Source of the DNA: Bacillota bacterium
GTDB lineage: Bacteria > Bacillota > Clostridia > Peptostreptococcales > Anaerovoracaceae
Direction: 5' to 3'
NCBI GenBank assembly: GCA_017440275.1
Contig: JAFSHN010000007.1
Coordinates: 1 to 60,939 of the forward strand
Length of the DNA stretch: 60,939 bases
The notes under the pieces are model-generated. The model saw only the letters and a program-made list of their open reading frames with translations. It did no database searches and was not told the DNA's origin. How positions within the stretch are numbered: position 1 is the stretch's first letter; each line of letters opens with the position of its first letter. This document shows, in pieces, positions 1-60,939 of the stretch. Made by a program: the position numbers and the translations under genes.

Positions 1-17
1 GATACCCCAACGATTTA

Positions 18-94
18 TGGGGTGGGTAGTGGGATTCGAACCCACGTATACAGGAGCCACAACCCTGGGTCTTAACCACTTGACGATACCCACC
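18..94 (-). tRNA. tRNA-His (GTG)
   Basis: The minus strand folds as a full cloverleaf with anticodon GTG in a TTGTGGC loop on a CAGGG/TCCTG stem, and a T-arm with GGTTCGAATCC. The extra 5' G opposite a C at position 73 is the identity element of bacterial tRNA-His. The 3' CCA is encoded. It is the last of four tRNAs in the transcript. A CCCC/GGGG hairpin may follow it, but that runs to the window edge. Confidence 0.95.
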
Positions 95-136
95 ATACTT
101 GTTGCGCCTTGTTAAGGCTAAAATTTTATTAAGGGT

Positions 137-213
137 TGGCGACCTGGAACGGGCTCGAACCGTCGACCTCCAGCGTGACAGGCTGGCATTCTAACCAACT
201 GAACTACCAGGCC
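137..213 (-). tRNA. tRNA-Asp (GTC)
   Basis: Cloverleaf on the minus strand with acceptor GGCCTGG paired to CCAGGTC (one G-U), anticodon loop CTGTCAC giving GTC, discriminator G and an encoded CCA. It is third in the four-tRNA transcript. Confidence 0.95.
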
Positions 214-218
214 GCGAT

Positions 219-294
219 TGGTGGGAGTTACAGGGCTCGAACCTGTGACCCCCTGCTTGTAAGGCAGATGCTCTCCCAGCTGAGCTAAACTCCC
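219..294 (-). tRNA. tRNA-Val (TAC)
   Basis: Cloverleaf on the minus strand with acceptor GGGAGTT/AACTCCC, anticodon loop CTTACAA giving TAC, discriminator A and an encoded CCA. Only about five bases separate it from the next tRNA, which supports a common transcript. Confidence 0.95.
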
Positions 295-315
295 AAAAAC
301 TCTTAATAAAAAAAA

Positions 316-392
316 TGGTAGCGGCGAGTGGAGTCGAACCACCGACCTTCCGGGTATGAACCGGACGCTCTAGCCAACTAAGCTACACCGCC
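316..392 (-). tRNA. tRNA-Met (CAT), elongator type
   Basis: Cloverleaf on the minus strand with acceptor GGCGGTG, anticodon loop TTCATAC giving CAT, discriminator A and CCA encoded. Position 1 is paired (G-U), unlike the initiator, which has an unpaired C1. A CAT anticodon can also belong to lysidine-modified tRNA-Ile2; the body looks more like elongator Met, but this is not settled by eye. It is first in the transcript. Confidence 0.88.
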
Positions 393-425
393 ACATAAAT
401 GTGACACAAAATCACTGCAAGAGTT

Positions 426-454
426 ATAATACCAAAACTTCTATCAAATGTCAA
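426..454 (-). promoter_or_regulatory. Sigma-A promoter of the tRNA operon (proximal)
   Basis: Minus-strand TTGACA (449-454) and TATTAT (426-431) are 17 bases apart, with a start expected about 30 bases before tRNA-Met. This is a near-consensus promoter, as expected for a stable RNA operon. Confidence 0.8.
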
Positions 455-502
455 CAACTTTTTTTCACTTTTTGAAGTTTTTTCTCTCCTTGCGACTTGT
501 CT

Positions 503-532
503 ATTTTACTAGGAAAGCACCGCCTTTGTCAA
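503..532 (-). promoter_or_regulatory. Possible second, distal promoter of the tRNA operon
   Basis: Minus-strand TTGACA (527-532) and TAAAAT (503-508) are 18 bases apart, upstream of the proximal promoter and just beyond the stop of the preceding gene. Tandem promoters are common ahead of tRNA operons. Confidence 0.5.
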
Positions 533-540
533 GCACTTTT

Positions 541-1008
541 TTAACTAATATAGTTTAAAATAAATTTTACATTAGTTTGACCCATTAATTTCCTATTTAG
601 ATCATAGGAATATACTTCCGCAACAGCGTCATTTACACCTTTTGTAAGACTTTTTACATTTATGTAATCCCCTTTTAATACATCTCCGCTATTTACAAAC
701 GGACTTTCATAAATAGATTTATTATCATTTATTATTTTAATTTTCAGCAATCTGTTTTCATTATAGTTGCAAAAGTCCAAATCCTGCATTATTCCTTTTT
801 TTATATTAACTTGAGGGCTCATCTTGATTCTCACTTTACCGGAGGTTGTATTCTGTAACTCCACTTGTTTACCTTCATCAATAACTGCGGTTTTGGCACA
901 TTCGCCTTCGCATCCCCTGAGCAGTAAAAGTATTATGATTATTATTAATACTATTATGATTACAGTTTTTAATCTTTCTTTCCACTTTCTTCTTTTTTCT
1001 TCCTTCAT
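541..1008 (-). CDS. Membrane-anchored extracytoplasmic protein, unknown function
   Basis: 155 residues. A basic N-terminus (MKEEKRRKWKERLK) precedes one strong membrane span of Ile/Leu/Val (about residues 15-31), then RGCEGEC, then about 120 residues of beta-rich sequence outside the cell. The positive-inside rule puts the bulk of the protein outside. I do not recognise a named family. It is the last of three surface genes on the same strand, and its conserved-looking end (AVAEVYSYDLN, then GQTNVKF) suggests a small beta-sandwich. A partner role to the two upstream secreted proteins is inferred from position only. Confidence 0.7.
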   Translation of the reverse strand: MKEEKRRKWKERLKTVIIIVLIIIIILLLLRGCEGECAKTAVIDEGKQVELQNTTSGKVRIKMSPQVNIKKGIMQDLDFCNYNENRLLKIKIINDNKSIYESPFVNSGDVLKGDYINVKSLTKGVNDAVAEVYSYDLNRKLMGQTNVKFILNYIS

Positions 1009-1034
1009 ATTTTCACCTCACACAAAAGAAATAG

Positions 1035-1056
1035 GGGGGCGATTTTAACCGCCCCT
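1035..1056 (-). terminator. Terminator after the 172-residue surface protein gene
   Basis: GGGGCG/CGCCCC hairpin with an eight-base loop, followed on the minus strand by a T-rich stretch (CTATTTCTTTT). It lies nine bases after the stop at 1065. The imperfect T tract may allow readthrough into the 155-residue gene. Confidence 0.6.
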
Positions 1057-1064
1057 TATACAAT

Positions 1065-1583
1065 TTAGTTAATTGCAATTGTTGCAACAACATCAGCTAC
1101 ATGCCCGCTGGCAGTTGCGGTCTTTGTTGCACAAGTCTTACCTGTGAAATCAATATTCACTGTTTTTGTGGCATTTACCAGCTTTTCATCATCTGCAAAG
1201 GTTTTGATACCTGAAGAAAAATCATGTCCGTCTGATACCAGTGAAATCTTTTTTGAGTCGGCTGCCATATTGGCAAAATCACTTGTGTCACTTACAATTG
1301 TCCACCCGCTTTTTGCTGTTGCCTGTAATTTTTGAACTTCAATCTGTCCCATAGTACTGTTGTTTGTGATTTCTAAATCTGTCACTGTCGCTTCTGCTGT
1401 GCCGGCTGTAGCTGTCATAGTGATTTTTTCACTGATTGTAAAATCAATTTCAATACCCGGCGTTGTCAGATAAACCGGTACGGTGTTGACCGAATCTGCA
1501 TCGAGAGTGCCGGCAAAACAGCTTCCGCAAGCTGCTATTGTCATAATAGAAATAACGGTTGTGATACTTAATAATTTTTTCAT
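1065..1583 (-). CDS. Small secreted surface protein, shared-domain type A
   Basis: 172 residues. A clear signal peptide (MKKLLSITTVISIMTIAACGSCFA) is followed by a beta-rich, Thr/Ala-rich domain. That domain matches the N-terminal part of the next upstream protein at several points: DFTISEKITMT against DFIISENISMT, SGWTIV against SGWSVV, and HVADVVATI against HIADFLVEV. No sortase motif or membrane tail is seen, so it is probably released or held by a partner. ATG follows AAAGGAAAC. It could be a structural subunit of a surface assembly; that is inference. A lipobox is not convincing because the Cys residues are followed by GSC rather than a clean L-x-x-C. Confidence 0.75.
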   Translation of the reverse strand: MKKLLSITTVISIMTIAACGSCFAGTLDADSVNTVPVYLTTPGIEIDFTISEKITMTATAGTAEATVTDLEITNNSTMGQIEVQKLQATAKSGWTIVSDTSDFANMAADSKKISLVSDGHDFSSGIKTFADDEKLVNATKTVNIDFTGKTCATKTATASGHVADVVATIAIN

Positions 1584-1598
1584 AAAAGTTTCCTTTCC

Positions 1599-1646
1599 GG
1601 GGTTTTCCCCTTAACAATAATTTATTAATAACGCCCAAAGCGTTAT
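1599..1646 (-). promoter_or_regulatory. Two-hairpin leader before the 172-residue surface gene
   Basis: The 107-base gap holds a perfect 7-bp hairpin (ATAACGC/GCGTTAT, 1628-1646) and a 4-bp GGGG/CCCC hairpin (1599-1610) that ends a few bases before the ribosome site. The second could limit ribosome access. No known riboswitch is recognised. Confidence 0.4.
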
Positions 1647-1652
1647 CGACAT

Positions 1653-1692
1653 TAAAAAAAGACGCTCACCGTTCAAACACCGTGAAACGTCT
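1653..1692 (-). terminator. Terminator after the BspA-like gene
   Basis: On the minus strand AGACGTTTCAC pairs with GTGAGCGTCT, followed by seven Ts (1654-1660). The hairpin starts inside the stop codon of the upstream gene. Confidence 0.75.
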
Positions 1693-3292
1693 ATACAATA
1701 TATATGTAACCTTTTGTTGTAGTGCCTCCGGGACCATACAAAGAAATCATTTCTCCAAACCAAGAGCGTGCTGCGTCGTCACTTGATACAAGGTTAACCC
1801 TTCCGTAAGTCGATGATGTAGCTGTTCTTCTAAAGATGTTGGCATAGGAAGATGGAGCACCTTCAAAAGTCAAAGTTGCATCGACGGTAGGTTTTTGATC
1901 AAGAAGCCCATCCACGATGCAGCCGGCCGGAATGTTCAGTTTTATCATATACGTTCCGGAACTTCTGAAAAGATTCTTCATAGTAGTTACTTTTGAAGTG
2001 TCCCACTTACTCAAATCCTTGTTGTGAAGCCTGTAATTAGATGACCCCGTATGTGAAAACATTAATTCCATATTAGTGAGTGAAGACGTCTGCCATTGGC
2101 TTATATCACCTATATCCCATTCCGTTGCGCTATATCCTGCCAATTCAAACATAGATTTCATTGTATATACTGCATTGGTATTCCACTCACTTAAATCCAG
2201 TTTAAACTTTGTAGCCTTTTCTTTTGCTGCATTTCTAAACATACTCGCAAAAGAGGTGACATTTTCCGTATTCCAGTTTTCTATACCTGTCAAGGTCCAT
2301 GTTGACGCCTTGAATCCGGAATATTCAAACATTGCAATCATAGATGTTACCAGATCCGTACGCCATCCTTTAAGATTCACTTCCCAGTTTGAAGCTCCGT
2401 ATCCGGAATATCTGAAGGCGTTTGACATCGTTTTAACTCTTGAAGTATTCCAACTGCTTAAATCAAGCACGAAATTTTCCGAATTATATCCGGCTCGCTC
2501 AAAAACAAAATTCACAGATGATGTCTCCGATGTGTCCAGATTGGTTGAATCAAAAGACTCCAGATAGCTACATCCATAAAACCAGTATGCCATGTTAGAA
2601 GGCTGAACTTTACTGCCGAATTCAACTCTTTTTATTTTATCACGTTCTCCCGACCACAAAACTTTACTGCTTGAATTAAAAACATATGGTTCAGCATCAG
2701 AAAGCGGAGCATAGGTTGCAATTGTGTTACCGTGTTTATTCTCGTTAACATCTGCCGCTTCTTCCGGTTCGTTTATAATTAAAGTCCCGTCTTCATACAG
2801 CACCGTCTTGTACGATACCGGTTCTACTTCAACAAGAAAATCCGCAATATGAAGTCCCGCAAGAGGCTTGCTCGTTTGACTGGCCTTGCCGCTTAAGTTC
2901 AGTGTAAAACTGTTGCCCGATCCAATCGTTACAATATCCAATAACGGTTCACTCAAGTCATAGCCGTCAGATGTCAAAATAGTAAAAAGTTTTTTGTTAA
3001 GTTCAAATATTACTTCTGTAGTATTTTTCCTCACTACGCTCCAGCCCGACTGCCCCTCCACTGAAATTTTCTTTATCTTCAGTCCTACATCTGAATTATT
3101 TTGAATCACAAACGGCGATATAGACAATTCTCCAGAATCCTCACCCAATGTCATACTGATGTTTTCCGAAATAATAAAGTCAACACTGCGGGACACGCCT
3201 TCAGTTATAAGCTTGCTGACAGCTCCAAATGCCGGATTACTCCCTGAAATCATAAGTATAATCACTATAAATGAAGCAAAAAATTTCCTCAT
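1691..3292 (-). CDS. BspA-type leucine-rich-repeat surface protein (DUF285-like)
   Basis: 533 residues from ATG at 3292; an AAAGGAG ribosome site lies ten bases upstream, so I prefer this to the longer frame. Residues 1-24 are a signal peptide. Residues about 30-165 form the same beta-rich domain as in the 172-residue neighbour. From about 205 to 450 there are seven repeats of about 30 residues with the pattern W-[NRQD]-T-x-x-V/L-x-x-M-x-x-[AM]-F, the hallmark of BspA/DUF285 repeats found in adhesins and mucosal surface proteins. No LPxTG or C-terminal membrane span is seen, so anchoring is unexplained; the shared N-domain may do this. Function is likely binding of host or community surfaces. 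Confidence 0.85.
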   Translation of the reverse strand: MRKFFASFIVIILMISGSNPAFGAVSKLITEGVSRSVDFIISENISMTLGEDSGELSISPFVIQNNSDVGLKIKKISVEGQSGWSVVRKNTTEVIFELNKKLFTILTSDGYDLSEPLLDIVTIGSGNSFTLNLSGKASQTSKPLAGLHIADFLVEVEPVSYKTVLYEDGTLIINEPEEAADVNENKHGNTIATYAPLSDAEPYVFNSSSKVLWSGERDKIKRVEFGSKVQPSNMAYWFYGCSYLESFDSTNLDTSETSSVNFVFERAGYNSENFVLDLSSWNTSRVKTMSNAFRYSGYGASNWEVNLKGWRTDLVTSMIAMFEYSGFKASTWTLTGIENWNTENVTSFASMFRNAAKEKATKFKLDLSEWNTNAVYTMKSMFELAGYSATEWDIGDISQWQTSSLTNMELMFSHTGSSNYRLHNKDLSKWDTSKVTTMKNLFRSSGTYMIKLNIPAGCIVDGLLDQKPTVDATLTFEGAPSSYANIFRRTATSSTYGRVNLVSSDDAARSWFGEMISLYGPGGTTTKGYIYIV

Positions 3293-3380
3293 AAATAACA
3301 CGCTCCTTTCCATACAAAAGGTTCCATTTTATATTTATTTTTTAACGAAAAAAATAGTTGTAAAAAAGCGAAAAAAAATG

Positions 3381-3408
3381 TTGAAATTCTCCACCTTTTT
3401 GTTATAAT
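3381..3408 (+). promoter_or_regulatory. Sigma-A promoter of the NhaC gene
   Basis: TTGAAA (3381-3386) and TATAAT (3403-3408) are 16 bases apart. The leader that follows carries a CAGCC/GGCTG hairpin at 3436-3450 just before the ribosome site. Confidence 0.7.
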
Positions 3409-3468
3409 TTACCTTGCTAATTTTTTAAAATTTTACAGCCGAAAAGGCTGCGAAGGGAGAGATGATAG

Positions 3469-4983
3469 TTGTTAAAAATGTTCACAAAAGAGAAGGCTGC
3501 TTTTAACGGCAAGCGTACTCTGCTCATAATATGTCTTGTGCTTTTAGCCACATTTGCAATTACAAGTATACTGCCTGCTGACATTTCAAAGTATGGTGTA
3601 TGGTCTATATACCCCGCTATCTTTTTAGTAGTATACATATTTGCAACAAAGAGAATCTTAGAAGCTTTGGTCCTTGCTTCACTGGTTGGCTTCGTTATGG
3701 TTTCAAGACCTTCCACTATGGGTGGTGAAGGAAACTGGATTGTTAATACTTTTGCTAATTTCAGTGAAGGTATTCTCAGTGTAATGATGGACGAGGACAT
3801 CGCATGGCTCATTGTCGTTTGCGGCTTAATGGGAAGCATCATTGCCCTCATTGAAAAAGCCGGTGGGGCATATGCCTTCGGTGAATGGATTGCCACAAAG
3901 GCAAAAACAAGAAACTCATCTTTGATTTGGACATGGATTCTCGGCATTGTTATTTTTATTGACGATTATTTAAATTCTCTTACAGTAGGTTCATGTATGA
4001 CTACACTTACTGACAAACACAAAGTTCCAAGAGAATTTTTAGCATATGTTGTAGACTCAACCGCAGCTCCTCTTTGTGTAATCATCCCTATTTCCACATG
4101 GGCTGTATTCTGTTCCAGAATTCTGGAAACTTCAGGTTGGGCACCAAGAGGCGAAGGTCTCATGTACTTTATCAGCACAATTCCATTCAACTTCTACGGA
4201 TGGATAGCTGCTATCATCGTTCCTTTAGTAATTTTGGGAATTGTTCCTATATTCGGCCCAATGAAAGAGGCTTTCCACAGAGTGGCTCAAGGTGGACCTT
4301 TAGCGCCTCCGGGAAGTGACAAATTCGACATCAAGGCCAGTAAAAATAATATTGTTCCAACAAACCCTAAAAAGATTAATTTATTCCTGCCAATTATTGT
4401 ACTCATCGCCTCAACACTGTATTTTGATACTGATATGGCTATGGGCGTACTTGCGACTATGGGATTTATGTTCGCATCCTATCTGCTGCAAGGCGTTATG
4501 ACTGCAGAAGAATTCGTTGATGTTTCCCTGGAAGGATTTAAAAATATGCTGATGCCTTTACTCCTAATGGTATTGGCATTCCTCTTTGCAGAAGTTAACG
4601 ACGCAATTCACTTTACATATTTCGTAATCACTTCCGCAACAAAGATTATGACTCCTGAACTGATGCCTTTGATTATCTTCATTGCACTGGCAATTACAGA
4701 ATTCATCACAGGAACCAACTGGGGCATGTACATAATCGCACTGCCAATTGTAATTCCTTTAGCACAGAACCTCGGTGCAGATGTTACTTTAGCAGTATCT
4801 GCAGTATTAAGTGCCGGCGTATTCGGTTCTCACATCTGCTTCTACTCAGATGCTACAGTAATAACATCTTCGGCTACAGGCTGTAACAATTTTAACCACG
4901 CACTCACGCAGGCTCCATTCGGCCTTCTCGCTGCGGGCATATCGGCGATATGCTTCCTGGTCGCAGGATTTATTATCAACTAA
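3469..4983 (+). CDS. nhaC: Na+/H+ antiporter, NhaC family
   Basis: 504 residues and about twelve hydrophobic spans. Landmarks typical of the NhaC/ion-transporter superfamily are FIDDYLNSLTVG near residue 163, the STAAPLCVIIPISTW segment near 192, and GSHICFYSDATV near the C-terminus. It should exchange external H+ for internal Na+, and some relatives exchange amino or organic acids, so the substrate is not fixed. I chose TTG at 3469 because AAGGGAG lies nine bases before it; ATG at 3478 is the alternative. It stands alone between its own promoter and a shared terminator. Confidence 0.85.
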   Translation: MLKMFTKEKAAFNGKRTLLIICLVLLATFAITSILPADISKYGVWSIYPAIFLVVYIFATKRILEALVLASLVGFVMVSRPSTMGGEGNWIVNTFANFSEGILSVMMDEDIAWLIVVCGLMGSIIALIEKAGGAYAFGEWIATKAKTRNSSLIWTWILGIVIFIDDYLNSLTVGSCMTTLTDKHKVPREFLAYVVDSTAAPLCVIIPISTWAVFCSRILETSGWAPRGEGLMYFISTIPFNFYGWIAAIIVPLVILGIVPIFGPMKEAFHRVAQGGPLAPPGSDKFDIKASKNNIVPTNPKKINLFLPIIVLIASTLYFDTDMAMGVLATMGFMFASYLLQGVMTAEEFVDVSLEGFKNMLMPLLLMVLAFLFAEVNDAIHFTYFVITSATKIMTPELMPLIIFIALAITEFITGTNWGMYIIALPIVIPLAQNLGADVTLAVSAVLSAGVFGSHICFYSDATVITSSATGCNNFNHALTQAPFGLLAAGISAICFLVAGFIIN

Positions 4984-4988
4984 AACAC

Positions 4989-5020
4989 AAAAGACCATCT
5001 TATCTAAGATGGTCTTTTTT
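4989..5020. terminator. Bidirectional terminator between nhaC and sfsA
   Basis: AAGACCATCTT/AAGATGGTCTT hairpin with a four-base loop, flanked by Ts on the plus strand and As on the other side. It serves the two convergent genes. Confidence 0.85.
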
Positions 5021-5732
5021 ATAAGTCTACCGGTATTTCTTTGTCCAAAATTAAGGTATCTTCTGTAACGGAGCATTGGTATGCCATAATCTTGACGCCT
5101 TCCTTTTTACCTTTTCTTAGTGCTTCACCGAAAGCCTTATGTCTTTCGTCGTTTGGTCTGAAAACCTTCATTGGCCTCATTTGAAGAACAAATATAATAT
5201 ACGCTTCATTCCCCGCTCCGGCTAAATGGGTAAGTTCATTTATATGCTTTATCCCTCTTTCAGTAGGAGCATCAGGAAAGGATGCTGCACCATTTTCTTC
5301 CAACGTCACACCCTTTACTTCAATAAAACCTTCCCGGCCTTCGCAGTCACGTACATAAAAATCAAGCCTGGAATTTCCACAGGTAAACTCCTGTTTCACT
5401 TCCACAACATTTGCCATATCAGGCAGCCTCAAGCTGCCGTTTCGTAAGGCCTCTCCCACCACTTTATTTGGTGCCTGAGAATCTATATTTACAAGCATTC
5501 GGCCTCTTGGTGTCTCTTTTACTACACCTATCAGTGAAAAACGCATCTTACGGTTTCTCATATCATGTTGGAAATCTTCAAGATATACTACCGCTCCCGG
5601 CACAAGCAGTTCTCCCAGTCTGCCTGTATTTTTAACATGAACCTTTGTCTTTTCTCCAAATACTTCAACCTCTGCCACGAAACGATTAGGTCTGGATATG
5701 AACTTTCCCTCAATAATTTTTTCGTATTTCAT
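5019..5732 (-). CDS. sfsA: SfsA family DNA/RNA-binding protein or nuclease
   Basis: 237 residues, the usual SfsA length. The N-terminal RFVAEVEVFG and HVKNTGRLGELLVPG form the OB-like region. Further on, SRLDFYV, FIEVKGVTLE and FPDAPTERGIKH carry the Asp, Glu and Lys of a PD-(D/E)XK-like fold. The family was first described as a sugar-fermentation stimulator in E. coli; members bind nucleic acid and nuclease activity has been proposed. It is a single gene convergent with nhaC, and start codon and length fit without trimming. Confidence 0.9.
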   Translation of the reverse strand: MKYEKIIEGKFISRPNRFVAEVEVFGEKTKVHVKNTGRLGELLVPGAVVYLEDFQHDMRNRKMRFSLIGVVKETPRGRMLVNIDSQAPNKVVGEALRNGSLRLPDMANVVEVKQEFTCGNSRLDFYVRDCEGREGFIEVKGVTLEENGAASFPDAPTERGIKHINELTHLAGAGNEAYIIFVLQMRPMKVFRPNDERHKAFGEALRKGKKEGVKIMAYQCSVTEDTLILDKEIPVDL

Positions 5733-5754
5733 AATAAAATAGTAACAAACTTTG

Positions 5755-5783
5755 ATGACAATTGGTAGTTTTTTTTGTATAAT
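5755..5783 (+). promoter_or_regulatory. Promoter of lgt-ychF
   Basis: ATGACA (5755-5760) and TATAAT (5778-5783) are 17 bases apart and lie 50 bases before the lgt start. The promoter would overlap any longer lgt frame, which argues for the ATG at 5832. Confidence 0.65.
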
Positions 5784-5831
5784 AATATGGCGTATTTATG
5801 TACGCAAGTATTATTCAAAAGGAGTATTACT

Positions 5832-6581
5832 ATGAGGGCACCGGATCCTGTTGCTTTCAGCATTTTCGGACTCGATATAATGTGGTACGGACTGCTGATT
5901 GGTATTGGCTTTATGCTTGCCATAAGCATCTCATATTACAGAGCGCCTAAGTACAATATAGACCCGGATTTTATACTGACATTGACTATATGGATTATCC
6001 CCGCTGCAGTAATAGGTGCAAGGCTATATTATGTAATCTTTCGATGGTCATACTTTGCAGGAGATTTTTCCAGAATACTCGACATAAGAAGTGGTGGACT
6101 GGCAATTCACGGAGGTCTTATTCTTTGCTTTATCGTAGGATATTTCCTATGTAAACATTACAAAGTAAAATTCCTCGACGCTGCCGATTTGGTCGCACCT
6201 GCAATCCCTTTGGCACAAGCCATCGGACGCTGGGGTAACTTCTTTAACGAGGAAGCTCACGGCGGTGTAACAGACCTGCCTTGGGCACAAATTATAGACG
6301 GGACAGGTTATCACCCAACTTTCCTCTATGAATCAATCTGGTGTTTTGCGCTTTTCTTATTCCTCATATATTTTGCAAAACACAAACAACAATTCCAAGG
6401 ACAAATCATCTGCCTGTATGGAATGCTTTATTCCACAGAAAGATTTTTAGTAGAAGGTCTCAGAACCGACAGTCTGATGATAGGATTCCTTCGTCAGGCT
6501 CAAGTAATAAGTTTAGTTATAATTATCGGATGTGCAATTCTTTACTATGTACTGCAAAAGAAAGCATCCAAATCAAAATAG
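5832..6581 (+). CDS. lgt: Prolipoprotein diacylglyceryl transferase
   Basis: 249 residues. Lgt moves the diacylglyceryl group of phosphatidylglycerol onto the lipobox Cys of prolipoproteins at the membrane. Visible family marks are RSGGLAIHGGLI near residue 90, and the Lgt signature region AIGRWGNFFNEEAHGG near 135, where the Arg, Asn and Glu are conserved. About seven membrane spans are present. I start at 5832 because AAGGAG lies nine bases upstream; the frame is open further up but runs through the promoter. It is followed 20 bases later by ychF, probably in one transcript. Confidence 0.92.
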   Translation: MRAPDPVAFSIFGLDIMWYGLLIGIGFMLAISISYYRAPKYNIDPDFILTLTIWIIPAAVIGARLYYVIFRWSYFAGDFSRILDIRSGGLAIHGGLILCFIVGYFLCKHYKVKFLDAADLVAPAIPLAQAIGRWGNFFNEEAHGGVTDLPWAQIIDGTGYHPTFLYESIWCFALFLFLIYFAKHKQQFQGQIICLYGMLYSTERFLVEGLRTDSLMIGFLRQAQVISLVIIIGCAILYYVLQKKASKSK

Positions 6582-6601
6582 ATTAACAAAGGAGAATTTC
6601 C

Positions 6602-7693
6602 ATGAGATTAGGTATTGTTGGACTTCCCAACGTAGGAAAAAGTACATTATTCAACGCAATCACAAAGGCAGGTGCAGAAGCAGCAAACTATCCTTTCTGC
6701 ACAATTGAACCAAATGTAGGTGTTGTAACAGTTCCGGACGAACGTCTTAAAGTGCTCCACGAAATGTACAATTCCAAGAAAACAATTTATACAACTATTG
6801 AATTCTGTGACATCGCAGGTCTTGTAAAAGGTGCTTCCAAAGGTGAAGGCCTGGGCAATAAATTCCTGGGTCATATCCGTGAAGTAGATGCCATAGTACA
6901 CGTGGTAAGATGCTTCGAAAACGACAACATTGTCCATGTTGACGGTCATATCGACCCTGTTTCAGACATTGATACAATTAACACAGAACTTCTTCTCTCC
7001 GATATGGAAATGCTTGAAAGAAGAATTCAGCGTGCTGCAAAAGCTGCTAAAGCAGACAAACAGTTACAGGGTGAATTGGACATTTTAAACCGTGTATACG
7101 CATGGCTGGGCGAAGGAAAGAATGCCCGCGCTATGGATTTGGATGATGATGAGGCTGCGTTTGTTAAAACTCTTGATCTTTTATCATACAAGCCAATCAT
7201 CTATGTTGCCAACGTATCTGATGATGAGGTGGCAGCAGGAGACAATCAGTTCGTTGCAAAGGTCAGAGAAATCGCTGCTTCTGAAGGTGCAGAGGTAACT
7301 GTAATCTGTGCTGAAATCGAATCTGAAGTTGCGGAATTAGAAGATGAAGAACGTGCAATGTTCTTAGAAGAACTGGGTATTGCCGAATCCGGTCTTGACC
7401 AGCTTATCAAAGCTTCCTATTCTCTGCTCGACCTCATTTCATTCCTGACAGCAGGTGAACCGGAAGTAAGAGCATGGACTATCAAGAGAGGAACAAAGGC
7501 TCCAGGTGCTGCAGGAAAGATCCATTCAGACTTCGAAAAAGGCTTTATCCGTGCCGAAACTATCGCTTATGACAAACTTATCGAATGCGGCGGAAACTTG
7601 GCTACAGCCAAAGAAAAAGGCCTTATTCGCTCCGAAGGAAAAGAGTATGTAGTAAAAGACGGAGATGTAATGCACTTCCTGTTTAACGTATAA
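6602..7693 (+). CDS. ychF: Obg-like ATPase YchF
   Basis: 363 residues, the normal YchF length. The P-loop is GLPNVGKST, switch regions include DIAGLVKGASKGEG, and the usual NKxD is replaced by NVSD, which in this family explains ATP rather than GTP use. A coiled-coil arm (about 130-200) and a C-terminal TGS domain (about 280-363, with TIKRGTKAPGAAG and VKDGDVMHF) complete the fold. YchF acts on ribosomes and in stress responses. AAAGGAG precedes the ATG by seven bases. Confidence 0.95.
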   Translation: MRLGIVGLPNVGKSTLFNAITKAGAEAANYPFCTIEPNVGVVTVPDERLKVLHEMYNSKKTIYTTIEFCDIAGLVKGASKGEGLGNKFLGHIREVDAIVHVVRCFENDNIVHVDGHIDPVSDIDTINTELLLSDMEMLERRIQRAAKAAKADKQLQGELDILNRVYAWLGEGKNARAMDLDDDEAAFVKTLDLLSYKPIIYVANVSDDEVAAGDNQFVAKVREIAASEGAEVTVICAEIESEVAELEDEERAMFLEELGIAESGLDQLIKASYSLLDLISFLTAGEPEVRAWTIKRGTKAPGAAGKIHSDFEKGFIRAETIAYDKLIECGGNLATAKEKGLIRSEGKEYVVKDGDVMHFLFNV

Positions 7694-7704
7694 TTCAAAA
7701 ACCA

Positions 7705-7732
7705 CAAAAGCGGCCTTAAGGCCGCTTTTTTT
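7705..7732. terminator. Bidirectional terminator after ychF
   Basis: AAAGCGGCC/GGCCGCTTT hairpin followed by Ts on the plus strand and As on the other, between two convergent genes. Confidence 0.85.
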
Positions 7733-7970
7733 AGTTTTTGTTTCTCTCTTTAGAAGCCACTGCCAGAATTTCTGCCGTTTCTTCCTCTGTAAGTTTCATA
7801 TTGTTACAGGCTCTTGTAATAGTTTCATCATCCATTACAAACCCATCTTCAGTACACAGTCTTGTAAAATCATTTTTAGAAACACCCAACTGTGTAAAGC
7901 TCAGTAAGCCGTATCCTACAGTTCTGTCGTAATATCTGAAAAACAATTGCTTAAATGTCACCTCTGCCAT
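7731..7970 (-). CDS. Small conserved-looking protein, unknown function
   Basis: 79 residues, soluble, mostly helical by composition, acidic in the C-terminal half (KLTEEETAEI). I do not recognise the family. Its start overlaps the end of the upstream membrane-protein gene by 20 bases, and AGGAGG stands seven bases before the ATG inside that gene, so it is surely translated and probably coupled. It may contain a small helix-turn-helix-like region (LGVSKNDFTRLC), but that is only suggestive. Confidence 0.7.
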   Translation of the reverse strand: MAEVTFKQLFFRYYDRTVGYGLLSFTQLGVSKNDFTRLCTEDGFVMDDETITRACNNMKLTEEETAEILAVASKERNKN

Positions 7971-8607
7971 TTTTTAACCTCCTGTATGCCAATTCCAAAA
8001 GCACTATTTGAACGAATACCAACACTATTATCAGAATGCCACAGTGCATAAAAAACCCGGACGGTAAAATTTTGATCACGGGGTCAGTATACGAGTTGAA
8101 CATCCAGTAATTGTTTCTGAAAAAGACTTTATGCATCAGCATAAATGCCGTCTCCCAATCTACAGCAACCGCAATACCCACAACTGATGCAGCAGCAAAA
8201 GTAACCAATCCGGTCCACCTCATCCACTTGAGGTTTTTCACTTTACCTCTTCGGTACAAAACAGCCCACGCCGCCAATGCAATAATTGCAATAATCGCAA
8301 CAATCTGCATAGTGACAAAGATGTCTTTCACTTCTTCAAAGTGAATTCTGCCCGTTTCCGACATTTTTAAAGTGGGGAAAATCAGCTCTGACGGACCACC
8401 AATCAAATTATAGTCTATAAGAGTATCATAATTGAGTTTACATGCCGCCGCAGAAATACCCGAAGTTTCCGGAATGCTTAACAGTTTTAAATCCAGATAA
8501 TAAAGAGGGCGCGCCAAAACAACAGCCGTCACCGCAATGCAAATAATTGATACTGCTGCAAAAAATGCTGCCCCCAAGTTTGTAATTGTATTCTTCCAAT
8601 TCTTCAT
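7951..8607 (-). CDS. DUF1461/TIGR01906-type integral membrane protein
   Basis: 218 residues with four membrane spans: about 10-33, 99-118, 128-148 and 187-210. Between spans 1 and 2 lies an outside loop with NYDTLIDYNLIGGP and HFEEVKDIF, which is the recognisable signature of this family. The role of the family is unknown, although some relatives in lactobacilli act in lipoprotein or envelope stress. It sits directly upstream of the 79-residue gene and nine bases downstream of coaW, so the three probably form one transcript. Confidence 0.8.
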   Translation of the reverse strand: MKNWKNTITNLGAAFFAAVSIICIAVTAVVLARPLYYLDLKLLSIPETSGISAAACKLNYDTLIDYNLIGGPSELIFPTLKMSETGRIHFEEVKDIFVTMQIVAIIAIIALAAWAVLYRRGKVKNLKWMRWTGLVTFAAASVVGIAVAVDWETAFMLMHKVFFRNNYWMFNSYTDPVIKILPSGFFMHCGILIIVLVFVQIVLLELAYRRLKNGRGDI

Positions 8608-8615
8608 ATATAAAA

Positions 8616-9455
8616 TTACAGTTCCTTCAAACAGCAGCTTTCAGCCAAGGCTGTTCCTATAGCCGTACCGTATTCTCCGTCTTCAGGAATAATAAAGTTC
8701 ACGTAAGGATACATTTTTTTAATCATATCGCGAACCTGCCATATTTCAGAGAAATTAGTTAAATTACCAATGAAAACGAAGTCTTTGATTCCATGGCCGT
8801 TAGCAATCAATACTGCCGTTTGACAGATTGATTCAATTACCATATGTACTATACCTGCAGCTTTGTCTTCTACTGTCGATCTGGATGATGACTTCCCGAA
8901 ATTAGACGCTGTAATGTCCAAATCCAGGCCAGGAAGAGGATTTTTAGAAATATCCCCGATTCTCAAATCAATCTTGCCGACCTGACCTTCCGCTGCCATC
9001 TCTTTAATTTTATCTATATCACTTGTACTGAGCATCAATTTGGAAAGGCCCGTAATTGTGCCTCCACCTATGCCGATACCGCCCAGGTGAGTAGGCACCC
9101 CATTCTTTACCTTTACATAGGATGTACCGGTTCCCATGCTTATAACCATAAATTCGTCCTTGTCACCGGCAAAATATCCGCCGCCAACACCGTTGGCCGA
9201 GAATTCATCCACTTTGTAAGTAGGCAGTCCGTAAATTCTTTGATTTACATTGCTGCATCCTACGCCTGTTAGATTTACCTGCTGAATATCTGACAGTTCT
9301 AAATTATTATCATATAAAAATTTGCCAAAGGCTCCAAAGAGGGATGCAATTGCATTATTTGCTGAAATCTGCACCGGTAAAAGCATCTTGCCATCATCAA
9401 ATCCGGCAATTTTTGTAGTGCTTCCTCCTATATCAATTCCTACGACAATACCCAT
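8616..9455 (-). CDS. coaW: Type II pantothenate kinase
   Basis: 279 residues from ATG at 9455; AAGGAAGGA lies just upstream, so the 15-residue longer frame is unlikely. It phosphorylates pantothenate, the first step of coenzyme A synthesis. The ASKHA fold is marked by VVGIDIGGSTTKIAGF at the N-terminus, the SMGTGTSYV phosphate loop near 122, GIGGGTITGL near 140 and a C-terminal GTAIGTALA. The type II enzyme is the one usually found in low-GC Gram-positives and is weakly feedback-regulated. Confidence 0.9.
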   Translation of the reverse strand: MGIVVGIDIGGSTTKIAGFDDGKMLLPVQISANNAIASLFGAFGKFLYDNNLELSDIQQVNLTGVGCSNVNQRIYGLPTYKVDEFSANGVGGGYFAGDKDEFMVISMGTGTSYVKVKNGVPTHLGGIGIGGGTITGLSKLMLSTSDIDKIKEMAAEGQVGKIDLRIGDISKNPLPGLDLDITASNFGKSSSRSTVEDKAAGIVHMVIESICQTAVLIANGHGIKDFVFIGNLTNFSEIWQVRDMIKKMYPYVNFIIPEDGEYGTAIGTALAESCCLKEL

Positions 9456-9550
9456 TCGTTTTTCCTTCCTGTAAGACCTATTCAAGCCTGCTTTTGACAT
9501 TAACTTAACGGCTACATTGTATCACAGTAAAGGAAAGTTGTTAAGGTAAT

Positions 9551-11185
9551 TTACACTTTATTTTTCCCATTTTTAGCAAAGCCCAGGCATAACAGTCCAA
9601 TTGCCGCTGCACCTAAAGCACAAAGTACATATATTGGATTGTTCACATCTCCGGTCTTTGGAACCTCGTTAACAGGCTCCACTCTGATAAATTCATTAAA
9701 AAGCGAGTTCCCTCCGTTTATTTCTACCAGTATGATTTCTTCACCGCTTTCATCATACTGAACCTCAAAATAATATTTTGTTGGATCAATATAGTACTGT
9801 TCATGTGTTGATAGTTCTTTAATATAATACTCACCTTCCGGCAATAATCCCGTATAAGACAGTATACCATTTTCTTCAGGATATAGTTTTTCAACCATAG
9901 TATCAGGCAGCATTCCTTCAACTTCGCAGGTAAACAAGCCATAACTCACTTCAGCTAATACTTCTTCTGAAGTTATATCCCAATAGGGGAATTTCTCTAC
10001 CAACTTCATAATACTAAAACTTATTTTCTGGTGAGGATTGTATATTTCTTTCACCACATCTGATCCATTAACATTGATTTCTACTATTTCCTTTGAAGGA
10101 ACATAGCCCTTAGGAGCCTTTATTTCCTTAATGAAGTATTTGCCGGGAAGAAGTTTCCCCGTGATTGCTTCCCCATTATGGTCTGTAACCAGTTCTGTTA
10201 TGACTTCCCCATCATCGGTTCTGACTTCAAACACACTACCTGCAAGCAAGGTTTCAACACCTAAAGTTTCACCTCTTTTTATAACTTTTATCCTGCTTGT
10301 CGGAATAACATTAAAAGTTAACGAAAAGCTTTCTGAAGATACGTTTCCGAAAACAGCCATGTCTTGACTCCAAGGAGCTACAAAATAATTGTTTTCCTCA
10401 TTAACCGCCGTATATTTAACTATACCTGCTTCCTTCAATTCACTTTCTGTAATTTCTACTTTTCCCCCTTTACAATTGTCGTCCGCCTTCACTTCAATAA
10501 AATTATCACCCCTTAGATGAGATACTGTTACCCCCTCTTTTGTATATTCAAAATCTCCGTATTCCTTTAATACGTTTTCCAAATCCTTCAGATTTGCAGT
10601 TTCACCTGCTACAATTTCCGGTTCGTCTGTTTCAAATTTCGGTTGTTTGTTCCAATTTGAAATTTGCTTTTCTATACTCTCTTTCCATGCCTTAAAATCT
10701 GCTTCAATTTTTTTATCAGAAAAATAACTGCGGTAGTTACCCTTTGAATCTTTGCCGTTTGCTGCATGTTCAGGCAATGACTGCCATATCATCATCTGTG
10801 TAAACATATAATCTTTTAAATGCGGTTTATCCTTTGAATAAAATCCTAAATATGCTATTTTGCTTTGAACGGAACTGTCATCCATATATCTTTCAACATC
10901 AAAATCTATATTCAGATTATTTGTTTTATTTGCAACAAATTCCTCTCCGTTTGCACCTCTTATCTTATATCCCGATTCAACACAAAATACAGGTTTGTCA
11001 TTTAAAAGATGGTAATACATTCTGCTTTTATTTATTACCATATAATCTTTTATATCGTGATAGCTGTAATAGTCTGTAGGTGTTGATTTCAGATTAAAAA
11101 CCTGTGCCTCTGCAATTGCCGAAGGCATAGTTGCCATTATACACACTACTAACATCATCATTATTCTTTTTTTCCACTTTATCAA
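9551..11185 (-). CDS. Wall-anchored thioester-domain adhesin with two Cna-B-like domains
   Basis: 544 residues from TTG at 11185, which has GGAGG seven bases upstream; the longer frame would begin inside the terminator of the ATPase gene. Residues 1-28 are a signal peptide. A thioester (TQXA-type) domain follows, with the probable bond between Cys68 (FCVESG) and Gln130 (FTQMMIW). Cna-B/SpaA-type domains lie at about 295-375 (KEIKAPKGY) and 385-490 (KELSTHEQYY), each able to form an internal isopeptide bond. The end is VPKTG, a hydrophobic span and a basic tail, so sortase should link it to peptidoglycan; the first residue of the motif is Val rather than Leu. Thioester adhesins bind host or matrix proteins covalently. 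The sortase is not in the window. Confidence 0.88.
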   Translation of the reverse strand: MIKWKKRIMMMLVVCIMATMPSAIAEAQVFNLKSTPTDYYSYHDIKDYMVINKSRMYYHLLNDKPVFCVESGYKIRGANGEEFVANKTNNLNIDFDVERYMDDSSVQSKIAYLGFYSKDKPHLKDYMFTQMMIWQSLPEHAANGKDSKGNYRSYFSDKKIEADFKAWKESIEKQISNWNKQPKFETDEPEIVAGETANLKDLENVLKEYGDFEYTKEGVTVSHLRGDNFIEVKADDNCKGGKVEITESELKEAGIVKYTAVNEENNYFVAPWSQDMAVFGNVSSESFSLTFNVIPTSRIKVIKRGETLGVETLLAGSVFEVRTDDGEVITELVTDHNGEAITGKLLPGKYFIKEIKAPKGYVPSKEIVEINVNGSDVVKEIYNPHQKISFSIMKLVEKFPYWDITSEEVLAEVSYGLFTCEVEGMLPDTMVEKLYPEENGILSYTGLLPEGEYYIKELSTHEQYYIDPTKYYFEVQYDESGEEIILVEINGGNSLFNEFIRVEPVNEVPKTGDVNNPIYVLCALGAAAIGLLCLGFAKNGKNKV

Positions 11186-11200
11186 TTCCTTTCCTCCAAT

Positions 11201-11230
11201 AAAAAAACCGACAAGTGAACTTGTCGGTTT
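11201..11230 (-). terminator. Terminator after the P-type ATPase
   Basis: Ten-bp perfect hairpin ACCGACAAGT/ACTTGTCGGT with a two-base loop, followed by seven Ts on the minus strand. Confidence 0.9.
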
Positions 11231-11243
11231 TATAAATTTTTTA

Positions 11244-13877
11244 TTATTTTGCCATCTTTCTCTGGAAGAACTTAACGATTTCAACAATTGGAATAATTGA
11301 AACTGCCAGTAACATAGAGATTCCGTATTCCATCAGGCTGATGTGTTCAAACTCGAAAGCTTCAGCAAGGAATGGAACATAGAGCACTGCTGTTGTTGCA
11401 ACAAGGCTTGCAAGCCCTGCTAAGAACAGAGCATTGTTTCCGTGCTTCATCTTGAACAAGCTTCCTCTCTGGGAACGCATATTGAAGCTGTGGAAGATTT
11501 CTGTCATAGACATTGTTAAGAATGCCATTGTTGTTCCGTCAGGACTTGTTGCGATTTCCCACATGCCGGATTCAATATAATGTCCAATGAAGTAAGCTAC
11601 CAATGTCAGAACAGATACAACGAGACCCTGGTAAACAACGTCTACGCCAACACCTCCGGAGAATACACCATCGCTTGTCTTTCTTGGAGCACGCTGCATA
11701 ATATCCGCTTCAGGCTTTTCAACTCCTAATGCTAGAGCTGGGAAGCAGTCTGTAATCAGGTTGATAAACAGCAGATGCACAGGATGCAGAATTGTGAATC
11801 CCATCATTGTTGCTACAAAGATAGAGATAACTTCGGACATATTGGAAGCCAATAAGAACTGAATTGCTTTACGAATATTATCGTAAATTCTACGGCCTTC
11901 AGAAACAGCACCTACGATTGTAGCAAAGTTGTCACCAGCCAGTACCATATCAGCTACGTTCTTTGTTACGTCAGTACCGGTAATACCCATACCTACACCG
12001 ATGTCAGCAGACTTGATACTTGGAGCATCATTTACACCGTCGCCTGTCATCGCTGTTACATAGCCCTTTTCTCTCCACATATTTACAATACGAACTTTAT
12101 GTTCAGGCTGTACACGGGCATATACACCGATTGTTTCAATTTCTTTTTTGAATGTTTCGTCATCCATTTCGTTGAGTTGAGCACCTGTAATAGCTCTGCG
12201 GCCTTCTGTCAGAATACCCAGTTCTCTGCCGATGGCAGATGCAGTGTCAGGATGGTCACCCGTAATCATTACAGGCGTGATACCTGCACCGTTACATTCT
12301 TCAATAGCAGCCTTTACTTCAGGTCTTACAGGGTCAATCATACCTTCAAGACCGAGGAAGCAAAGGTCTTTTTCTATAGCAGGAGACATTGTAGCAGGAA
12401 CTTCTTCCAGAATTGTTTGAGATGCCATCAGTACTCTGAGAGCTCTGTCAGCCATTTCCTTGTTAGCTTTCAGGATATTTTCCTTGTCGGCTTCTGTAAT
12501 AGGTCTTGCTACACCGTTTTCCATAATCATAGTACACTTCTTGAGAACTTCATCAGGAGCACCTTTTGTGTACTGAATATACTTTCCGGATTCCTTATCA
12601 GCATGGATAGTAGTCATCATCTTTCTTCCGCTGTCAAAAGGAACTTCCGCAACTCTAGGCAGACGTTCTTCAGTTTCTGTTTTGCTGATGCCAATCTTTT
12701 CAGCATAATTAACTAAAGCACATTCTGTTGGTTCACCTGTTGCTTCGCTGTCACCTTCAACGATTTTAGCATCGCAGCAAAGAGCCATAGCCTGAGCTAA
12801 TAATTTTTCGTTTTCTCCGTAGTAATCAACTACAGTCATTTTATTTTGAGTTAAAGTACCTGTCTTATCTGAACAGATAATCTGCGCGCATCCCAGTGTT
12901 TCTACTGCTGTCAGCTTACGGATAATCGCATTTCTCTTACTCATATTAGTTACGCCGATAGAGAGTACGATTGTAACTACCGCTGCCAAACCTTCAGGAA
13001 TTGCAGCAACAGCTAAGGATACTGCTACCATAAATGTATCCAGCATTACAGTACCATCTACGGATTCTGCTCTGAGTAAGCTTACACCGAAAATAACTAC
13101 GCAAATGCCGAGAACCAGTACTGTTAAGATTTTACTCAGCTGAGCCAGCTTAATCTGAAGAGGAGTCTTACCTTCTTCAGCCTGAGCCAGAGCATCCGCA
13201 ATCTTACCCATTTCAGTGTTCATACCTGTATCGCATACAACTGCCATACCACGGCCGTATACCACTGTACTTCCCATATAAATCATATTCTTACGGTCGC
13301 CGAGAGGAACATCCTTATTATCTCCCAGAACCAAAGTTTCTTCTGTCTTGTCTACAGGAACAGATTCACCGGTAAGTGCCGCTTCTTCAATCTTTAAGCT
13401 TGCACACTGAATGATTCTGCCGTCTGCCGGAACAGCATCACCGGCTTCCAAAAGAATAACATCACCTTTAACTAAATCTTCACTCTTAACAATTGTAATC
13501 TTGCCGTCTCTGTAAACCTTACTTGTGGCAGCAGCCATTTCCTGTAAGGCCTCAATAGCTTTTTCTGCTTTGCTTTCCTGATACACACCCAATACAGCAT
13601 TGATGATAACTACTGCCATAATGATGATAACATCAGTGAAGCTTTCGCCTGAATAGAACGCGGTGATACCGGAAATTACAGCCGCAACGATTAAGATTAT
13701 AATCATAGGGTCTGCAAACTGCATCATCAGTTTTTTGAAAAGAGTGTCCTTTTCAGCTTCTTTTAACTTGTTCTTTCCGTCGGCTGCAAGTCTTGCTTCT
13801 GCTTCCTGAGAAGTAAGGCCAACGGAAGATGAATTGACTTCCTTAAAAGTCTCTTCAGCGGTTTTTAAATAATACAT
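11244..13877 (-). CDS. P2A-type cation ATPase (Ca2+/Mn2+ exporter)
   Basis: 877 residues. All P-type landmarks are visible: the TGESVPVDK actuator loop near 178, PEGL in membrane span 4 near 300, the phosphorylated Asp in DKTGTLTQNKM near 338, the nucleotide-binding KGAPDEVL near 445, and MTGDGVNDAPS near 620. About ten membrane spans. The PEGL segment and overall length place it with SERCA/PMR1-like pumps. The manganese-type riboswitch in its leader argues that its main job is to export Mn2+ when it is in excess, as for YoaB in Lactococcus and MgtA in Streptococcus pneumoniae, with Ca2+ as a possible second substrate. Confidence 0.9.
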   Translation of the reverse strand: MYYLKTAEETFKEVNSSSVGLTSQEAEARLAADGKNKLKEAEKDTLFKKLMMQFADPMIIILIVAAVISGITAFYSGESFTDVIIIMAVVIINAVLGVYQESKAEKAIEALQEMAAATSKVYRDGKITIVKSEDLVKGDVILLEAGDAVPADGRIIQCASLKIEEAALTGESVPVDKTEETLVLGDNKDVPLGDRKNMIYMGSTVVYGRGMAVVCDTGMNTEMGKIADALAQAEEGKTPLQIKLAQLSKILTVLVLGICVVIFGVSLLRAESVDGTVMLDTFMVAVSLAVAAIPEGLAAVVTIVLSIGVTNMSKRNAIIRKLTAVETLGCAQIICSDKTGTLTQNKMTVVDYYGENEKLLAQAMALCCDAKIVEGDSEATGEPTECALVNYAEKIGISKTETEERLPRVAEVPFDSGRKMMTTIHADKESGKYIQYTKGAPDEVLKKCTMIMENGVARPITEADKENILKANKEMADRALRVLMASQTILEEVPATMSPAIEKDLCFLGLEGMIDPVRPEVKAAIEECNGAGITPVMITGDHPDTASAIGRELGILTEGRRAITGAQLNEMDDETFKKEIETIGVYARVQPEHKVRIVNMWREKGYVTAMTGDGVNDAPSIKSADIGVGMGITGTDVTKNVADMVLAGDNFATIVGAVSEGRRIYDNIRKAIQFLLASNMSEVISIFVATMMGFTILHPVHLLFINLITDCFPALALGVEKPEADIMQRAPRKTSDGVFSGGVGVDVVYQGLVVSVLTLVAYFIGHYIESGMWEIATSPDGTTMAFLTMSMTEIFHSFNMRSQRGSLFKMKHGNNALFLAGLASLVATTAVLYVPFLAEAFEFEHISLMEYGISMLLAVSIIPIVEIVKFFQRKMAK

Positions 13878-13907
13878 TTCCTTCTTCCTTTCCGGGTAAA
13901 AGTCGTT

Positions 13908-14043
13908 AAAAAAAACTTCTACCGTATAATAATAGTATATACAGTAAAAGTCTTACTATTTAAGATATTCGCGAATCGCCTTAAAAAACGATTGTGAATG
14001 ACGCAACATATCACATCTAAAGATGCCAGTTACTCCCTTTTAC
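13908..14043 (-). ncRNA. yybP-ykoY (manganese) riboswitch with overlapping terminator
   Basis: The leader opens GTAAAAGGGAGTAAC (14043-14029), contains GCGTCATTCAC, and closes AGTAAGACTTTTAC (13957-13944). The opening and closing ends pair as stem P1 (14037-14043 with 13944-13950). This matches the family's conserved GGGGAGUA loop, GUC segment and CAAGAC closing strand. The closing strand is also the 5' arm of a 14-bp terminator hairpin (13938-13951 with 13915-13928) ending in eight Ts. P1 and the terminator are therefore exclusive: metal binding should stop termination and switch the ATPase on. Family assignment is from memory of the consensus. Confidence 0.78.
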
Positions 14044-14051
14044 GAAGAAAT

Positions 14052-14080
14052 ATTATACTAAATTGTAGCAAAATTGTCAA
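14052..14080 (-). promoter_or_regulatory. Consensus promoter of the P-type ATPase gene
   Basis: Minus-strand TTGACA (14075-14080) and TATAAT (14052-14057) are exactly 17 bases apart. A start near 14045 places the riboswitch at the very 5' end of the message. So strong a promoter makes sense if expression is decided by the riboswitch. Confidence 0.85.
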
Positions 14081-14100
14081 TTGATACCGCTGTTTTCAAC

Positions 14101-14190
14101 TTATCTTAACATAAAAAACACATTCAGTTGAAAATCATTGAGCATAATCATCAGATAAATAATCCCCATAGTTATGATGAGATTTTTCAT
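14101..14190 (-). CDS. 29-residue hydrophobic peptide at the end of the Tad operon
   Basis: The peptide begins MKNLIITMGIIYLM and is hydrophobic to its end. Its ATG overlaps the stop of the 117-residue gene as ATGA, so it is probably translated by coupling. The MKNL start followed by one membrane span repeats the pattern of the three preceding small genes. No strong ribosome site is present, and it could be a decayed or chance frame, but the shared start is hard to dismiss. Confidence 0.45.
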   Translation of the reverse strand: MKNLIITMGIIYLMIMLNDFQLNVFFMLR

Positions 14191-14540
14191 GCACTTTTCC
14201 ACAATCCCTTCCGGTATATAAAAACACTTTTGTCATCATCAATGCCGAGGATTTCATTGCAGGCCACCACATTTTTAACAGGAGCACTTATACTCATTTT
14301 TTCTCCGTCTTCTTCTATTTCAACCAGTGAAGCATCACAATCCAGACACTCTGATATTAAAAGTTTTAATTCTTCTTTCTTTGAATCCTGCCTCCAGTTG
14401 TCACCTGCTATACATTGAAAATTATCAATGGCTTTGTCAGCAGCCGTTATTCTGCTAAAAATCATCTGATTGTTAGCAAATTGCATCACAAAAATCATCA
14501 GAAGCACAACAGCTGCTATCGTTGTTATAAGATCTTTCAT
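14187..14540 (-). CDS. Small membrane-anchored protein of the Tad operon, pseudopilin-like
   Basis: 117 residues. A single N-terminal span begins directly after MKDLITT (about 5-22), followed by about 90 mainly acidic residues with four Cys (FQCIAG, SECLDCD, VVACNE), which could form disulfides outside the cell. The layout is that of a pseudopilin or TadE-like protein without a processed leader, but no family signature is recognised. AGGAGG lies seven bases before the ATG, inside the previous gene. It is the third of four small genes after tadC. Confidence 0.65.
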   Translation of the reverse strand: MKDLITTIAAVVLLMIFVMQFANNQMIFSRITAADKAIDNFQCIAGDNWRQDSKKEELKLLISECLDCDASLVEIEEDGEKMSISAPVKNVVACNEILGIDDDKSVFIYRKGLWKSA

Positions 14541-14542
14541 GT

Positions 14543-14692
14543 TCAGTCCTCCTGGCTGTTATAAATCTCAATTGTTTTCTCCATTGCTCTTTTAGAAACC
14601 TGTTTCATACTGGATTCATCATCACCTACCATCATATCGAAAACATAAACTCCAAGCATAATTGTCCCGATGATAATTACCAGATTTTTCAT
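14543..14692 (-). CDS. 49-residue MKNL-type membrane protein of the Tad operon
   Basis: It starts MKNLVIIIGTIMLGVYVF, one membrane span, then about 30 polar residues ending YNSQED. The ATG overlaps the stop of the 57-residue gene as TAATG, and AGGGGG lies upstream, so translation is coupled. It is too short for most gene callers. Size and location are those of a Flp-type pilin, but the usual cleavage site (Gly followed by x4-Glu-Tyr) is absent. Confidence 0.65.
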   Translation of the reverse strand: MKNLVIIIGTIMLGVYVFDMMVGDDESSMKQVSKRAMEKTIEIYNSQED

Positions 14693-14865
14693 TACGCGCC
14701 CCCTATTATATCCCCAAAATCCATATAATCAGAAATTGCTCCCGTTCCCTCCTTGACTAAATCCGATGCAGCATCCTGCAACGTACCTTCGCCGCCTAAA
14801 ATCAACGTATTCACAATGACTGCCCCCAGCAAGACAGTTCCCAGTATTATTATTAAATTCTTCAT
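14692..14865 (-). CDS. 57-residue MKNL-type membrane protein, candidate pilin
   Basis: It starts MKNLIIILGTVLLGAVIV, one membrane span, then a 35-residue acidic, Gly-rich end (DFGDIIGGA). GAGGAGA precedes the ATG by about five bases. It follows tadC by ten bases, where the major pilin of a Tad locus could be expected. No prepilin peptidase site can be seen, so either the protein is used unprocessed or the family is new. Confidence 0.7.
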   Translation of the reverse strand: MKNLIIILGTVLLGAVIVNTLILGGEGTLQDAASDLVKEGTGAISDYMDFGDIIGGA

Positions 14866-14875
14866 ATCTTCTCCT

Positions 14876-15424
14876 CTACAAAAACATATTATTCAAAGTA
14901 TTTATCGTATCCATAAATACCACTACTACCGCAAAGTTGATAAACAATACAAATACTGTTGCAACAGCAACTGCCATAATTATCACACTGTTCCGTTGTG
15001 CTCTTCGCATGGCAAGTGTAGTATTCTTCTCCATCATCATCTGCTGAAAAACTTCCATCTGCTCTGTAAGCTCCGAAGGATTAATCTTATCAATTTTTGA
15101 TAGAATCACAGCAAAATTTCTCGCAGCTTTAGTTCCTACTTCAACCGCCAAAATATTAAATGCATCCTCATCCCGTCCTCCTCGATACAGAGTAATCATC
15201 TCCCCATAAAAAGGTTTAAGAAATGTACTGTTATTCATCAGACTTTCATATATGTAATCTGCTGACAAAGGTGTTTCTCTTCTTACCAAAGATAAATTTT
15301 TCAAAATCACACTGCTGCTGAAAAGTTCTCTGTCCAGCATAGCGCTGTTTTTCTTCATTAACCATTTATTTAGTTGTTTTCCAATGTGTCTAGCATAATC
15401 CTTGATGTTTAATCGTCCCATCAT
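14876..15424 (-). CDS. tadC: TadC-like inner-membrane platform protein
   Basis: 182 residues, short for the family, whose members usually reach about 300. It has a helical cytoplasmic part with the GspF-like pattern around RGGRDEDAFNILAVEVG (residues about 82-98), then a membrane region near the end (about 148-175). TadC pairs with TadB to form the platform on which the ATPase builds the pilus. The N-terminal membrane spans usual in TadC are missing, so this is a reduced form. Seven bases separate it from tadB. Confidence 0.75.
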   Translation of the reverse strand: MMGRLNIKDYARHIGKQLNKWLMKKNSAMLDRELFSSSVILKNLSLVRRETPLSADYIYESLMNNSTFLKPFYGEMITLYRGGRDEDAFNILAVEVGTKAARNFAVILSKIDKINPSELTEQMEVFQQMMMEKNTTLAMRRAQRNSVIIMAVAVATVFVLFINFAVVVVFMDTINTLNNMFL

Positions 15425-15430
15425 ATCACC

Positions 15431-16336
15431 TTACAAATCCAGTTTTGTTTTTGACAAGAAAAAGTTCAAAAGCAATCCTATCATATACATCACTAAAGAC
15501 AGAACGAACCAGTTCATACCGGTCGTCGTAAAAAATTGATATTTAAAGTATTCTTTAGCAGTCAGGCCAAAGTACTTGGTAGCTCCCAATACAGTAAGCA
15601 GGTAGCATACCGGTATCAAATATTTAAGAATCAATCCGCTCTCATTATTTTCCCTTTTGGAATACTCAGATACTTTTCTTGCCTGAGAAACTGTTTTCAC
15701 CAAATCTTCCATAGCCGCAGTTACTCTTATGCCTGAAACAAGTGAAAAAAACATATTATCAACCATCACAGATGACCACGAAGTGCCTAAACCAAATTCA
15801 AAATCTCTCAACAAATGTCTGATTTCCTCCGGATTGCTTGCCGTATTCAGACCTTTCGATAAATTAAAAAGAAGCCTCTTGCTCCCCGGTGCTTCTTTAA
15901 TGGTCAGTGCTGTCACCTCTATGGCGCGCTGCATATTATAGTAATTTATCTTATAATTATCTAACAATTCTGTAAGAAGTATTTCCCCTTCCCTTGACGA
16001 TTTAACTCTGACTGCCTGCAGCCTGCACATCAAAAGCAATACAGGAAGCAGCAATGCTGATACACTTGCTAAAACCAGTAATCCGTATGTTATATGCATC
16101 CTTAATACTAAGAATGTGACCGCAGCGGCTGAAACAGAAATAATTAAAATACCATATCCAATTCTTATATCATTTATGCCAAGCGTTATTGCCGCAAGCC
16201 TTGTCATCATTTCAACAAGACTGTTTTTAGAGTTCTTTTTTCTCATCAAAGGATGCAGCAAAGCACAGAATTCTTCCCAATAATACAATGCCAGCCCAAA
16301 GATGGATAAAAAAGTCATTGCTGATTCAGCATACAT
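15431..16336 (-). CDS. tadB: TadB-like inner-membrane platform protein
   Basis: 301 residues from ATG at 16336, preceded by GAGGGA; the longer TTG frame lacks a ribosome site. It has a membrane span near the N-terminus, two more at about 75-120 and two near the C-terminus, framing a cytoplasmic GspF-like domain. It overlaps the end of cpaF by eleven bases, which suggests coupled translation and equal dosage. With TadC it should form the platform of a Tad (tight adherence) apparatus. Confidence 0.8.
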   Translation of the reverse strand: MYAESAMTFLSIFGLALYYWEEFCALLHPLMRKKNSKNSLVEMMTRLAAITLGINDIRIGYGILIISVSAAAVTFLVLRMHITYGLLVLASVSALLLPVLLLMCRLQAVRVKSSREGEILLTELLDNYKINYYNMQRAIEVTALTIKEAPGSKRLLFNLSKGLNTASNPEEIRHLLRDFEFGLGTSWSSVMVDNMFFSLVSGIRVTAAMEDLVKTVSQARKVSEYSKRENNESGLILKYLIPVCYLLTVLGATKYFGLTAKEYFKYQFFTTTGMNWFVLSLVMYMIGLLLNFFLSKTKLDL

Positions 16337-17720
16337 TATTGTCCCTCGTTCCTTTGTAATACCTTGGATAAACAACTGTATTTTCCATAATCGGATTATG
16401 TTTTTCCAACATCATAAGCATTTCTTCCATACGTTTAAAATCCTCCGGCCAAATTTTTCCCATCTTTTTCTTATCCTCCCCTATATCATATTTCCAAAGC
16501 CATTTTCCCATTTCTTCATCATAACGACAGATGCAATGTATAGAGACCCTGTCCATGCGAACATCATATCTGTACTCATGTATAGAACGCAGCCTCTTTT
16601 TGCTTCTGTCGCCGGGTACCTGATAAAATTCCAGCACATAATTAAAATTCCTGAAAAACTGAGAGATTATGCCTTCAAAACTGCCTCCGTATTTCGATGT
16701 TATGCCCATAGCAATTTTGTATGGAATATCCTGGGGATCTCCGGCATGCACGGTCGCTTTGCTCCTGGTGGTCCCCGATGAAGTAATATCCATAGCAAGT
16801 TTGTATGCCGTCGCATCTCTCATCTCCTCAAGAAGCACATAGTCATTGTCGCCTCTCAATAAAGATTTAAATATGCTTTCCAGTTCATTGCCATCTGCAA
16901 CAAGCTGCATAATAGGTGCTTCAGGCATTAGAATCTGCCATGGTGTTTCAGGATCGGTCGCAATAGCAAGTCCTTCCAACTGTTCATCCTCATATCGCTG
17001 CCATGTCTGCATAAAAGTAGTTTTACCCGAACGAACCGGTCCCGTAAAAAGCACATTATAGCCAAGTTTTACCATTACTTTGAAAAGTTCAACTGAATCA
17101 GCGGGAATAGTTCCGAGCCCTGCCATTTTCTCAAAGGTCAGTTCCTTCAAAACATATTTTCTGAAAATCATTATATCCTGCCCCGCTTTTGTTTTCTCAC
17201 CGGAGTAAATAGTAATTCTTATTCCGTTTTTCAAATAAACTTCATGAAATCCTTTTTCAAGTCTTTCTCTCGGCGTTGCCATAAGCAAAGCCCTTTTCAA
17301 CTGTTCTCTCCGGCTTTCACTGATTTTTTGAGGTTGCAGAACAGATTTACCATCAATAAGACAATACAGTCGGTCTCCGATTAGTTTGGCAGAAGATGAT
17401 TCCTTGTATTCATCAGTTTTGTCATATGCCCATGGGTCAAGACCGCTAAGACCATAAATTTCCGCGAAAACTCCGTCTGTCATATCCTGATACCACGGCG
17501 GACATCTGATGCTTCTTGCCTCCGGAATCTCCTTTATGATTCTTCCAATACGTTCTTTATACAAGTCCACATCTTTTTCGTATCCAATTATTGCTCTTTT
17601 TTCCTGTTCAAGAATTTTTTCTTTCTCCCATTCGGTGGCATTTTTCCATTCTTTTTCAAAGAAGCTTTTGACCGTACTGCAAAGTCGGAAAAATTCATCA
17701 AATTGTTTTTCTTGTTCCAT
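16326..17720 (-). CDS. cpaF: CpaF/TadA secretion ATPase
   Basis: 464 residues from ATG at 17720, six bases after AGGAGG; ATG at 17723 is the alternative. The ATPase powers pilus assembly at the inner face of the membrane. Walker A is GPVRSGKTT (near 250), the Asp box and Walker B region is DYVLLEEMRD, and the His box TVHAGDP follows, all as in CpaF-type GspE ATPases. The N-terminal 100 residues are helical. The end carries a long charged extension with YDIGEDKKK. The Walker B segment reads LLEEMRD where many relatives have VGEVRG. Confidence 0.9.
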   Translation of the reverse strand: MEQEKQFDEFFRLCSTVKSFFEKEWKNATEWEKEKILEQEKRAIIGYEKDVDLYKERIGRIIKEIPEARSIRCPPWYQDMTDGVFAEIYGLSGLDPWAYDKTDEYKESSSAKLIGDRLYCLIDGKSVLQPQKISESRREQLKRALLMATPRERLEKGFHEVYLKNGIRITIYSGEKTKAGQDIMIFRKYVLKELTFEKMAGLGTIPADSVELFKVMVKLGYNVLFTGPVRSGKTTFMQTWQRYEDEQLEGLAIATDPETPWQILMPEAPIMQLVADGNELESIFKSLLRGDNDYVLLEEMRDATAYKLAMDITSSGTTRSKATVHAGDPQDIPYKIAMGITSKYGGSFEGIISQFFRNFNYVLEFYQVPGDRSKKRLRSIHEYRYDVRMDRVSIHCICRYDEEMGKWLWKYDIGEDKKKMGKIWPEDFKRMEEMLMMLEKHNPIMENTVVYPRYYKGTRDNNVC

Positions 17721-17730
17721 CATTGTCCTC

Positions 17731-18327
17731 CTAACTATACAAGACGGTAAACCGTTTCCCTGTTCCTGCCAAATTAGATAATTCCACCAACCTATCAGCC
17801 GTGGATACAATTTCTATTCTGCTAACGGTGCCTTCTGAATTAAATCGTTCATGGTCGAGAGATACCACTTCCCGGCCTGAGGCATCGAAAGAATGTACTA
17901 CAACTGCATCGATAATTTTAACCTTACCATTAAAGAAACTCACTTCATCTCCCCGTCTTATACTTTTAGGAAAAGAAAGCATCCAGTCCTCAGGCACGCA
18001 TAAAACATATTTTCCCTTTTCCTTTCCTATTGCATATCTTGACTCACAGAAAAACTCTTTGTGCAGTTCTGAATCTTTGGCAATGTACTGTATAGTTTCC
18101 TTTCCGACAATCCATTGCAAATCTTCTGCTGATAAAGCAGAAGAAGATGGATTTTCCATCTTCTTCACAGTCAAATCTTTTTCTTTAATTACAGTATTGG
18201 CAGCAATGTTTTCTTTGAGAACCAGGACTTCTTCGTAGGACAGATTTTCTCTGCCCCAAAATTCCCAAATAATCATAGATGTCAATGCCACCGAAATTAT
18301 TATCAATCCGGCAAATCTCCTGTTCAA
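17731..18327 (-). CDS. cpaB: CpaB/RcpC-like SAF-domain protein
   Basis: 198 residues beginning at TTG with AAAGGAG eight bases upstream. One N-terminal span (about 7-24) is followed by a SAF domain with NIAANTVIKEKDLTV (about 39-53), typical of CpaB, which in didermic bacteria acts near the secretin and in Gram-positives is thought to sit at the outer face of the membrane. First structural gene of the Tad operon and directly downstream of the Spo0A-type boxes. Confidence 0.82.
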   Translation of the reverse strand: MNRRFAGLIIISVALTSMIIWEFWGRENLSYEEVLVLKENIAANTVIKEKDLTVKKMENPSSSALSAEDLQWIVGKETIQYIAKDSELHKEFFCESRYAIGKEKGKYVLCVPEDWMLSFPKSIRRGDEVSFFNGKVKIIDAVVVHSFDASGREVVSLDHERFNSEGTVSRIEIVSTADRLVELSNLAGTGKRFTVLYS

Positions 18328-18365
18328 TTATCCATCTCCTTTCTTTAATTCTAATAGTGATTATT

Positions 18366-18471
18366 TTCGACAATAACACATTACCATTTTCTTACATTAC
18401 TTTCAGCACAATTTCAAAAATTGTTGCAAGAACTTTCCGACTGTTTTCGACAAATTCGTCATATTTCGTCA
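18366..18471 (-). promoter_or_regulatory. Cluster of Spo0A-type boxes ahead of the Tad operon
   Basis: Four exact TGNCGAA matches on the minus strand: TGACGAA at 18465-18471 and 18455-18461, TGTCGAA at 18446-18452 and 18366-18372. A fifth, imperfect copy (AGTCGGAA) is at 18435-18442. The upstream boxes are 9-10 bases apart, so they face the same side of the helix. TGNCGAA is the known binding site of the response regulator Spo0A. I see no equally clear -35/-10 pair, which fits a regulated promoter. The first box overlaps the stop codon of the upstream gene. Confidence 0.7.
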
Positions 18472-18879
18472 ATACAGCCCCAGATTTTTTGCCACATAGA
18501 ATATGTACATCTGCTGCCACTTCTTCCACGTGTTGCTGTGGCACTGGTCACCATAAGGAATACCATCCATAAGTTTATTTCTAATTCCGTCTCTGTACTT
18601 CTCCGGTATTTTAGTCAGAGCAGATTCTATCGCATCTATCTTCATAGACAGATTTATTATTTGCATTGCCCTGCGCTCTGTGATACTTGTGCTTTGCGCA
18701 GTTCCTTCACAAGTTCTCATCGTGCTGAAATCCTGATTTTGCAATGAGCCCTCTCTCTCGATTGCTTCCTGCAGCACCTTTTTCATTCTTGGTACGTCTT
18801 TCACTGCCCACAATGCCTGTCTGTAAACAGGTTCAGGAAGTAAAAAAGCCTTAAGTCTTTTTTGCTGATAGTTTTCCAT
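18469..18879 (-). CDS. Sigma-70 region 4-like regulatory protein, unknown target
   Basis: 136 residues. The C-terminal half (about 80-136) reads like a region 4 helix-turn-helix: a helix with IESALTKIPEKYR, then GIPYGD and HSNTWKKWQQMYIF. Similar small proteins are known as ArpU/RinA-type late regulators in phages and as lone chromosomal genes in Clostridia. No phage genes surround it. It precedes the Tad operon on the same strand, 140 bases away, and may regulate it. AAAGGAGGCG precedes the ATG. A single TGTCGAA box lies 114 bases upstream (18993-18999). Confidence 0.6.
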   Translation of the reverse strand: MENYQQKRLKAFLLPEPVYRQALWAVKDVPRMKKVLQEAIEREGSLQNQDFSTMRTCEGTAQSTSITERRAMQIINLSMKIDAIESALTKIPEKYRDGIRNKLMDGIPYGDQCHSNTWKKWQQMYIFYVAKNLGLY

Positions 18880-18992
18880 AATCTCGCCTCCTTTTGTCCT
18901 GTTTTAGCACATATAAGAAACTTTTTACAACACATTTTTTTCCAAATGTCTGATTTAGTCTTTTTGATGCAGATTATTGCCGATATTCTGAA

Positions 18993-18999
18993 TTCGACA
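18993..18999 (-). promoter_or_regulatory. Lone Spo0A-type box upstream of the sigma-like gene
   Basis: One exact TGTCGAA on the minus strand, directly after the terminator of the metallo-beta-lactamase gene and 114 bases before the sigma-like start. Alone it could be chance; together with the cluster at 18366-18471 it is worth noting. Confidence 0.35.
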
Positions 19000-19034
19000 A
19001 AAAAGTCGGCAAAGCATATTGCCTTGCCGACTTT
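18998..19034 (-). terminator. Terminator after the beta-CASP metallo-beta-lactamase gene
   Basis: AAAGTCGGCAA/TTGCCGACTTT hairpin with inner GC pairs, followed on the minus strand by a T run. Confidence 0.85.
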
Positions 19035-19049
19035 GAGTTCATAATCTAT

Positions 19050-20729
19050 TTATTTGTTTTGTTCACTGAGCGGTGTCATATCGCGGTCTTCTGCAGTGAT
19101 GGAAGATCCTAGATTTACTGAAGCCTTTTCAAGTTCTAAAACAATATTATTTATCTGCTGAAGCTTTTCTGCAGATATGTCAGTTTCCATAGCTCCCTGT
19201 GCATTTGAAAGCATCTTTTCAAGTTCAGCTTTGATATTGACAATTTTGTCTTTCAGAGCCTCAACATTTTCTTCAGTCATTACTTCGTGGATTACTTCAT
19301 CTTTGCTGAGAAGTTCACCGGTTTCAAGAATGAATTCAGAGTTTTCTCTTACAACAACCGGATTGTATCCGAATTGACCTCCGATAATTTCAGCAAAATC
19401 TTCCTTTGATTCAGTTTCACCATGAACCAGGAATACCTGTTTAGGTTTCTGTACAAATCCCCCCAGCCAATCTAAAAGTCCTTTCTGGTCTGCGTGTCCC
19501 GAAAAGCCTTCCAGATTATGAATCTGGGCACCTACCACTACGGTTTCTCCAAACAGCTTGATTTCGGTGGCACCATTTATAAGCAGTCTGCCCAAAGTGC
19601 CTTCAGCCTGATAACCTACAAAAACAATACTGTTTCTGCTGTCCCAAAGATTATGCTTCAAGTGATGACGAATACGTCCCGCTTCGCACATACCGCTGGC
19701 AGAAATGATTATCTTAGGGTTTTTATCCATATTCAGCATCTGGGAATCTGCAGTATTTCTTGTAAATTTTAAATTTTTAAAATCAAGCGGATGATCACCC
19801 TTAAGTATATAAGCTCTTGTTTCTTCATCGAACACCTGCGCATTCTTCTTAAAAACTTCTGTAGCCGTTGTAGCCATAGGGCTGTCAATGTAAACATTAA
19901 CATTTTCCAATTGAGCTTGGTATTCAGGATGTTCTTCGTAGAATTTATTGAACTGATAAATCAGTTCTTGAGTTCTGCCTACAGCAAAGGAAGGAATTAT
20001 AACACTTCCGCCACGTTTAACAGTATCAAGAGTAATATGAATCAATTCATCAATACTTGTAGAATTAGCCGGATGCAGTCTGTTGCCATATGTAGTTTCC
20101 ATAATGACATAGTCTGCCTTCTTAATCTTTACAGGGTTTCTCAGGATAGGTCTGTCCATCACACCTAAATCGCCTGAAAAGACAATTTTAGAAGTGCTTT
20201 CCCCTTCTGTAACCCAAAGTTCAGTAATGGCAGAGCCTAAAATATGCCCTGCATCATTAAATACAATTTTAACTTCAGGATTTATTTCAATGAGCTGGTC
20301 ATAAAGAACCGGCTTAACAAGTTTTAAAGCTGCTTCTGCGTCCTTACTTGTATATAATGGTTCAACCGCAGGTTTACCGGCTCTCAAATTCTTTCTCGAC
20401 TGCATTTCTGCGTCTTTTTCATGGATAAAAGCACTGTCTTTGAGCATTACTTCAAGCAAATCAGCCGTAGCATCTGTACAGTAAATCTGTCCTTTAAATC
20501 CCCTCTTCACCAACAAAGGCAATCTGCCGCAGTGGTCAATGTGAGCGTGACTCAAAAGCACAAATTCAACATTTTCAGGTTCAAAAGGAAACGGCTCATA
20601 ATTCAATTCTTCCATTGCCTTTCCGCCTTGGAACTGGCCGCAATCCAATAAAAACTGGTGCTTGTCAGTAGTAATTAAGTGACAAGACCCTGTAACTCCT
20701 ATAGAAGCTCCGCAAAATTTAATTTTCAT
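19050..20729 (-). CDS. Beta-CASP metallo-beta-lactamase, RNA-processing type
   Basis: 559 residues from ATG at 20729 behind AAAGGGGG; the longer frame overlaps glpP and lacks a site. The MBL core has HAHIDHCGRLP near 55, the HILGSA loop near 165 and the SGDLGVMDRP strand; the beta-CASP part has PSFAVGRTQE, SASGMCEAGR and the closing LVHGE. This set is typical of CPSF-like nucleases (YhfI/Ysh1-like) that cut or trim RNA. The C-terminal 100 residues form an acidic coiled-coil that is not part of the core. It follows glpP by 19 bases, an unusual partner for a glycerol operon, so it may simply be carried by readthrough. Confidence 0.85.
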   Translation of the reverse strand: MKIKFCGASIGVTGSCHLITTDKHQFLLDCGQFQGGKAMEELNYEPFPFEPENVEFVLLSHAHIDHCGRLPLLVKRGFKGQIYCTDATADLLEVMLKDSAFIHEKDAEMQSRKNLRAGKPAVEPLYTSKDAEAALKLVKPVLYDQLIEINPEVKIVFNDAGHILGSAITELWVTEGESTSKIVFSGDLGVMDRPILRNPVKIKKADYVIMETTYGNRLHPANSTSIDELIHITLDTVKRGGSVIIPSFAVGRTQELIYQFNKFYEEHPEYQAQLENVNVYIDSPMATTATEVFKKNAQVFDEETRAYILKGDHPLDFKNLKFTRNTADSQMLNMDKNPKIIISASGMCEAGRIRHHLKHNLWDSRNSIVFVGYQAEGTLGRLLINGATEIKLFGETVVVGAQIHNLEGFSGHADQKGLLDWLGGFVQKPKQVFLVHGETESKEDFAEIIGGQFGYNPVVVRENSEFILETGELLSKDEVIHEVMTEENVEALKDKIVNIKAELEKMLSNAQGAMETDISAEKLQQINNIVLELEKASVNLGSSITAEDRDMTPLSEQNK

Positions 20730-20748
20730 TTTGTGTCCCCCTTTATTA

Positions 20749-21300
20749 TTATCTGTAGTTCCACAATTCTCTGTCGGCTGTTGATACAGCAGTTGCACCT
20801 GCTTCGATGGCCGTATCCACATCTTCTTTAAACTCAATCAAACCGCCCGCCAGTATCTCCATAGATACTTTTTCAGCAAACTCTTTGATCTTTTTTTCAA
20901 CTACGCCGGGCATAATTTCAACCACGTCAGGCTTGGCAATTCTGATGGATTCTACTGCAGTATCCACAGAGTGTGAGTCAACGATAAAGAATCGTTGAAC
21001 TGTAATCAAGCCCAAATCTTTCGCAGGTCTTATCATATTGGTCTTTGTTGTTAAAATTCCATCTACCCCTATACTTTTCAAATATGCCATCCCTGCGCGG
21101 TCTTTACCGATTCCTTCCACAAAATCCATATGGATAAAAATAATTTTCCCCGCATCATGAGCCTTATCAATGTAAGTCTTCATTGTCATAATGTTGGAAT
21201 AAAGCAAAAAAATTACATCCACAGCAGATTTCAGCGAATATTCAAAGTCTTCTTTTGTTCGCACTGCTGCACATACTTTTCGCTTGCTAAATACAGACAT
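20749..21300 (-). CDS. glpP: Glycerol-3-phosphate responsive antiterminator
   Basis: 183 residues, the normal GlpP length, a TIM-barrel with HMDFVEGIGKDRAG near 55, DGILTTK, VEIMPGV and the phosphate-binding AGGLI near the end. With glycerol 3-phosphate bound, GlpP lets transcription pass a terminator in the leader of glp genes. It lies within the very operon it should control, 17 bases after the FAD oxidoreductase gene. A candidate target terminator is at 24181-24230. Confidence 0.92.
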   Translation of the reverse strand: MSVFSKRKVCAAVRTKEDFEYSLKSAVDVIFLLYSNIMTMKTYIDKAHDAGKIIFIHMDFVEGIGKDRAGMAYLKSIGVDGILTTKTNMIRPAKDLGLITVQRFFIVDSHSVDTAVESIRIAKPDVVEIMPGVVEKKIKEFAEKVSMEILAGGLIEFKEDVDTAIEAGATAVSTADRELWNYR

Positions 21301-21317
21301 TTCTCCTCATCTCCAGT

Positions 21318-22721
21318 CTATCGTAAATTAAAAGTTCTGGCACAAACTAAATCAGCACCTGTGCCTTCTATATTTTTTATTATAATATCTCCAAGTTTAA
21401 TTGGCAACTCTAAGGTTTTTTCATTAACTGCTCTCATACAGTCAAATAGTTTATCATACGGAACGGGTCTGTCGGTTTTAACCGGTACCATCTGACCGTT
21501 TGAAGCACACATAATAGTTGTCAAAGTTCTTTCCGGTGCGGTTACTTCCTTAATTGCGTATTTTTCCCCTCTCGGACAAGTATTTCCTTGTACATCGTAA
21601 GTTCCATCACCAAGCATGTTTACAGTTATACTGCATCCTCTTGGACATACAGTGCAAATAACTGTTTTTCTGTCACCTTGAATTAAATGTTTAACTCCCT
21701 TTTTTTCAGGGATGTGTTTCTTCCCTTGGTTTATATTATCTTGCACAAAAGGTCTGCCCATAGCAAAAAGTGCTGCGTTTCTGCCCGCCATTTCACCTTC
21801 TTCCGAAACAAAATCCACTAATTCATGTACTTTTACCACATTGCCGCAAGCAAAAATCCCATCTACTGTTGTCTGTTTGTTTTCATCAACGACAGGACCT
21901 TTTGTTTTCAAAGAAATCTCCGCTCCCGCTTCCTTTGTCAACTCATTTTCGGGAATCAGGCCAACAGACAGCATCAGCGTGTCACACTCTATATATTCCT
22001 CAGTTCCTGCAATAGGCTGCAGGTTATCATCCACCGCTGAAACAGTTACTCCACATACTCTGTCGCGTCCATGGATTTTCGTTACTGTATGATGCAATTT
22101 TAACGGTATATCAAAATCGTTGAGGCACTGCACAATATTTCTTGTAAGTCCTCCCGAATCCTCCATTATTTCACATACAGCTTTGATATGGGCACCTTCC
22201 AAAGTCATTCTGCGAGCCATAATGAGACCTATATCTCCTGACCCCAGAATCACCACTTCTTTGCCCGGCATATAGCCTTTAATATTGACAAATTTCTGAG
22301 CTGTTCCTGCAGTAATAACGCCTGCAGGTCTGTCGCCGGGAACATTCAGCGCACCTCTTGTTCTTTCTCTGCAACCCATTGCAAGAACCACCGCACCGGC
22401 TTTAATTTGAACGAATCCATTTTCGCTTACACATGTAACAATTCTATCATCACTTAAAGATGTTACAGCAGTATTTACAAGCACCTCTATATTAAAATCT
22501 TCAACCATTTTTTCATATTTTTCACCGTATTCGGGACCTGTCAATTCCTGTCCGAATCTGTGCAGTCCGAAGCCGTTATGAATACACTGTTTAAGAATAC
22601 CTCCGAGGCTGTCATCTCTTTCAATGATAATAACGTCTTCTGCACCCGTTTCCTTTGCGGCAACGGCTGCACTCATTCCTGCAGGACCTCCGCCGATAAC
22701 GACAACATCCGCTGTTCTCAT
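21318..22721 (-). CDS. GlpB-like FAD oxidoreductase fused to a DUF1667 domain
   Basis: 467 residues. The N-terminal Rossmann motif is VVIGGGPAGMSAA, a second NAD-type motif (VILGSGDIGLIMA) is near 160, and the FAD end motif is TTVDGIFACGN near 290. After about residue 345 follows a Cys-rich DUF1667 domain (CTVCPRGCSI, NTCPRGEKY, a later CAS) able to hold a metal or FeS site. In many Clostridia these are two separate genes. It probably hands electrons from glycerol 3-phosphate oxidation to the chain. Start and the previous stop overlap as TAATG. Confidence 0.88.
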   Translation of the reverse strand: MRTADVVVIGGGPAGMSAAVAAKETGAEDVIIIERDDSLGGILKQCIHNGFGLHRFGQELTGPEYGEKYEKMVEDFNIEVLVNTAVTSLSDDRIVTCVSENGFVQIKAGAVVLAMGCRERTRGALNVPGDRPAGVITAGTAQKFVNIKGYMPGKEVVILGSGDIGLIMARRMTLEGAHIKAVCEIMEDSGGLTRNIVQCLNDFDIPLKLHHTVTKIHGRDRVCGVTVSAVDDNLQPIAGTEEYIECDTLMLSVGLIPENELTKEAGAEISLKTKGPVVDENKQTTVDGIFACGNVVKVHELVDFVSEEGEMAGRNAALFAMGRPFVQDNINQGKKHIPEKKGVKHLIQGDRKTVICTVCPRGCSITVNMLGDGTYDVQGNTCPRGEKYAIKEVTAPERTLTTIMCASNGQMVPVKTDRPVPYDKLFDCMRAVNEKTLELPIKLGDIIIKNIEGTGADLVCARTFNLR

Positions 22722-24160
22722 TATTTTTTGCCTCCTTTCACTCGTCCAAACAGTATATTCGATCCACTGCCTTTTTTATTTACTTCATTTGGTGAAACAC
22801 CCAGTTCTCTTGCCAAAATTTCCACGACAGGAGGCAGGCAGAAGCCTCCCTGACATCTTCCCATACCGCTTCTTGTCCTTCTCTTTATACCATCTACGTC
22901 TACCGCCCCTGGCTGTCTGTGTATTGCTTCCACAATTTCGCCTTCTGTTACCTCTTCACAGCGACAAACAATTCTGCCATAAGCAGGATTCTCTATGATT
23001 AATTTTGACTTTTCTTCTTGTGTATATTCTCTAAATCTCTTTTTAGGCACACGACAAGGGTTGTAGTTTGCTTTTTTTCGCGCGGATAATCCATCGTTAA
23101 TAAGCATTTCTTCGACCATCACACCTATTGCCGGCGCGGAAGAAAGTCCCGGTGACTCAATTCCTGCCACATTGACAAAACCCTTTTGCGGCATATTGAT
23201 TATGAAGTCACCTTTGTTTCCATGGGCCCTTAAACCGGTAAATTGTGTTATGACCTTATCCAATGGAACATCGTCAAAGAACTCTGCCTCTTTAGACTTG
23301 ACAAAACTCAGTCCGCTATCTGTTACGCTCAAGTCCTCTTTATCTTCTCTATCAATAGAAGTAGGTCCCAATAATATATTTCCATCTACCGTTTTTGTCG
23401 CAAGAACTCCCTTTCCCATTTTTGTAGGAACCCTGAATATTGTCATATCGGTCAGATATGATGCTTCTTTATCGAGTAACAGATATTCTCCGGCTCTTGG
23501 AGTTATAAAGAAAGAATTATCACCAATCATCGCTGCAATTTTATCACTGTAAAGACCGGCGCAATTAATAACATATTCTGATACTATCTTGCGGCCATCG
23601 GCCGATTCAATGTAATATAACCCGTCTCTGTTTTCTATAGAGTCAACCTCAAAGTTCAGAAGCAGTTCCGCCCCGTTATCCATTGCATTGCCGATAGCTT
23701 CAATGGTTAATTCGTAGGGGCATACTACTCCGCTTGAGGGCACATATAAAGCCGTTTTTACCCTCTCTGACAAATGTTTTTCCTTTTTTTGAACATCTTC
23801 CCCATTTAGTATTTCAAGTCCAATGCAGCCGTTTTTGATGCCTCGCTCATACAACTCATTAATTCCATCAGCTTCTTCGTCATTGAAAGCTACCACCATC
23901 GCTCCATTACGTCTGAAGTGAACATCCAGTTCTCTGCACGTCTGCTCCATCAGTTTGTTTCCTTCTATATTCAGTTTAGCCTTCAATGTGCCCGGAAGCG
24001 GATCGTAGCCTCCGTGGACTATTCCACTGTTGGCTTTTGACTGACCCATGGCTACATCCTGCTCTTTTTCAAGAATTACAATATTCATATCATATGCGGA
24101 AAGCCTTCTTGCCACCATTGCTCCAATGACGCCTCCGCCTATTATCGCTGCCTTATACAT
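22721..24160 (-). CDS. glpA: Anaerobic glycerol-3-phosphate dehydrogenase-like FAD enzyme with BFD-type 2Fe-2S domain
   Basis: 479 residues. The N-terminus has AIIGGGVIGAMVARR and ILEKE of a DAO-fold FAD enzyme; GIVHGGYDPLPGT near 45 and FIINMPQKGFVNVAGIESPG near 325 match the GlpA/LhgO group. The last 90 residues hold CRCEEVTEGEIVEAI and GRCQGGFC, the four Cys of a bacterioferritin-associated-ferredoxin-like 2Fe-2S domain. It oxidises glycerol 3-phosphate to DHAP, passing electrons to the next gene's product. It is first in the operon and starts just after the leader terminator. Confidence 0.85.
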   Translation of the reverse strand: MYKAAIIGGGVIGAMVARRLSAYDMNIVILEKEQDVAMGQSKANSGIVHGGYDPLPGTLKAKLNIEGNKLMEQTCRELDVHFRRNGAMVVAFNDEEADGINELYERGIKNGCIGLEILNGEDVQKKEKHLSERVKTALYVPSSGVVCPYELTIEAIGNAMDNGAELLLNFEVDSIENRDGLYYIESADGRKIVSEYVINCAGLYSDKIAAMIGDNSFFITPRAGEYLLLDKEASYLTDMTIFRVPTKMGKGVLATKTVDGNILLGPTSIDREDKEDLSVTDSGLSFVKSKEAEFFDDVPLDKVITQFTGLRAHGNKGDFIINMPQKGFVNVAGIESPGLSSAPAIGVMVEEMLINDGLSARKKANYNPCRVPKKRFREYTQEEKSKLIIENPAYGRIVCRCEEVTEGEIVEAIHRQPGAVDVDGIKRRTRSGMGRCQGGFCLPPVVEILARELGVSPNEVNKKGSGSNILFGRVKGGKK

Positions 24161-24180
24161 CCGGTCGACCTCCTTAATCT

Positions 24181-24230
24181 TATAAAAAGACGCGCAGGAA
24201 CAAGAGGTTTCCCTCCATTCAAACGCGTCT
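24181..24230 (-). terminator. Terminator between PHP gene and glpA; candidate GlpP-controlled attenuator
   Basis: AGACGCG (24188-24194) and CGCGTCT (24224-24230) close a hairpin with an inner GAGG/CCTC stem, followed on the minus strand by TTTTTATA. It lies 20 bases before the glpA start. It may simply end the upstream PHP gene, or be the antitermination site for GlpP; no strong promoter is seen between 24231 and 24266. Confidence 0.7.
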
Positions 24231-24266
24231 CAATCTCCTCTGCTTCGTATTATTAATTCTTGTCAA

Positions 24267-25058
24267 TTATTTGTTACCGTGAAAATCAGATCCTTCTGTA
24301 ACGTGCATATGCAGTTTGCCTGAAACGTTTACAAAGAACCACTCATCTTCAGGAGTATGTGTAGGATAAATACATTCTATCCCCTTAACGCCCATTTTTT
24401 TCAAAGTGCGTGCCAGTTCTTCGAAGGATTTTTTAAATTCAGTACTTCCCGGCTCTCCTATACCTTTGATTTTGCGTGGATGAGCTAAAACAGCAAGCCC
24501 ACCTGCACCTTTAATCAAATCAATAGCTTCCTGAGTTGAAATACGCTTATTGTCTATAGCTTTTATTTCTGCACTTTCAAGGAACTTTCCATCCTCATAA
24601 GCCTCTGCTTCTTCATTGATGTAACCTTTTGCAACAAGAGCCCTTGCAAAATGCGGTTTTCCCACATATCTCTGTCCGGGCACTGTTATCAAATCGTCCT
24701 CATCAATATCGATACCCATATCATTGAGAGCAGCAAGAATTTTTTCATTTCTCTCACTTCTGTTTTTAGCCATTTCTCTCAATTTAGACTTTAGTTCTTT
24801 ATTGCTGCGATCAAAATAGTACCCCAGAATATGCAGTTCCAGGTCATCAAGCATAGTTACAAATTCGATGCCGGGTATAACTCTGAGATTTTTATCCTTT
24901 CCCAAGAGTTCTGCCTCCATAATTCCATCAATAACTTCATGATCGGTGATTGAGATTATGTCATATTCATCTCTTGCATACTTGTCTACAAGCTGTGCAG
25001 GGCTCATAGTTCCGTCTGAAAACCAAGAATGCATATGTAAATCCTGTTTAAAACTCAT
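24267..25058 (-). CDS. PHP-domain metal-dependent phosphoesterase
   Basis: 263 residues. Metal ligands of the PHP fold are visible as DLHMHSWFSDGT at the start, ITDHEVIDG near 38, PGIEF near 62, LAHPRK near 190, and GSDFHG at the end. Members hydrolyse phosphate esters and include 3',5'-nucleotide phosphatase/RNase AM (YciV). It follows the DJ-1 gene with no gap (stop at 25059 region), so the two are one transcript. Confidence 0.88.
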   Translation of the reverse strand: MSFKQDLHMHSWFSDGTMSPAQLVDKYARDEYDIISITDHEVIDGIMEAELLGKDKNLRVIPGIEFVTMLDDLELHILGYYFDRSNKELKSKLREMAKNRSERNEKILAALNDMGIDIDEDDLITVPGQRYVGKPHFARALVAKGYINEEAEAYEDGKFLESAEIKAIDNKRISTQEAIDLIKGAGGLAVLAHPRKIKGIGEPGSTEFKKSFEELARTLKKMGVKGIECIYPTHTPEDEWFFVNVSGKLHMHVTEGSDFHGNK

Positions 25059-25601
25059 CTATATCATCAGCAGGTCAGAAGCAAGTTCTTCCCCGATTTC
25101 CTTTCCTTTAAAATATGAAACGAGGGCAATGGCGAATTTCATCGCTGTTCCCGGTCCTTGGGAAGTGATAATGTTCATATCTCTCACAACAGGGAACGGA
25201 ATTGGTTCTGCACCATTTAGTTCATCTTCCATTCCGGGATAAATTGTGGCTTTTCTTCCGGCAAGAATACCGAGGCTTCCGAATACTAAAGGTGCCGCAC
25301 AGATAGCTGCAAGCCCTTTTCCTTCTTCAGCAAATGCAGAAATCTTATTGCAAAGGCCCTTATGGTCACGAAGATTTGTTGCTCCGGGAAGTCCACCCGG
25401 CAGCACTATCATATCGCACTTATCATAATCTATTTCCTCAAAAAGATAATCCGCTTCAATTTTTATGCCATGAGCGCCCTTTACCATCTTTTTTCCTGTA
25501 ACGGAAACGGAATATACAGGCAAATCGACTCTGCGCAAAATGTCTACAACTGTCAGTGCTTCAACTTCTTCAAAGCCTTCTGCTAAATGTACCAATATCA
25601 T
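25059..25601 (-). CDS. DJ-1/PfpI family protein
   Basis: 180 residues, the DJ-1 length. The catalytic Glu is in AEGFEEVEA near 9-14 and the nucleophile Cys in AAICAAP near 99, followed by the usual GILAGRKAT. Family members act as glyoxalase III, deglycase-like or redox-sensing proteins; the subtype cannot be set from sequence alone. It is upstream partner of the PHP gene. Confidence 0.9.
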   Translation of the reverse strand: MILVHLAEGFEEVEALTVVDILRRVDLPVYSVSVTGKKMVKGAHGIKIEADYLFEEIDYDKCDMIVLPGGLPGATNLRDHKGLCNKISAFAEEGKGLAAICAAPLVFGSLGILAGRKATIYPGMEDELNGAEPIPFPVVRDMNIITSQGPGTAMKFAIALVSYFKGKEIGEELASDLLMI

Positions 25602-25614
25602 AACTTTCTCCTCT

Positions 25615-26277
25615 TTAATAGAAAATTCTAGGTGGTCTGGTTACAAAGTGTATAAAATATGCCACCGCTAAAAATGCAACTAAACAATATAACAACGTAA
25701 AAATACCAAACATAGGTATAAATTCTCCTCCGAGAAGAATCTTCAAATTGGAATCTTCCGCAAGAGGCTGAAAATCAAGAAGCATTTTCAATATATCGTT
25801 TCCTTTTCCCACAAAGAAGATAAAACCTTCTCCTGCAATTAATACAGTAGTAAGTATTGAAATTACCTTCAATCGTTTTCTTAGAACAAGTTTAAAATTG
25901 TTTTTCAAAAAGTAAACGATTATTGCAACAGAAATTATAAAACTTAAAATGCATACAATTAAACTGATGTCCAGTGCAAACTTTATATTAAGCATATTCT
26001 GACTGTCAATTTCGTCAAAGATACCTTCCATATCATATCCTGTATCTTCATAAATCTGGAATTCATCAGGACGCCAGGAATTCATACAATCAGCAATCGC
26101 ATTTGACATCTCTGTATTTGTAAAATTTGTAATAACATGGTTTACCACTCTGTTTTCATTGAAATGAAACAGATATGTTCCGGATGTTCTGGCAGCTATA
26201 TTCTGTCCGAAAGTGATGATAAACAGGGATACTGTCAGTACTATTATAAAGGAGCAAAAGTAATTAAATTTACGCAC
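25615..26277 (-). CDS. Four-span membrane protein, possibly DUF1461-related
   Basis: 220 residues. Spans lie at about 8-28, 100-124, 137-156 and 188-212, with a long outside loop (about 30-95) rich in Asn and acidic residues. The arrangement is the same as in the DUF1461-type protein at 7951-8607, but the sequence match is weak, so the relation is only proposed. It is the first gene of a run with DJ-1 and PHP. Confidence 0.55.
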   Translation of the reverse strand: MRKFNYFCSFIIVLTVSLFIITFGQNIAARTSGTYLFHFNENRVVNHVITNFTNTEMSNAIADCMNSWRPDEFQIYEDTGYDMEGIFDEIDSQNMLNIKFALDISLIVCILSFIISVAIIVYFLKNNFKLVLRKRLKVISILTTVLIAGEGFIFFVGKGNDILKMLLDFQPLAEDSNLKILLGGEFIPMFGIFTLLYCLVAFLAVAYFIHFVTRPPRIFY

Positions 26278-26353
26278 CTTGGTTCCTCCTAGTCATATTT
26301 CTTCAATATTATATCATACACTATTTCTATCTAAAATACAACTTCCATACAAT

Positions 26354-26382
26354 AAAAATGCTGCAGATTTCTGCAGCATTTT
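26354..26382 (-). terminator. Terminator after pduL
   Basis: Twelve-bp perfect hairpin AAAATGCTGCAG/CTGCAGCATTTT with a four-base loop and T-rich tail on the minus strand. Confidence 0.88.
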
Positions 26383-26394
26383 AAATAGAATCAA

Positions 26395-26967
26395 TTATTT
26401 TAAGATTGTGCAAACTGCATCAGGTCCGCAACCAGCTGCGTTACCTTCGTCAGTGTCTAAATGTACTTCTCTTTCGTGTTTGGAACCAGCTCTTACCAGA
26501 ACATTGTCGAATACTAAGCCTCTAGGTCCTTCAATCTTGATGCTTACAATTTCGCCGTCCTTAACACCTGCTTCAGCAGCCTGTTCATCGTTTAAGTGAA
26601 CGTGTCTCATTGCTACCATTACACCGTGATCCAGTTCAACAGTTCCACAAGGTCCAACGATTGTGCAGCCAGGAGTTCCTTCTAATTTGCCGGATTCTCT
26701 TACAGGAGCCTTAACACCGATTGTTCTTGCATCTGTCATAGCAAGTTCAACCTGAGTTTCAGGTCTTGCAGGTCCTAATACTCTAACACCCTTTAAAGTT
26801 CCCTTAGGTCCAACGATGTCAACTTTTTCTTCGCAAGCGAACTGACCTGGCTGAACTAAGTCCTTAGTTGGAGTAAGTTCATGTCCTGCACCGAATAATG
26901 CTTCGATGTGTTCTGCACATAAATGAAGATGTTTGTTTGATAATCCGATTTTTACTTCGTAAGCCAT
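26395..26967 (-). CDS. pduL: Phosphate propanoyl/acetyltransferase, PduL type
   Basis: 190 residues. Zinc-binding clusters are present: KHLHL (12-16), RHVHL near 115 and EVHLDTDEGNAA near 167. It interconverts acyl-CoA and acyl-phosphate. There is no N-terminal encapsulation helix and no microcompartment shell gene nearby, so it is likely a free cytosolic enzyme standing in for Pta in acetate or propionate formation. It has its own promoter and terminator. Confidence 0.92.
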   Translation of the reverse strand: MAYEVKIGLSNKHLHLCAEHIEALFGAGHELTPTKDLVQPGQFACEEKVDIVGPKGTLKGVRVLGPARPETQVELAMTDARTIGVKAPVRESGKLEGTPGCTIVGPCGTVELDHGVMVAMRHVHLNDEQAAEAGVKDGEIVSIKIEGPRGLVFDNVLVRAGSKHEREVHLDTDEGNAAGCGPDAVCTILK

Positions 26968-27017
26968 TTTATGTATCTCCTTTTATATTTTAAAAAAATA
27001 TTAATTAACTTATAGAT

Positions 27018-27046
27018 ATTATACCCCAAATTAACCTTCAATGTAA
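27018..27046 (-). promoter_or_regulatory. Promoter of pduL, overlapping the end of hpt
   Basis: Minus-strand TTACAT (27041-27046) and TATAAT (27018-27023), 17 bases apart. The -35 lies inside the last codons of hpt. Confidence 0.65.
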
Positions 27047-27561
27047 CCTACATAAGGTAAATTTCTGTATTTTTGAGCAAAATCAAGACCAAATCCTACT
27101 ACAAAAAGGTTTTCAATTTCAAAACCTACATAGTCACCTTTGATGTCTGCTTCTCTTCTTGAAGGCTTGTCCAAAAGAGTGCAAATCTTGATGCTCTTAG
27201 GGTTTCTGTCCTGAAGATATTCTTTTAAAAGTTTTAAAGTATTGCCTGTATCAATGATATCTTCAACAATGATAACATTCTTGTTGTAAATTTCACCTTC
27301 CAGGTCTTTTTTGATTTTTACCACGCCGGAGCTTGTTTGGCTGGAACCATAGCTGGACGCCTGGATAAAATCAATTTCAGCATCACAGTTGATATGCTTC
27401 ATCAGTTCTGACATCCACATAATTGCACCTCTTAATGTGCAAATCAGATATACAGGTTCTCCTTCGTAATCTTTTACAATCTGTGCTCCGATTTCTGCCG
27501 CTTTTGCTTCAACGTCTTCTCTTGGAATTAAAACCTTGATATTTTCTTTAGTGTTCATCAT
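27031..27561 (-). CDS. hpt: Hypoxanthine phosphoribosyltransferase
   Basis: 176 residues from ATG at 27561, six bases after a GGAGG. It salvages hypoxanthine and guanine to IMP and GMP. The PRPP motif is VIIVEDIIDTGNTL near 98, with CTLRGAIMWMSEL near 37 and the base-binding VGFEIENLFVVGFGLD near the end. Its start overlaps the upstream DUF1232 gene by 14 bases. Confidence 0.95.
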   Translation of the reverse strand: MMNTKENIKVLIPREDVEAKAAEIGAQIVKDYEGEPVYLICTLRGAIMWMSELMKHINCDAEIDFIQASSYGSSQTSSGVVKIKKDLEGEIYNKNVIIVEDIIDTGNTLKLLKEYLQDRNPKSIKICTLLDKPSRREADIKGDYVGFEIENLFVVGFGLDFAQKYRNLPYVGYIEG

Positions 27562-27886
27562 CCTTGTCCTCCTGATCAACCGTAAATTCCACGCCTTCAA
27601 TTATATCCTTTTTAGAATAGTTTCCCGAAAAATCCTGTTCCTTTTCTCCTACCCAATAGGTATCCAAAGTATCTTTAAGAGTCCACAGAATCCATATCCA
27701 TAAGACTAAATCGTCTAAAAAGCCGAAAGGGAACAATACCGGCGGTATCAAGTCTACAGGCAGGAACAAATAAATTATGCCGAGAATAACTAATATTTTT
27801 TTACGCTTTGGCACGGTTTTGTCTGCCATCATCGAACTTATAGCTTTAATTCTGCCGGCCAAGACTCTAAAACTTATAAACTGCAT
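27548..27886 (-). CDS. DUF1232 (YkvA-like) small membrane protein
   Basis: 112 residues. The family signature, a span with YLFLPVDLIPPVLFPFGFLDDLV, lies at about 38-60, followed by a second hydrophobic stretch and an acidic tail (TVDQEDKDDEH). Role unknown in the literature known to me. It starts at the stop of engB and overlaps hpt, so the three are co-translated. Confidence 0.88.
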   Translation of the reverse strand: MQFISFRVLAGRIKAISSMMADKTVPKRKKILVILGIIYLFLPVDLIPPVLFPFGFLDDLVLWIWILWTLKDTLDTYWVGEKEQDFSGNYSKKDIIEGVEFTVDQEDKDDEH

Positions 27887-28473
27887 TATTCCTCCAGAAG
27901 TTTCTCCATTTCGTCCAGCAACTTGTCGTGTCCTGAACGCTTTAGTGCTGATACAGGTATAATAATATCTTCAGGTCCCAGCTGCAATGTTTTCTTAATT
28001 ACAGCAAGGTTTTTTTGCATTTCATTGCGTGATACTTTGTCAGCCTTGGTGGCAACCACAAGGCCATCAAATCCGTAATGGCGAAGATATTCGTACATTT
28101 GAACATCCTGTGCTGAAGGTGCATGTCTTATATCCACAAGCTGAATCACCTTCTTCAGCCCCTGACGTTTCTGGAAATATTCTTCCATCATAGGTCCCCA
28201 ATCTTTTGTCATTCCCTTGGAAACCTTTGCATAACCATAGCCCGGTAAATCGACAATTCTAAAAGCCTTGTTGACTTTATAGAAATTGATGGTTCTTGTC
28301 TTGCCGGGACTTCCGGACACACGAGCCAAACTCTTTCTGTTAGTCAAAAGGTTCAATAAAGAGGATTTACCTACGTTAGATCTGCCTGCAAAGGCTATTT
28401 CCGGCATCGTATCCTCCGGATACTGACTTGCTTTTACAGCTACGGTTTCAAGTTCTGCTTCTTTAATTATCAT
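27886..28473 (-). CDS. engB: Ribosome biogenesis GTPase EngB (YsxC/YihA)
   Basis: 195 residues from ATG at 28473, the usual length; the longer frame overlaps lon. G1 is AGRSNVGKSS, G3 DLPGYGYAKVS, G4 ATKADK, with KTRTINFYKVN as switch I. It helps mature the large ribosomal subunit. It follows lon by ten bases, the classical lon-engB order of Bacillota. Confidence 0.95.
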   Translation of the reverse strand: MIIKEAELETVAVKASQYPEDTMPEIAFAGRSNVGKSSLLNLLTNRKSLARVSGSPGKTRTINFYKVNKAFRIVDLPGYGYAKVSKGMTKDWGPMMEEYFQKRQGLKKVIQLVDIRHAPSAQDVQMYEYLRHYGFDGLVVATKADKVSRNEMQKNLAVIKKTLQLGPEDIIIPVSALKRSGHDKLLDEMEKLLEE

Positions 28474-28483
28474 ACTACAAACC

Positions 28484-30811
28484 TTACTTTTCTTCCAGTG
28501 CATATTTAAGTGCATCCTGAGCTTTTTCAAGAAGCACAAAATCAAGCTGTTTTCTCACAGATTGAGGAATATCGTCTATATCGCGTTTATTCTCTGCAGG
28601 AAGAAGAATTCTCTTGATACCTGCTCTGTGAGCTGCTAAAACTTTTTCCTTTATTCCGCCTACAGGAAGAACTTTTCCTCTAAGCGTTATTTCACCGGTC
28701 ATAGCCACGTCTTTCTTGACAGCTCTGCCTGTCAATGTGGAAATTACCGATGTGAACATAGTTACGCCGGCTGAAGGACCGTCTTTTGGTACTGCGCCTT
28801 CCGGAACATGAACATGAAGATCATATTTCTTGTGAAAATCTTCTTCGATGCCATACTCTTCAGCGATGGAACGAATATATGTGATTGCAGTCTTTGCTGA
28901 TTCCTGCATCACATCTCCAAGTTGCCCTGTAAGCTGAATCTGTCCCGTTCCCGGAACAAGAGCAGTTTCAATAAAGAGGGTATCCCCTCCCACCTGTGTC
29001 CATGCCATACCGGTTGTAACACCGACTTCGCTTTGTCCTTCTACCACATCGTATCTATATCTGCGTTTACCCAGATAACTTTCTAACGATGCAGGAGTGA
29101 TTCTGTGAGAATCTCCTTTTTTGCTCACAATCTTTCTTGCCACCTTGCGGCAAAGGCTTCCGATTTCTCTTTCCAGATTACGAACGCCGGATTCTCTTGT
29201 ATAGAAATTGATTAAATCTCTGACAGCCTTTTCGCTGATTGAGAAATTCTTTTTCTTCAGACCGTGAGCTTTCATCTGTTTAGGTACCAGATACTGCTCA
29301 GCGATTTTAACTTTTTCTTCTTCAGTGTAACCTGAAACCTCAATGACTTCCATTCTGTCAAGAAGAGGTCTTGGTATTGTGTCTGTGCTGTTGGCTGTTG
29401 TGATGAACATAACCTTAGAAAGGTCAAAAGGAATTTCCAGGAAGTGATCTGTGAATTCCTTGTTTTGTTCAGGATCTAAAACTTCCAGCAGCGCTGATGC
29501 AGGGTCCCCCTTAAAGTCAGCGCCTATTTTATCTACTTCGTCAAAGAGAAATACAGGATTATTCGCCCCGGCATCCTTGATGGCACTGATGATTCTTCCC
29601 GGAATTGCTCCGATATATGTTCTTCTGTGACCTCTGATTTCTGCTTCATCACGCACACCGCCAAGAGACATTCTTACAAATTCTCTTCCTGTAGCACGTG
29701 CAATTGACTTGGCAATAGATGTTTTACCTACTCCCGGAGGGCCCACAAGGCAAATGATAGGACCTTTTATAGCCTTTGAGAGATGAATTACTGCCAGATA
29801 TTCGAGGATTCTTTCCTTTACCTTACCGAGGCCGTAGTGGTCTTCATCTAAAATCTTTTCTGCTTTTTTCAAATCAGAATTTGTCTTGGAAGTATTGTTC
29901 CAAGGCAACGCTAATATAGTTTCAACATAGTTTCTGATAACACCGCTGTCAGCAGATGAAGGCATCATCTTTGTAAACTTGTTTATTTCCTTTTTAACTT
30001 TTTCTGAAATCTTTTCATCAAGCTTGAGAGCATCAAGCTTTTCAAGCCAAACTGCAGCTTCGCTTGCCGCATCCTCGCCTGAACCCAGTTCCTGCTGAAT
30101 AGCTTTAAGCTGTTCACGAAGGATGTATTCTTTTTGATTCTGCTTAACGCTGGCTTGGACCTTCTCACTTATTTCTTTCTCAAGAATAAGAATCTGGTTT
30201 TCCTTATAAATCAATTCGTTAATCAAATTGAGTCTTTCCTTAACATCAAAAGCTTCGATAATCTTCTGCTTGTCTTCAATATCAAGGTCCAGTTGTACTG
30301 CTACAGTATCAGCAAAAAGTTCTGCACTTTTGAATGCGATGCTCATATCATAGGCATCTGTTTTTGCCTGAGGATTAAGTTCAAGATATTCATCAAATGA
30401 GTTCCATACTGCTCTCATAAGCGCCTGAGTTTCAACTTCTTCAGTATCTGCATCATCCTTTGGAATTTCCAGAACAGACACTTCAATGTATGGTTCTTCA
30501 TTTGTAACTTCATCGATGCTGGCTCTATACAAGCCTTCTACAAGAACCCTTACAGTATCCCCCTGTATTTTGAGCATCTGCTTAACTTTAACTACTGTAC
30601 CTATTTTATAGTAATCATCCTCTGTCGGAATCAGGATATTCTCATCTTTTTGGGAGGAGACAAATAGGATTTTATCTTTTTTCATACAAGCTTCAAGAGC
30701 TTTGATAGATTTTTCTCTGCCCACATCAAAGTGGCTTACAGTATGCGGAAAAACAGTAATGCCTCTCAGCGGAATGCATGGCAATACTTTTAATTCGTCC
30801 ATTGACTGCAT
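28484..30811 (-). CDS. lon: ATP-dependent protease Lon
   Basis: 775 residues. Order: N-terminal substrate domain (1-200), coiled-coil, AAA+ module with Walker A GPPGVGKTS near 352 and the FLFDEVDKIG Walker B, then the protease domain with catalytic Ser in PKDGPSAG near 677 and Lys in GGIKEKVLAAHRAG near 720. It degrades misfolded and regulatory proteins. AAAGGGGGA precedes the ATG. Confidence 0.97.
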   Translation of the reverse strand: MQSMDELKVLPCIPLRGITVFPHTVSHFDVGREKSIKALEACMKKDKILFVSSQKDENILIPTEDDYYKIGTVVKVKQMLKIQGDTVRVLVEGLYRASIDEVTNEEPYIEVSVLEIPKDDADTEEVETQALMRAVWNSFDEYLELNPQAKTDAYDMSIAFKSAELFADTVAVQLDLDIEDKQKIIEAFDVKERLNLINELIYKENQILILEKEISEKVQASVKQNQKEYILREQLKAIQQELGSGEDAASEAAVWLEKLDALKLDEKISEKVKKEINKFTKMMPSSADSGVIRNYVETILALPWNNTSKTNSDLKKAEKILDEDHYGLGKVKERILEYLAVIHLSKAIKGPIICLVGPPGVGKTSIAKSIARATGREFVRMSLGGVRDEAEIRGHRRTYIGAIPGRIISAIKDAGANNPVFLFDEVDKIGADFKGDPASALLEVLDPEQNKEFTDHFLEIPFDLSKVMFITTANSTDTIPRPLLDRMEVIEVSGYTEEEKVKIAEQYLVPKQMKAHGLKKKNFSISEKAVRDLINFYTRESGVRNLEREIGSLCRKVARKIVSKKGDSHRITPASLESYLGKRRYRYDVVEGQSEVGVTTGMAWTQVGGDTLFIETALVPGTGQIQLTGQLGDVMQESAKTAITYIRSIAEEYGIEEDFHKKYDLHVHVPEGAVPKDGPSAGVTMFTSVISTLTGRAVKKDVAMTGEITLRGKVLPVGGIKEKVLAAHRAGIKRILLPAENKRDIDDIPQSVRKQLDFVLLEKAQDALKYALEEK

Positions 30812-30841
30812 AATCGTTCCCCCTTTCTTTTATTTAGAAAA

Positions 30842-30865
30842 CAGGGCGACTTTAAAGCCGCCCGT
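30842..30865 (-). terminator. Hairpin between clpX and lon
   Basis: GGGCG/CGCCC hairpin extended through TTTAAA, with TGTTTTCT on the minus strand after it. The T tract is weak, so some readthrough into lon is likely. Confidence 0.6.
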
Positions 30866-30874
30866 ATGTCCGTA

Positions 30875-32149
30875 TTATGAAGCGGTAGCTTCACACTCTT
30901 TTGTTTCTTCTCCGTTAGCAAGAATCAACTTAGGAGTTGATTTCTTCTCAACGGTTTCTTTTGAAATGATGCATTTCTTTACATCTTCTCTTGAAGGAAT
31001 GTCGTACATAATGTCCGTCATAATTCCTTCCATAATGCTGCGCAACCCTCTTGCCCCTGTCTTTCTGGCAATGGCTTGTTTTGCAACAGCCTTGATAGCT
31101 TCTTCGTCCATTTCAAGTTCTACATCATCCATGGCAAGAAGTTTTTTATACTGTTTTAAAAGGGCATTCTTCGGTTCTGTAATGATTTTTATAAGTGCTT
31201 CTTCAGATAGTTCTTCCAAAGTCACCATTACAGGCAATCTGCCGATAAATTCAGGAATAAGGCCGAATTTGAGCAGATCTTCCGGTTGAACAAGACTTAA
31301 AAGTTTCTCTGTATCAGCCTTCTGTGACTTAATATCAGAACCGAATCCAATAACCTTTTCACCCATTCGACGCTGAATAATTTTATCCAGACCATCAAAC
31401 GCACCTCCGCAGATGAACAATACATTTGTAGTATCAAATTGTATAAATTCCTGATGCGGATGCTTACGACCGCCCTGAGGCGGTACGTTTGCAACAGTGC
31501 CTTCCAAGATTTTCAGAAGCGCCTGCTGCACACCTTCTCCACTCACATCTCGTGTGATTGAAGGATTTTCGGATTTCTTTGAAATCTTGTCGATTTCGTC
31601 TACATAGATGATACCCTTCTGCGCCTTTTCCACATCGTAGTCAGCAGCCTGCAGGAGTTTCAGCAGAATATTTTCCACGTCTTCCCCAACATAACCGGCT
31701 TCTGTCAACGCTGTAGCATCAGCAATAGCAAAAGGGACATCGAGAATTTTTGCCAGTGTCTGGGCAAGAAGAGTCTTACCCGAACCTGTAGGCCCTATCA
31801 TAACGATGTTGCTCTTTTGAATTTCAACACCATCATCGTCTGCCTTGGCATTATTAATTCTCTTATAGTGATTATAGACAGCTACTGCAAGTGCCTTCTT
31901 CGCCTTGTCCTGTTCTATTACATATTCCGAAAGAATTTCTGTGATTTCCTTCGGTTTAGGCAGCTTATAGGTTGTCTGCCCTCCGGAAACCTTTTCTTCA
32001 TCCAGGTTTTCATCAAGAATATCCATACAGATGTGAATACATTCATCACAAATGTACACATTAGGACCGGCTACCAGGCGAGACACCTGACTCTGCGGCT
32101 TACCGCAGAATGAACACTTGAGCTGTTTATTTTCATCATATTTGCTCAT
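30875..32149 (-). CDS. clpX: ClpX, ATPase subunit of the Clp protease
   Basis: 424 residues. The N-terminal zinc finger is CSFCGKPQ with CDECI near 35. Walker A is GPTGSGKT near 117, Walker B YVDEIDKI, and the ClpP-docking IGF loop is present as VIGFGSD near 268. It unfolds tagged proteins for ClpP, encoded just upstream. Confidence 0.97.
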
Positions 32150-32169
32150 AGTTTATGTGTTTCCCCCTA

Positions 32170-32751
32170 TTATCTGGATGTGATAACTCTGTCAATGAGG
32201 CCGTAAGCACACGCTTCTTCTGCACTCATAAAGTTATCTCTATCCGTGTCTTTTTCCAACTGAGCAATATCCTTGCCGGAGTTTGCAGCCAGGATTCTGT
32301 TCAGTTTTTCTCTCGTCTTAAGAATGTGTTCAGCATGAATCTTAATATCTTCAGCCTGACCTCTTGTACCTCCAAGCGGCTGATGAATCATAATTTCTGC
32401 ATTCGGCAGAGCCATTCTCTTACCCTTTGCCCCTGAAGACAGAAGGAAAGCCCCCATGCTGGCTGCCATACCTATACAGATTGTGGACACATCAGGCTTA
32501 ATGTACTGCATAGTATCATAGATAGCCATACCTGCAGATACGCTGCCGCCCGGACTGTTGATATAAAGGCAGATGTCCTTATCAGGGTCTTCTGCTTCTA
32601 AAAACAGCAGCTGCGCAACAACGATACTTGCCACATGGTCATTAATTTCTTCGCCGAGGAAAATTATTCTGTCCTTTAACAATCTTGAGTAAATATCATA
32701 AGAACGTTCTCCTCTTGCAGTCTGTTCAATTACATATGGTACTAATGGCAT
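32170..32751 (-). CDS. clpP: ClpP, proteolytic subunit
   Basis: 193 residues. The catalytic triad is visible: Ser in GMAASMGAF near 97, His in MIHQPLGG near 122, Asp in DTDRDNFMS near 171. It forms the chamber that pairs with ClpX. AAAGGGGT precedes the ATG. Confidence 0.97.
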
Positions 32752-32792
32752 CTTTATACCCCTTTCTTGAGTGTTTTTGTTATAATCAGTAA

Positions 32793-34076
32793 CTATTTGA
32801 TTACAGCATTGTCATAGATGAACTTGATAGCCTTCTTAACCTTTAAGTCTTTAGCTAAGAATGACAGGTTTTCAACGCCGATCATCTTCTTGATTTCTTC
32901 AGCAGTTGTCTGGTACTGAATAGCCATAACCTTCAGTTCTTCTTCCATTTCTTCGTCGGAAACTTCCAGCTTTTCAGCTTCGCCGATTCCAACTAAGATC
33001 ATTCTTGTCTTAACCTGTCTTTCAGCATCCGGCTTTAATTCTTCTCTGAATGCAGCCATATCCTTCTTAGTGAATTCTAAGTACTGTGCAAGAGTCAGAC
33101 CCTGGTATCTCAGCTGCTGATCCAGTTCCTGAGTCATTCTGTTCATTTCATCTTCAACCATAACAGCAGGTACTTCGATTTCGTTTGCTTCAACAACCTT
33201 CATTAAAGCTGCGTCCTGCATCTGGTTTTCAGCGGATGCCTGTGCATACTTTTCTAGTCTTTCTCTTACGGACTGTTTTAATTCATCTAAAGTATCAAAT
33301 TCGCTTACGTCTTTTGCAAATTCATCATCCAGTTCAGGTAACTGTTCTTCCTTAACTTCGTGTACTGTGCACTTGAATACAGCTTCCTTACCTGCTAAAT
33401 CTTCAGCGTGGTATTCTGTAGGGAATGTTACGTTAACATCCTTCTTTTCGCCTGGCTTAACGCCTACTAACTGTTCTTCAAATCCAGGGATGAACATTCC
33501 GGAACCGATTTTTAATTCCTGCTTGAATGCTGTGCCGCCTTCAAACTGAGTTTCTCCAACGAAACCTTCGTAGTCTAATACTACAGTATCGCCTTCCTTA
33601 ACTTCTCTTTCAACGCTTACAACTCTTGCGTTTCTCTTCTGCATGGATTCGATATCTCTGTCGATATCTTCTTCCTTAACTTCCTGTTCAACCTTTTCGA
33701 TTTCTACGCCCTTGTAGTCCTTAACTTCTACAACAGGGTAAACAGCAACTGTGATAGTTACAGTGAAGCCTTCGCCCTTCTTAATCTGGCTGAATTCTGC
33801 AGCAGGGCTGTCGATAACTTCTAAATCTAATTCTGTTAAAGCTTTGATATAGTGTTCATTAAACAGTTCATCGATAGCGTCTTCAAAGAAAATGCCTTCG
33901 CCGAATTTCTTTTCGATAATGCTTCTAGGAGCCTTGCCTTTTCTGAATCCGTCTACTACAAACTTATCTTTGTTTGCCTGGTAAACTTTAATCTGAGCGC
34001 TTTCGAATTCTTCTGCTGTGAATTCCATTGTAAATTTAACATTGTTGTTTTCTCTTGAAATTAATGTTGCTTTCAT
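32793..34076 (-). CDS. tig: Trigger factor
   Basis: 427 residues. The ribosome-binding signature is [16 protein letters not shown] near 43-58; the FKBP-like prolyl isomerase domain covers about 150-240 ([22 protein letters not shown]); the rest is the helical chaperone domain. It is the first gene of the tig-clpP-clpX-lon-engB series. Confidence 0.97.
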
Positions 34077-34126
34077 TTTTTAAATCTTCCTCCTAAATAC
34101 CGTCTAAATACGGACAATTGCATTAT

Positions 34127-34155
34127 ATTATACCCCTAAGAGGGTAAAAAGTAAA
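34127..34155 (-). promoter_or_regulatory. Promoter of the tig-clpPX block
   Basis: Minus-strand TTTACT (34150-34155) and TATAAT (34127-34132), 17 bases apart. I see no CIRCE or CtsR-type operator between it and the gene. Confidence 0.7.
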
Positions 34156-34209
34156 CATTTTCAGGCGATTTTCTTCAGATTTCTTTCCCTTTTTAGTCTG
34201 AAATAAAAC

Positions 34210-34233
34210 AAAAAGGCACTAAAAAGTGCCTTT
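34210..34233 (-). terminator. Terminator after the CYTH gene
   Basis: AAAGGCACT/AGTGCCTTT hairpin with a four-base loop, then TTTTTGTTTTATTT on the minus strand. Confidence 0.85.
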
Positions 34234-34861
34234 AACTCTCTGAAAGTCCGAGCAAATCAAGCCCAACTCTGAATTTGCTCTTTACTCCCGCTTCTAAATT
34301 GTATTTTGCTGCTAATTCTTCGCCCAACGCAATCATATCTTGCTCATCTCCGGAATACAGTTCCACTTCTAATTCTGAAATAGGTGCACTGCCGAAATCA
34401 GTTGTAATTTCACCTACATCAAGGGATATAACGCTTATCGACCTGCCTGTATCTACCATAATCTGTTTTCTTATACAGTTAGTGCTCATCAAACCTATTA
34501 AGGATTTATGTGCCGATAAAGCTTTGAGCTTGTCGTACATTTCACTGCCCTTGAAAATTTCCACATCGGGATCTTTTATATATTTTTCATCAACTACGAC
34601 ATTCAGTTCGCCTCTCGCATGAAGGGCGCCTTCATTTCCGCCTCCCCACTTGAGTGTAGCTACAGGTCTGCCATTTTCCATCCTGATTCTGAAAGCAATT
34701 TTTTCTTTGAGGAAGTCCAATTCTTCTGTATCCAGATACAAAGCTTTCATTTCGATTTCTTCATAAGAATCCTTCTGCATCATTGCCTCAAGATGTTTGT
34801 CACTGAGAATCTTATCTCTGACAAATTCATCTTTAACCAGGTATTTCAATTCTATTTCCAT
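34232..34861 (-). CDS. CYTH-domain triphosphatase-like protein
   Basis: 209 residues from ATG at 34861 with GTGGAG six bases upstream. The ExExK start motif is MEIELKYL, followed by the eight-strand tunnel pattern with YLDTEELDF, AFRIRMENG, ATLKWGGG, and SELEVELYSG near the end. CYTH proteins hydrolyse triphosphates such as tripolyphosphate or thiamine triphosphate using a metal; the natural substrate here is open. Confidence 0.88.
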   Translation of the reverse strand: MEIELKYLVKDEFVRDKILSDKHLEAMMQKDSYEEIEMKALYLDTEELDFLKEKIAFRIRMENGRPVATLKWGGGNEGALHARGELNVVVDEKYIKDPDVEIFKGSEMYDKLKALSAHKSLIGLMSTNCIRKQIMVDTGRSISVISLDVGEITTDFGSAPISELEVELYSGDEQDMIALGEELAAKYNLEAGVKSKFRVGLDLLGLSES

Positions 34862-34927
34862 ATCTTTCTCCACTATTTTTATCATTAGTTTTATAATTAT
34901 TACCACATTTTAGGTAATAAGTCAAAT

Positions 34928-35557
34928 TTAATAGGTATTTTTTGAATTTGCCAGTGTTTTTCCCACTTCTAATGCACCTTTTGCAAATATTTTTTTCGAA
35001 TAAGCAGTATGTGTGATCTCCAGAATTTCATCTTCCAAAGCAAAATATACCCTATGGGTTCCCGGCACAGTTCCCATTCTGATACTGCCAACACGAGACG
35101 CATCTTCGTCTAAAGTTTTACACATTGTTTTGGCGGTGCCGCTTGGAGCATCGATTTTTTTCTTATGATGAATCTCTTCTATATGGATTTCGGCTGCAGG
35201 AAGTATGTTTTTAATCTTCTTCAGCAGTTCGTTCATCGCCTCAATTCCCCGGGAAAAGTTGCTTTTTCGAACCAATGGACATATTTTTTCAAGCATTCTT
35301 ATTAACTGTTCTTCTTCCGCAGTCTGTCCTGTAGTTCCCATAACCACATGGATTCCTCCGCCTTGTTTTAAGCAGTATTCATATATCCCCTTTATTGCTT
35401 TTGGGTGGCTGAAGTCAATTATCAAATCCGCCTTTTCTTCAGGCCAATTTCCATCAAGGGGTTCCACCATCTCGATCCTGTCAAAGGTTTTATCTTCACC
35501 GGCACACTCTCTTACCATTTGTCCCATAGCACCTGTTCCGACAATTATTAAGTACAT
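34928..35557 (-). CDS. dapB: Dihydrodipicolinate reductase, short form
   Basis: 209 residues, against about 250-270 for most DapB. The NAD(P) motif is GTGAMGQMV (7-15), the DFSHP and MGTTGQT loops are kept, and the catalytic HHKKKIDAPSGTA lies near 126. It reduces the dihydrodipicolinate-type intermediate in lysine and peptidoglycan precursor synthesis. The loss is in the spacing regions of the C-terminal half, not in the catalytic motifs. Its ribosome site lies inside the hairpin at 35558-35597. Confidence 0.9.
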   Translation of the reverse strand: MYLIIVGTGAMGQMVRECAGEDKTFDRIEMVEPLDGNWPEEKADLIIDFSHPKAIKGIYEYCLKQGGGIHVVMGTTGQTAEEEQLIRMLEKICPLVRKSNFSRGIEAMNELLKKIKNILPAAEIHIEEIHHKKKIDAPSGTAKTMCKTLDEDASRVGSIRMGTVPGTHRVYFALEDEILEITHTAYSKKIFAKGALEVGKTLANSKNTY

Positions 35558-35597
35558 AAAAAACTCCTTTCATATGGATATATGAAAAGAGTTTTTA
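35558..35597 (-). promoter_or_regulatory. Hairpin that terminates the upstream gene and hides the dapB ribosome site
   Basis: On the minus strand AAAAACTC then TTTCATAT pairs with ATATGAAA then GAGTTTTTT, with one mismatch or bulge between the two stem parts. The 3' arm contains the AAAGGAG ribosome site of dapB and ends in six Ts directly before its ATG. It can act as a terminator for 35614-35877 and, when read through, as a translational mask. Confidence 0.65.
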
Positions 35598-35613
35598 AAA
35601 AATACATATTAAA

Positions 35614-35877
35614 CTAATCCTTTTTCTTTGCGATTTCCATTATTTCAACGTACTTTCTCATAATATAATCATAACCTTTTGGATTATGAGGTAATTTGCA
35701 AGCGGAACAATCCTTTACACCACCATCAAGATACTTGAAATTGCCTCCGCATTTATCTCCTAATGCGTATAGCGGACAATAGCAAAACAGGCAATTGAAT
35801 GTTTCCGGGTTTGCATTTTCATGGCAAGGGAAAAATTCACAATCCTTGTGCTGGAAAAATTTAAAGTTTTCGCTCAT
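35614..35877 (-). CDS. Cysteine-rich small domain protein, metal-binding
   Basis: 87 residues from ATG at 35877 with GGAGG eight bases upstream. Ten Cys and three His are arranged as DCEFFPCHEN, NCLFCYCPLY, KCGG and DCSACKLPH, the pattern of the cysteine-rich small domain (PF04071-type) often found with cobalamin or cobalt-related proteins. A zinc or cobalt binding role is inferred. It stands alone between two terminator-like hairpins. Confidence 0.82.
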   Translation of the reverse strand: MSENFKFFQHKDCEFFPCHENANPETFNCLFCYCPLYALGDKCGGNFKYLDGGVKDCSACKLPHNPKGYDYIMRKYVEIMEIAKKKD

Positions 35878-35902
35878 AACATTCTCCTCCAAAATAACAT
35901 AA

Positions 35903-35925
35903 AAGCCCCGCTTTCGGCGAGGCTT
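35903..35925 (-). terminator. Terminator after the DUF1292 gene
   Basis: AAGCC-x-CGC hairpin with GCG-x-GGCTT and five-base loop, then TTTTATGTT on the minus strand. It lies just upstream of the small Cys-rich gene, whose ATG is at 35877. Confidence 0.65.
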
Positions 35926-35935
35926 CATTTTTTGA

Positions 35936-36211
35936 TTATTCTTCTGTCATAATCTTGTCGAATTCTGCAACTACTTTTTCGAATTCTGCGTCGTCTTCGA
36001 TGTCAACCAGTTCGAATTCGTCTTCGCCTACTTCTTTGTATCCATAGATGTATACATCATCTGTACCATCGTTTGGAATCAGCGCAATGTATTCCTTACC
36101 TTCGTAATCGAATACACCCATGATTTCACATTCAATTTCAGCGCCGTCATCAAATTCCAGTGTAATGAAATCAGCTTCTTCGATTTCTGGGTTGATTTTG
36201 TCTTGTGCCAT
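35936..36211 (-). CDS. DUF1292 protein
   Basis: 91 residues from ATG at 36211, GGAGG eight bases upstream. Very acidic; the family core is ITLEFDDGAEIECEIMGVFDYEGKEY in two pieces (residues about 16-42), then YGYKEVGEDEFELVDI. YrzB-type proteins of this family are widespread in Bacillota, with no settled role. It is probably its own transcript. Confidence 0.9.
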   Translation of the reverse strand: MAQDKINPEIEEADFITLEFDDGAEIECEIMGVFDYEGKEYIALIPNDGTDDVYIYGYKEVGEDEFELVDIEDDAEFEKVVAEFDKIMTEE

Positions 36212-36290
36212 TTTTAATTCCTCCATATATCCATAGATATTATTATCAAATTACTAACAAACTCATCATAACACAAAGTCGATATTATAA

Positions 36291-38114
36291 TCAACTAAAA
36301 TATTCCTTGATAGCAATAGCATTTCTTTCGGTAATTCCGGGAGCTTCCATAAGTTCCTCTACGGTAGCCGCTTTAATCGAATCAACTGAATTAAAATGTG
36401 ACAGCAGCGCATTTCTTTTAACCGGACCAATGCCGTCTATATTATCAAGTACTGATCCAATCGTATTCTTATTATGCAGGTTTCTATGATATTCGATAGC
36501 AAAACGATGCACTTCCTCCTGCAGTCTTCCGCAATACTGAAACAGCATAGGATCTTCTGTCAAAACAAATTCATGCCCCTGCCCGTTGACCAATGCTCTC
36601 GTTCTGTGGCTGTCATCTTTGGCCATTCCCAGTACCGGAATACTGAATCCCATAGCTTTGATTACCTTTTCTGCAGACGTTACCTGTCCCTGGCCTCCAT
36701 CCATCAGAATTAAATCAGGTAATGTACTGAAACCGGGGTCTCCTGCTTCTGCGCGCTTAAACCTACGATAAAGCATTTCCTGCAGCGCACCGTAATCATC
36801 CGGGCCTTCCACAGTTTTTATTTTAAAACGTCTGTAATCCTTCTTAACCGGTTTTAAATTGTTAAAAACAACCATTGCTCCGACTGTATCCACACCGTTA
36901 GTATTGGAAATATCGTAGGATTCAATACGATAGTTTTCTTTATTGACACCGAGAATAGTAAAGAATCTCGCTCTTATTGCATCTTCTTTTGCTTTTGCAC
37001 TCTGTAGTTTTTCTTCCAGAGTCTTTGCCATTTCCTGCGTATCCTTCAATGCCAAATCAAGAAGAGCTTTTTTAGGACCGCGTTTAGGAACAAAAATCTG
37101 AATTTTACGCCCCTCTTCAAGACTTTTCAGATATTCTTCAATAAGATCTGCTTCATTAAGTTCTTTCGGTACAAGAATCTCCGGCGGAACCTGTGACCAT
37201 TGGCTGTAGTATTGTTTGATAAACTGCCCGATCAAATCATTGTAGTCATCATCACCCTCAGTCTGCATAGGGAAAGTTTCTCTGCCGCTAAGTTTACCAT
37301 CGCGAACAGGAAAGAGAATTACAGATTGTTGTTCCCCTTCACCAAGAGGAATCAGAATATCAAGGTCTTTGCCACTTGTCATAGTAACGCGCTGAATGTC
37401 CTTGAGAGCCTTTACTGCTGCTATCTGATCACGGAACTTAGCAGCCTCTTCAAAGTTCAAAGCATCCGATGCCTTTTCCATTTCAGCTGTCAGATAATCA
37501 AGGACCTTTTTTTGCTTGCCGCCCAGAAACTCCAGCACGCTTTCTATGCGTTCAGCATATTCATCTCTGTCTGCCAATCCGCAGCAAATACCCATACAAT
37601 CTCCTATATGATAATTCAGGCATGCCCTATGGCCGGAAGGGAATTTTACTGCATTGCATCTCTTTAAACTAAAAATTTTATTTAACAGTTCAATAGTATT
37701 ATTAACTGCACCGGCGTCACTATACGGACCGAAATATTTGTTTCCGTCCTTTTTTATTAGTCTTGTTTTTACCACACGCGGAAATTCTTCCTGTGTAGTA
37801 ACCTTAATGTACGGATATGTTTTGTCATCACGCAGCAGAACATTGTATTTGGGAGAATACTTTTTAATCAAATTGCATTCCAAAATAAGGGCTTCCATTT
37901 CCGTCCCGCAGGTAATGTATTCAAATTCTGCAATATTTGCAACCATAGAACGAACTTTAGGACTATGGTTGGCAGAATTTTGAAAATACTGTCTTACCCT
38001 GTTACGAAGGGAAATGGCTTTCCCTACATATATTACTTGACCCAAGCGGTCTTTATGCATATAAACTCCCGGGCTGTCCGGGAGTTTTTTTAAGTTTTCT
38101 TTAATATCAAACAT
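36291..38114 (-). CDS. uvrC: Excinuclease ABC subunit C
   Basis: 607 residues from ATG at 38114, directly after the dacA stop (TGATATG), so coupled. The GIY-YIG nuclease domain is at the N-terminus (SPGVYMHKDR, VIYVGKAISLRNRV), the UvrB-binding UVR motif near 200, the RNase H-like second nuclease near 380-500 (SYDISNTNG, LILMDGGQGQ), and a helix-hairpin-helix pair at the end (IDGIGPVKRNALL). It makes both incisions in nucleotide excision repair. Confidence 0.96.
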   Translation of the reverse strand: MFDIKENLKKLPDSPGVYMHKDRLGQVIYVGKAISLRNRVRQYFQNSANHSPKVRSMVANIAEFEYITCGTEMEALILECNLIKKYSPKYNVLLRDDKTYPYIKVTTQEEFPRVVKTRLIKKDGNKYFGPYSDAGAVNNTIELLNKIFSLKRCNAVKFPSGHRACLNYHIGDCMGICCGLADRDEYAERIESVLEFLGGKQKKVLDYLTAEMEKASDALNFEEAAKFRDQIAAVKALKDIQRVTMTSGKDLDILIPLGEGEQQSVILFPVRDGKLSGRETFPMQTEGDDDYNDLIGQFIKQYYSQWSQVPPEILVPKELNEADLIEEYLKSLEEGRKIQIFVPKRGPKKALLDLALKDTQEMAKTLEEKLQSAKAKEDAIRARFFTILGVNKENYRIESYDISNTNGVDTVGAMVVFNNLKPVKKDYRRFKIKTVEGPDDYGALQEMLYRRFKRAEAGDPGFSTLPDLILMDGGQGQVTSAEKVIKAMGFSIPVLGMAKDDSHRTRALVNGQGHEFVLTEDPMLFQYCGRLQEEVHRFAIEYHRNLHNKNTIGSVLDNIDGIGPVKRNALLSHFNSVDSIKAATVEELMEAPGITERNAIAIKEYFS

Positions 38115-38115
38115 A

Positions 38116-39468
38116 TCAGAACGTCCAGTCTCTTGCTTTTTTATCACGCTCGATTTCCATCTGTCTGCGAGCTGCTTCCTCCAATTTGGCCTTACGTATT
38201 TTTGCAGCTTTTCGTTTGTTGCTTACTCGCAGGCACATTATTGCAATGGTACCTCCAATAATAAGAATCAAAAATACTGCTATTAAAATTGTCTGAAAGT
38301 TGCTGATTCCGAATCGTGACAAAAACCACCCTTTTCCAATGTTCTTTTCAGCTATCAAATCAACTGTTTTTACTAAATCATCCGCTATATAGATTTCTAC
38401 AACGCCTACCTTCTGGCCTTTTTGTATAGGTGCAACTAGGTTGTCAGAAAAAACTGTTTTGGTAGTTACCAGTGATGCAGACGCACCTTCCGGCATATTA
38501 ATATACCCGTTTTTTTCTGCAATTGCCTTCACTTTGTTTTGGGCGCCTCCCTTAAGTTTTACTTTGCCGAAAGAATCACCCTTTTCAAACTCTGCATGTT
38601 TTGTTATAACTGCTTTTGCATAGTCCAAAACAGTTTTCATATCTTCGTATCTTTGTGCTACTGTGCTGCTTCCCATAACAATGCAATATACTTCCAGGCC
38701 GTCACAGTCAAGACCGATTGCAAGTGTATTTTTTCCGTCGCCGACAGTTCCTGTTTTTCCTCCAAAAACACCCTTGTATTTTTTAACTTTAATAGTTTTA
38801 TCGCCTACTTTTTTGTCGATTCCGTTTAAAAAGAAATTATAGTTAGAGAGAGTTCTTGCTCCGTATTTGTTTGTTGCAGGAATGGTATACTCGGCTGTAC
38901 CTGATATTTTTCTTATTGTCGGATTTTCTAGCGCTGCTTTTGCAATAAGAGCCATATCGTATGCAGTACTGTAATGATTTTTGTGCTGCCAGCCGCTTGG
39001 ATTTACAAAATTGGAATTCTTACACCCAAGGCTTTTTGCCTTATCATTCATCATCACTGCAAACTTTTCAACGGAACCCGCCACCTCTATTGCCAGTGCA
39101 TTTGCTGCATCATTGGCAGAGTGCAGCATCAGCCCGTAAAGAAGATTCTCAACGGTAATTACCTCTCCCGCAGTCAGATCTATGTTGGTTTCAGGCATAT
39201 AAGCTCCGCTTGTTATAGTTACTTCCTTGTCCAGCTTCAGGTTTTCAACTACCAACAGACAAGTCAAAAGCTTAGTCATGCTGGCAGGTTCAAGTTTTGT
39301 ATGAGAATTCTTTTCCCAAACAACCTGATCAGTATCACCGCAATAAATTATGGCAGATTTGCACGGCACATCCAATTCTGCTGCCGCACTGACAGAATCA
39401 AAAGGCATCGCAGTAAAGACCATCACAAATGTAATTGTCAGTATTAAGAGTTTTTTTAACTTATCCAT
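38116..39468 (-). CDS. dacA: D-alanyl-D-alanine carboxypeptidase (class A low-mass PBP)
   Basis: 450 residues. A signal peptide is followed by the penicillin-binding motifs SMTK (near 61), SAND (near 118) and KTG (near 238). A second beta domain follows, then a C-terminal span (about 398-420) and a basic, helical tail of about 35 residues that would lie in the cytoplasm. DacA trims the fifth D-Ala of peptidoglycan stems. I chose ATG at 39468; a TTG at 39477 is possible. The cytoplasmic tail is longer than usual. Confidence 0.9.
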   Translation of the reverse strand: MDKLKKLLILTITFVMVFTAMPFDSVSAAAELDVPCKSAIIYCGDTDQVVWEKNSHTKLEPASMTKLLTCLLVVENLKLDKEVTITSGAYMPETNIDLTAGEVITVENLLYGLMLHSANDAANALAIEVAGSVEKFAVMMNDKAKSLGCKNSNFVNPSGWQHKNHYSTAYDMALIAKAALENPTIRKISGTAEYTIPATNKYGARTLSNYNFFLNGIDKKVGDKTIKVKKYKGVFGGKTGTVGDGKNTLAIGLDCDGLEVYCIVMGSSTVAQRYEDMKTVLDYAKAVITKHAEFEKGDSFGKVKLKGGAQNKVKAIAEKNGYINMPEGASASLVTTKTVFSDNLVAPIQKGQKVGVVEIYIADDLVKTVDLIAEKNIGKGWFLSRFGISNFQTILIAVFLILIIGGTIAIMCLRVSNKRKAAKIRKAKLEEAARRQMEIERDKKARDWTF

Positions 39469-39552
39469 TTTAATCAAGCACCTGTTTCCGTTACATCAAA
39501 CAACTGGGAACATTCCCCATTGTAATGTCCCCAGTCACATTTTACATATTAA

Positions 39553-40638
39553 CTATTTGTTTTCTTCTTCAAATTTCTTCATAAATTCGATTAAAGCATC
39601 AATGCCTTCCATTGGCATAGCATTGTAAATACTTGCGCGCATGCCTCCTATAGAACGATGGCCTGCCAGATTAACAAGACCCTCAGCTTTTGCTTCAGCT
39701 ACGAATTTTTTGTCAAGATCAGCATCGCCCGTAACGAATACCACGTTCATCAGGGAACGGTCTTCCTTGGCAACAGGACATTTATAAAGGCTGCTGCTGT
39801 CAATATAATCATACATTTTTTCAGCCTTTGCTCTGTTACGCTGCTGCATTGCAGCAAGGCCGCCTGTTTCTTTAATATGTTTGAAAACTTCTCCTGCTAC
39901 ATAAAGTGAGAAACATGGAGGAGTATTGTACATGGAATCGTTTTCATCGTGAATCTTATAATCCAAATATGTAGGAACTTCTTTAGGTGCATAACCAATC
40001 AGGTCTTCACGAATGATTACGATGGTAACACCCGCAGGACCAACATTCTTCTGTGCTCCTGCCCAGATGATTCCAAACTTACTTACGTCAACAGGCTCTG
40101 AAAGAATGTTTGAAGACATATCCGCAACTAATGGAATATCTCCTGTTTCAGGAACGTAGTTGTAAGCAGTACCGTAAATTGTATTGTTTGTTGTGATGTA
40201 AACATAATCTGCATCAGGTCTTACATCTTCTTTGCCGAATTTAGGTACCCATGTAAATGTATCTTCTTCAGAAGAAGCAATAACTTTAATATCTCCGAAC
40301 TTGCAAGCTTCTTTGTAAGCTTTCTTTGCCCAAGTGCCGGTGATACAATAATCCGCTTTCTTGCTGTTTCTCAGCAAATTCAGCGGAACCATAGAGAACT
40401 GCAGCGTTCCGCCGCCTTGAAGGAATAAAACCTTGTAGTTTTCAGGTATTTCCATCAGTTCTCTCAGATCAGCTTCAGCTTCTTCTGCGATTTTCTTAAA
40501 GCTAGCGGAACGGTGGCTCATTTCCATAACTGACTGACCGCTGCCTTGATAGTTCAGCAAATCTTCTTTTACCTTTTCTAGTACAGGCAGTGGTAACATT
40601 GATGGACCTGCAGAAAAGTTATAAACTCTGTCATACAT
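39553..40638 (-). CDS. serC: Phosphoserine aminotransferase
   Basis: 361 residues. It turns 3-phosphohydroxypyruvate into phosphoserine. PLP Lys is in AGAQKNVGPAG near 198; the start FSAGPSMLP and HRSASFKKI are family marks. It is divergent from serA with a shared control region. Confidence 0.95.
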   Translation of the reverse strand: MYDRVYNFSAGPSMLPLPVLEKVKEDLLNYQGSGQSVMEMSHRSASFKKIAEEAEADLRELMEIPENYKVLFLQGGGTLQFSMVPLNLLRNSKKADYCITGTWAKKAYKEACKFGDIKVIASSEEDTFTWVPKFGKEDVRPDADYVYITTNNTIYGTAYNYVPETGDIPLVADMSSNILSEPVDVSKFGIIWAGAQKNVGPAGVTIVIIREDLIGYAPKEVPTYLDYKIHDENDSMYNTPPCFSLYVAGEVFKHIKETGGLAAMQQRNRAKAEKMYDYIDSSSLYKCPVAKEDRSLMNVVFVTGDADLDKKFVAEAKAEGLVNLAGHRSIGGMRASIYNAMPMEGIDALIEFMKKFEEENK

Positions 40639-40674
40639 AATCAGAACCTCCGTGATTTCTAAAAATTTGATAAC

Positions 40675-40713
40675 ATTATACCACTTTACCAGATTTCCGT
40701 AAAGTGATATACT
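40675..40713. promoter_or_regulatory. Divergent serC/serA promoters around one inverted repeat
   Basis: CACTTTAC (40682-40689) and GTAAAGTG (40699-40706) are a perfect 8-bp inverted repeat with nine bases between. The plus promoter is TTTACC (40685-40690) to TATACT (40708-40713), 17 bases; the minus promoter is TTTACG (40698-40703) to TATAAT (40675-40680), 17 bases. Both -35 boxes lie inside the repeat arms, so one bound regulator could block both genes. Confidence 0.78.
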
Positions 40714-40754
40714 ATTAACATTAATTGAAAATTCCTACAATCGGAGGTATCACC

Positions 40755-41855
40755 ATGTTCAAAATCGCTACACTTAACAAAATCTCAAAAAAAGGAATGG
40801 ATCTTTTTGATGAAAAATATACGGTAACAGACGAAGTTTCTGAAGCCAACGGAATTCTTGTAAGAAGTCAGGATATGCACTCTATGGACTTGTCCGATAA
40901 TCTTAAGGCTGTTGCCAGAGCCGGTGCCGGCGTTAACAATATTCCTTTGGACAAATGTGCAGAAAAAGGAATCGTCGTATTCAACACTCCGGGCGCTAAT
41001 GCCAATGCAGTAAAAGAACTGGTAATTGCCGGATTATTCCTGGCAGCACGTAATATTCCTGCTGCTTTAACATGGGCTTCAGGTTTAACAGAAGACGTAA
41101 GTGCAAAGGTTGAAAAAGGTAAATCTCAATTTGCCGGCGGAGAAATTCTGGGTAAAACTCTAGGGGTTGTAGGGCTGGGTGCCATAGGCCGCAAAGTTGC
41201 CCTTTCTGCACAGGCCCTGGGTATGACTATCTGCGGGTATGACCCTTACTATGCAGGTGGCCTTGAAGAAGCTAATATCTTTGAATCTGTTGAAGAAATG
41301 ATTCCAAACTGCGACTACATTACAATCCATGTACCTGCTACAAGCGGCACAACAGGTATGTTCAACAAAGATATCTTCGACAAGATGAAAGATGGAACCG
41401 TGCTTTTGAATTTCTCAAGAGACAAACTTGTTAAAGATGCTGATTTACTTGATGCTATAGAATCCGGTAAAGTAGCTTGCTATGTTACAGACTTCCCTAA
41501 TGATAATCTCGTAGATAAAGACAAAGTTGTGCTTCTCCCTCACCTGGGAGCCTCCACTGAAGAAGCAGAGGACAACTGTGCAGCTATGGCAGCAAGCCAG
41601 ATAATGGACTACCTTGAAAACGGTAACATTATTAACTCTGTAAACTTCCCTAAAGTTGATTTGGGTTCTGCATCAAACGGACGTGTAGGCATCTTCACTA
41701 AAGGAGTAGCTGACCCTGCAGCTCAGATTGCAGCAGCAGTTCCCGGTGTTGAACTTGCAGGCGGTGTACGCGGTGAGTTCGGCTATGTTTTGTTGGATAC
41801 CCCAGAAGTACCTGAAAATTTAGGTGAAGGCATAATCAAAATCGTAAAATTCTAA
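40755..41855 (+). CDS. serA: Phosphoglycerate dehydrogenase
   Basis: 366 residues from ATG at 40755 with GGAGG upstream; the longer frame lacks a site. The NAD motif is VVGLGAIGRKVA near 137; the catalytic Arg is in NFSRDKLV near 221 and His in LLPHLGASTEEAE near 265. The regulatory ACT-type end is cut short (about 70 residues after the catalytic core), which is common in clostridial enzymes and suggests weak serine feedback. Repression at the shared operator may do this job. Confidence 0.9.
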   Translation: MFKIATLNKISKKGMDLFDEKYTVTDEVSEANGILVRSQDMHSMDLSDNLKAVARAGAGVNNIPLDKCAEKGIVVFNTPGANANAVKELVIAGLFLAARNIPAALTWASGLTEDVSAKVEKGKSQFAGGEILGKTLGVVGLGAIGRKVALSAQALGMTICGYDPYYAGGLEEANIFESVEEMIPNCDYITIHVPATSGTTGMFNKDIFDKMKDGTVLLNFSRDKLVKDADLLDAIESGKVACYVTDFPNDNLVDKDKVVLLPHLGASTEEAEDNCAAMAASQIMDYLENGNIINSVNFPKVDLGSASNGRVGIFTKGVADPAAQIAAAVPGVELAGGVRGEFGYVLLDTPEVPENLGEGIIKIVKF

Positions 41856-41866
41856 AGTATAATTCA

Positions 41867-41900
41867 AAAGCCCTTACTCGTAATGAATAAGGGCTTTATT
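41867..41900. terminator. Bidirectional terminator between serA and the lipid kinase gene
   Basis: AAAGCCCTTA/TAAGGGCTTT hairpin with an eleven-base loop, T-rich on the plus side. Confidence 0.75.
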
Positions 41901-41912
41901 ATTTCTGTTTTT

Positions 41913-42830
41913 TTAATACGATTTTACAATCTTAACTTTTTTAGGCGGTGTAATCATAAGCTCTACTGCTTCATGAAGATTTTTTATCTCAATTTCCTTA
42001 GCAGGTTCCTGATATTCACCATCCAATGACCAAGGAGTTTCTCCATCAGTAGTTATTTTAAACTCTTTTGCGTTGATAAATTCTATTTTATCTGTATTAT
42101 AATCCTGAGCTGTCAGCATATGAACGATTTCTGTCAAGTCAAGAATATTTTTCGGTGATTTGACGAGCAGCATTTCAAATAAACCGTCACTCATATCCAC
42201 ATAATCAGGGTTAATAGTTAAAATACCTGCCAAAGATGTAGAATTGCTTATTGCACCGAAAATATAATCGTCTTCGTAGATTTTGCCGTCAGCTTCTATT
42301 TTCATATGGATAGGTCTGATGGAAGCAATACTTGACGCTCCTTCAAGCACGTAAGCCACATGACCTAAAGCATTTTTTATATTCTGTGGTGTGGAATAAG
42401 AGGTCTGCGTAAAAGCTCCGAATGAAGCTACATACGAAAACTTGCGATCATTAAAACTTCCCAAATCCAGAGCTTTAGGAGAACCTTTAACAATATTTCT
42501 TGCTGCAGCTAAAATCCCCGAAGGCAGCTTCAGGCTGTTGGCAAAGTCATTACAGCTTCCAGACGCAATATATCCCAAAGGTACCTTATGACCTCCTTCA
42601 AGTACGCCGGCTGCAACTTCATTAAACGTTCCATCTCCGCCGATTGCTGTAACCAAATCGAAATCCCCTGCATATTCGGCAGCATAGGCTATACCGTCTC
42701 CACTCTTTGTCGTAGTCATTACGGTAGAAATGTATCCTTCTTTTGTAAAAATATCTACGATGTCTGTAAGATACTTGTTTGCCTTCTTTTTACCTGAGCA
42801 AGGATTCATAATAATTAAGTTTCTTTTCAT
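41913..42830 (-). CDS. Diacylglycerol/lipid kinase, DagK/YegS family
   Basis: 305 residues. NPCSGKKKANK (9-19), AIGGDGTFNEV near 62-72 with the GGDGT nucleotide loop, and GYIASGSCNDFA near 86 identify the family. It phosphorylates diacylglycerol or a related lipid, feeding phosphatidate back into phospholipid synthesis. Own promoter at 42867-42895. Confidence 0.92.
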   Translation of the reverse strand: MKRNLIIMNPCSGKKKANKYLTDIVDIFTKEGYISTVMTTTKSGDGIAYAAEYAGDFDLVTAIGGDGTFNEVAAGVLEGGHKVPLGYIASGSCNDFANSLKLPSGILAAARNIVKGSPKALDLGSFNDRKFSYVASFGAFTQTSYSTPQNIKNALGHVAYVLEGASSIASIRPIHMKIEADGKIYEDDYIFGAISNSTSLAGILTINPDYVDMSDGLFEMLLVKSPKNILDLTEIVHMLTAQDYNTDKIEFINAKEFKITTDGETPWSLDGEYQEPAKEIEIKNLHEAVELMITPPKKVKIVKSY

Positions 42831-42866
42831 AGTTTTATCCCCTTTTTGTACCTTTCATACCCTATC

Positions 42867-42895
42867 ATTTTACGCCTATTTCTTTTAATTTACAA
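42867..42895 (-). promoter_or_regulatory. Promoter of the lipid kinase gene
   Basis: Minus-strand TTGTAA (42890-42895) and TAAAAT (42867-42872) are 17 bases apart. The -35 overlaps the feoB stop. Confidence 0.6.
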
Positions 42896-44719
42896 GAAAA
42901 ATCTCCATAAAAAGGATATAAGCCCGCAGACTGCCATTCCCATAATTGTCGGACCGACAAATGCAATTAAAGACCAGAACCAACTGCCCGATTCTTTTTT
43001 TATGCTTAAAAGAGTGGTCGCGCAAGGCCAATGCATTAACGTAAATATCATCATATTTATGGCAGTCAGCATCGTCCATCCGTTTGCCTCAAGAAGTTGC
43101 CCAAAGAAATTTAAATCGGTAATCTCTGACAAAGTCCCCTGGCTCATATATATCATCATAGCAATTGGCAATACAATTTCATTGGCCGGAATTCCTAAAA
43201 TGAAAGAAACAATCAAAACGCCATCAAGCCCAATAGCTTTCCCAAAAGGGTCAAAAAAATCTGACATATAACTTATCACACTATTATTACCAATTGCAAT
43301 ATTTGCCAAAAGCCATATCAACACCCCACAAGGAGCGGCTACTGCAACGGCTCTGCCTAAAACAAAGATAGTCCGATCCAGTAATGATCTTACTATAACT
43401 TTAAGAAAATCCGGTTTTCTGTAAGGTGGTAATTCCAAGGTAAACGATGATGGTATGCCTTTAAGTAAAGTTACCGAAAGCAATTTTGTCAGTCCCAATG
43501 TACCTGCAATCCCTAAAACAATTACGGCTGTTAAGCAAAAAGCTCCAAGTGCGCTTGACTCTCCGGCAAAATAAATTGTAATTATGGAAATTAAAATCGG
43601 GAATCTTCCGTTGCAAGGCATAAGTGAATTTGTTACCATCGCCATCAGCCTTTCACGTTTAGAATCAATTATTCTGCAGCCGACTACTGCCGAAGCATTG
43701 CATCCAAGACCCATACACATAGTCAATGCCTGCTTACCGCATGCATCACAGCATCTGAAGCAGCGGTCCAGATTAAAGGCTACTCTCGGCAAGAATCCCC
43801 AGTCCTCAAGCAATGTAAATAGTGGAAAGAAAATTGCCATAGGCGGCAGCATTACCGAAATCACCCAGGCAAGAACTTTGTACATTCCATGAGCTATCAT
43901 ATCACAAATACAAATTGGCATGCCCAAGGCAAATAATCCATTCCACAGCGGATTTTCCACGGCAAACAATATATTTCCCAAAACTTCCGAAGGATGGTTG
44001 GCGCCTTTAATAGTAATCCAAAATATTGCCAGAAACATCAGGGCCATTACCGGGAAACCGACAAAAGGGTTCGTCAAAATCCGGTCTATCTTGGTGCTCA
44101 AATCTTCCTTTCTGTCACTTTGTTTAATCACTTGTGCCGCAATATTTTCAGCTTTCTGTGCAGTTACATACGGATTCCCCAGCAATTCAGGAACAAACCC
44201 ATATGATTTAAAAACATTGCTGTTATCCTGCAGCTCCCGTGCGACTTCTTCAAGCTTCTTTCTCGACTCCTTCTTTCTGGAGGCACGAGTCGTAATAACT
44301 CTGATACCCAGAAGCTGAGACAACAGTTCTTCATCAATCGTAATTCCTGCTTTTTCAACTTGATCCATGAGATTAATACATAGGGCCACATCTTTGCGGT
44401 GTGTCAGAATCTGCAAAAGTAAAATCAAATTTCGTTCAAGACGTGTACCATCACAAACAACTATTACACCCTTGCACTCGGGATCACAAATCATATCTCT
44501 TGCCACTTCTTCTTCCTTGGATCCTACATTGAGCGAATAACATCCCGGGGCATCAATCAAGGTTATCAACCCATCTTCCGTTTTCCATACACCTTTTGCA
44601 TTGACAACGGTTTTCCCTGCCCAGTTTCCTGTATGTTGATGCATTCCCGTCAGGTTATTGAAAATCGTACTTTTCCCCACATTGGGATTACCGGCAAGTA
44701 CAATCCTGGTTTCATTCAA
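42890..44719 (-). CDS. feoB: Ferrous iron transporter B
   Basis: 609 residues, shorter than the 770 of E. coli but normal for clostridial forms. The N-terminal G domain has AGNPNVGKST, DAPGCYSL (Ala where most FeoB have Leu) and NLMD. The membrane part holds the Cys-containing DACGKQALTMCMGLGCNA and a later conserved PCNGRFPILI. It imports Fe2+ in anaerobic conditions. Its ATG overlaps the feoA stop as ATGA. Confidence 0.94.
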   Translation of the reverse strand: MNETRIVLAGNPNVGKSTIFNNLTGMHQHTGNWAGKTVVNAKGVWKTEDGLITLIDAPGCYSLNVGSKEEEVARDMICDPECKGVIVVCDGTRLERNLILLLQILTHRKDVALCINLMDQVEKAGITIDEELLSQLLGIRVITTRASRKKESRKKLEEVARELQDNSNVFKSYGFVPELLGNPYVTAQKAENIAAQVIKQSDRKEDLSTKIDRILTNPFVGFPVMALMFLAIFWITIKGANHPSEVLGNILFAVENPLWNGLFALGMPICICDMIAHGMYKVLAWVISVMLPPMAIFFPLFTLLEDWGFLPRVAFNLDRCFRCCDACGKQALTMCMGLGCNASAVVGCRIIDSKRERLMAMVTNSLMPCNGRFPILISIITIYFAGESSALGAFCLTAVIVLGIAGTLGLTKLLSVTLLKGIPSSFTLELPPYRKPDFLKVIVRSLLDRTIFVLGRAVAVAAPCGVLIWLLANIAIGNNSVISYMSDFFDPFGKAIGLDGVLIVSFILGIPANEIVLPIAMMIYMSQGTLSEITDLNFFGQLLEANGWTMLTAINMMIFTLMHWPCATTLLSIKKESGSWFWSLIAFVGPTIMGMAVCGLISFLWRFFL

Positions 44720-44934
44720 AGGTTACTCACCTCCACCATTATATTTCTTGCCTCTGCCTTCCTTACTGCCATAACTGCGCCTCTTATTCTATAGGCCTTT
44801 GGATCTCCTAATGGACTTTTGAGTACGCATTCCACCTGTGTTCCACTCACAAGTCCCAGATCAGAGAGGCGCTTTTCTTCCGTTTTTACTACCCGGGCCA
44901 TCTGACCCACTTCCAATTTATCTAAACCTATCAT
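44716..44934 (-). CDS. feoA: Ferrous iron transport accessory protein A
   Basis: 72 residues from ATG at 44934 after AAAGGA; the longer frame is not needed. SH3-like fold with LSDLGLVSGTQVECVL and YRIRGAVMAVRK. It stimulates FeoB. A clear Fur or DtxR box is not visible to me. Confidence 0.92.
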   Translation of the reverse strand: MIGLDKLEVGQMARVVKTEEKRLSDLGLVSGTQVECVLKSPLGDPKAYRIRGAVMAVRKAEARNIMVEVSNL

Positions 44935-45003
44935 AGGAACAGTCCTTTCTTTTTTGCTATTATTAAAATATGTTCTATACATCTTTCCTGTGAAAAAGGG
45001 CGC

Positions 45004-45034
45004 AAAAAAACAACCCTTCAAATCGAAGAGTTGC
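45004..45034 (-). terminator. Terminator after the YihY gene
   Basis: CAAC-x-CTTC/GAAG-x-GTTG hairpin followed by seven Ts on the minus strand, upstream of feoA. Confidence 0.8.
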
Positions 45035-45040
45035 TTAATT

Positions 45041-45937
45041 CTAAATAATATTAAGTGGTTTGCGTCTCGCTTTTGCTTCCTCCGAAATAGGAATATTATT
45101 CGTCGGTCTTGTTGCCCACCACACGCGGTTAAAGGTAATTCCCAGACACATTACCCATGCCAGGAACCAGAACCAGAACATAAGAGCTACGATATTTGAC
45201 AATGAGCCGTATAAAATGTCATAGTTTGCCGCACGCGAAGTATAAAGCGCATACACATAGGTCACTACCAAAAATCCAATGGCAGAAAAGATACTGCCGG
45301 GGATTACATCTTTAAAAGGAGTTTTGTGGGTCGGTAAAATGTAATAATTGTACGAAATCATCAAAAAGTACATTGCCCAGGCAAGCGGCCATCTTAAAAC
45401 AAGCCATGCCTTTGTACTCAGTTCTTCACCCACAACCTGACCGAAAATCAAGTTAATTATCAGTTCTCCATATACGAATACAACCAGCGAAAAGGCTACT
45501 GTGAAAATAGTTATTATCACAGTCCTCATAGATTTTAATCTGTCACGTAAAAATCCCTGTCCAATAACTTCACCGTCTGTAAAAGTATAATTGGCTACTC
45601 TTGACAGTGAAAACTGTACTCTTGAAGCTGACCAGACTGCTACAATACCCAGAAACAAACTGTTAACACCTGAAGGAGAGTATTCAATCAAGGATAGCAA
45701 CTGATCTGCTCCTTCCACTGATACGTTTACCTCTACCCAATCCCGCAATTCTTCCAATGACAAGGAAAACAGCCCTAAAAGTTGAGACAAAAGAATCAAA
45801 ATAGGGATAATTGAAAGAAAAAGCGAAAAGGCAATCTGAGCTGCCACGCCTTGGTAATATGGTTCCTGAAACTGATGAATCATAAGCAGGAACATTTTTT
45901 TGACACGCTTACCGGCACGGATTGTAGTCGCTTTCAT
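45041..45937 (-). CDS. YihY/BrkB family membrane protein
   Basis: 298 residues with six membrane spans. Family marks are the early AAQIAFSLFLSIIPILI (about 33-49), WSASRVQFSLSRVAN near 122, and YGSLSNIVALMFWFWFLAW near 245. Once taken for RNase BN; its true role is unknown. It follows rdgB by nine bases. Confidence 0.9.
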   Translation of the reverse strand: MKATTIRAGKRVKKMFLLMIHQFQEPYYQGVAAQIAFSLFLSIIPILILLSQLLGLFSLSLEELRDWVEVNVSVEGADQLLSLIEYSPSGVNSLFLGIVAVWSASRVQFSLSRVANYTFTDGEVIGQGFLRDRLKSMRTVIITIFTVAFSLVVFVYGELIINLIFGQVVGEELSTKAWLVLRWPLAWAMYFLMISYNYYILPTHKTPFKDVIPGSIFSAIGFLVVTYVYALYTSRAANYDILYGSLSNIVALMFWFWFLAWVMCLGITFNRVWWATRPTNNIPISEEAKARRKPLNII

Positions 45938-45945
45938 CTGGTAAT

Positions 45946-46539
45946 TTACCTTTCTTTTAACAGTGCCTCTAACTTTTCCAGTGCTTTAGCTCTATGACTG
46001 ATGGAATTCTTTTCTTCATCTGTCAATTGGGCATAAGATTTATCAAAACCATCCGGTACGAAAATTGGATCGTATCCAAATCCGTTTTCTCCAACCGGAA
46101 CTTTTATTATTCTTCCAGGGCATTCGCCTCTTGCTACAAGAGTTTCTCCATCTGGGAAAATCATCGTTATAACAGAAACAAATTTAGCTTTTCTGTCTTT
46201 TTCCTCAACCCCTTCAAGCAGTTTTAGCAGTTTTTCATTATTCTTGTCATCATCACAAGGTTCACCTGCAAAACGTGCTGAGTATACGCCGGGAGCACCG
46301 CCCAGGTAATCAACCATTAGTCCGGAATCATCTGCAATGGTTGTTTTACCTAAGACTTTCATCATTTCCGATGCTTTTTTATATGAGTTGGCTTCAAAGG
46401 TATCTCCATCTTCTTCCACATCGAAATCAGGAATTCCTGCCTCGTTCTTTGGAATTACTTCCATACCGAACTTGCTCATTATTGCCTGAATTTCTTTAAT
46501 CTTGTGTTTATTTGAAGATGCCGCAACTATTGTTTCCAT
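45946..46539 (-). CDS. rdgB: XTP/dITP diphosphatase
   Basis: 197 residues. SSNKHKIKEI at the start, the catalytic IADDSGLMVDYLGGAPGVYSARF near 67-89 (in two parts) and SHRAKALEKL at the end are the Ham1/RdgB signature. It removes damaged purine triphosphates. Three bases after rph. Confidence 0.95.
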   Translation of the reverse strand: METIVAASSNKHKIKEIQAIMSKFGMEVIPKNEAGIPDFDVEEDGDTFEANSYKKASEMMKVLGKTTIADDSGLMVDYLGGAPGVYSARFAGEPCDDDKNNEKLLKLLEGVEEKDRKAKFVSVITMIFPDGETLVARGECPGRIIKVPVGENGFGYDPIFVPDGFDKSYAQLTDEEKNSISHRAKALEKLEALLKER

Positions 46540-46541
46540 AA

Positions 46542-47255
46542 TTAAAGTTCTCCTGTAATTTCTTTTTGAATCTTGTGCAAATCACTGCAGCCTTTAGCTG
46601 CCAGTGCAAGAAGTTCAGCCAGTTCTTCAGGGCGGAAAGGTCTTTCTTCTCCTGTCCCCTGAATTTCGATATATTCACCTGCATCAGTCATTACAACATT
46701 CATATCAACCATTGCACGGGAATCTTCCTGATAACACAAGTCTAAAATTCTTTCATCTTCTACTATGCCTACGCTTATTGCAGAAACAAATCCCTTAACA
46801 GGAATTTCGTCAATCATCCCTTCGGATTTCATCCATTTCATAGCTTCTGCCATTGCAACAAAAGCACCTGTGATGGAAGCAGTTCGTGTACCTCCGTCTG
46901 CCTGAATAACATCGCAGTCAATCCAGATTGTACGCTCTCCTAATTTCTGCATATCTACTACAGAACGGAGTGCTCTGCCGATTAAACGCTGAATTTCAAC
47001 GCTTCTGCCATCAGGCTTACCCTTGTCTCTCTTTTTGCGTGTACCAGTTGAGCCCGGAAGCATACCGTATTCTGCAGTAACCCAGCCTTGACCTGTACCA
47101 ACCAGGTGTCTTGCAGTTGAATCTTCCACAGTTGCTGTGCAGATTACTTTAGTATTGCCCATTTCGATGAGCACAGAGCCCTGTGGACTCATAAGATAAT
47201 TATTTGTAATTATAACAGAACGAATCTGATTATTTTCTCTACCGTCAAATCTCAT
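46542..47255 (-). CDS. rph: RNase PH
   Basis: 237 residues. [19 protein letters not shown] near the start, the phosphate site [13 protein letters not shown] near 125, and RALRSVVD are typical. It trims tRNA 3' ends with phosphate. rph-rdgB is a common pair in Bacillota. Confidence 0.95.
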
Positions 47256-47286
47256 ATTTCTCTCCCTAGATATTTTTTCCTATAAT

Positions 47287-47337
47287 ATTTTATCATACCA
47301 CGCATCCTTTTACAAAGTTTTTGTTTCGTGATATAAT
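47287..47337. promoter_or_regulatory. Overlapping divergent promoters of rph and the 2-hydroxyacid dehydrogenase gene
   Basis: Plus: TTTACA (47309-47314) and TATAAT (47332-47337), 17 bases apart. Minus: TTGTAA (47310-47315) and TAAAAT (47287-47292), 17 bases apart. The two -35 boxes share the same bases. Confidence 0.7.
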
Positions 47338-47366
47338 TAATCCATCTTATTATGTGGAGGTAAAAT

Positions 47367-48278
47367 ATGAAACTTGTAATCCTTGATGGTTTTGCAATCA
47401 ATCCCGGAGACCTGTCATGGGACGATCTGGCGAAAATAGGAGATGTGACCGTCTATGACCAGACGCTTCCTCATCAAATCGCAGAAAGAATAGGTGATGC
47501 AGAGGCTATCTTTACAAATAAATGTATAATCAACGAAGAAATACTAGAACAATGCCCACAGCTTAAGTTCATTGGTGTTCTGGCTACCGGATATGACGTT
47601 ATCAATTTAGATGACTGCAGAAAACGCGGTGTTGCCGTATGTAATGTTCCGGCATACTCCAGCGAAAGCGTTGCCCAGCACACATTTGCTCTTATTCTGG
47701 AACTCTGCAATAATGTGGCGCTTCACAACGAAGCAGTTCAACAAGAAAAATGGTGTGATTACCCTCACTATTCCATGGTGGTTAAACCTCTTTTCCAGCT
47801 CAACGGTAAATCCCTTGGTATTATCGGTTATGGCAATATCGGGAAGCGTGTAGGAGAAATCGCTGAGGCTTTCGGTATGACAATATATCCTTACAGCCGC
47901 GATCCAGAAAAAGCGATAAAGGCTGATATCATCACTGTTCACTGCCCTGCTACTGCAGAAAACAAAGGGTTCCTGAACAAAGAATTCTTTGAAAATATGA
48001 AAGATGGTGCTTTCCTCATCAATACTGCCCGCGGAGCATTAGTTAATGAATCAGATCTTGCAGAAGCTCTCAGAAACGGAAAACTGGCAGGTGCAGCCGT
48101 GGATGTGGTCAGTGCTGAACCTATGAAAAAGGATAATGTACTTTTAGGAGTTCCTAATCTTCTGATTACACCTCATATTGCATTCACCACTAAAGAGGCA
48201 AGGGCTGTTGTATGCACAACTGTTGCAGAAAATCTCAGTTCATATCTTGAGGGCGGCAGACTTAACAGAGTAGATTAA
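47367..48278 (+). CDS. D-2-hydroxyacid dehydrogenase, glycerate dehydrogenase-like
   Basis: 303 residues. NAD motif GIIGYGNIGKRVG near 147, catalytic Arg in NTARGALVNE near 222, Glu in VSAEP near 251, His in TPHIAFTTKEAR near 270. Closest in feel to hydroxypyruvate (glycerate) reductases. GGAGG precedes the ATG. Single gene with its own promoter and terminator. Confidence 0.88.
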   Translation: MKLVILDGFAINPGDLSWDDLAKIGDVTVYDQTLPHQIAERIGDAEAIFTNKCIINEEILEQCPQLKFIGVLATGYDVINLDDCRKRGVAVCNVPAYSSESVAQHTFALILELCNNVALHNEAVQQEKWCDYPHYSMVVKPLFQLNGKSLGIIGYGNIGKRVGEIAEAFGMTIYPYSRDPEKAIKADIITVHCPATAENKGFLNKEFFENMKDGAFLINTARGALVNESDLAEALRNGKLAGAAVDVVSAEPMKKDNVLLGVPNLLITPHIAFTTKEARAVVCTTVAENLSSYLEGGRLNRVD

Positions 48279-48286
48279 TTTCATAC

Positions 48287-48322
48287 AAAAATGGAGGGTT
48301 TACACCCTCCATTTATTATTTT
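48287..48322. terminator. Bidirectional terminator
   Basis: ATGGAGGGT/ACCCTCCAT hairpin with a four-base loop between convergent genes; T-rich on the plus side, A-rich on the other. Confidence 0.85.
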
Positions 48323-48996
48323 TATAAACAACATATAATCGGCAGACCACCCATATAACCGCCGCCGCAGCACATATTCAGACAAATAAATGTAGCACAG
48401 CACTGTGCCATACTGCTATTTCCCATCATTGTAGGGTTTCCTCCGTAGCGCTGGCTTTGCTGCTGATATCTCACTCCGCCACCCTGCAGCTGTGAAAGCA
48501 GATTTGCATAGTAGAAATTGTTTGGCTCAAAAGCGCAGGCAGCCTTGGCATGTTCAACAGCAGTAGCATTGTTACCAATCTTATAATTGGCGATGGCACT
48601 ATAATAGTACCATGGACCTCTGCGATCCTGAACCTGCTCAAGCACATTAAGGCCTTCTCTGTAATATCCGCTTTGGATATAGTTGAGAGCCGCTCTCATG
48701 TACTTTTCATCCTGACTTTCATTGGCCTGAGCTTGTTGCTGCTGTCTGTAATAATCACCAAATCCCCATGGATCATTGGAATTACCATATCCCATATTTT
48801 GATTCTTACCTTGACGCATATCCATAATTGTTTGATATGCCTGTTGAACTTCCTTGAACTTTTCTTCGTAAGCATCTTGATTTGGATTATTCACATTAGC
48901 ATCAGGATGATATTTTCTTGAAAGTTGTCTATATGCTTTTTTAATTTCTTCATCTGTGGCGTTTGGACTAACACCTAATACTTGATACGGATTCAT
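48322..48996 (-). CDS. J-domain protein with TPR-like middle and Cys-rich tail
   Basis: 224 residues. The J domain is complete at 1-62, with the HPD tripeptide in [10 protein letters not shown] Gln-rich linker (about 85-92) leads to a helical repeat region (about 95-170). The end is unusual: seven Cys in the last 27 residues, including QCCATF, MCCGGGY and the terminal IICCL. The tail could bind metal, be acylated or sit at the membrane. It starts at the stop of the DUF5685 gene, so the two are one unit; it should recruit DnaK to the partner or its client. Confidence 0.85.
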
Positions 48997-49838
48997 TATT
49001 CTTCCTTTTGCTCCTTGCCATGGTTCTTCGCTTTAGTCTGCCCAAATTTCACCCAAACTCCTGAATAAAGAATGTTTCTCATTATCTCCACATTTTCTAC
49101 CAGCGGCAGTCTTTCAAAGGCATCTGTACACTCGCCTATCATCATAAGCAGCAGATTAAGAACCTGATTTTCAAAATCTTCATTATTGTAAATAACTTTA
49201 AACGGATTATATGATCCGCTTTTTATATCGTCTTCTATATCTTCGTAGGCATCCAGAAGATAAATATATTTTCCCAGGTAAAATCCCACCCTATACAAAT
49301 CTTCTTTCCACTCATCTTCTTTGTAGACGAATATTGAAGCCATTATTTCTCCAAATATTTTAGCAGTTCTGTCAATGCTGACTTCTTCAGCCGCTTCCAT
49401 ATCAGAAAGTTCTTTCAGCTTATCCTCAATAAATTTAGCTTTCATCGGATATTCGGCTTCTATTCTTTTACGTGCGCCGGATAAACTTGCTGCTATAGCC
49501 TTCTTGGAAAGCTTCTTGTCGTCCTTCCAATCATCTATACATTTATGATATGCAAGCAGCACTTCCATATCAGCGCAATAATCAGTGACTGAACTCTGTC
49601 TTGCCCTATGTTTTGCAACCGGATGAACAAAACATCTGCTCTCTTTGATTGTCTCTTTTGCATCATACAAATCACTGAGAAGCATCAGAAGAAAAGTCAT
49701 ATCATAAGTCAATGTCACTCTGCCCTTTAGCCCGTGTCTTTCCCCCAGCGTATGACACAGACCGCAGTAATAACTTTTGTAGATGTCAAATTCCTTAATT
49801 TTTAATTCCGGCTTGTTTATTAGTACATACCCAAACAT
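48996..49838 (-). CDS. DUF5685 helical protein
   Basis: 280 residues, all-helical by pattern, with the conserved [15 protein letters not shown] near 23-37, CFVHP near 68 and an acidic [12 protein letters not shown] near 193. The acidic segment recalls metal-binding helices of terpene-synthase-like folds, but this is only a resemblance. Function unknown. Coupled with the J-domain gene. Confidence 0.82.
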
Positions 49839-49888
49839 TATATTATCTCCTATCCCCTTTTTGCAAGTGCTTGTCAGGTATATTTTAA

Positions 49889-49919
49889 CAAAAAAAGCAC
49901 ACGATGTGTGTGCTTTTTA
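49889..49919 (-). terminator. Terminator after mrp
   Basis: AAAAGCACAC/GTGTGCTTTT hairpin with a five-base loop, then seven Ts on the minus strand. Confidence 0.88.
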
Positions 49920-49926
49920 TGAAATC

Positions 49927-50763
49927 TTATTGACGGCTTCCGCAGCCTTCAACTCCGCAGCTTGAACAGCTACCTGTGCATCCTTTAGGTTTAGGCATTC
50001 CGTCATGCTTGTTAGGATTATCTGCCTTCATGCAAGCTTCTGCCATCTGGAGAAGACCTGTAGTATCCAGAGTTTCAACAAGACCCTGGTCACATGCTGC
50101 TGCAACCTTTGGTTCCATAGGCAATTTTGCAATATCTGTAATTCCGTACTTGGCTGCAATTTCTTCAATGTGGCTTTCGCCGAAAATGTTGTGCTGTTTG
50201 CCGCAGTCAGGGCATACAAAGTAAGACATATTTTCAACAAGACCCACTACAGGAACATTCATCATATTCGCCATTTTTACAGCCTTTTCTACAATCATAG
50301 AAACCAGTTCCTGAGGTGAAGTTACGATTACGATGCCATCAAGAGGCAGGCTCTGGAAAACTGTCAGGGCTACGTCACCTGTTCCAGGCGGCATATCCAC
50401 AAACATAACATCTATATCGCCCCAGATTACATCATTCCAGAACTGTTCTACAACGCCGCTTAAGACAGGCCCTCTCCAAACTACAGGATCTGTATCATCT
50501 TCCAGCAGAGAGTTTACGGAAATGGTCTTGATTCCTGTATTTGTTAATACAGGTAGAATTGCCTCTTCATTACCCAGAGCCTTCTGAGTCAGACCGAAAG
50601 CCTTTGGAATTGATGGGCCTGTAATGTCAGCATCAAGAACTGCTGTCTTATATCCTTTTCTCTGAGCAGTTACTGCTAACATAGAAGTAACGCTGGACTT
50701 ACCAACGCCGCCTTTGCCGGAGACTACCCCGATTACTTTTTTAACATTTGACTGACTATTCAT
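49927..50763 (-). CDS. mrp: Mrp/NBP35-type Fe-S cluster carrier ATPase
   Basis: 278 residues. Deviant Walker A SGKGGVGKSS at 15-24; CPDC near 194 supplies the bridging cluster Cys pair, and the extra tail KGCTGSCSSCGVEGCG adds four Cys, giving a second possible metal site. It should load Fe-S clusters on apo-proteins. Its start overlaps the MFS gene by eight bases. Confidence 0.92.
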   Translation of the reverse strand: MNSQSNVKKVIGVVSGKGGVGKSSVTSMLAVTAQRKGYKTAVLDADITGPSIPKAFGLTQKALGNEEAILPVLTNTGIKTISVNSLLEDDTDPVVWRGPVLSGVVEQFWNDVIWGDIDVMFVDMPPGTGDVALTVFQSLPLDGIVIVTSPQELVSMIVEKAVKMANMMNVPVVGLVENMSYFVCPDCGKQHNIFGESHIEEIAAKYGITDIAKLPMEPKVAAACDQGLVETLDTTGLLQMAEACMKADNPNKHDGMPKPKGCTGSCSSCGVEGCGSRQ

Positions 50764-51982
50764 TTATTTTTTCTCCTTTATCTATTTGAATTGCTGTTAA
50801 CATAATTATAAACGCTAAGATACAAACGGCTGCTACCAGAAGCCATCCTACTTGGTATGTAAACACAGTAAGGAAATATCCCATAGTAACAGGGCCAATA
50901 CATCTTCCCACATTGCTCGCCACTTCAAAAAGTGACTGATAAGCCGCCTTGTGTGCTTCAGGAGCTCTGCCGGCTATGAAAACACCGCTTCCCATCGAAA
51001 TCAATGTCTCCCCTGCCGTCCAAATCGGTGTCGCAATGAGAGCAACCCAAAGAGTCGAACCACCGCCGATGGCCGCGAAAGCTCCAAATCCTACCAAATA
51101 CAGCAGTATTGCTATTGCTGCATTTTTCAGTTGACTGTTACGTTCCGTAACTCTTAACAAAACGGGGGACCATACTGCACAAAAGATTCCGTTAAGTACC
51201 CAAACTCTTGATACCCACATTGCACTTTCTTCAAGCCCCGCACATTTGTTAAAATGCAGCGGCATCATATAATTAATCTGAACATAGCAGAAAAATGCAA
51301 GGATAATTGCCAACAGGAACATAAGCAATGTCTTGTCTTTCTTCAATGACATCAAGAATTCTTTACGATCTCCTTTACCTGCTGTACTTTCTATTCTAAC
51401 CTGAGACGGCTCATATACTTCTTTAAAAAAGAATACGATGATGAGTGTTGCAGCACCGAAGAACAAAGCCTGTCCCCAGAAAATCCAGCGGATGTAGTTA
51501 TAAAACAAAAAACCCGCAAAGGCCTGGCCTATTGCATATCCCACATTGATACACAGGAACATCAAAGAAAAACTTTCTCTTCTGTTGCTTGGATCTGCAT
51601 TGTCTGTCACCATGGCTGAACAAGTCGGAATGGCACCGCTGAAGCACATGCTCATTATGATCATCGCCAAAAGTGCCCAATAAGAATAAACAAAACATCC
51701 TCCGAAAACAAGAGCCGCAACGGCCAGAAACATTGTGCCTACAAAAACTTTCTTACGTCCGTAATTGTCCGCCAATCTTCCCGCAATAAAAGCTCCTGCA
51801 ATTCCCACCAGAGAAAAGACAATCATCATATACCCGGCAACAACTTCAGAAAGGCCTAATACTCCGGTCATAAACAGAGAGTTAAAAGAATAAATAAACC
51901 CTCCCATAGCCGTTACAACACGTGTAATACAAATAATATATACTTGTTTAGGCAATCCTTTGTATTGTGTAATTATATTCAT
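50756..51982 (-). CDS. MFS transporter
   Basis: 408 residues from ATG at 51982 with AGAGGTG upstream; the longer frame crosses its promoter. Twelve spans, the loop 2-3 motif GRLADNYGRKKVF near 68, and a repeat-like loop 8-9. Substrate unknown; drug or metabolite efflux of the DHA type is likely. Sharing a transcript with mrp is probably incidental. Confidence 0.85.
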   Translation of the reverse strand: MNIITQYKGLPKQVYIICITRVVTAMGGFIYSFNSLFMTGVLGLSEVVAGYMMIVFSLVGIAGAFIAGRLADNYGRKKVFVGTMFLAVAALVFGGCFVYSYWALLAMIIMSMCFSGAIPTCSAMVTDNADPSNRRESFSLMFLCINVGYAIGQAFAGFLFYNYIRWIFWGQALFFGAATLIIVFFFKEVYEPSQVRIESTAGKGDRKEFLMSLKKDKTLLMFLLAIILAFFCYVQINYMMPLHFNKCAGLEESAMWVSRVWVLNGIFCAVWSPVLLRVTERNSQLKNAAIAILLYLVGFGAFAAIGGGSTLWVALIATPIWTAGETLISMGSGVFIAGRAPEAHKAAYQSLFEVASNVGRCIGPVTMGYFLTVFTYQVGWLLVAAVCILAFIIMLTAIQIDKGEKINE

Positions 51983-52017
51983 AGATTCACCTCTGCTGCG
52001 AAATTGCATCATAGATA

Positions 52018-52045
52018 ATTTTATCACTTTAATCAGCAGTGTCAA
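52018..52045 (-). promoter_or_regulatory. Promoter of MFS-mrp
   Basis: Minus-strand TTGACA (52040-52045) and TAAAAT (52018-52023), 16 bases apart. A plus promoter for the acyltransferase (TTGCAA, 18 bases, TATAAT) lies next to it. Confidence 0.6.
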
Positions 52046-52116
52046 CATCTCCTCTTGCAACAGTTACCAAAAATATCATATAATAATTTTATACTTTATA
52101 CACGCAGAGGTAATAT

Positions 52117-53286
52117 ATGGCTGACAAGAAAAAGACAATAATTAAAAAACCCAACGGTTTTATTTTGGGACTTGCTTTGGCAATTGTAAAACCGATTCTA
52201 AAATTCAAATATAAAACAACATATGATAAAAGCGGTATCAAAGATATGGAAGGCCCGGCACTTGTTCTCTGCCCTCATACATCAAATATCGACTTTATAG
52301 TAGTTGCAGCAATGCTCTGGCCACATCGTCCTACCTTCGTAGTGAGTGAACACTTTATGGCAAAGCCACTTATTCGCAAACTGCTCAACCTTATGCATGT
52401 TATTCCAAAGAAGATGTTCTGTCCTGACATAAAAACCATTATGAACATCATTCGTGCAAAAGATTCAGGTAATGTAATAGTGCTCTTTCCTGAAGGTCGC
52501 CTTCCTGCCATCGGTCACTCCGTACAGGTTACAGAAGGCACTGCCGATTTGATAAAAAAACTCAAAATCAACGTCTATATAGTCACTGAAAACGGTGCAT
52601 ACAAAACTCTTCCTAAATGGGGCAAAGCAGGTCTCAGAGCCGGTAAGATGCACATAGATTCCTATAAGCTCTACGATGCTTCTGTCATCAAGGATCTGAC
52701 AGTTCCCCAAATTGAAGAAGATTTGGCAAAAGCCATCTACCATAATGAAGACAAGATTTTCGAAGATGTATTTTACAAGTGTGACGCTCCTGCCCTCGGT
52801 CTTGACGGAGTTCTCTACAAGTGTCCTGAATGCGGAGCCGAATTTGAAATGGTTTCAACCAATCGCCACATCACTTGCAATAGATGCGGTTTTAAGGCCG
52901 AACTTGATAATTACTACAAATTCCACGGAGCACCTTTTACAGGTATAAATGAGTGGTACGCTTGGCAGGAATCACAACTCGATTTAGATACGCCTCTTGA
53001 ATGCGAGACTATCCTTGCAGTTCCCGGTGAAGACGGCAATATGAACAGAAACGCCGGTTATGGCAAAATCTATATGGACAGAGAAATCATCCGATTTGTC
53101 GGAACTTGTTTTGGTGAAGAGTTCAGCTTTGAAGAAAAGCCTTCTGACATTAAAGCTTTCCCTATGAGCGTAGGCGATCACTTCGACATATACCATAAGA
53201 AAAAAATGTACAACTTCATTCTCCAGCCTGACCCTCGCCAGGTGGTAAAATGGACCTTGTATATGGATAAGTTAATGAAAGAATAG
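52117..53286 (+). CDS. PlsC-like acyltransferase fused to a zinc ribbon
   Basis: 389 residues. The acyltransferase domain (about 40-215) has the HX4D motif as PHTSNIDF and the FPEGRLP block. After it, CPECG and CNRCG (about 235-260) form a four-Cys zinc ribbon, followed by a 120-residue beta-rich domain. The first part should acylate lysophosphatidate or a related lipid; the added domains suggest a regulatory or protein-binding job. AGAGGT precedes the ATG. Lone gene. Confidence 0.85.
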   Translation: MADKKKTIIKKPNGFILGLALAIVKPILKFKYKTTYDKSGIKDMEGPALVLCPHTSNIDFIVVAAMLWPHRPTFVVSEHFMAKPLIRKLLNLMHVIPKKMFCPDIKTIMNIIRAKDSGNVIVLFPEGRLPAIGHSVQVTEGTADLIKKLKINVYIVTENGAYKTLPKWGKAGLRAGKMHIDSYKLYDASVIKDLTVPQIEEDLAKAIYHNEDKIFEDVFYKCDAPALGLDGVLYKCPECGAEFEMVSTNRHITCNRCGFKAELDNYYKFHGAPFTGINEWYAWQESQLDLDTPLECETILAVPGEDGNMNRNAGYGKIYMDREIIRFVGTCFGEEFSFEEKPSDIKAFPMSVGDHFDIYHKKKMYNFILQPDPRQVVKWTLYMDKLMKE

Positions 53287-53293
53287 GTATAAA

Positions 53294-53321
53294 AAAAGAC
53301 TGCTTCTATGCAGTCTTTTTT
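53294..53321. terminator. Bidirectional terminator after the acyltransferase gene
   Basis: AAAAGACTGC/GCAGTCTTTT hairpin, six-base loop, Ts on the plus side and As on the other. Confidence 0.85.
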
Positions 53322-53329
53322 AGTTACGC

Positions 53330-54298
53330 TTATTTATTTTGTTCTCTGTTTACTATCCAAATACTTCCGCAAATGAGCACCATAGCTGCGAAGGTCATAG
53401 TTGTGAAGGCACCGTGTTCTCCCAGGAGAGTAGCTGCCAGAATAACGCCCACAATCGGTATCAGGAAGCTATATACAGAAACTCTTGAAACAGTGTTATA
53501 CTTGAGCAAGATGCTGCGGAGTGTATAAGCCACCGCTGAAACCATTCCCAGATAAATGAGAATAGCAACTGCTTTACCTGTCACAACCCCCAGTGAGCCT
53601 CCTCCCACCAAAGCAATTGCCATCAATGTAAGTCCTCCGGTAAAGAACTGCCATCCACAGAGAGTTACAGGACTTTCAGCCTGAGAAAACTTTCTGATGA
53701 ATACGGCCGATACGGCTCCGGAAATAGATGACAACAACACGAAGCCTTCGCCCATAAGGGACATGTCAAAAGACATAGCCTCAGTGCTGCCCTGTAAATT
53801 AACAAGAACCGTTCCTGCAATGCCTGCAAGACAGCCAAGAGCCTTGCCCATGGTCATCTTTTCCTGATGAAAAACCAGGCAAGCAAAAAGCACACTTATC
53901 ATAGAAGATGAGCCGGACAAAATAGAAGCTTTTGTACCGCTTGAGTTAGCTACGCCGATGTAGTAGAAAAAGTACTGCACCGTTGTCTGTGCCAACGACA
54001 GATAAAACACAGCTTTCCAGGATTCTTTTCTCGGAATTATGGGTTTCTTGCATATAATGCTTTAGCACACGATTACCATCAGCCCTGCCAGCGCAAAACG
54101 CATTCCGGCAAAAAGCATAATATTCATCGCGCTTGATGTATCAATTTGGAAATGCTCATAGCCCAGCTTGATAAAAATCGGTGCACTTCCCCACAGACCG
54201 CAGCTAATCAGTGAAAAAATCAAAACCGCCGCAGTACTTGCCAAAGGATGTGGTTTGTTCAGTGTTTCTTCTTTACTTAAAACTTCTTCACTGTTCAT
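53330..54298 (-). pseudogene. EamA/DMT transporter broken by one in-frame stop
   Basis: The reading frame from 54298 (MNSEEVLSKE) runs through two EamA-type spans to VIVC, meets TAA at 54062-54064, and continues in the same frame as SIICKKPIIP into the remaining eight spans (VFYLSLAQTT to the end at 53330). No bases are gained or lost; one substitution would restore about 320 residues, the normal DMT length. A GTG restart at 54010 could yield a part protein, but it would lack two spans. A sequencing error is possible. Confidence 0.8.
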
Positions 54299-54312
54299 TT
54301 TTGACCTCGTAA

Positions 54313-55560
54313 TTACAGTTCATCACGCATTTTTACAAGTTTACGCACAAGTCTATTCAGGTCATTAATTCTTCTTACAACCTTGTAAGCGTTTTCTTCT
54401 CTGTACATAAAAATAGTATTAAGTGTTGTATTAAGTGCTTCGCAAAGAGCATCGATTTTTGCAACGATGTCTCCTGAAGCTTGTCCGTTTGCAGAAACTT
54501 CACCAATTTCATAGTGGTAGTCAATTCCAAATAACTCTCTTACCTTAGCTGTCAGTCTGTTTTTAACGTCATTAAGATGTGCTTCGCAAACTGCACCGTT
54601 TTTCTTGAGAGCTTCAGGAAGTCCTGCTGCCTCATTGTGTAAAAATTCAAAGAACTCTTTGATTTCACCGAATCTCTGGTCGAATTCATCTCCCGGCATG
54701 GATAATGCGCTTCTATACAGAGTAATCTGAGAAAGAGCACTTACGATGATGTCGTGGAGTTTCAGTCTTGAAGACTGCTCCAGAATCTTACGGCTTTCAG
54801 ACGCACAGTCTCTTAAGATAGCTTCCTTCAGCTCATCAACGCCGATGTTTTTCTTTGCGCTTACGGCAAACATGTGGATGTCTTCCACTTCCATAAGTCC
54901 GGAAATGAACTTGCGGCAGTATTCGATGTAAGCATCAAGATCTTCAGGATCGATAACGTCTATTTTGTTTACTGCAAAGTAGAACTTTGCAGCATATTCT
55001 TTCGCGTTCTTTAAAAAGTCTATTTCGATCTGGTTAATCGGGCTGTCTACAGACAGTGTAAAGATAACCGCATCACTTTCCTTTACGAAGTTGTACGCCT
55101 CTTCAGTGTTGTTTTCGTGCATGGAACCAACACCGGGAGTGTCTACGAAAGTCAGACCGCTCTTAAGGAATTCGGACGGACACTTGATAGCAACCTTTGT
55201 AACCCCTAGATGGTTATCACTGTTTTCCTGCTCGTTGACATATGTATGAATGTCTTCAAATGCAGTTTCCTTAACTACACCGTTGGCAAAGTGGACTGCT
55301 GCGCCCTTTTCACCATACTCGATGGTTGTTACAACTGCAGTTACGGGAACAATGCCCACAGGAAGAATTTTATCTCCAAGGATTCCGTTAGTCAATGCAC
55401 TCTTGCCGCGTTTGAACTGACCGATTACGGAAACCGTCATCTTTTCGTTTTCTAACTTGTCTTTGAGCTGGCGCACTCTTGCCAATTCTTTTCCTGTTAT
55501 TTCATAGCTGGCAAATAAACCTTCAGCCTCATTAATTCTTTCTAAAATATTGTTTTCCAT
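54313..55560 (-). CDS. Short dynamin-like GTPase
   Basis: 415 residues, much shorter than usual bacterial dynamins (600 or more). G1 is GQFKRGKSAL near 47, G3 DTPGVGS near 137, G4 NKIDV near 195, with PVTAVVTT as switch I. A helical stalk follows but the membrane-dipping paddle is not obvious. It follows the ferredoxin-like gene by eleven bases. May remodel or mark membranes. Confidence 0.85.
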   Translation of the reverse strand: MENNILERINEAEGLFASYEITGKELARVRQLKDKLENEKMTVSVIGQFKRGKSALTNGILGDKILPVGIVPVTAVVTTIEYGEKGAAVHFANGVVKETAFEDIHTYVNEQENSDNHLGVTKVAIKCPSEFLKSGLTFVDTPGVGSMHENNTEEAYNFVKESDAVIFTLSVDSPINQIEIDFLKNAKEYAAKFYFAVNKIDVIDPEDLDAYIEYCRKFISGLMEVEDIHMFAVSAKKNIGVDELKEAILRDCASESRKILEQSSRLKLHDIIVSALSQITLYRSALSMPGDEFDQRFGEIKEFFEFLHNEAAGLPEALKKNGAVCEAHLNDVKNRLTAKVRELFGIDYHYEIGEVSANGQASGDIVAKIDALCEALNTTLNTIFMYREENAYKVVRRINDLNRLVRKLVKMRDEL

Positions 55561-55571
55561 TGAAACCTCTC

Positions 55572-56009
55572 TTATTTATAGAATGTGCACGCTGCACAAG
55601 CAGGGTTTGACGCTCTCTGTTCTTCATCGCAATAAATTGGGAAAAATACAAGATTGCGGTCGTTTTTATCTCCTCTCAGGGATTTCATTGCAGCAATCTG
55701 GCAAAGTGTACCTACAAACTCAGCATGCTGACCGGCTTTAACTTTGCGGCTTGTGGCTCTGTAAATAGGTGCCATTTCTCTGCCTCTGATATCTTCATCA
55801 GACTGGAAGAATTCTTCAAACTCAGGCATTGTTACAGGCATATACAGAGGGCAATAAAGCATACACGCATTACACTTGCTGCAGCCATCTTCATTTACTA
55901 CCGGACGCTTTTGTCCGTCAACTTCTTCCATCTTTACACAAACATATTTACAAGCAACTACGCAGGCTTCGCAGCCGTTACAGTTCTTAATTCTTTCTGT
56001 CAATTGCAT
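55572..56009 (-). CDS. Two-cluster ferredoxin-like protein
   Basis: 145 residues from ATG at 56009, one base after the pdxY stop. Two 4Fe-4S motifs, CNGCEACVVAC and CSKCNACMLYC, at about 9-52, then an 85-residue part with CQIAAMKSL, FPIYCDEEQ and CAACTF that resembles the start of F420-hydrogenase beta-type proteins. Probably an electron carrier or regulator. Partner unknown. Confidence 0.75.
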   Translation of the reverse strand: MQLTERIKNCNGCEACVVACKYVCVKMEEVDGQKRPVVNEDGCSKCNACMLYCPLYMPVTMPEFEEFFQSDEDIRGREMAPIYRATSRKVKAGQHAEFVGTLCQIAAMKSLRGDKNDRNLVFFPIYCDEEQRASNPACAACTFYK

Positions 56010-56010
56010 T

Positions 56011-56865
56011 TTAGTACCTCTCAAAATCCGTCATTTCATCTAAATATCTTTCAATCGGAATGCCTTTATTCTTGTCGGCATTTTCCGCATTTCTCAAAAT
56101 AAGTTGGCGAACCATATTCATTGCATAAGCAGTAGACCTTTGTAGATCATATCCCTTGAGAACACCTCCTACCAGAAGTGCGGAGAATGTATCTCCTGTT
56201 CCCGCAAAATGTACGGGTACATGTTCGTAAGGAATTGTAAAATACTCTTCTTTTTCATCGTCATATCCGAATACACAGTGCTGATTATCCATATTGATAC
56301 TGGTCACGATTACAGATTTAGACCCCATCTCACGCAGTTTATCTACAATCTGCTGTGCCTCTGCACGGGTCACCTGTTCTTTGTCCTGGTAAATATCAGC
56401 CAGGAATGCAGCCTCAGTATAGTTTGGCATAATAATATCTGCCACTGAGCAAAGTCGTCTCATATGTCTTACAGTATCGTCGGAAACACCATTGTATAGT
56501 TTGCCGTCATCACCCATAATAGGGTCAACGAAGATGTGCTTGCCAAGGGTCCGCTGCTCTTTGCAGTACTCAGAAATTACTTTTGCCTGTTCTTCTGACA
56601 AAATCAATCCGGTACAGATAGCATCAAACTCAAAGCCCAGTTCTTTCCAAACTTTCAGAGTTCCCTTCATATATTCTGTTGTATCAAGAATCTCAAAGAG
56701 CCCATAATCCAAAGTATTTGAAACTACAGCTGTGGGCAGATTATAGATGTTGAATCCCATATGGCTCATAATAGGAATCATACATCCCAGAGAAATCTTA
56801 CCATACCCTGCAATATCATTTATAAGGAGTATTCTCTCCGGTTCTTTTTCTTGTCTTTTAATCAT
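56011..56865 (-). CDS. pdxY: Pyridoxamine/pyridoxal kinase
   Basis: 284 residues. NDIAGYGKISLGCMIPI at the start, DPIMGDDGKLYNG near 117, TNYTEA-like PNYTEAAFL near 147 and the anion hole HFAGTGDTFSALL near 223 mark the ribokinase-like PdxK/PdxY group. It phosphorylates vitamin B6 forms for salvage. First gene of the run with ferredoxin and dynamin. Confidence 0.92.
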   Translation of the reverse strand: MIKRQEKEPERILLINDIAGYGKISLGCMIPIMSHMGFNIYNLPTAVVSNTLDYGLFEILDTTEYMKGTLKVWKELGFEFDAICTGLILSEEQAKVISEYCKEQRTLGKHIFVDPIMGDDGKLYNGVSDDTVRHMRRLCSVADIIMPNYTEAAFLADIYQDKEQVTRAEAQQIVDKLREMGSKSVIVTSINMDNQHCVFGYDDEKEEYFTIPYEHVPVHFAGTGDTFSALLVGGVLKGYDLQRSTAYAMNMVRQLILRNAENADKNKGIPIERYLDEMTDFERY

Positions 56866-56963
56866 TGGCTTTTGCTCCTATGCAATAAACTTCCAATATA
56901 TTAGTATATTTGAAAATGGTCTAAAATGCAAGAGGCGGCACACGGAAACCTTGGAGTACATAC

Positions 56964-56988
56964 AAAAAATCCCGTCAAGCGACGGGAT
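56964..56988 (-). terminator. Terminator after the ECF operon
   Basis: Eight-bp hairpin ATCCCGTC/GACGGGAT with a four-base loop, then six Ts on the minus strand. Confidence 0.9.
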
Positions 56989-56993
56989 GATTT

Positions 56994-57716
56994 TTATATT
57001 TCAAGAACCCCATATTTGATTTTAATTCGCATAAGTTTTTCCATTATAGGCTTAACCAGGAAAAACATTGTTAATGCCACACATATTCCCTGGGTAATAT
57101 TCACAGGTAAGCCGAACAGATAAATCGTCCAGATGGTTTCCTTTGTGATATATGCCGCCATGGTAAACACACTGCAAGTATCGAGAATAATTCCCACAAA
57201 GGCAACCATTGTCACGAATCCCACAACGGCACATTTCAGCGGTTTCTTTTCATCAAGTATTTTTACTTTGTATAAGAAAGATGCGCCAAAACCTATAAGA
57301 CCGTAGGCAAACATCTGCCAAGGAGTCCAAGGTCCCTGTCCGAAAATCATATTGCTTATCAGCATACCAAGAGATCCGGTTAAGAATCCCGCCTGAGGCC
57401 CGAAAGCCATTCCCGTCATCATAACGATGGCCCCCATAGGTTTAAAGTTTGGAAGCCATACAAGAGCTGCTCTCGATGCAACGGTCAGGGCACACATAAT
57501 GGCAATTATTACAAGTTCTCTTGCCTGAGGTTTTCTGCTCTCAAAATTTGCAAAAAACGGTACCATAGAGAGGAACATTATAACAACGCTGGTTATATAC
57601 ATTTTTCGGTCGCCCAAATAGTTTCCTATAGCAAAAGCTGCCGGAATCAATATGAGAATAACAACCAGGGAAATACACAAACTCTTGTTATCTTTTTTTA
57701 AAGATTCATTTGACAT
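56994..57716 (-). CDS. ECF transporter substrate-binding (S) component
   Basis: 240 residues, about seven spans. The conserved block MTGMAFGPQAGFLTGSLG near 98-115 and GQGPWTPWQMFAYGLIGF are typical of corrinoid-type or related S components. As the operon is under a cobalamin riboswitch, the cargo is probably a corrinoid or a B12 building block. It overlaps the ATPase gene by 19 bases. Confidence 0.85.
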   Translation of the reverse strand: MSNESLKKDNKSLCISLVVILILIPAAFAIGNYLGDRKMYITSVVIMFLSMVPFFANFESRKPQARELVIIAIMCALTVASRAALVWLPNFKPMGAIVMMTGMAFGPQAGFLTGSLGMLISNMIFGQGPWTPWQMFAYGLIGFGASFLYKVKILDEKKPLKCAVVGFVTMVAFVGIILDTCSVFTMAAYITKETIWTIYLFGLPVNITQGICVALTMFFLVKPIMEKLMRIKIKYGVLEI

Positions 57717-59368
57717 AGCTTAATCACGTCCTCGTTATTAATTGCGTTTTCAAATAAATGGCGACTCATACGATTAGCTGCAGTAGTGTAAAAACTGTTT
57801 CTTGAAAAGAATTTATTAGGTGTATTAACAGTAATCAATCCCCCGTCAAAAAACATACCCACTTTATCAACGTATTTGGCACAAAATTCCACATCATGAG
57901 AAACCATCAGAATAGTTACGCCTTTGCTCTTCAAAGTTTTAAGAACTTCTGCCAGCTTCAGTTTGAAGAAGTTATCCAGGCCCTTTGTAGGCTCATCGAG
58001 GAGCAGAATCTTAGGCTCAGTTAATAGTACTTTTGCCAAGGCTGCTCTCTGCTGCTCACCACCGGAAAGATCGTAAGGATGACTTTCAAGCAGTTCTTCA
58101 ATGTCGCAAATTTTTGCTATTTCAGCAATTTTAGTTTCTTTATCAGCACAATCCTTGTCCATCATTTCTGCCAAGTCTTCTCCCACAGTCTGCTTGACGA
58201 AAATACTCTGCGGGTCCTGAGGCAACATCGCCAGATTGCCTTTAAACAATTCAAAAGATTTGTATTTTTCAACTCTCTTACCATCTATGAGAATCTGTCC
58301 TCTGTACGGTTTGCAGATATTACAAATGGCCTTAAGGGTAGTAGACTTACCCGTTCCGTTCCCCCCTACTATTGCAAAGAACTCGCCTCTTGAAACGTAG
58401 AAATCAACACCTTTAAGAATGTCTTGGCCTGTCTTTTCATATCTGAACCAGACTTTCTTAATGGATATGGCAGGAACGCCAATGTTTTCACCTCGCTGTT
58501 CTTTCTCATCTATCGCTGTGTGGACAGGATTATTACCACTGAAAACTTCGCTTAACCAGTTCCTTCCTTCTCTCACAGTAAGCGGACACTTCAGGTTGTT
58601 CTCAACGCCGTAATAAATCTGTACCGGTGAAGGCATTGCCGCAAACATTTCATTTTTGGTCTCTTTGAGGTATTCTCCCACTGCGTGAGGATTATCGTCA
58701 CATATTATTCTTCCCTTTTCCATAACTACAACCCGATCTGATGCATGGAAAATATCTTCAAGACGATGCTCTGTAATGATTATGGTTGTTCCCAGTTCAA
58801 GATTAATTTTGCGCACAGTATTTAAAAAGTCTGTGGCGGCGATAGGGTCAAGCTGGCTGGTAGGTTCGTCCAGAATAAGAACTGTAGGCTGCATTGCCAT
58901 AATAGACGCCAAATTAAGAAGTTGCTTCTGTCCTCCGGAAAGTTCAGAAACATTCTTATGAAACCACCCCTGAATACCGAAATAGCTGGCCATTTCAGCT
59001 ACTCTAAGACGAATTGTTTTTTGATCCATTCCCAGGCTCTCAAGGCCAAAGGCTAGTTCATGCCATACTTTATCGGTTACAATCTGATTATCGGGATTTT
59101 GCATAACGTATCCAATTTTTGCAGACTGGTCTCTCAGGGTAATGTCCTTGAGCAATTTACCTTCAAAATAGATTTTTCCTTCTGTTACTCCGTGAGGAGT
59201 CAGGACACTTTTCAGATGCTTAAGAAGAGTTGTCTTGCCGCTGCCACTTTTGCCGCATACAGTAATATATTCTCCCTGTTCTATTTCTAAATTAATATGG
59301 TCCAGTGCTTTTTTCCCGCTGCCCAGAGCGTAGGAAAAGCTTAAATCCTTGATCTCAAAATGCGCCAT
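57698..59368 (-). CDS. ecfA: ECF transporter double ATPase (two fused ABC domains)
   Basis: 556 residues. Domain 1: Walker A GKSGSGKTT near 37, Q-loop YVMQNPDNQI, signature LSGGQKQL, LILDEPTSQLD. Domain 2: GGNGTGKSTT near 333, LSGGEQQRAA, LLLDEPTKGLD. One chain thus replaces the usual EcfA1/EcfA2 pair. It overlaps ecfT by 28 bases. Confidence 0.92.
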   Translation of the reverse strand: MAHFEIKDLSFSYALGSGKKALDHINLEIEQGEYITVCGKSGSGKTTLLKHLKSVLTPHGVTEGKIYFEGKLLKDITLRDQSAKIGYVMQNPDNQIVTDKVWHELAFGLESLGMDQKTIRLRVAEMASYFGIQGWFHKNVSELSGGQKQLLNLASIMAMQPTVLILDEPTSQLDPIAATDFLNTVRKINLELGTTIIITEHRLEDIFHASDRVVVMEKGRIICDDNPHAVGEYLKETKNEMFAAMPSPVQIYYGVENNLKCPLTVREGRNWLSEVFSGNNPVHTAIDEKEQRGENIGVPAISIKKVWFRYEKTGQDILKGVDFYVSRGEFFAIVGGNGTGKSTTLKAICNICKPYRGQILIDGKRVEKYKSFELFKGNLAMLPQDPQSIFVKQTVGEDLAEMMDKDCADKETKIAEIAKICDIEELLESHPYDLSGGEQQRAALAKVLLTEPKILLLDEPTKGLDNFFKLKLAEVLKTLKSKGVTILMVSHDVEFCAKYVDKVGMFFDGGLITVNTPNKFFSRNSFYTTAANRMSRHLFENAINNEDVIKLCQMNL

Positions 59369-60234
59369 ATTATCTCCTCCATAATGTTAATGACTGACGG
59401 AATAGCCAGCAAGCAAAAGTACATAACACTTCCGATTATAGTGTAAATGTTAAAGGTAATTTCAAGGACCGGAGTGTATATCACTGCAGCACCGCCCATA
59501 AAGCCACATACACAGATTCCTGCCACAAGCCCAATCATTACAATCAACAAAACCAAGTCGCGTGAATCAAATCTGTATATGGCAAAATTAGTTCTTTTGC
59601 CGCTTCCGTATCCACGGCTTCTCATACTGTCAGCCGTTATAATTCCACCCTCTAAAGCCCAGGTAGCCAAGCCTGAAAGAACAGTCATGCCATTCTCTAT
59701 CTTTTCCTTTTTTTCAGTATTTTCACCGGCTTTGCCGATGCACATTCTGGCTGTCCCAATTTGAGATGCCTTTCTTTGAAAGTTAGGTACCAATCGTAGA
59801 ATCATCGTCAATACCAGCGAAATTGACGGCAGGAATTTGCCGAAAATATATATAAACTTGTCACTGGTCATCACAGCGTTATAAGACGCAAACCAGTTCA
59901 AAATACTTACAAACATAAAGGCAATGGCAACACCGTACAAAAGACCTTCCAACGTGTACGCCCTGCCAAAATATATAAACAAAATATGCGTTCCCGCAGT
60001 GTTAAATAATGGATTAATCAAGGCAAGAAGCAATATCAACGGAACCATCAAAACAAAGAATTTGAATCCTTTCAGCCCCTCAATGGTTACATAATATAAT
60101 AACGATAAAACAAATGAACATACCAAAAAAGCAGGGTGCATAAAGAACATTCCCAGGCCAATGGCACAAACAAAGAAAAAGAAATTTAATATAGGATTGT
60201 AGGACGAAAAATTATCTTTGTTTTTCACTTGCAT
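59341..60234 (-). CDS. ecfT: ECF transporter transmembrane (T) component
   Basis: 297 residues with five or six spans. The coupling helices with Ala-Arg-Gly pattern are seen as SQIGTARMCIG near 160 and DSMRSRGYGSG near 203. It links the ATPase to the S component. It is first in the operon and follows the riboswitch terminator by 13 bases. Confidence 0.9.
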   Translation of the reverse strand: MQVKNKDNFSSYNPILNFFFFVCAIGLGMFFMHPAFLVCSFVLSLLYYVTIEGLKGFKFFVLMVPLILLLALINPLFNTAGTHILFIYFGRAYTLEGLLYGVAIAFMFVSILNWFASYNAVMTSDKFIYIFGKFLPSISLVLTMILRLVPNFQRKASQIGTARMCIGKAGENTEKKEKIENGMTVLSGLATWALEGGIITADSMRSRGYGSGKRTNFAIYRFDSRDLVLLIVMIGLVAGICVCGFMGGAAVIYTPVLEITFNIYTIIGSVMYFCLLAIPSVINIMEEIIWRILRSRI

Positions 60235-60246
60235 ATCCTCTCAAAT

Positions 60247-60272
60247 AAAAAAGCGCTTCATTCTGAAGCGCT
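60247..60272 (-). terminator. Expression-platform terminator of the cobalamin riboswitch
   Basis: Nine-bp perfect hairpin AGCGCTTCA/TGAAGCGCT with a three-base loop, then six Ts on the minus strand, 13 bases before ecfT. Confidence 0.88.
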
Positions 60273-60317
60273 GATTGATTCAATCTAAAAGAAAAAATCA
60301 CTGTCATACCTCAGAAG

Positions 60318-60500
60318 ACTTTGATGAAATTACACGTTTAGCAGGTCTACCGACTTAATCCTTACAGCCTACTTGAGATGTCTTCCCAGAGCTTACGCTC
60401 CAGTGACTCGCGATTCAACGCTAATCTCTTTCGTAGATTTCACGGTTGCTGAGACACAGTGCCGGATTCTCACCGGCTTCCGAAAAATGCCTTGTGCACA
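60318..60500 (-). ncRNA. Cobalamin riboswitch
   Basis: On the minus strand GCCGGTGAGAATCCGGC (60478-60462) is the conserved GCCGGU stem, followed by CACTGT, later GAGTCACTGG, TCTGGGAAGAC and the B12 box AAGTCGGTAGACCTGC (60356-60341). These match the cobalamin aptamer in order. With a terminator directly after it, B12 should switch the ECF operon off. Confidence 0.93.
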
Positions 60501-60557
60501 TTATTTATTTACATTAAATATACTAGCATCGTTTATTATTTTTGTCAATAATGTTAA

Positions 60558-60579
60558 AGGGCTCTTTTAAAAGAGCCCT
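60558..60579 (-). terminator. Terminator after the Rpn-type gene
   Basis: Perfect 11-bp palindrome AGGGCTCTTTT/AAAAGAGCCCT just after the stop at 60585; the T tract after it is short. Confidence 0.6.
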
Positions 60580-60584
60580 CTTCA

Positions 60585-60939
60585 CTATATTTTTTCAATT
60601 TCTTTAACATCAAGTCCGGTATATAATGCTATTTTTTCAGTTAGTTCACCGGAATTCTTCATCAGACGTGCTGTATTATACTTTTCTTCTAAAACACCTT
60701 GCTCCAGTCCTTCTGCAAGACCTTTCGCCAAACCTTCCTGTAAACCCTGTTGTAAGCCCTGTTCTAAGCCCTGTTCTAATCCACGTTCTAATCCTTGCTC
60801 TAAACCTTGTTGTATGCCTTGTTCCAATCCTTGTTCTATGCCTCGTTCAAGACCCAGCTCATAACCTTCCTGCGCTCTGATAGCTAAACATTCTTCTCTT
60901 GTCAGTTCATCACATAAAAAGCTCACTATCTCACCACCA
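60585..60939 (-). CDS. 3' end of an Rpn-family PD-(D/E)XK nuclease/transposase-like gene
   Basis: About 118 residues are in the window; the frame stays open to its edge (GGEIV before SFLCDELT), so the N-terminal nuclease domain lies outside. The visible part has a helical start, then about 13 copies of a four-residue repeat of the type G-L/I-E-Q/R, then a globular end (TGLDVKEIEKI). Such tails are usual in Rpn (YhgA-like) proteins linked to recombination. The GTG at 60926 is not the true start. Confidence 0.72.
   Translation of the reverse strand, partial: GGEIVSFLCDELTREECLAIRAQEGYELGLERGIEQGLEQGIQQGLEQGLERGLEQGLEQGLQQGLQEGLAKGLAEGLEQGVLEEKYNTARLMKNSGELTEKIALYTGLDVKEIEKI

Follow-up and report, generated by a model that had tools for sequence, protein, structure and literature searches.

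A locus in the DNA stretch analysed here (60,939 nucleotides, hereafter the window) probably belongs to a branch of the Tad (type IVc pilus) machinery that is divergent and leaderless; we assign this reading a probability of roughly 0.6. If this is correct, some gut bacteria and some soil-bacterial plasmids carry a pilus-type machine whose tiny subunits appear ready-made, with no leader to be cut off.

The locus and its platform genes

As the initial annotation reported, four coupled genes come after cpaB, cpaF, tadB and tadC, on the minus strand. They comprise 57, 49, 117 and 29 codons and are designated P1 to P4 in the following list.

18469..18879, minus strand: 136-aa gene directly upstream of cpaB, no Pfam match
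17731..18327, minus strand: cpaB-like gene (198 aa), TTG start, one N-terminal helix plus an SAF domain
16326..17723, minus strand: cpaF/tadA-type ATPase (465 aa), member of a divergent subfamily, T2SSE and CpaF PDB matches
15431..16336, minus strand: tadB-like platform protein (301 aa), profile-profile match to canonical TadB/TadC
14876..15424, minus strand: tadC-like platform protein (182 aa) with a single predicted helix, profile-profile match
14692..14865, minus strand: P1 (57 aa, MKNL), leaderless candidate major subunit, conserved family A2
14543..14692, minus strand: P2 (49 aa, MKNL), P1 paralogue by profile-profile comparison, family A5
14187..14540, minus strand: P3 (117 aa, MKDL), N-terminal helix as in P1 and P2 plus an outer part of ~90 aa, family A3
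14101..14190, minus strand: P4 (29 aa, MKNL), putative helix-only remnant of a TadE/TadG-like protein, family A4 with long relatives

The junctions are a 10-nt gap between tadC and P1, a 1-nt overlap between P1 and P2, a 2-nt gap between P2 and P3, and a 4-nt overlap between P3 and P4. The MKNL or MKDL starts were also said to run straight into one membrane span, and each of the four proteins indeed has a single helix-like stretch, at residues 4-22. The 136-aa gene is possibly a regulator; look-alikes identified by eye occupy the same position at loci L051-L057, L068, L073, L044 and L047, which represent several genera.

The CpaB-like protein matches Pfam SAF (E 2.2e-6) and TIGR03177 CpaB (E 1.6e-4, under that model's cut-off). 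CpaF matches Pfam T2SSE (E 9e-11), and its top PDB matches are solved CpaF chains (E 2.4e-8). Its subfamily stands apart in 196 genomes of the class, as evident by E values below 1e-130 for its own members and of about 1e-13 for the next ATPases. Single-sequence Pfam scans of the window TadB and TadC returned no match to T2SSF or any other family, and therefore profile-profile comparison was used. An initial hhalign comparison with a mixed set of GspF type had yielded 3.7% and 1.9%. Against a canonical TadB/TadC profile, the TadB family scored 95.3% over 213 columns and the TadC family 73% over 123 columns, with controls at 0.6% (CpaF) and 0.8% (P4), while the two families scored only 2.6% against each other. 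One plasmid homologue of TadB matches Pfam T2SSF at E 7.9e-5, below cut-off. By these profile comparisons TadB, and more weakly TadC, matches canonical Tad platforms, so the cpaF-tadB-tadC assignment stands, although profile methods were required to establish the identities. TadC was described as short; at 182 aa it lies inside the range of its relatives (157-299 aa at 49 loci). The Tad/Flp components found here are a CpaF/TadA-type extension ATPase, a TadB plus TadC platform, and CpaB/RcpC.

Conservation of the small genes and the leadered pilin elsewhere

P1 through P4 are conserved coding genes. They were recognized by a pattern of position, start and length in named relatives whose sequence extends 2.9 kb or more past cpaF (12 of 80 loci were left out as too short). 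By this pattern a P3-type gene comes after tadC at 68 of 68 loci, and P1/P2-type genes lie beside cpaF at 67 of 68. The remaining locus, from Paenibacillus, has two tandem P1-like genes. In five of the six same-genus genomes (the contig of the sixth stops early), third codon positions diverge more than first and second positions in 10 of 10 within-genus pairs for each gene, including the 29-codon P4. The initial annotation had proposed a search for these genes beside cpaF in relatives, and had counted frames lacking conservation or coding signal as evidence against its idea; both conservation and coding signal are present. No consistent Pfam match was found for the window copies of P1-P4 or for the families of P1, P3 and P4. 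The layout is kept in Paenibacillus, in three genomes of family f146, in genomes G349 and G441, and on Bacilli plasmids. Matches to the P3 profile in G333 and G395 adjoin unrelated genes and were set aside as chance hits.

The P1 and P2 profiles match each other at 98.7%. Near-identical tandem P1 copies occur at L033 (three) and L163 (two), and by place and size also at L288 (three) and L291 (two), as would fit a major subunit.

The small proteins could instead be a membrane scaffold or platform regulators, with the true cargo being a leadered Flp1 pilin encoded elsewhere. Flp1-like pilins are present in 266 of 296 genomes of the family, and machines could share subunits. The source genome is a draft (75% complete, which bounds every genome-wide absence reported here), and its sole Flp1-like pilin (PF16982, E 1.3e-10) is a leadered protein on contig C32. 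However, this pilin has its own ATPase (T2SSE, E 2.2e-48) and its own platform protein (T2SSF, E 9e-9) beside it, both canonical, P1/P2-type genes accompany the CpaF of the leaderless system at 67 of 68 loci and P1 is tandemly amplified at several, and some draft genomes (e.g. G031 and G161) have a strong CpaF match and no Flp1 match. We therefore regard Flp1 as quite an unlikely cargo. Against the reading of P1 as a Tad-type subunit, the comparison of P1 with Flp1-like pilins gave only 4.9%, no better than a TadB control (4.0%).

In the draft genome a single Peptidase_A24 was found; it resides on contig C27, unlinked to the window locus, where there is no linked prepilin peptidase TadV; TadG has no matches in the draft. 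The earlier statement that the window holds no Flp signature, prepilin peptidase or TadZ is upheld where tested. As to its proviso that a complete Flp pilin and peptidase set elsewhere might serve these genes, both exist in the genome, but Flp1 sits with CpaF and platform genes of its own. A secretin is not expected in a monoderm, and the absence noted in the initial annotation says little in a Gram-positive organism. Contig C63 of the source genome may be a binning artefact, with a tetranucleotide distance of 0.176 versus 0.097-0.137 for chunks of the window; the values for pieces of C32 and C27 are 0.159 and 0.153.

N-termini of the subunits

In the window, 6-14 open codons precede each of the P1-P4 starts, and no start codon lies ahead of P1, P2 or P3, so a leader would not fit between the upstream stops and the starts. 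Relatives likewise usually lack a start codon at least 6 codons upstream (P1 46/64, P2 53/64, P3 59/68, P4 51/54); some, such as 18 of 64 for P1, have one with space for a leader. The class III signal peptide that defines prepilins was not found on P1-P4, as judged from the upstream stops and a helix that begins at residue 4. For type 4 pilins, both this leader and its removal are regarded as defining (PMC10191384).

The Glu5 of mature pilins, which touches neighbouring subunits in Tad and other pilins (PMC10191384; PMC11067988), is also missing from P1-P4. With a search pattern that favoured hydrophobic starts, an acidic residue at positions 4-12 was seen in 1/64 P1, 0/64 P2, 0/68 P3 and 0/54 P4 sequences. 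Among 20 small annotated plasmid proteins picked independently of that pattern, none has an acidic residue at positions 5-14. Lys2 is present in most clostridial subunits, in a count that the search pattern favoured, and such a residue would fit poorly into the centre of a fibre of the Tad type. Lys2 was rejected as a universal mark, given this pattern bias and the D, E, N, S, R or G found in plasmid copies. The plasmid copies from Paenibacillus sonchi open with MKKDSISAG ahead of the helix, a little like a short leader.

The unlinked PilD-type peptidase might still process the subunits within their hydrophobic stretch, at a site that is not the typical one, such as after Gly9, which is common in P1 (42/64) and P2 (40/64). 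A leader peptidase is near universal in the family (272 of 296 genomes, and 152 of 152 good ones), and leadered Flp1 is also common there, so peptidase absence was discarded as a test of leaderlessness. With the enzyme present in nearly all genomes, its absence cannot argue against processing at an unusual site. We nevertheless give this idea very little credence: Ala or Ser replaces Gly9 in many relatives, Gly9 comes with no charged leader or Glu, and the P4 alignment described below sets residue 2 at the mature start. Unprocessed micro-pilins, as initially proposed, remain the best-fitting reading; the proteins have no leader and belong to a Tad-type machine, and would escape processing.

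P4, TadZ and the plasmid loci

In a low-threshold alignment, residues 2-54 of the P4 family align gap-free to residues 17-69 of TadG-like proteins, where residue 17, the partner of P4 residue 2, is the first after the leader Gly. Default settings leave the register unchanged (3-49 on 18-64). Family A4 matches the TadG-like Tad domain at 58%, or 70% once further members are added, whereas reversed and unrelated controls reach at most 5.8%. Single members match weakly: 3 of 32 hit Tad PF13400 (best E 0.0075) and 1 of 32 hits TIGR03816 TadE-like (E 0.0012). Most relatives encode a P4 of 112-201 aa, and these long proteins, matched at the same 58-70%, may have a TadE/TadG-type layout of a transmembrane helix followed by an LxxAADAAALA-type segment; the window copy is the helix alone. 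From this profile similarity of 58-70%, P4 appears to be related to TadE/TadG-like minor pilins, although not with certainty.

TadZ is encoded at 48 of the 64 loci compared, and none lies upstream of cpaF in the window. In the raw counts, P4 is short or missing at 16/16 loci without TadZ versus 5/48 with it. Reading the exceptions (long P4 at L116 and L166, and long P4 without TadZ at L170) changes these counts to 15/16 and 3/48. A tree test, in which L116 was corrected and L166 and L170 kept their raw values, yielded just two well-supported independent pairs with a median p of 0.5. Therefore, TadZ loss and P4 truncation rank as an association, short of a proven dependence. The machine in the genus of the window is pared down, with no TadZ and with P4 cut to its helix. 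'Reduced' is thus apt for this locus, which does not represent the founding type.

The initial annotation placed a Tad-like system in Gram-positives and looked to Clostridia for relatives. These were found, but the range is wider: the leaderless machine also resides on Bacilli plasmids (10 records read). The P3 profile matches at 9 of these 10 loci; the P1 profile is weak there (best E 0.0035 and 0.018, others 0.69 or worse). In two records, both from Planococcus, P4 and an M23 wall peptidase (E 1.7e-30 and 1.8e-32) form a single fused protein, which argues that the P4 C-terminus lies outside the cell.

These fusions could also signal a pseudopilus serving secretion or wall piercing. In that case the leaderless subunits would build no surface pilus but only a short piston, lying under the wall or passing through it, to export proteins or open peptidoglycan. 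On several plasmids the block is followed by large proteins with SLH, PKD or cell-wall-binding annotations, and P3 is as widespread as P1. However, the tandem, near-identical copies of P1 point to a subunit used in bulk, and SLH- or LPXTG-type neighbours are rare (6 of 58 named genomic loci in a motif scan), such that we consider a piston of this kind unlikely. The same 6 of 58 led us to drop a link between the operon and surface adhesins.

A further idea is that of a mating apparatus, with the machine acting as the cell-contact device of conjugation when carried on plasmids, and perhaps in its ancestral form too. At 4 of the 10 plasmid loci there is, no more than 6.5 kb away, a gene for a VirD4-type coupling protein, for TraM recognition or for T4SS DNA transfer (the coupling protein at L290 is confirmed by Pfam, E 7.2e-62), and MOB-suite types one further record, L292, as MPF_T. 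It nevertheless classes 21 of 24 records as non-mobilizable, and no transfer gene was noticed in positions 8000-26000 of the window, making a role in mating quite unlikely.

Proposed mechanism and comparison with known systems

For the leaderless Tad branch, we infer filament formation, individual subunit roles, an absence of processing and the topology of P1-P3 along the following lines. The CpaF ATPase and the TadB/TadC membrane platform would lift small subunits out of the membrane. P1 (the likely major subunit), P2, P3 and P4 would be translated from what would otherwise be the mature N-terminus, making a class III leader and leader peptidase unnecessary, and would insert N-in, C-out. P1 and P2 would then polymerize into a thin helical fibre or a short pseudopilus in which P3 and P4 are the minor or tip subunits, while CpaB would serve as an outer collar. 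The chances seem to us evenly balanced that, in Bacillota, a whole branch of the type IV filament superfamily does without prepilin leaders and their maturation and assembles unprocessed subunits, some plasmid versions carrying a wall hydrolase on the tip subunit. If true, the machine would show which maturation parts membrane extraction and assembly need, and would give a reason why prepilin-based searches miss such loci. Bacilli plasmids and culturable strains carry it, among them Aminicella lysinilytica DSM 28287, Emergencia timonensis and Alicyclobacillus acidocaldarius DSM 446 (with pAACI01), so the proposal is directly testable.

The closest known system is the Tad/Flp pilus, with which the parts in common are CpaB, CpaF, TadB, TadC and usually TadZ, along with small helix-only subunits and a putative TadG-like minor protein. 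The leaderless system differs in having no class III leader, Glu5/Tyr6 or linked TadV, in its divergent ATPase and platform, and in subunits that belong to no Pfam family. The C32 Flp1 locus in the same cell is also Tad-type, but has a leadered pilin and a canonical ATPase and platform protein. Archaellins, whose mature N-terminal helix invites comparison, are the top PDB matches of the P1 profile (E 0.045, not significant alone), with P1 residue 4 falling on chain residue 7 of 8rh5, and Arch_flagellin weakly matches 2 of 41 P1 members (best E 0.0018). Unlike P1, archaellins are leadered.

By description, the Gram-positive 'no Flp_2' loci of Imam et al. 2011 (PMC3244431), with kluyveri, C. cellulolyticum and others among those named, are alike in having Tad ATPase, platform, TadZ and RcpC homologues and no recognisable prepilin; the sections of that report consulted here make no mention of conserved leaderless subunits. 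No leaderless type IV pilin is named in the literature searched, a scope that excluded most subscription papers. In size, the subunits resemble the mature Caulobacter Tad pilin, a single helix of 45 residues (PMC11067988). The Myxococcus Kil apparatus, as described in PMC8460266, is likewise a Tad-like machine that serves something other than simple pili, but it has a Flp-type major pilin, a predicted peptidase and a secretin.

Operon layout, conservation and machinery

The operon is encoded on the window's minus strand, where a SAF-domain cpaB is followed by cpaF, tadB, tadC and four coupled small genes, P1 to P4.

18327–14101, minus strand: the operon, cpaB through P4
18469–18879, minus strand: gene for a 136-aa protein, upstream of cpaB
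9551–11287, minus strand: gene for a SpaA-domain protein, second downstream of the operon

As the initial annotation stated, the four small proteins are 57, 49, 117 and 29 aa long and begin MKNL, MKNL, MKDL and MKNL; its single membrane span per protein agrees with hydropathy, which places one helix at residues 4–22 of each (TadB has five helices and TadC one). The 136-aa protein lacks a Pfam match, keeps its position across several genera and may be an operon regulator. The SpaA-domain protein carries a VPKTG sortase-like signal and a weak thioester-domain match, and TED/SpaA proteins also come after the operon at two related loci (L096 and L117).

A CpaF search yields matches in 274 of the 296 genomes of this family, many of them merely weak and to other ATPases. 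From a named scan we took the best 80 of 129 relatives, 68 of which extend 2.9 kb or more past cpaF, and scored P1–P3 by a pattern combining location, start and length. This pattern finds P3 at all 68 loci, at least one P1/P2-type gene at 67 and all three genes at 61; the P1/P2 exception, from Paenibacillus tyrfis (L163), carries a tandem pair of P1-like genes, each of 57 aa, which the pattern overlooked. Codon comparisons within the genus, covering five of six genomes (the contig of the sixth ends early) and ten pairs per gene, reveal more change at third positions than at first and second positions in all ten pairs for each of P1–P4. For the 29 codons of P4, identity is 52–66%, with 26–33% change at first and second positions and 41–69% at third positions. 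The four small genes are real, and the possibility of unconserved frames lacking coding signal can be set aside on these counts. The window copies have no Pfam matches above chance, and the P1, P3 and P4 families give scattered single-member matches without a consistent Pfam family.

Solved CpaF chains match the window CpaF at E 2.4e-8, and a search of 196 genomes from the class separates its own subfamily (E under 1e-130) from the next ATPases (from about 1e-13); judged from its sequence, this CpaF is divergent. The T2SSF model matches neither TadB nor TadC of the window. In profile–profile comparison with 42 canonical TadB/TadC-type frames, the TadB family reaches 95.3% over 213 columns and the TadC family 73% over 123 columns, versus 0.6% for CpaF and 0.8% for P4 as controls; the TadB and TadC families of this system match each other at 2.6%. 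Plasmid TadB homologues match T2SSF directly (E 4e-4 and 7.9e-5, under its cut-off).

Leaders, processing and the identity of P1–P4

Ahead of P1, P2, P3 and P4 in the window, 9, 12, 6 and 14 codons are open, and they include no start codon bar one GTG four codons before P4. Among relatives, no start codon lies at least six codons upstream of 46/64 P1, 53/64 P2, 59/68 P3 and 51/54 P4 genes, and by this measure a leader is still possible for the remaining 18, 11, 9 and 3. Acidic residues at positions 4–12 occur in 1/64 P1, 0/64 P2, 0/68 P3 and 0/54 P4 proteins, which were found by a pattern that itself asked for hydrophobic starts; at positions 5–14 they occur in none of 20 small plasmid proteins chosen via record annotation instead. 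A counter-case is provided by a Paenibacillus sonchi plasmid, whose P1-like proteins start MKKDSISAG ahead of the helix, slightly resembling a short leader.

Leader processing exists in these cells, as evident by the widespread occurrence of Flp1-like pilins and the peptidase in the family (266 and 272 of 296 genomes, respectively), and the window subunits would appear to offer this peptidase nothing to cut. The idea that a Flp pilin and peptidase encoded elsewhere serve the window operon is improbable, although both do exist. The genome (a 1.46-Mb draft in 77 contigs, completeness 75%) has a peptidase on contig C27, where no pilus genes turned up near it over 9 kb of sequence, and, on contig C32, an Flp1-like pilin of 55 aa (PF16982, E 1.3e-10), whose leader, read by eye, ends KEG just before the helix. 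However, this pilin sits in a canonical Tad locus (L249) with its own CpaF (T2SSE, E 2.2e-48) and two T2SSF matches. Flp1-like matches cross stop codons in genomes G043, G116, G142, G157, G246 and G275, which may point to decay of this pilin in some of them.

P1 and P2 are, by their profiles (98.7%), paralogues, and an N-terminal segment is common to all four proteins (P1–P3 72.5%, P1–P4 84.8%, P2–P3 77.3%, P3–P4 90.1%). Near-identical tandem P1 copies, three on contig C63 of the window's own genome and two in P. tyrfis, fit a bulk subunit, as do those on Planococcus plasmids, where place and size identify three and two. The C63 locus (L033) is a second copy of the system, with CpaF identity of 46%, TadZ, 51-aa P1 genes, P2 and P3, and is possibly a binning artefact.

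Long P4 relatives match TadG-like Tad-domain proteins, which are minor pilins, at 58%, or 70% once 12 members are added, versus 2.4% for reversed P4, 1.9% for the reversed Tad domain, at most 5.8% for P3 and at most 1.7% for P1, P2, TadB, TadC and CpaF. A gapless low-threshold alignment of 53 columns places P4 residue 2 on the first residue past the leader Gly. The initial proposal of unprocessed micro-pilins fits the conservation, the lack of a leader in the window, and the homology of the ATPase and platform. P1 matches Flp1-like pilins at 4.9%, no better than the 4.0% of the TadB control. The best PDB matches of P1 are archaellins, at a weak E of 0.045 (P1 residue 4 on residue 7 of the 8rh5 chain). 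In its mature form the Tad pilin of Caulobacter consists of one helix of 45 residues (PMC11067988), and P1 spans 43–71 aa across relatives, so P1 could be of the Tad-pilin kind without trimming.

Plasmid versions and reduced forms

The window CpaF retrieves 24 plasmid records, nearly all Bacilli by name, with at least 80% coverage in 22 and 23–28% identity among the 20 matches listed, and one phage record at half coverage. All ten plasmid records read for neighbouring genes have TadB-type proteins by profile, and nine have P3 and P4 (E 8.9e-4 and 0.0048 at the weakest); the remaining record, Aeromonas by label, has a single platform gene followed by masked sequence. P1 is identified there by place and size, since the scores of its profile are weak for the four plasmids compared with it (best E 0.0035). 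Four of the ten have transfer genes, of the coupling-protein, TraM-recognition or T4SS DNA-transfer type, no more than 6.5 kb away. On two Planococcus plasmids (L288:10813–11739 and L291:10590–11489), P4 is fused to a peptidase domain of the M23 type (E 1.7e-30 and 1.8e-32), which argues for an extracellular P4 C-terminus and hints at a tip that opens the wall. Shorter P4 proteins on plasmids L296 and L297 bear the annotated name 'peptidase M23'.

TadZ is present at 48 of 64 loci with both ends readable. With three loci corrected by eye, P4 is short or missing at 15 of the 16 loci without TadZ versus 3 of the 48 with it, an association that is statistically weak because 15 of those 16 cluster in a single region of the CpaF tree. 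The window's genus has no TadZ, and its P4 is a 29-aa helix alone. A second Sinanaerobacter locus (L170) is missing TadZ upstream of cpaF and keeps a long P4; its neighbours resemble, by eye, mobile-element genes. At L242, small membrane-protein genes immediately upstream of cpaB, within the opening 2 kb of its reverse strand, look by eye like a conjugation-type secretion cluster.

Relation to known Tad systems

Our literature search turned up no account of leaderless type IV pilins, and the available part of Imam et al. 2011 (PMC3244431) makes no mention of conserved leaderless subunits at its loci. A tadV gene is present at those loci. We conclude that a Tad-like machine with leaderless pilin-like subunits is real, widespread and little described, and that the window carries a pared-down form. 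We do not class it as a Tad pilus because a class III leader was sought and not found in the window subunits; nevertheless, the machine most likely functions like one.
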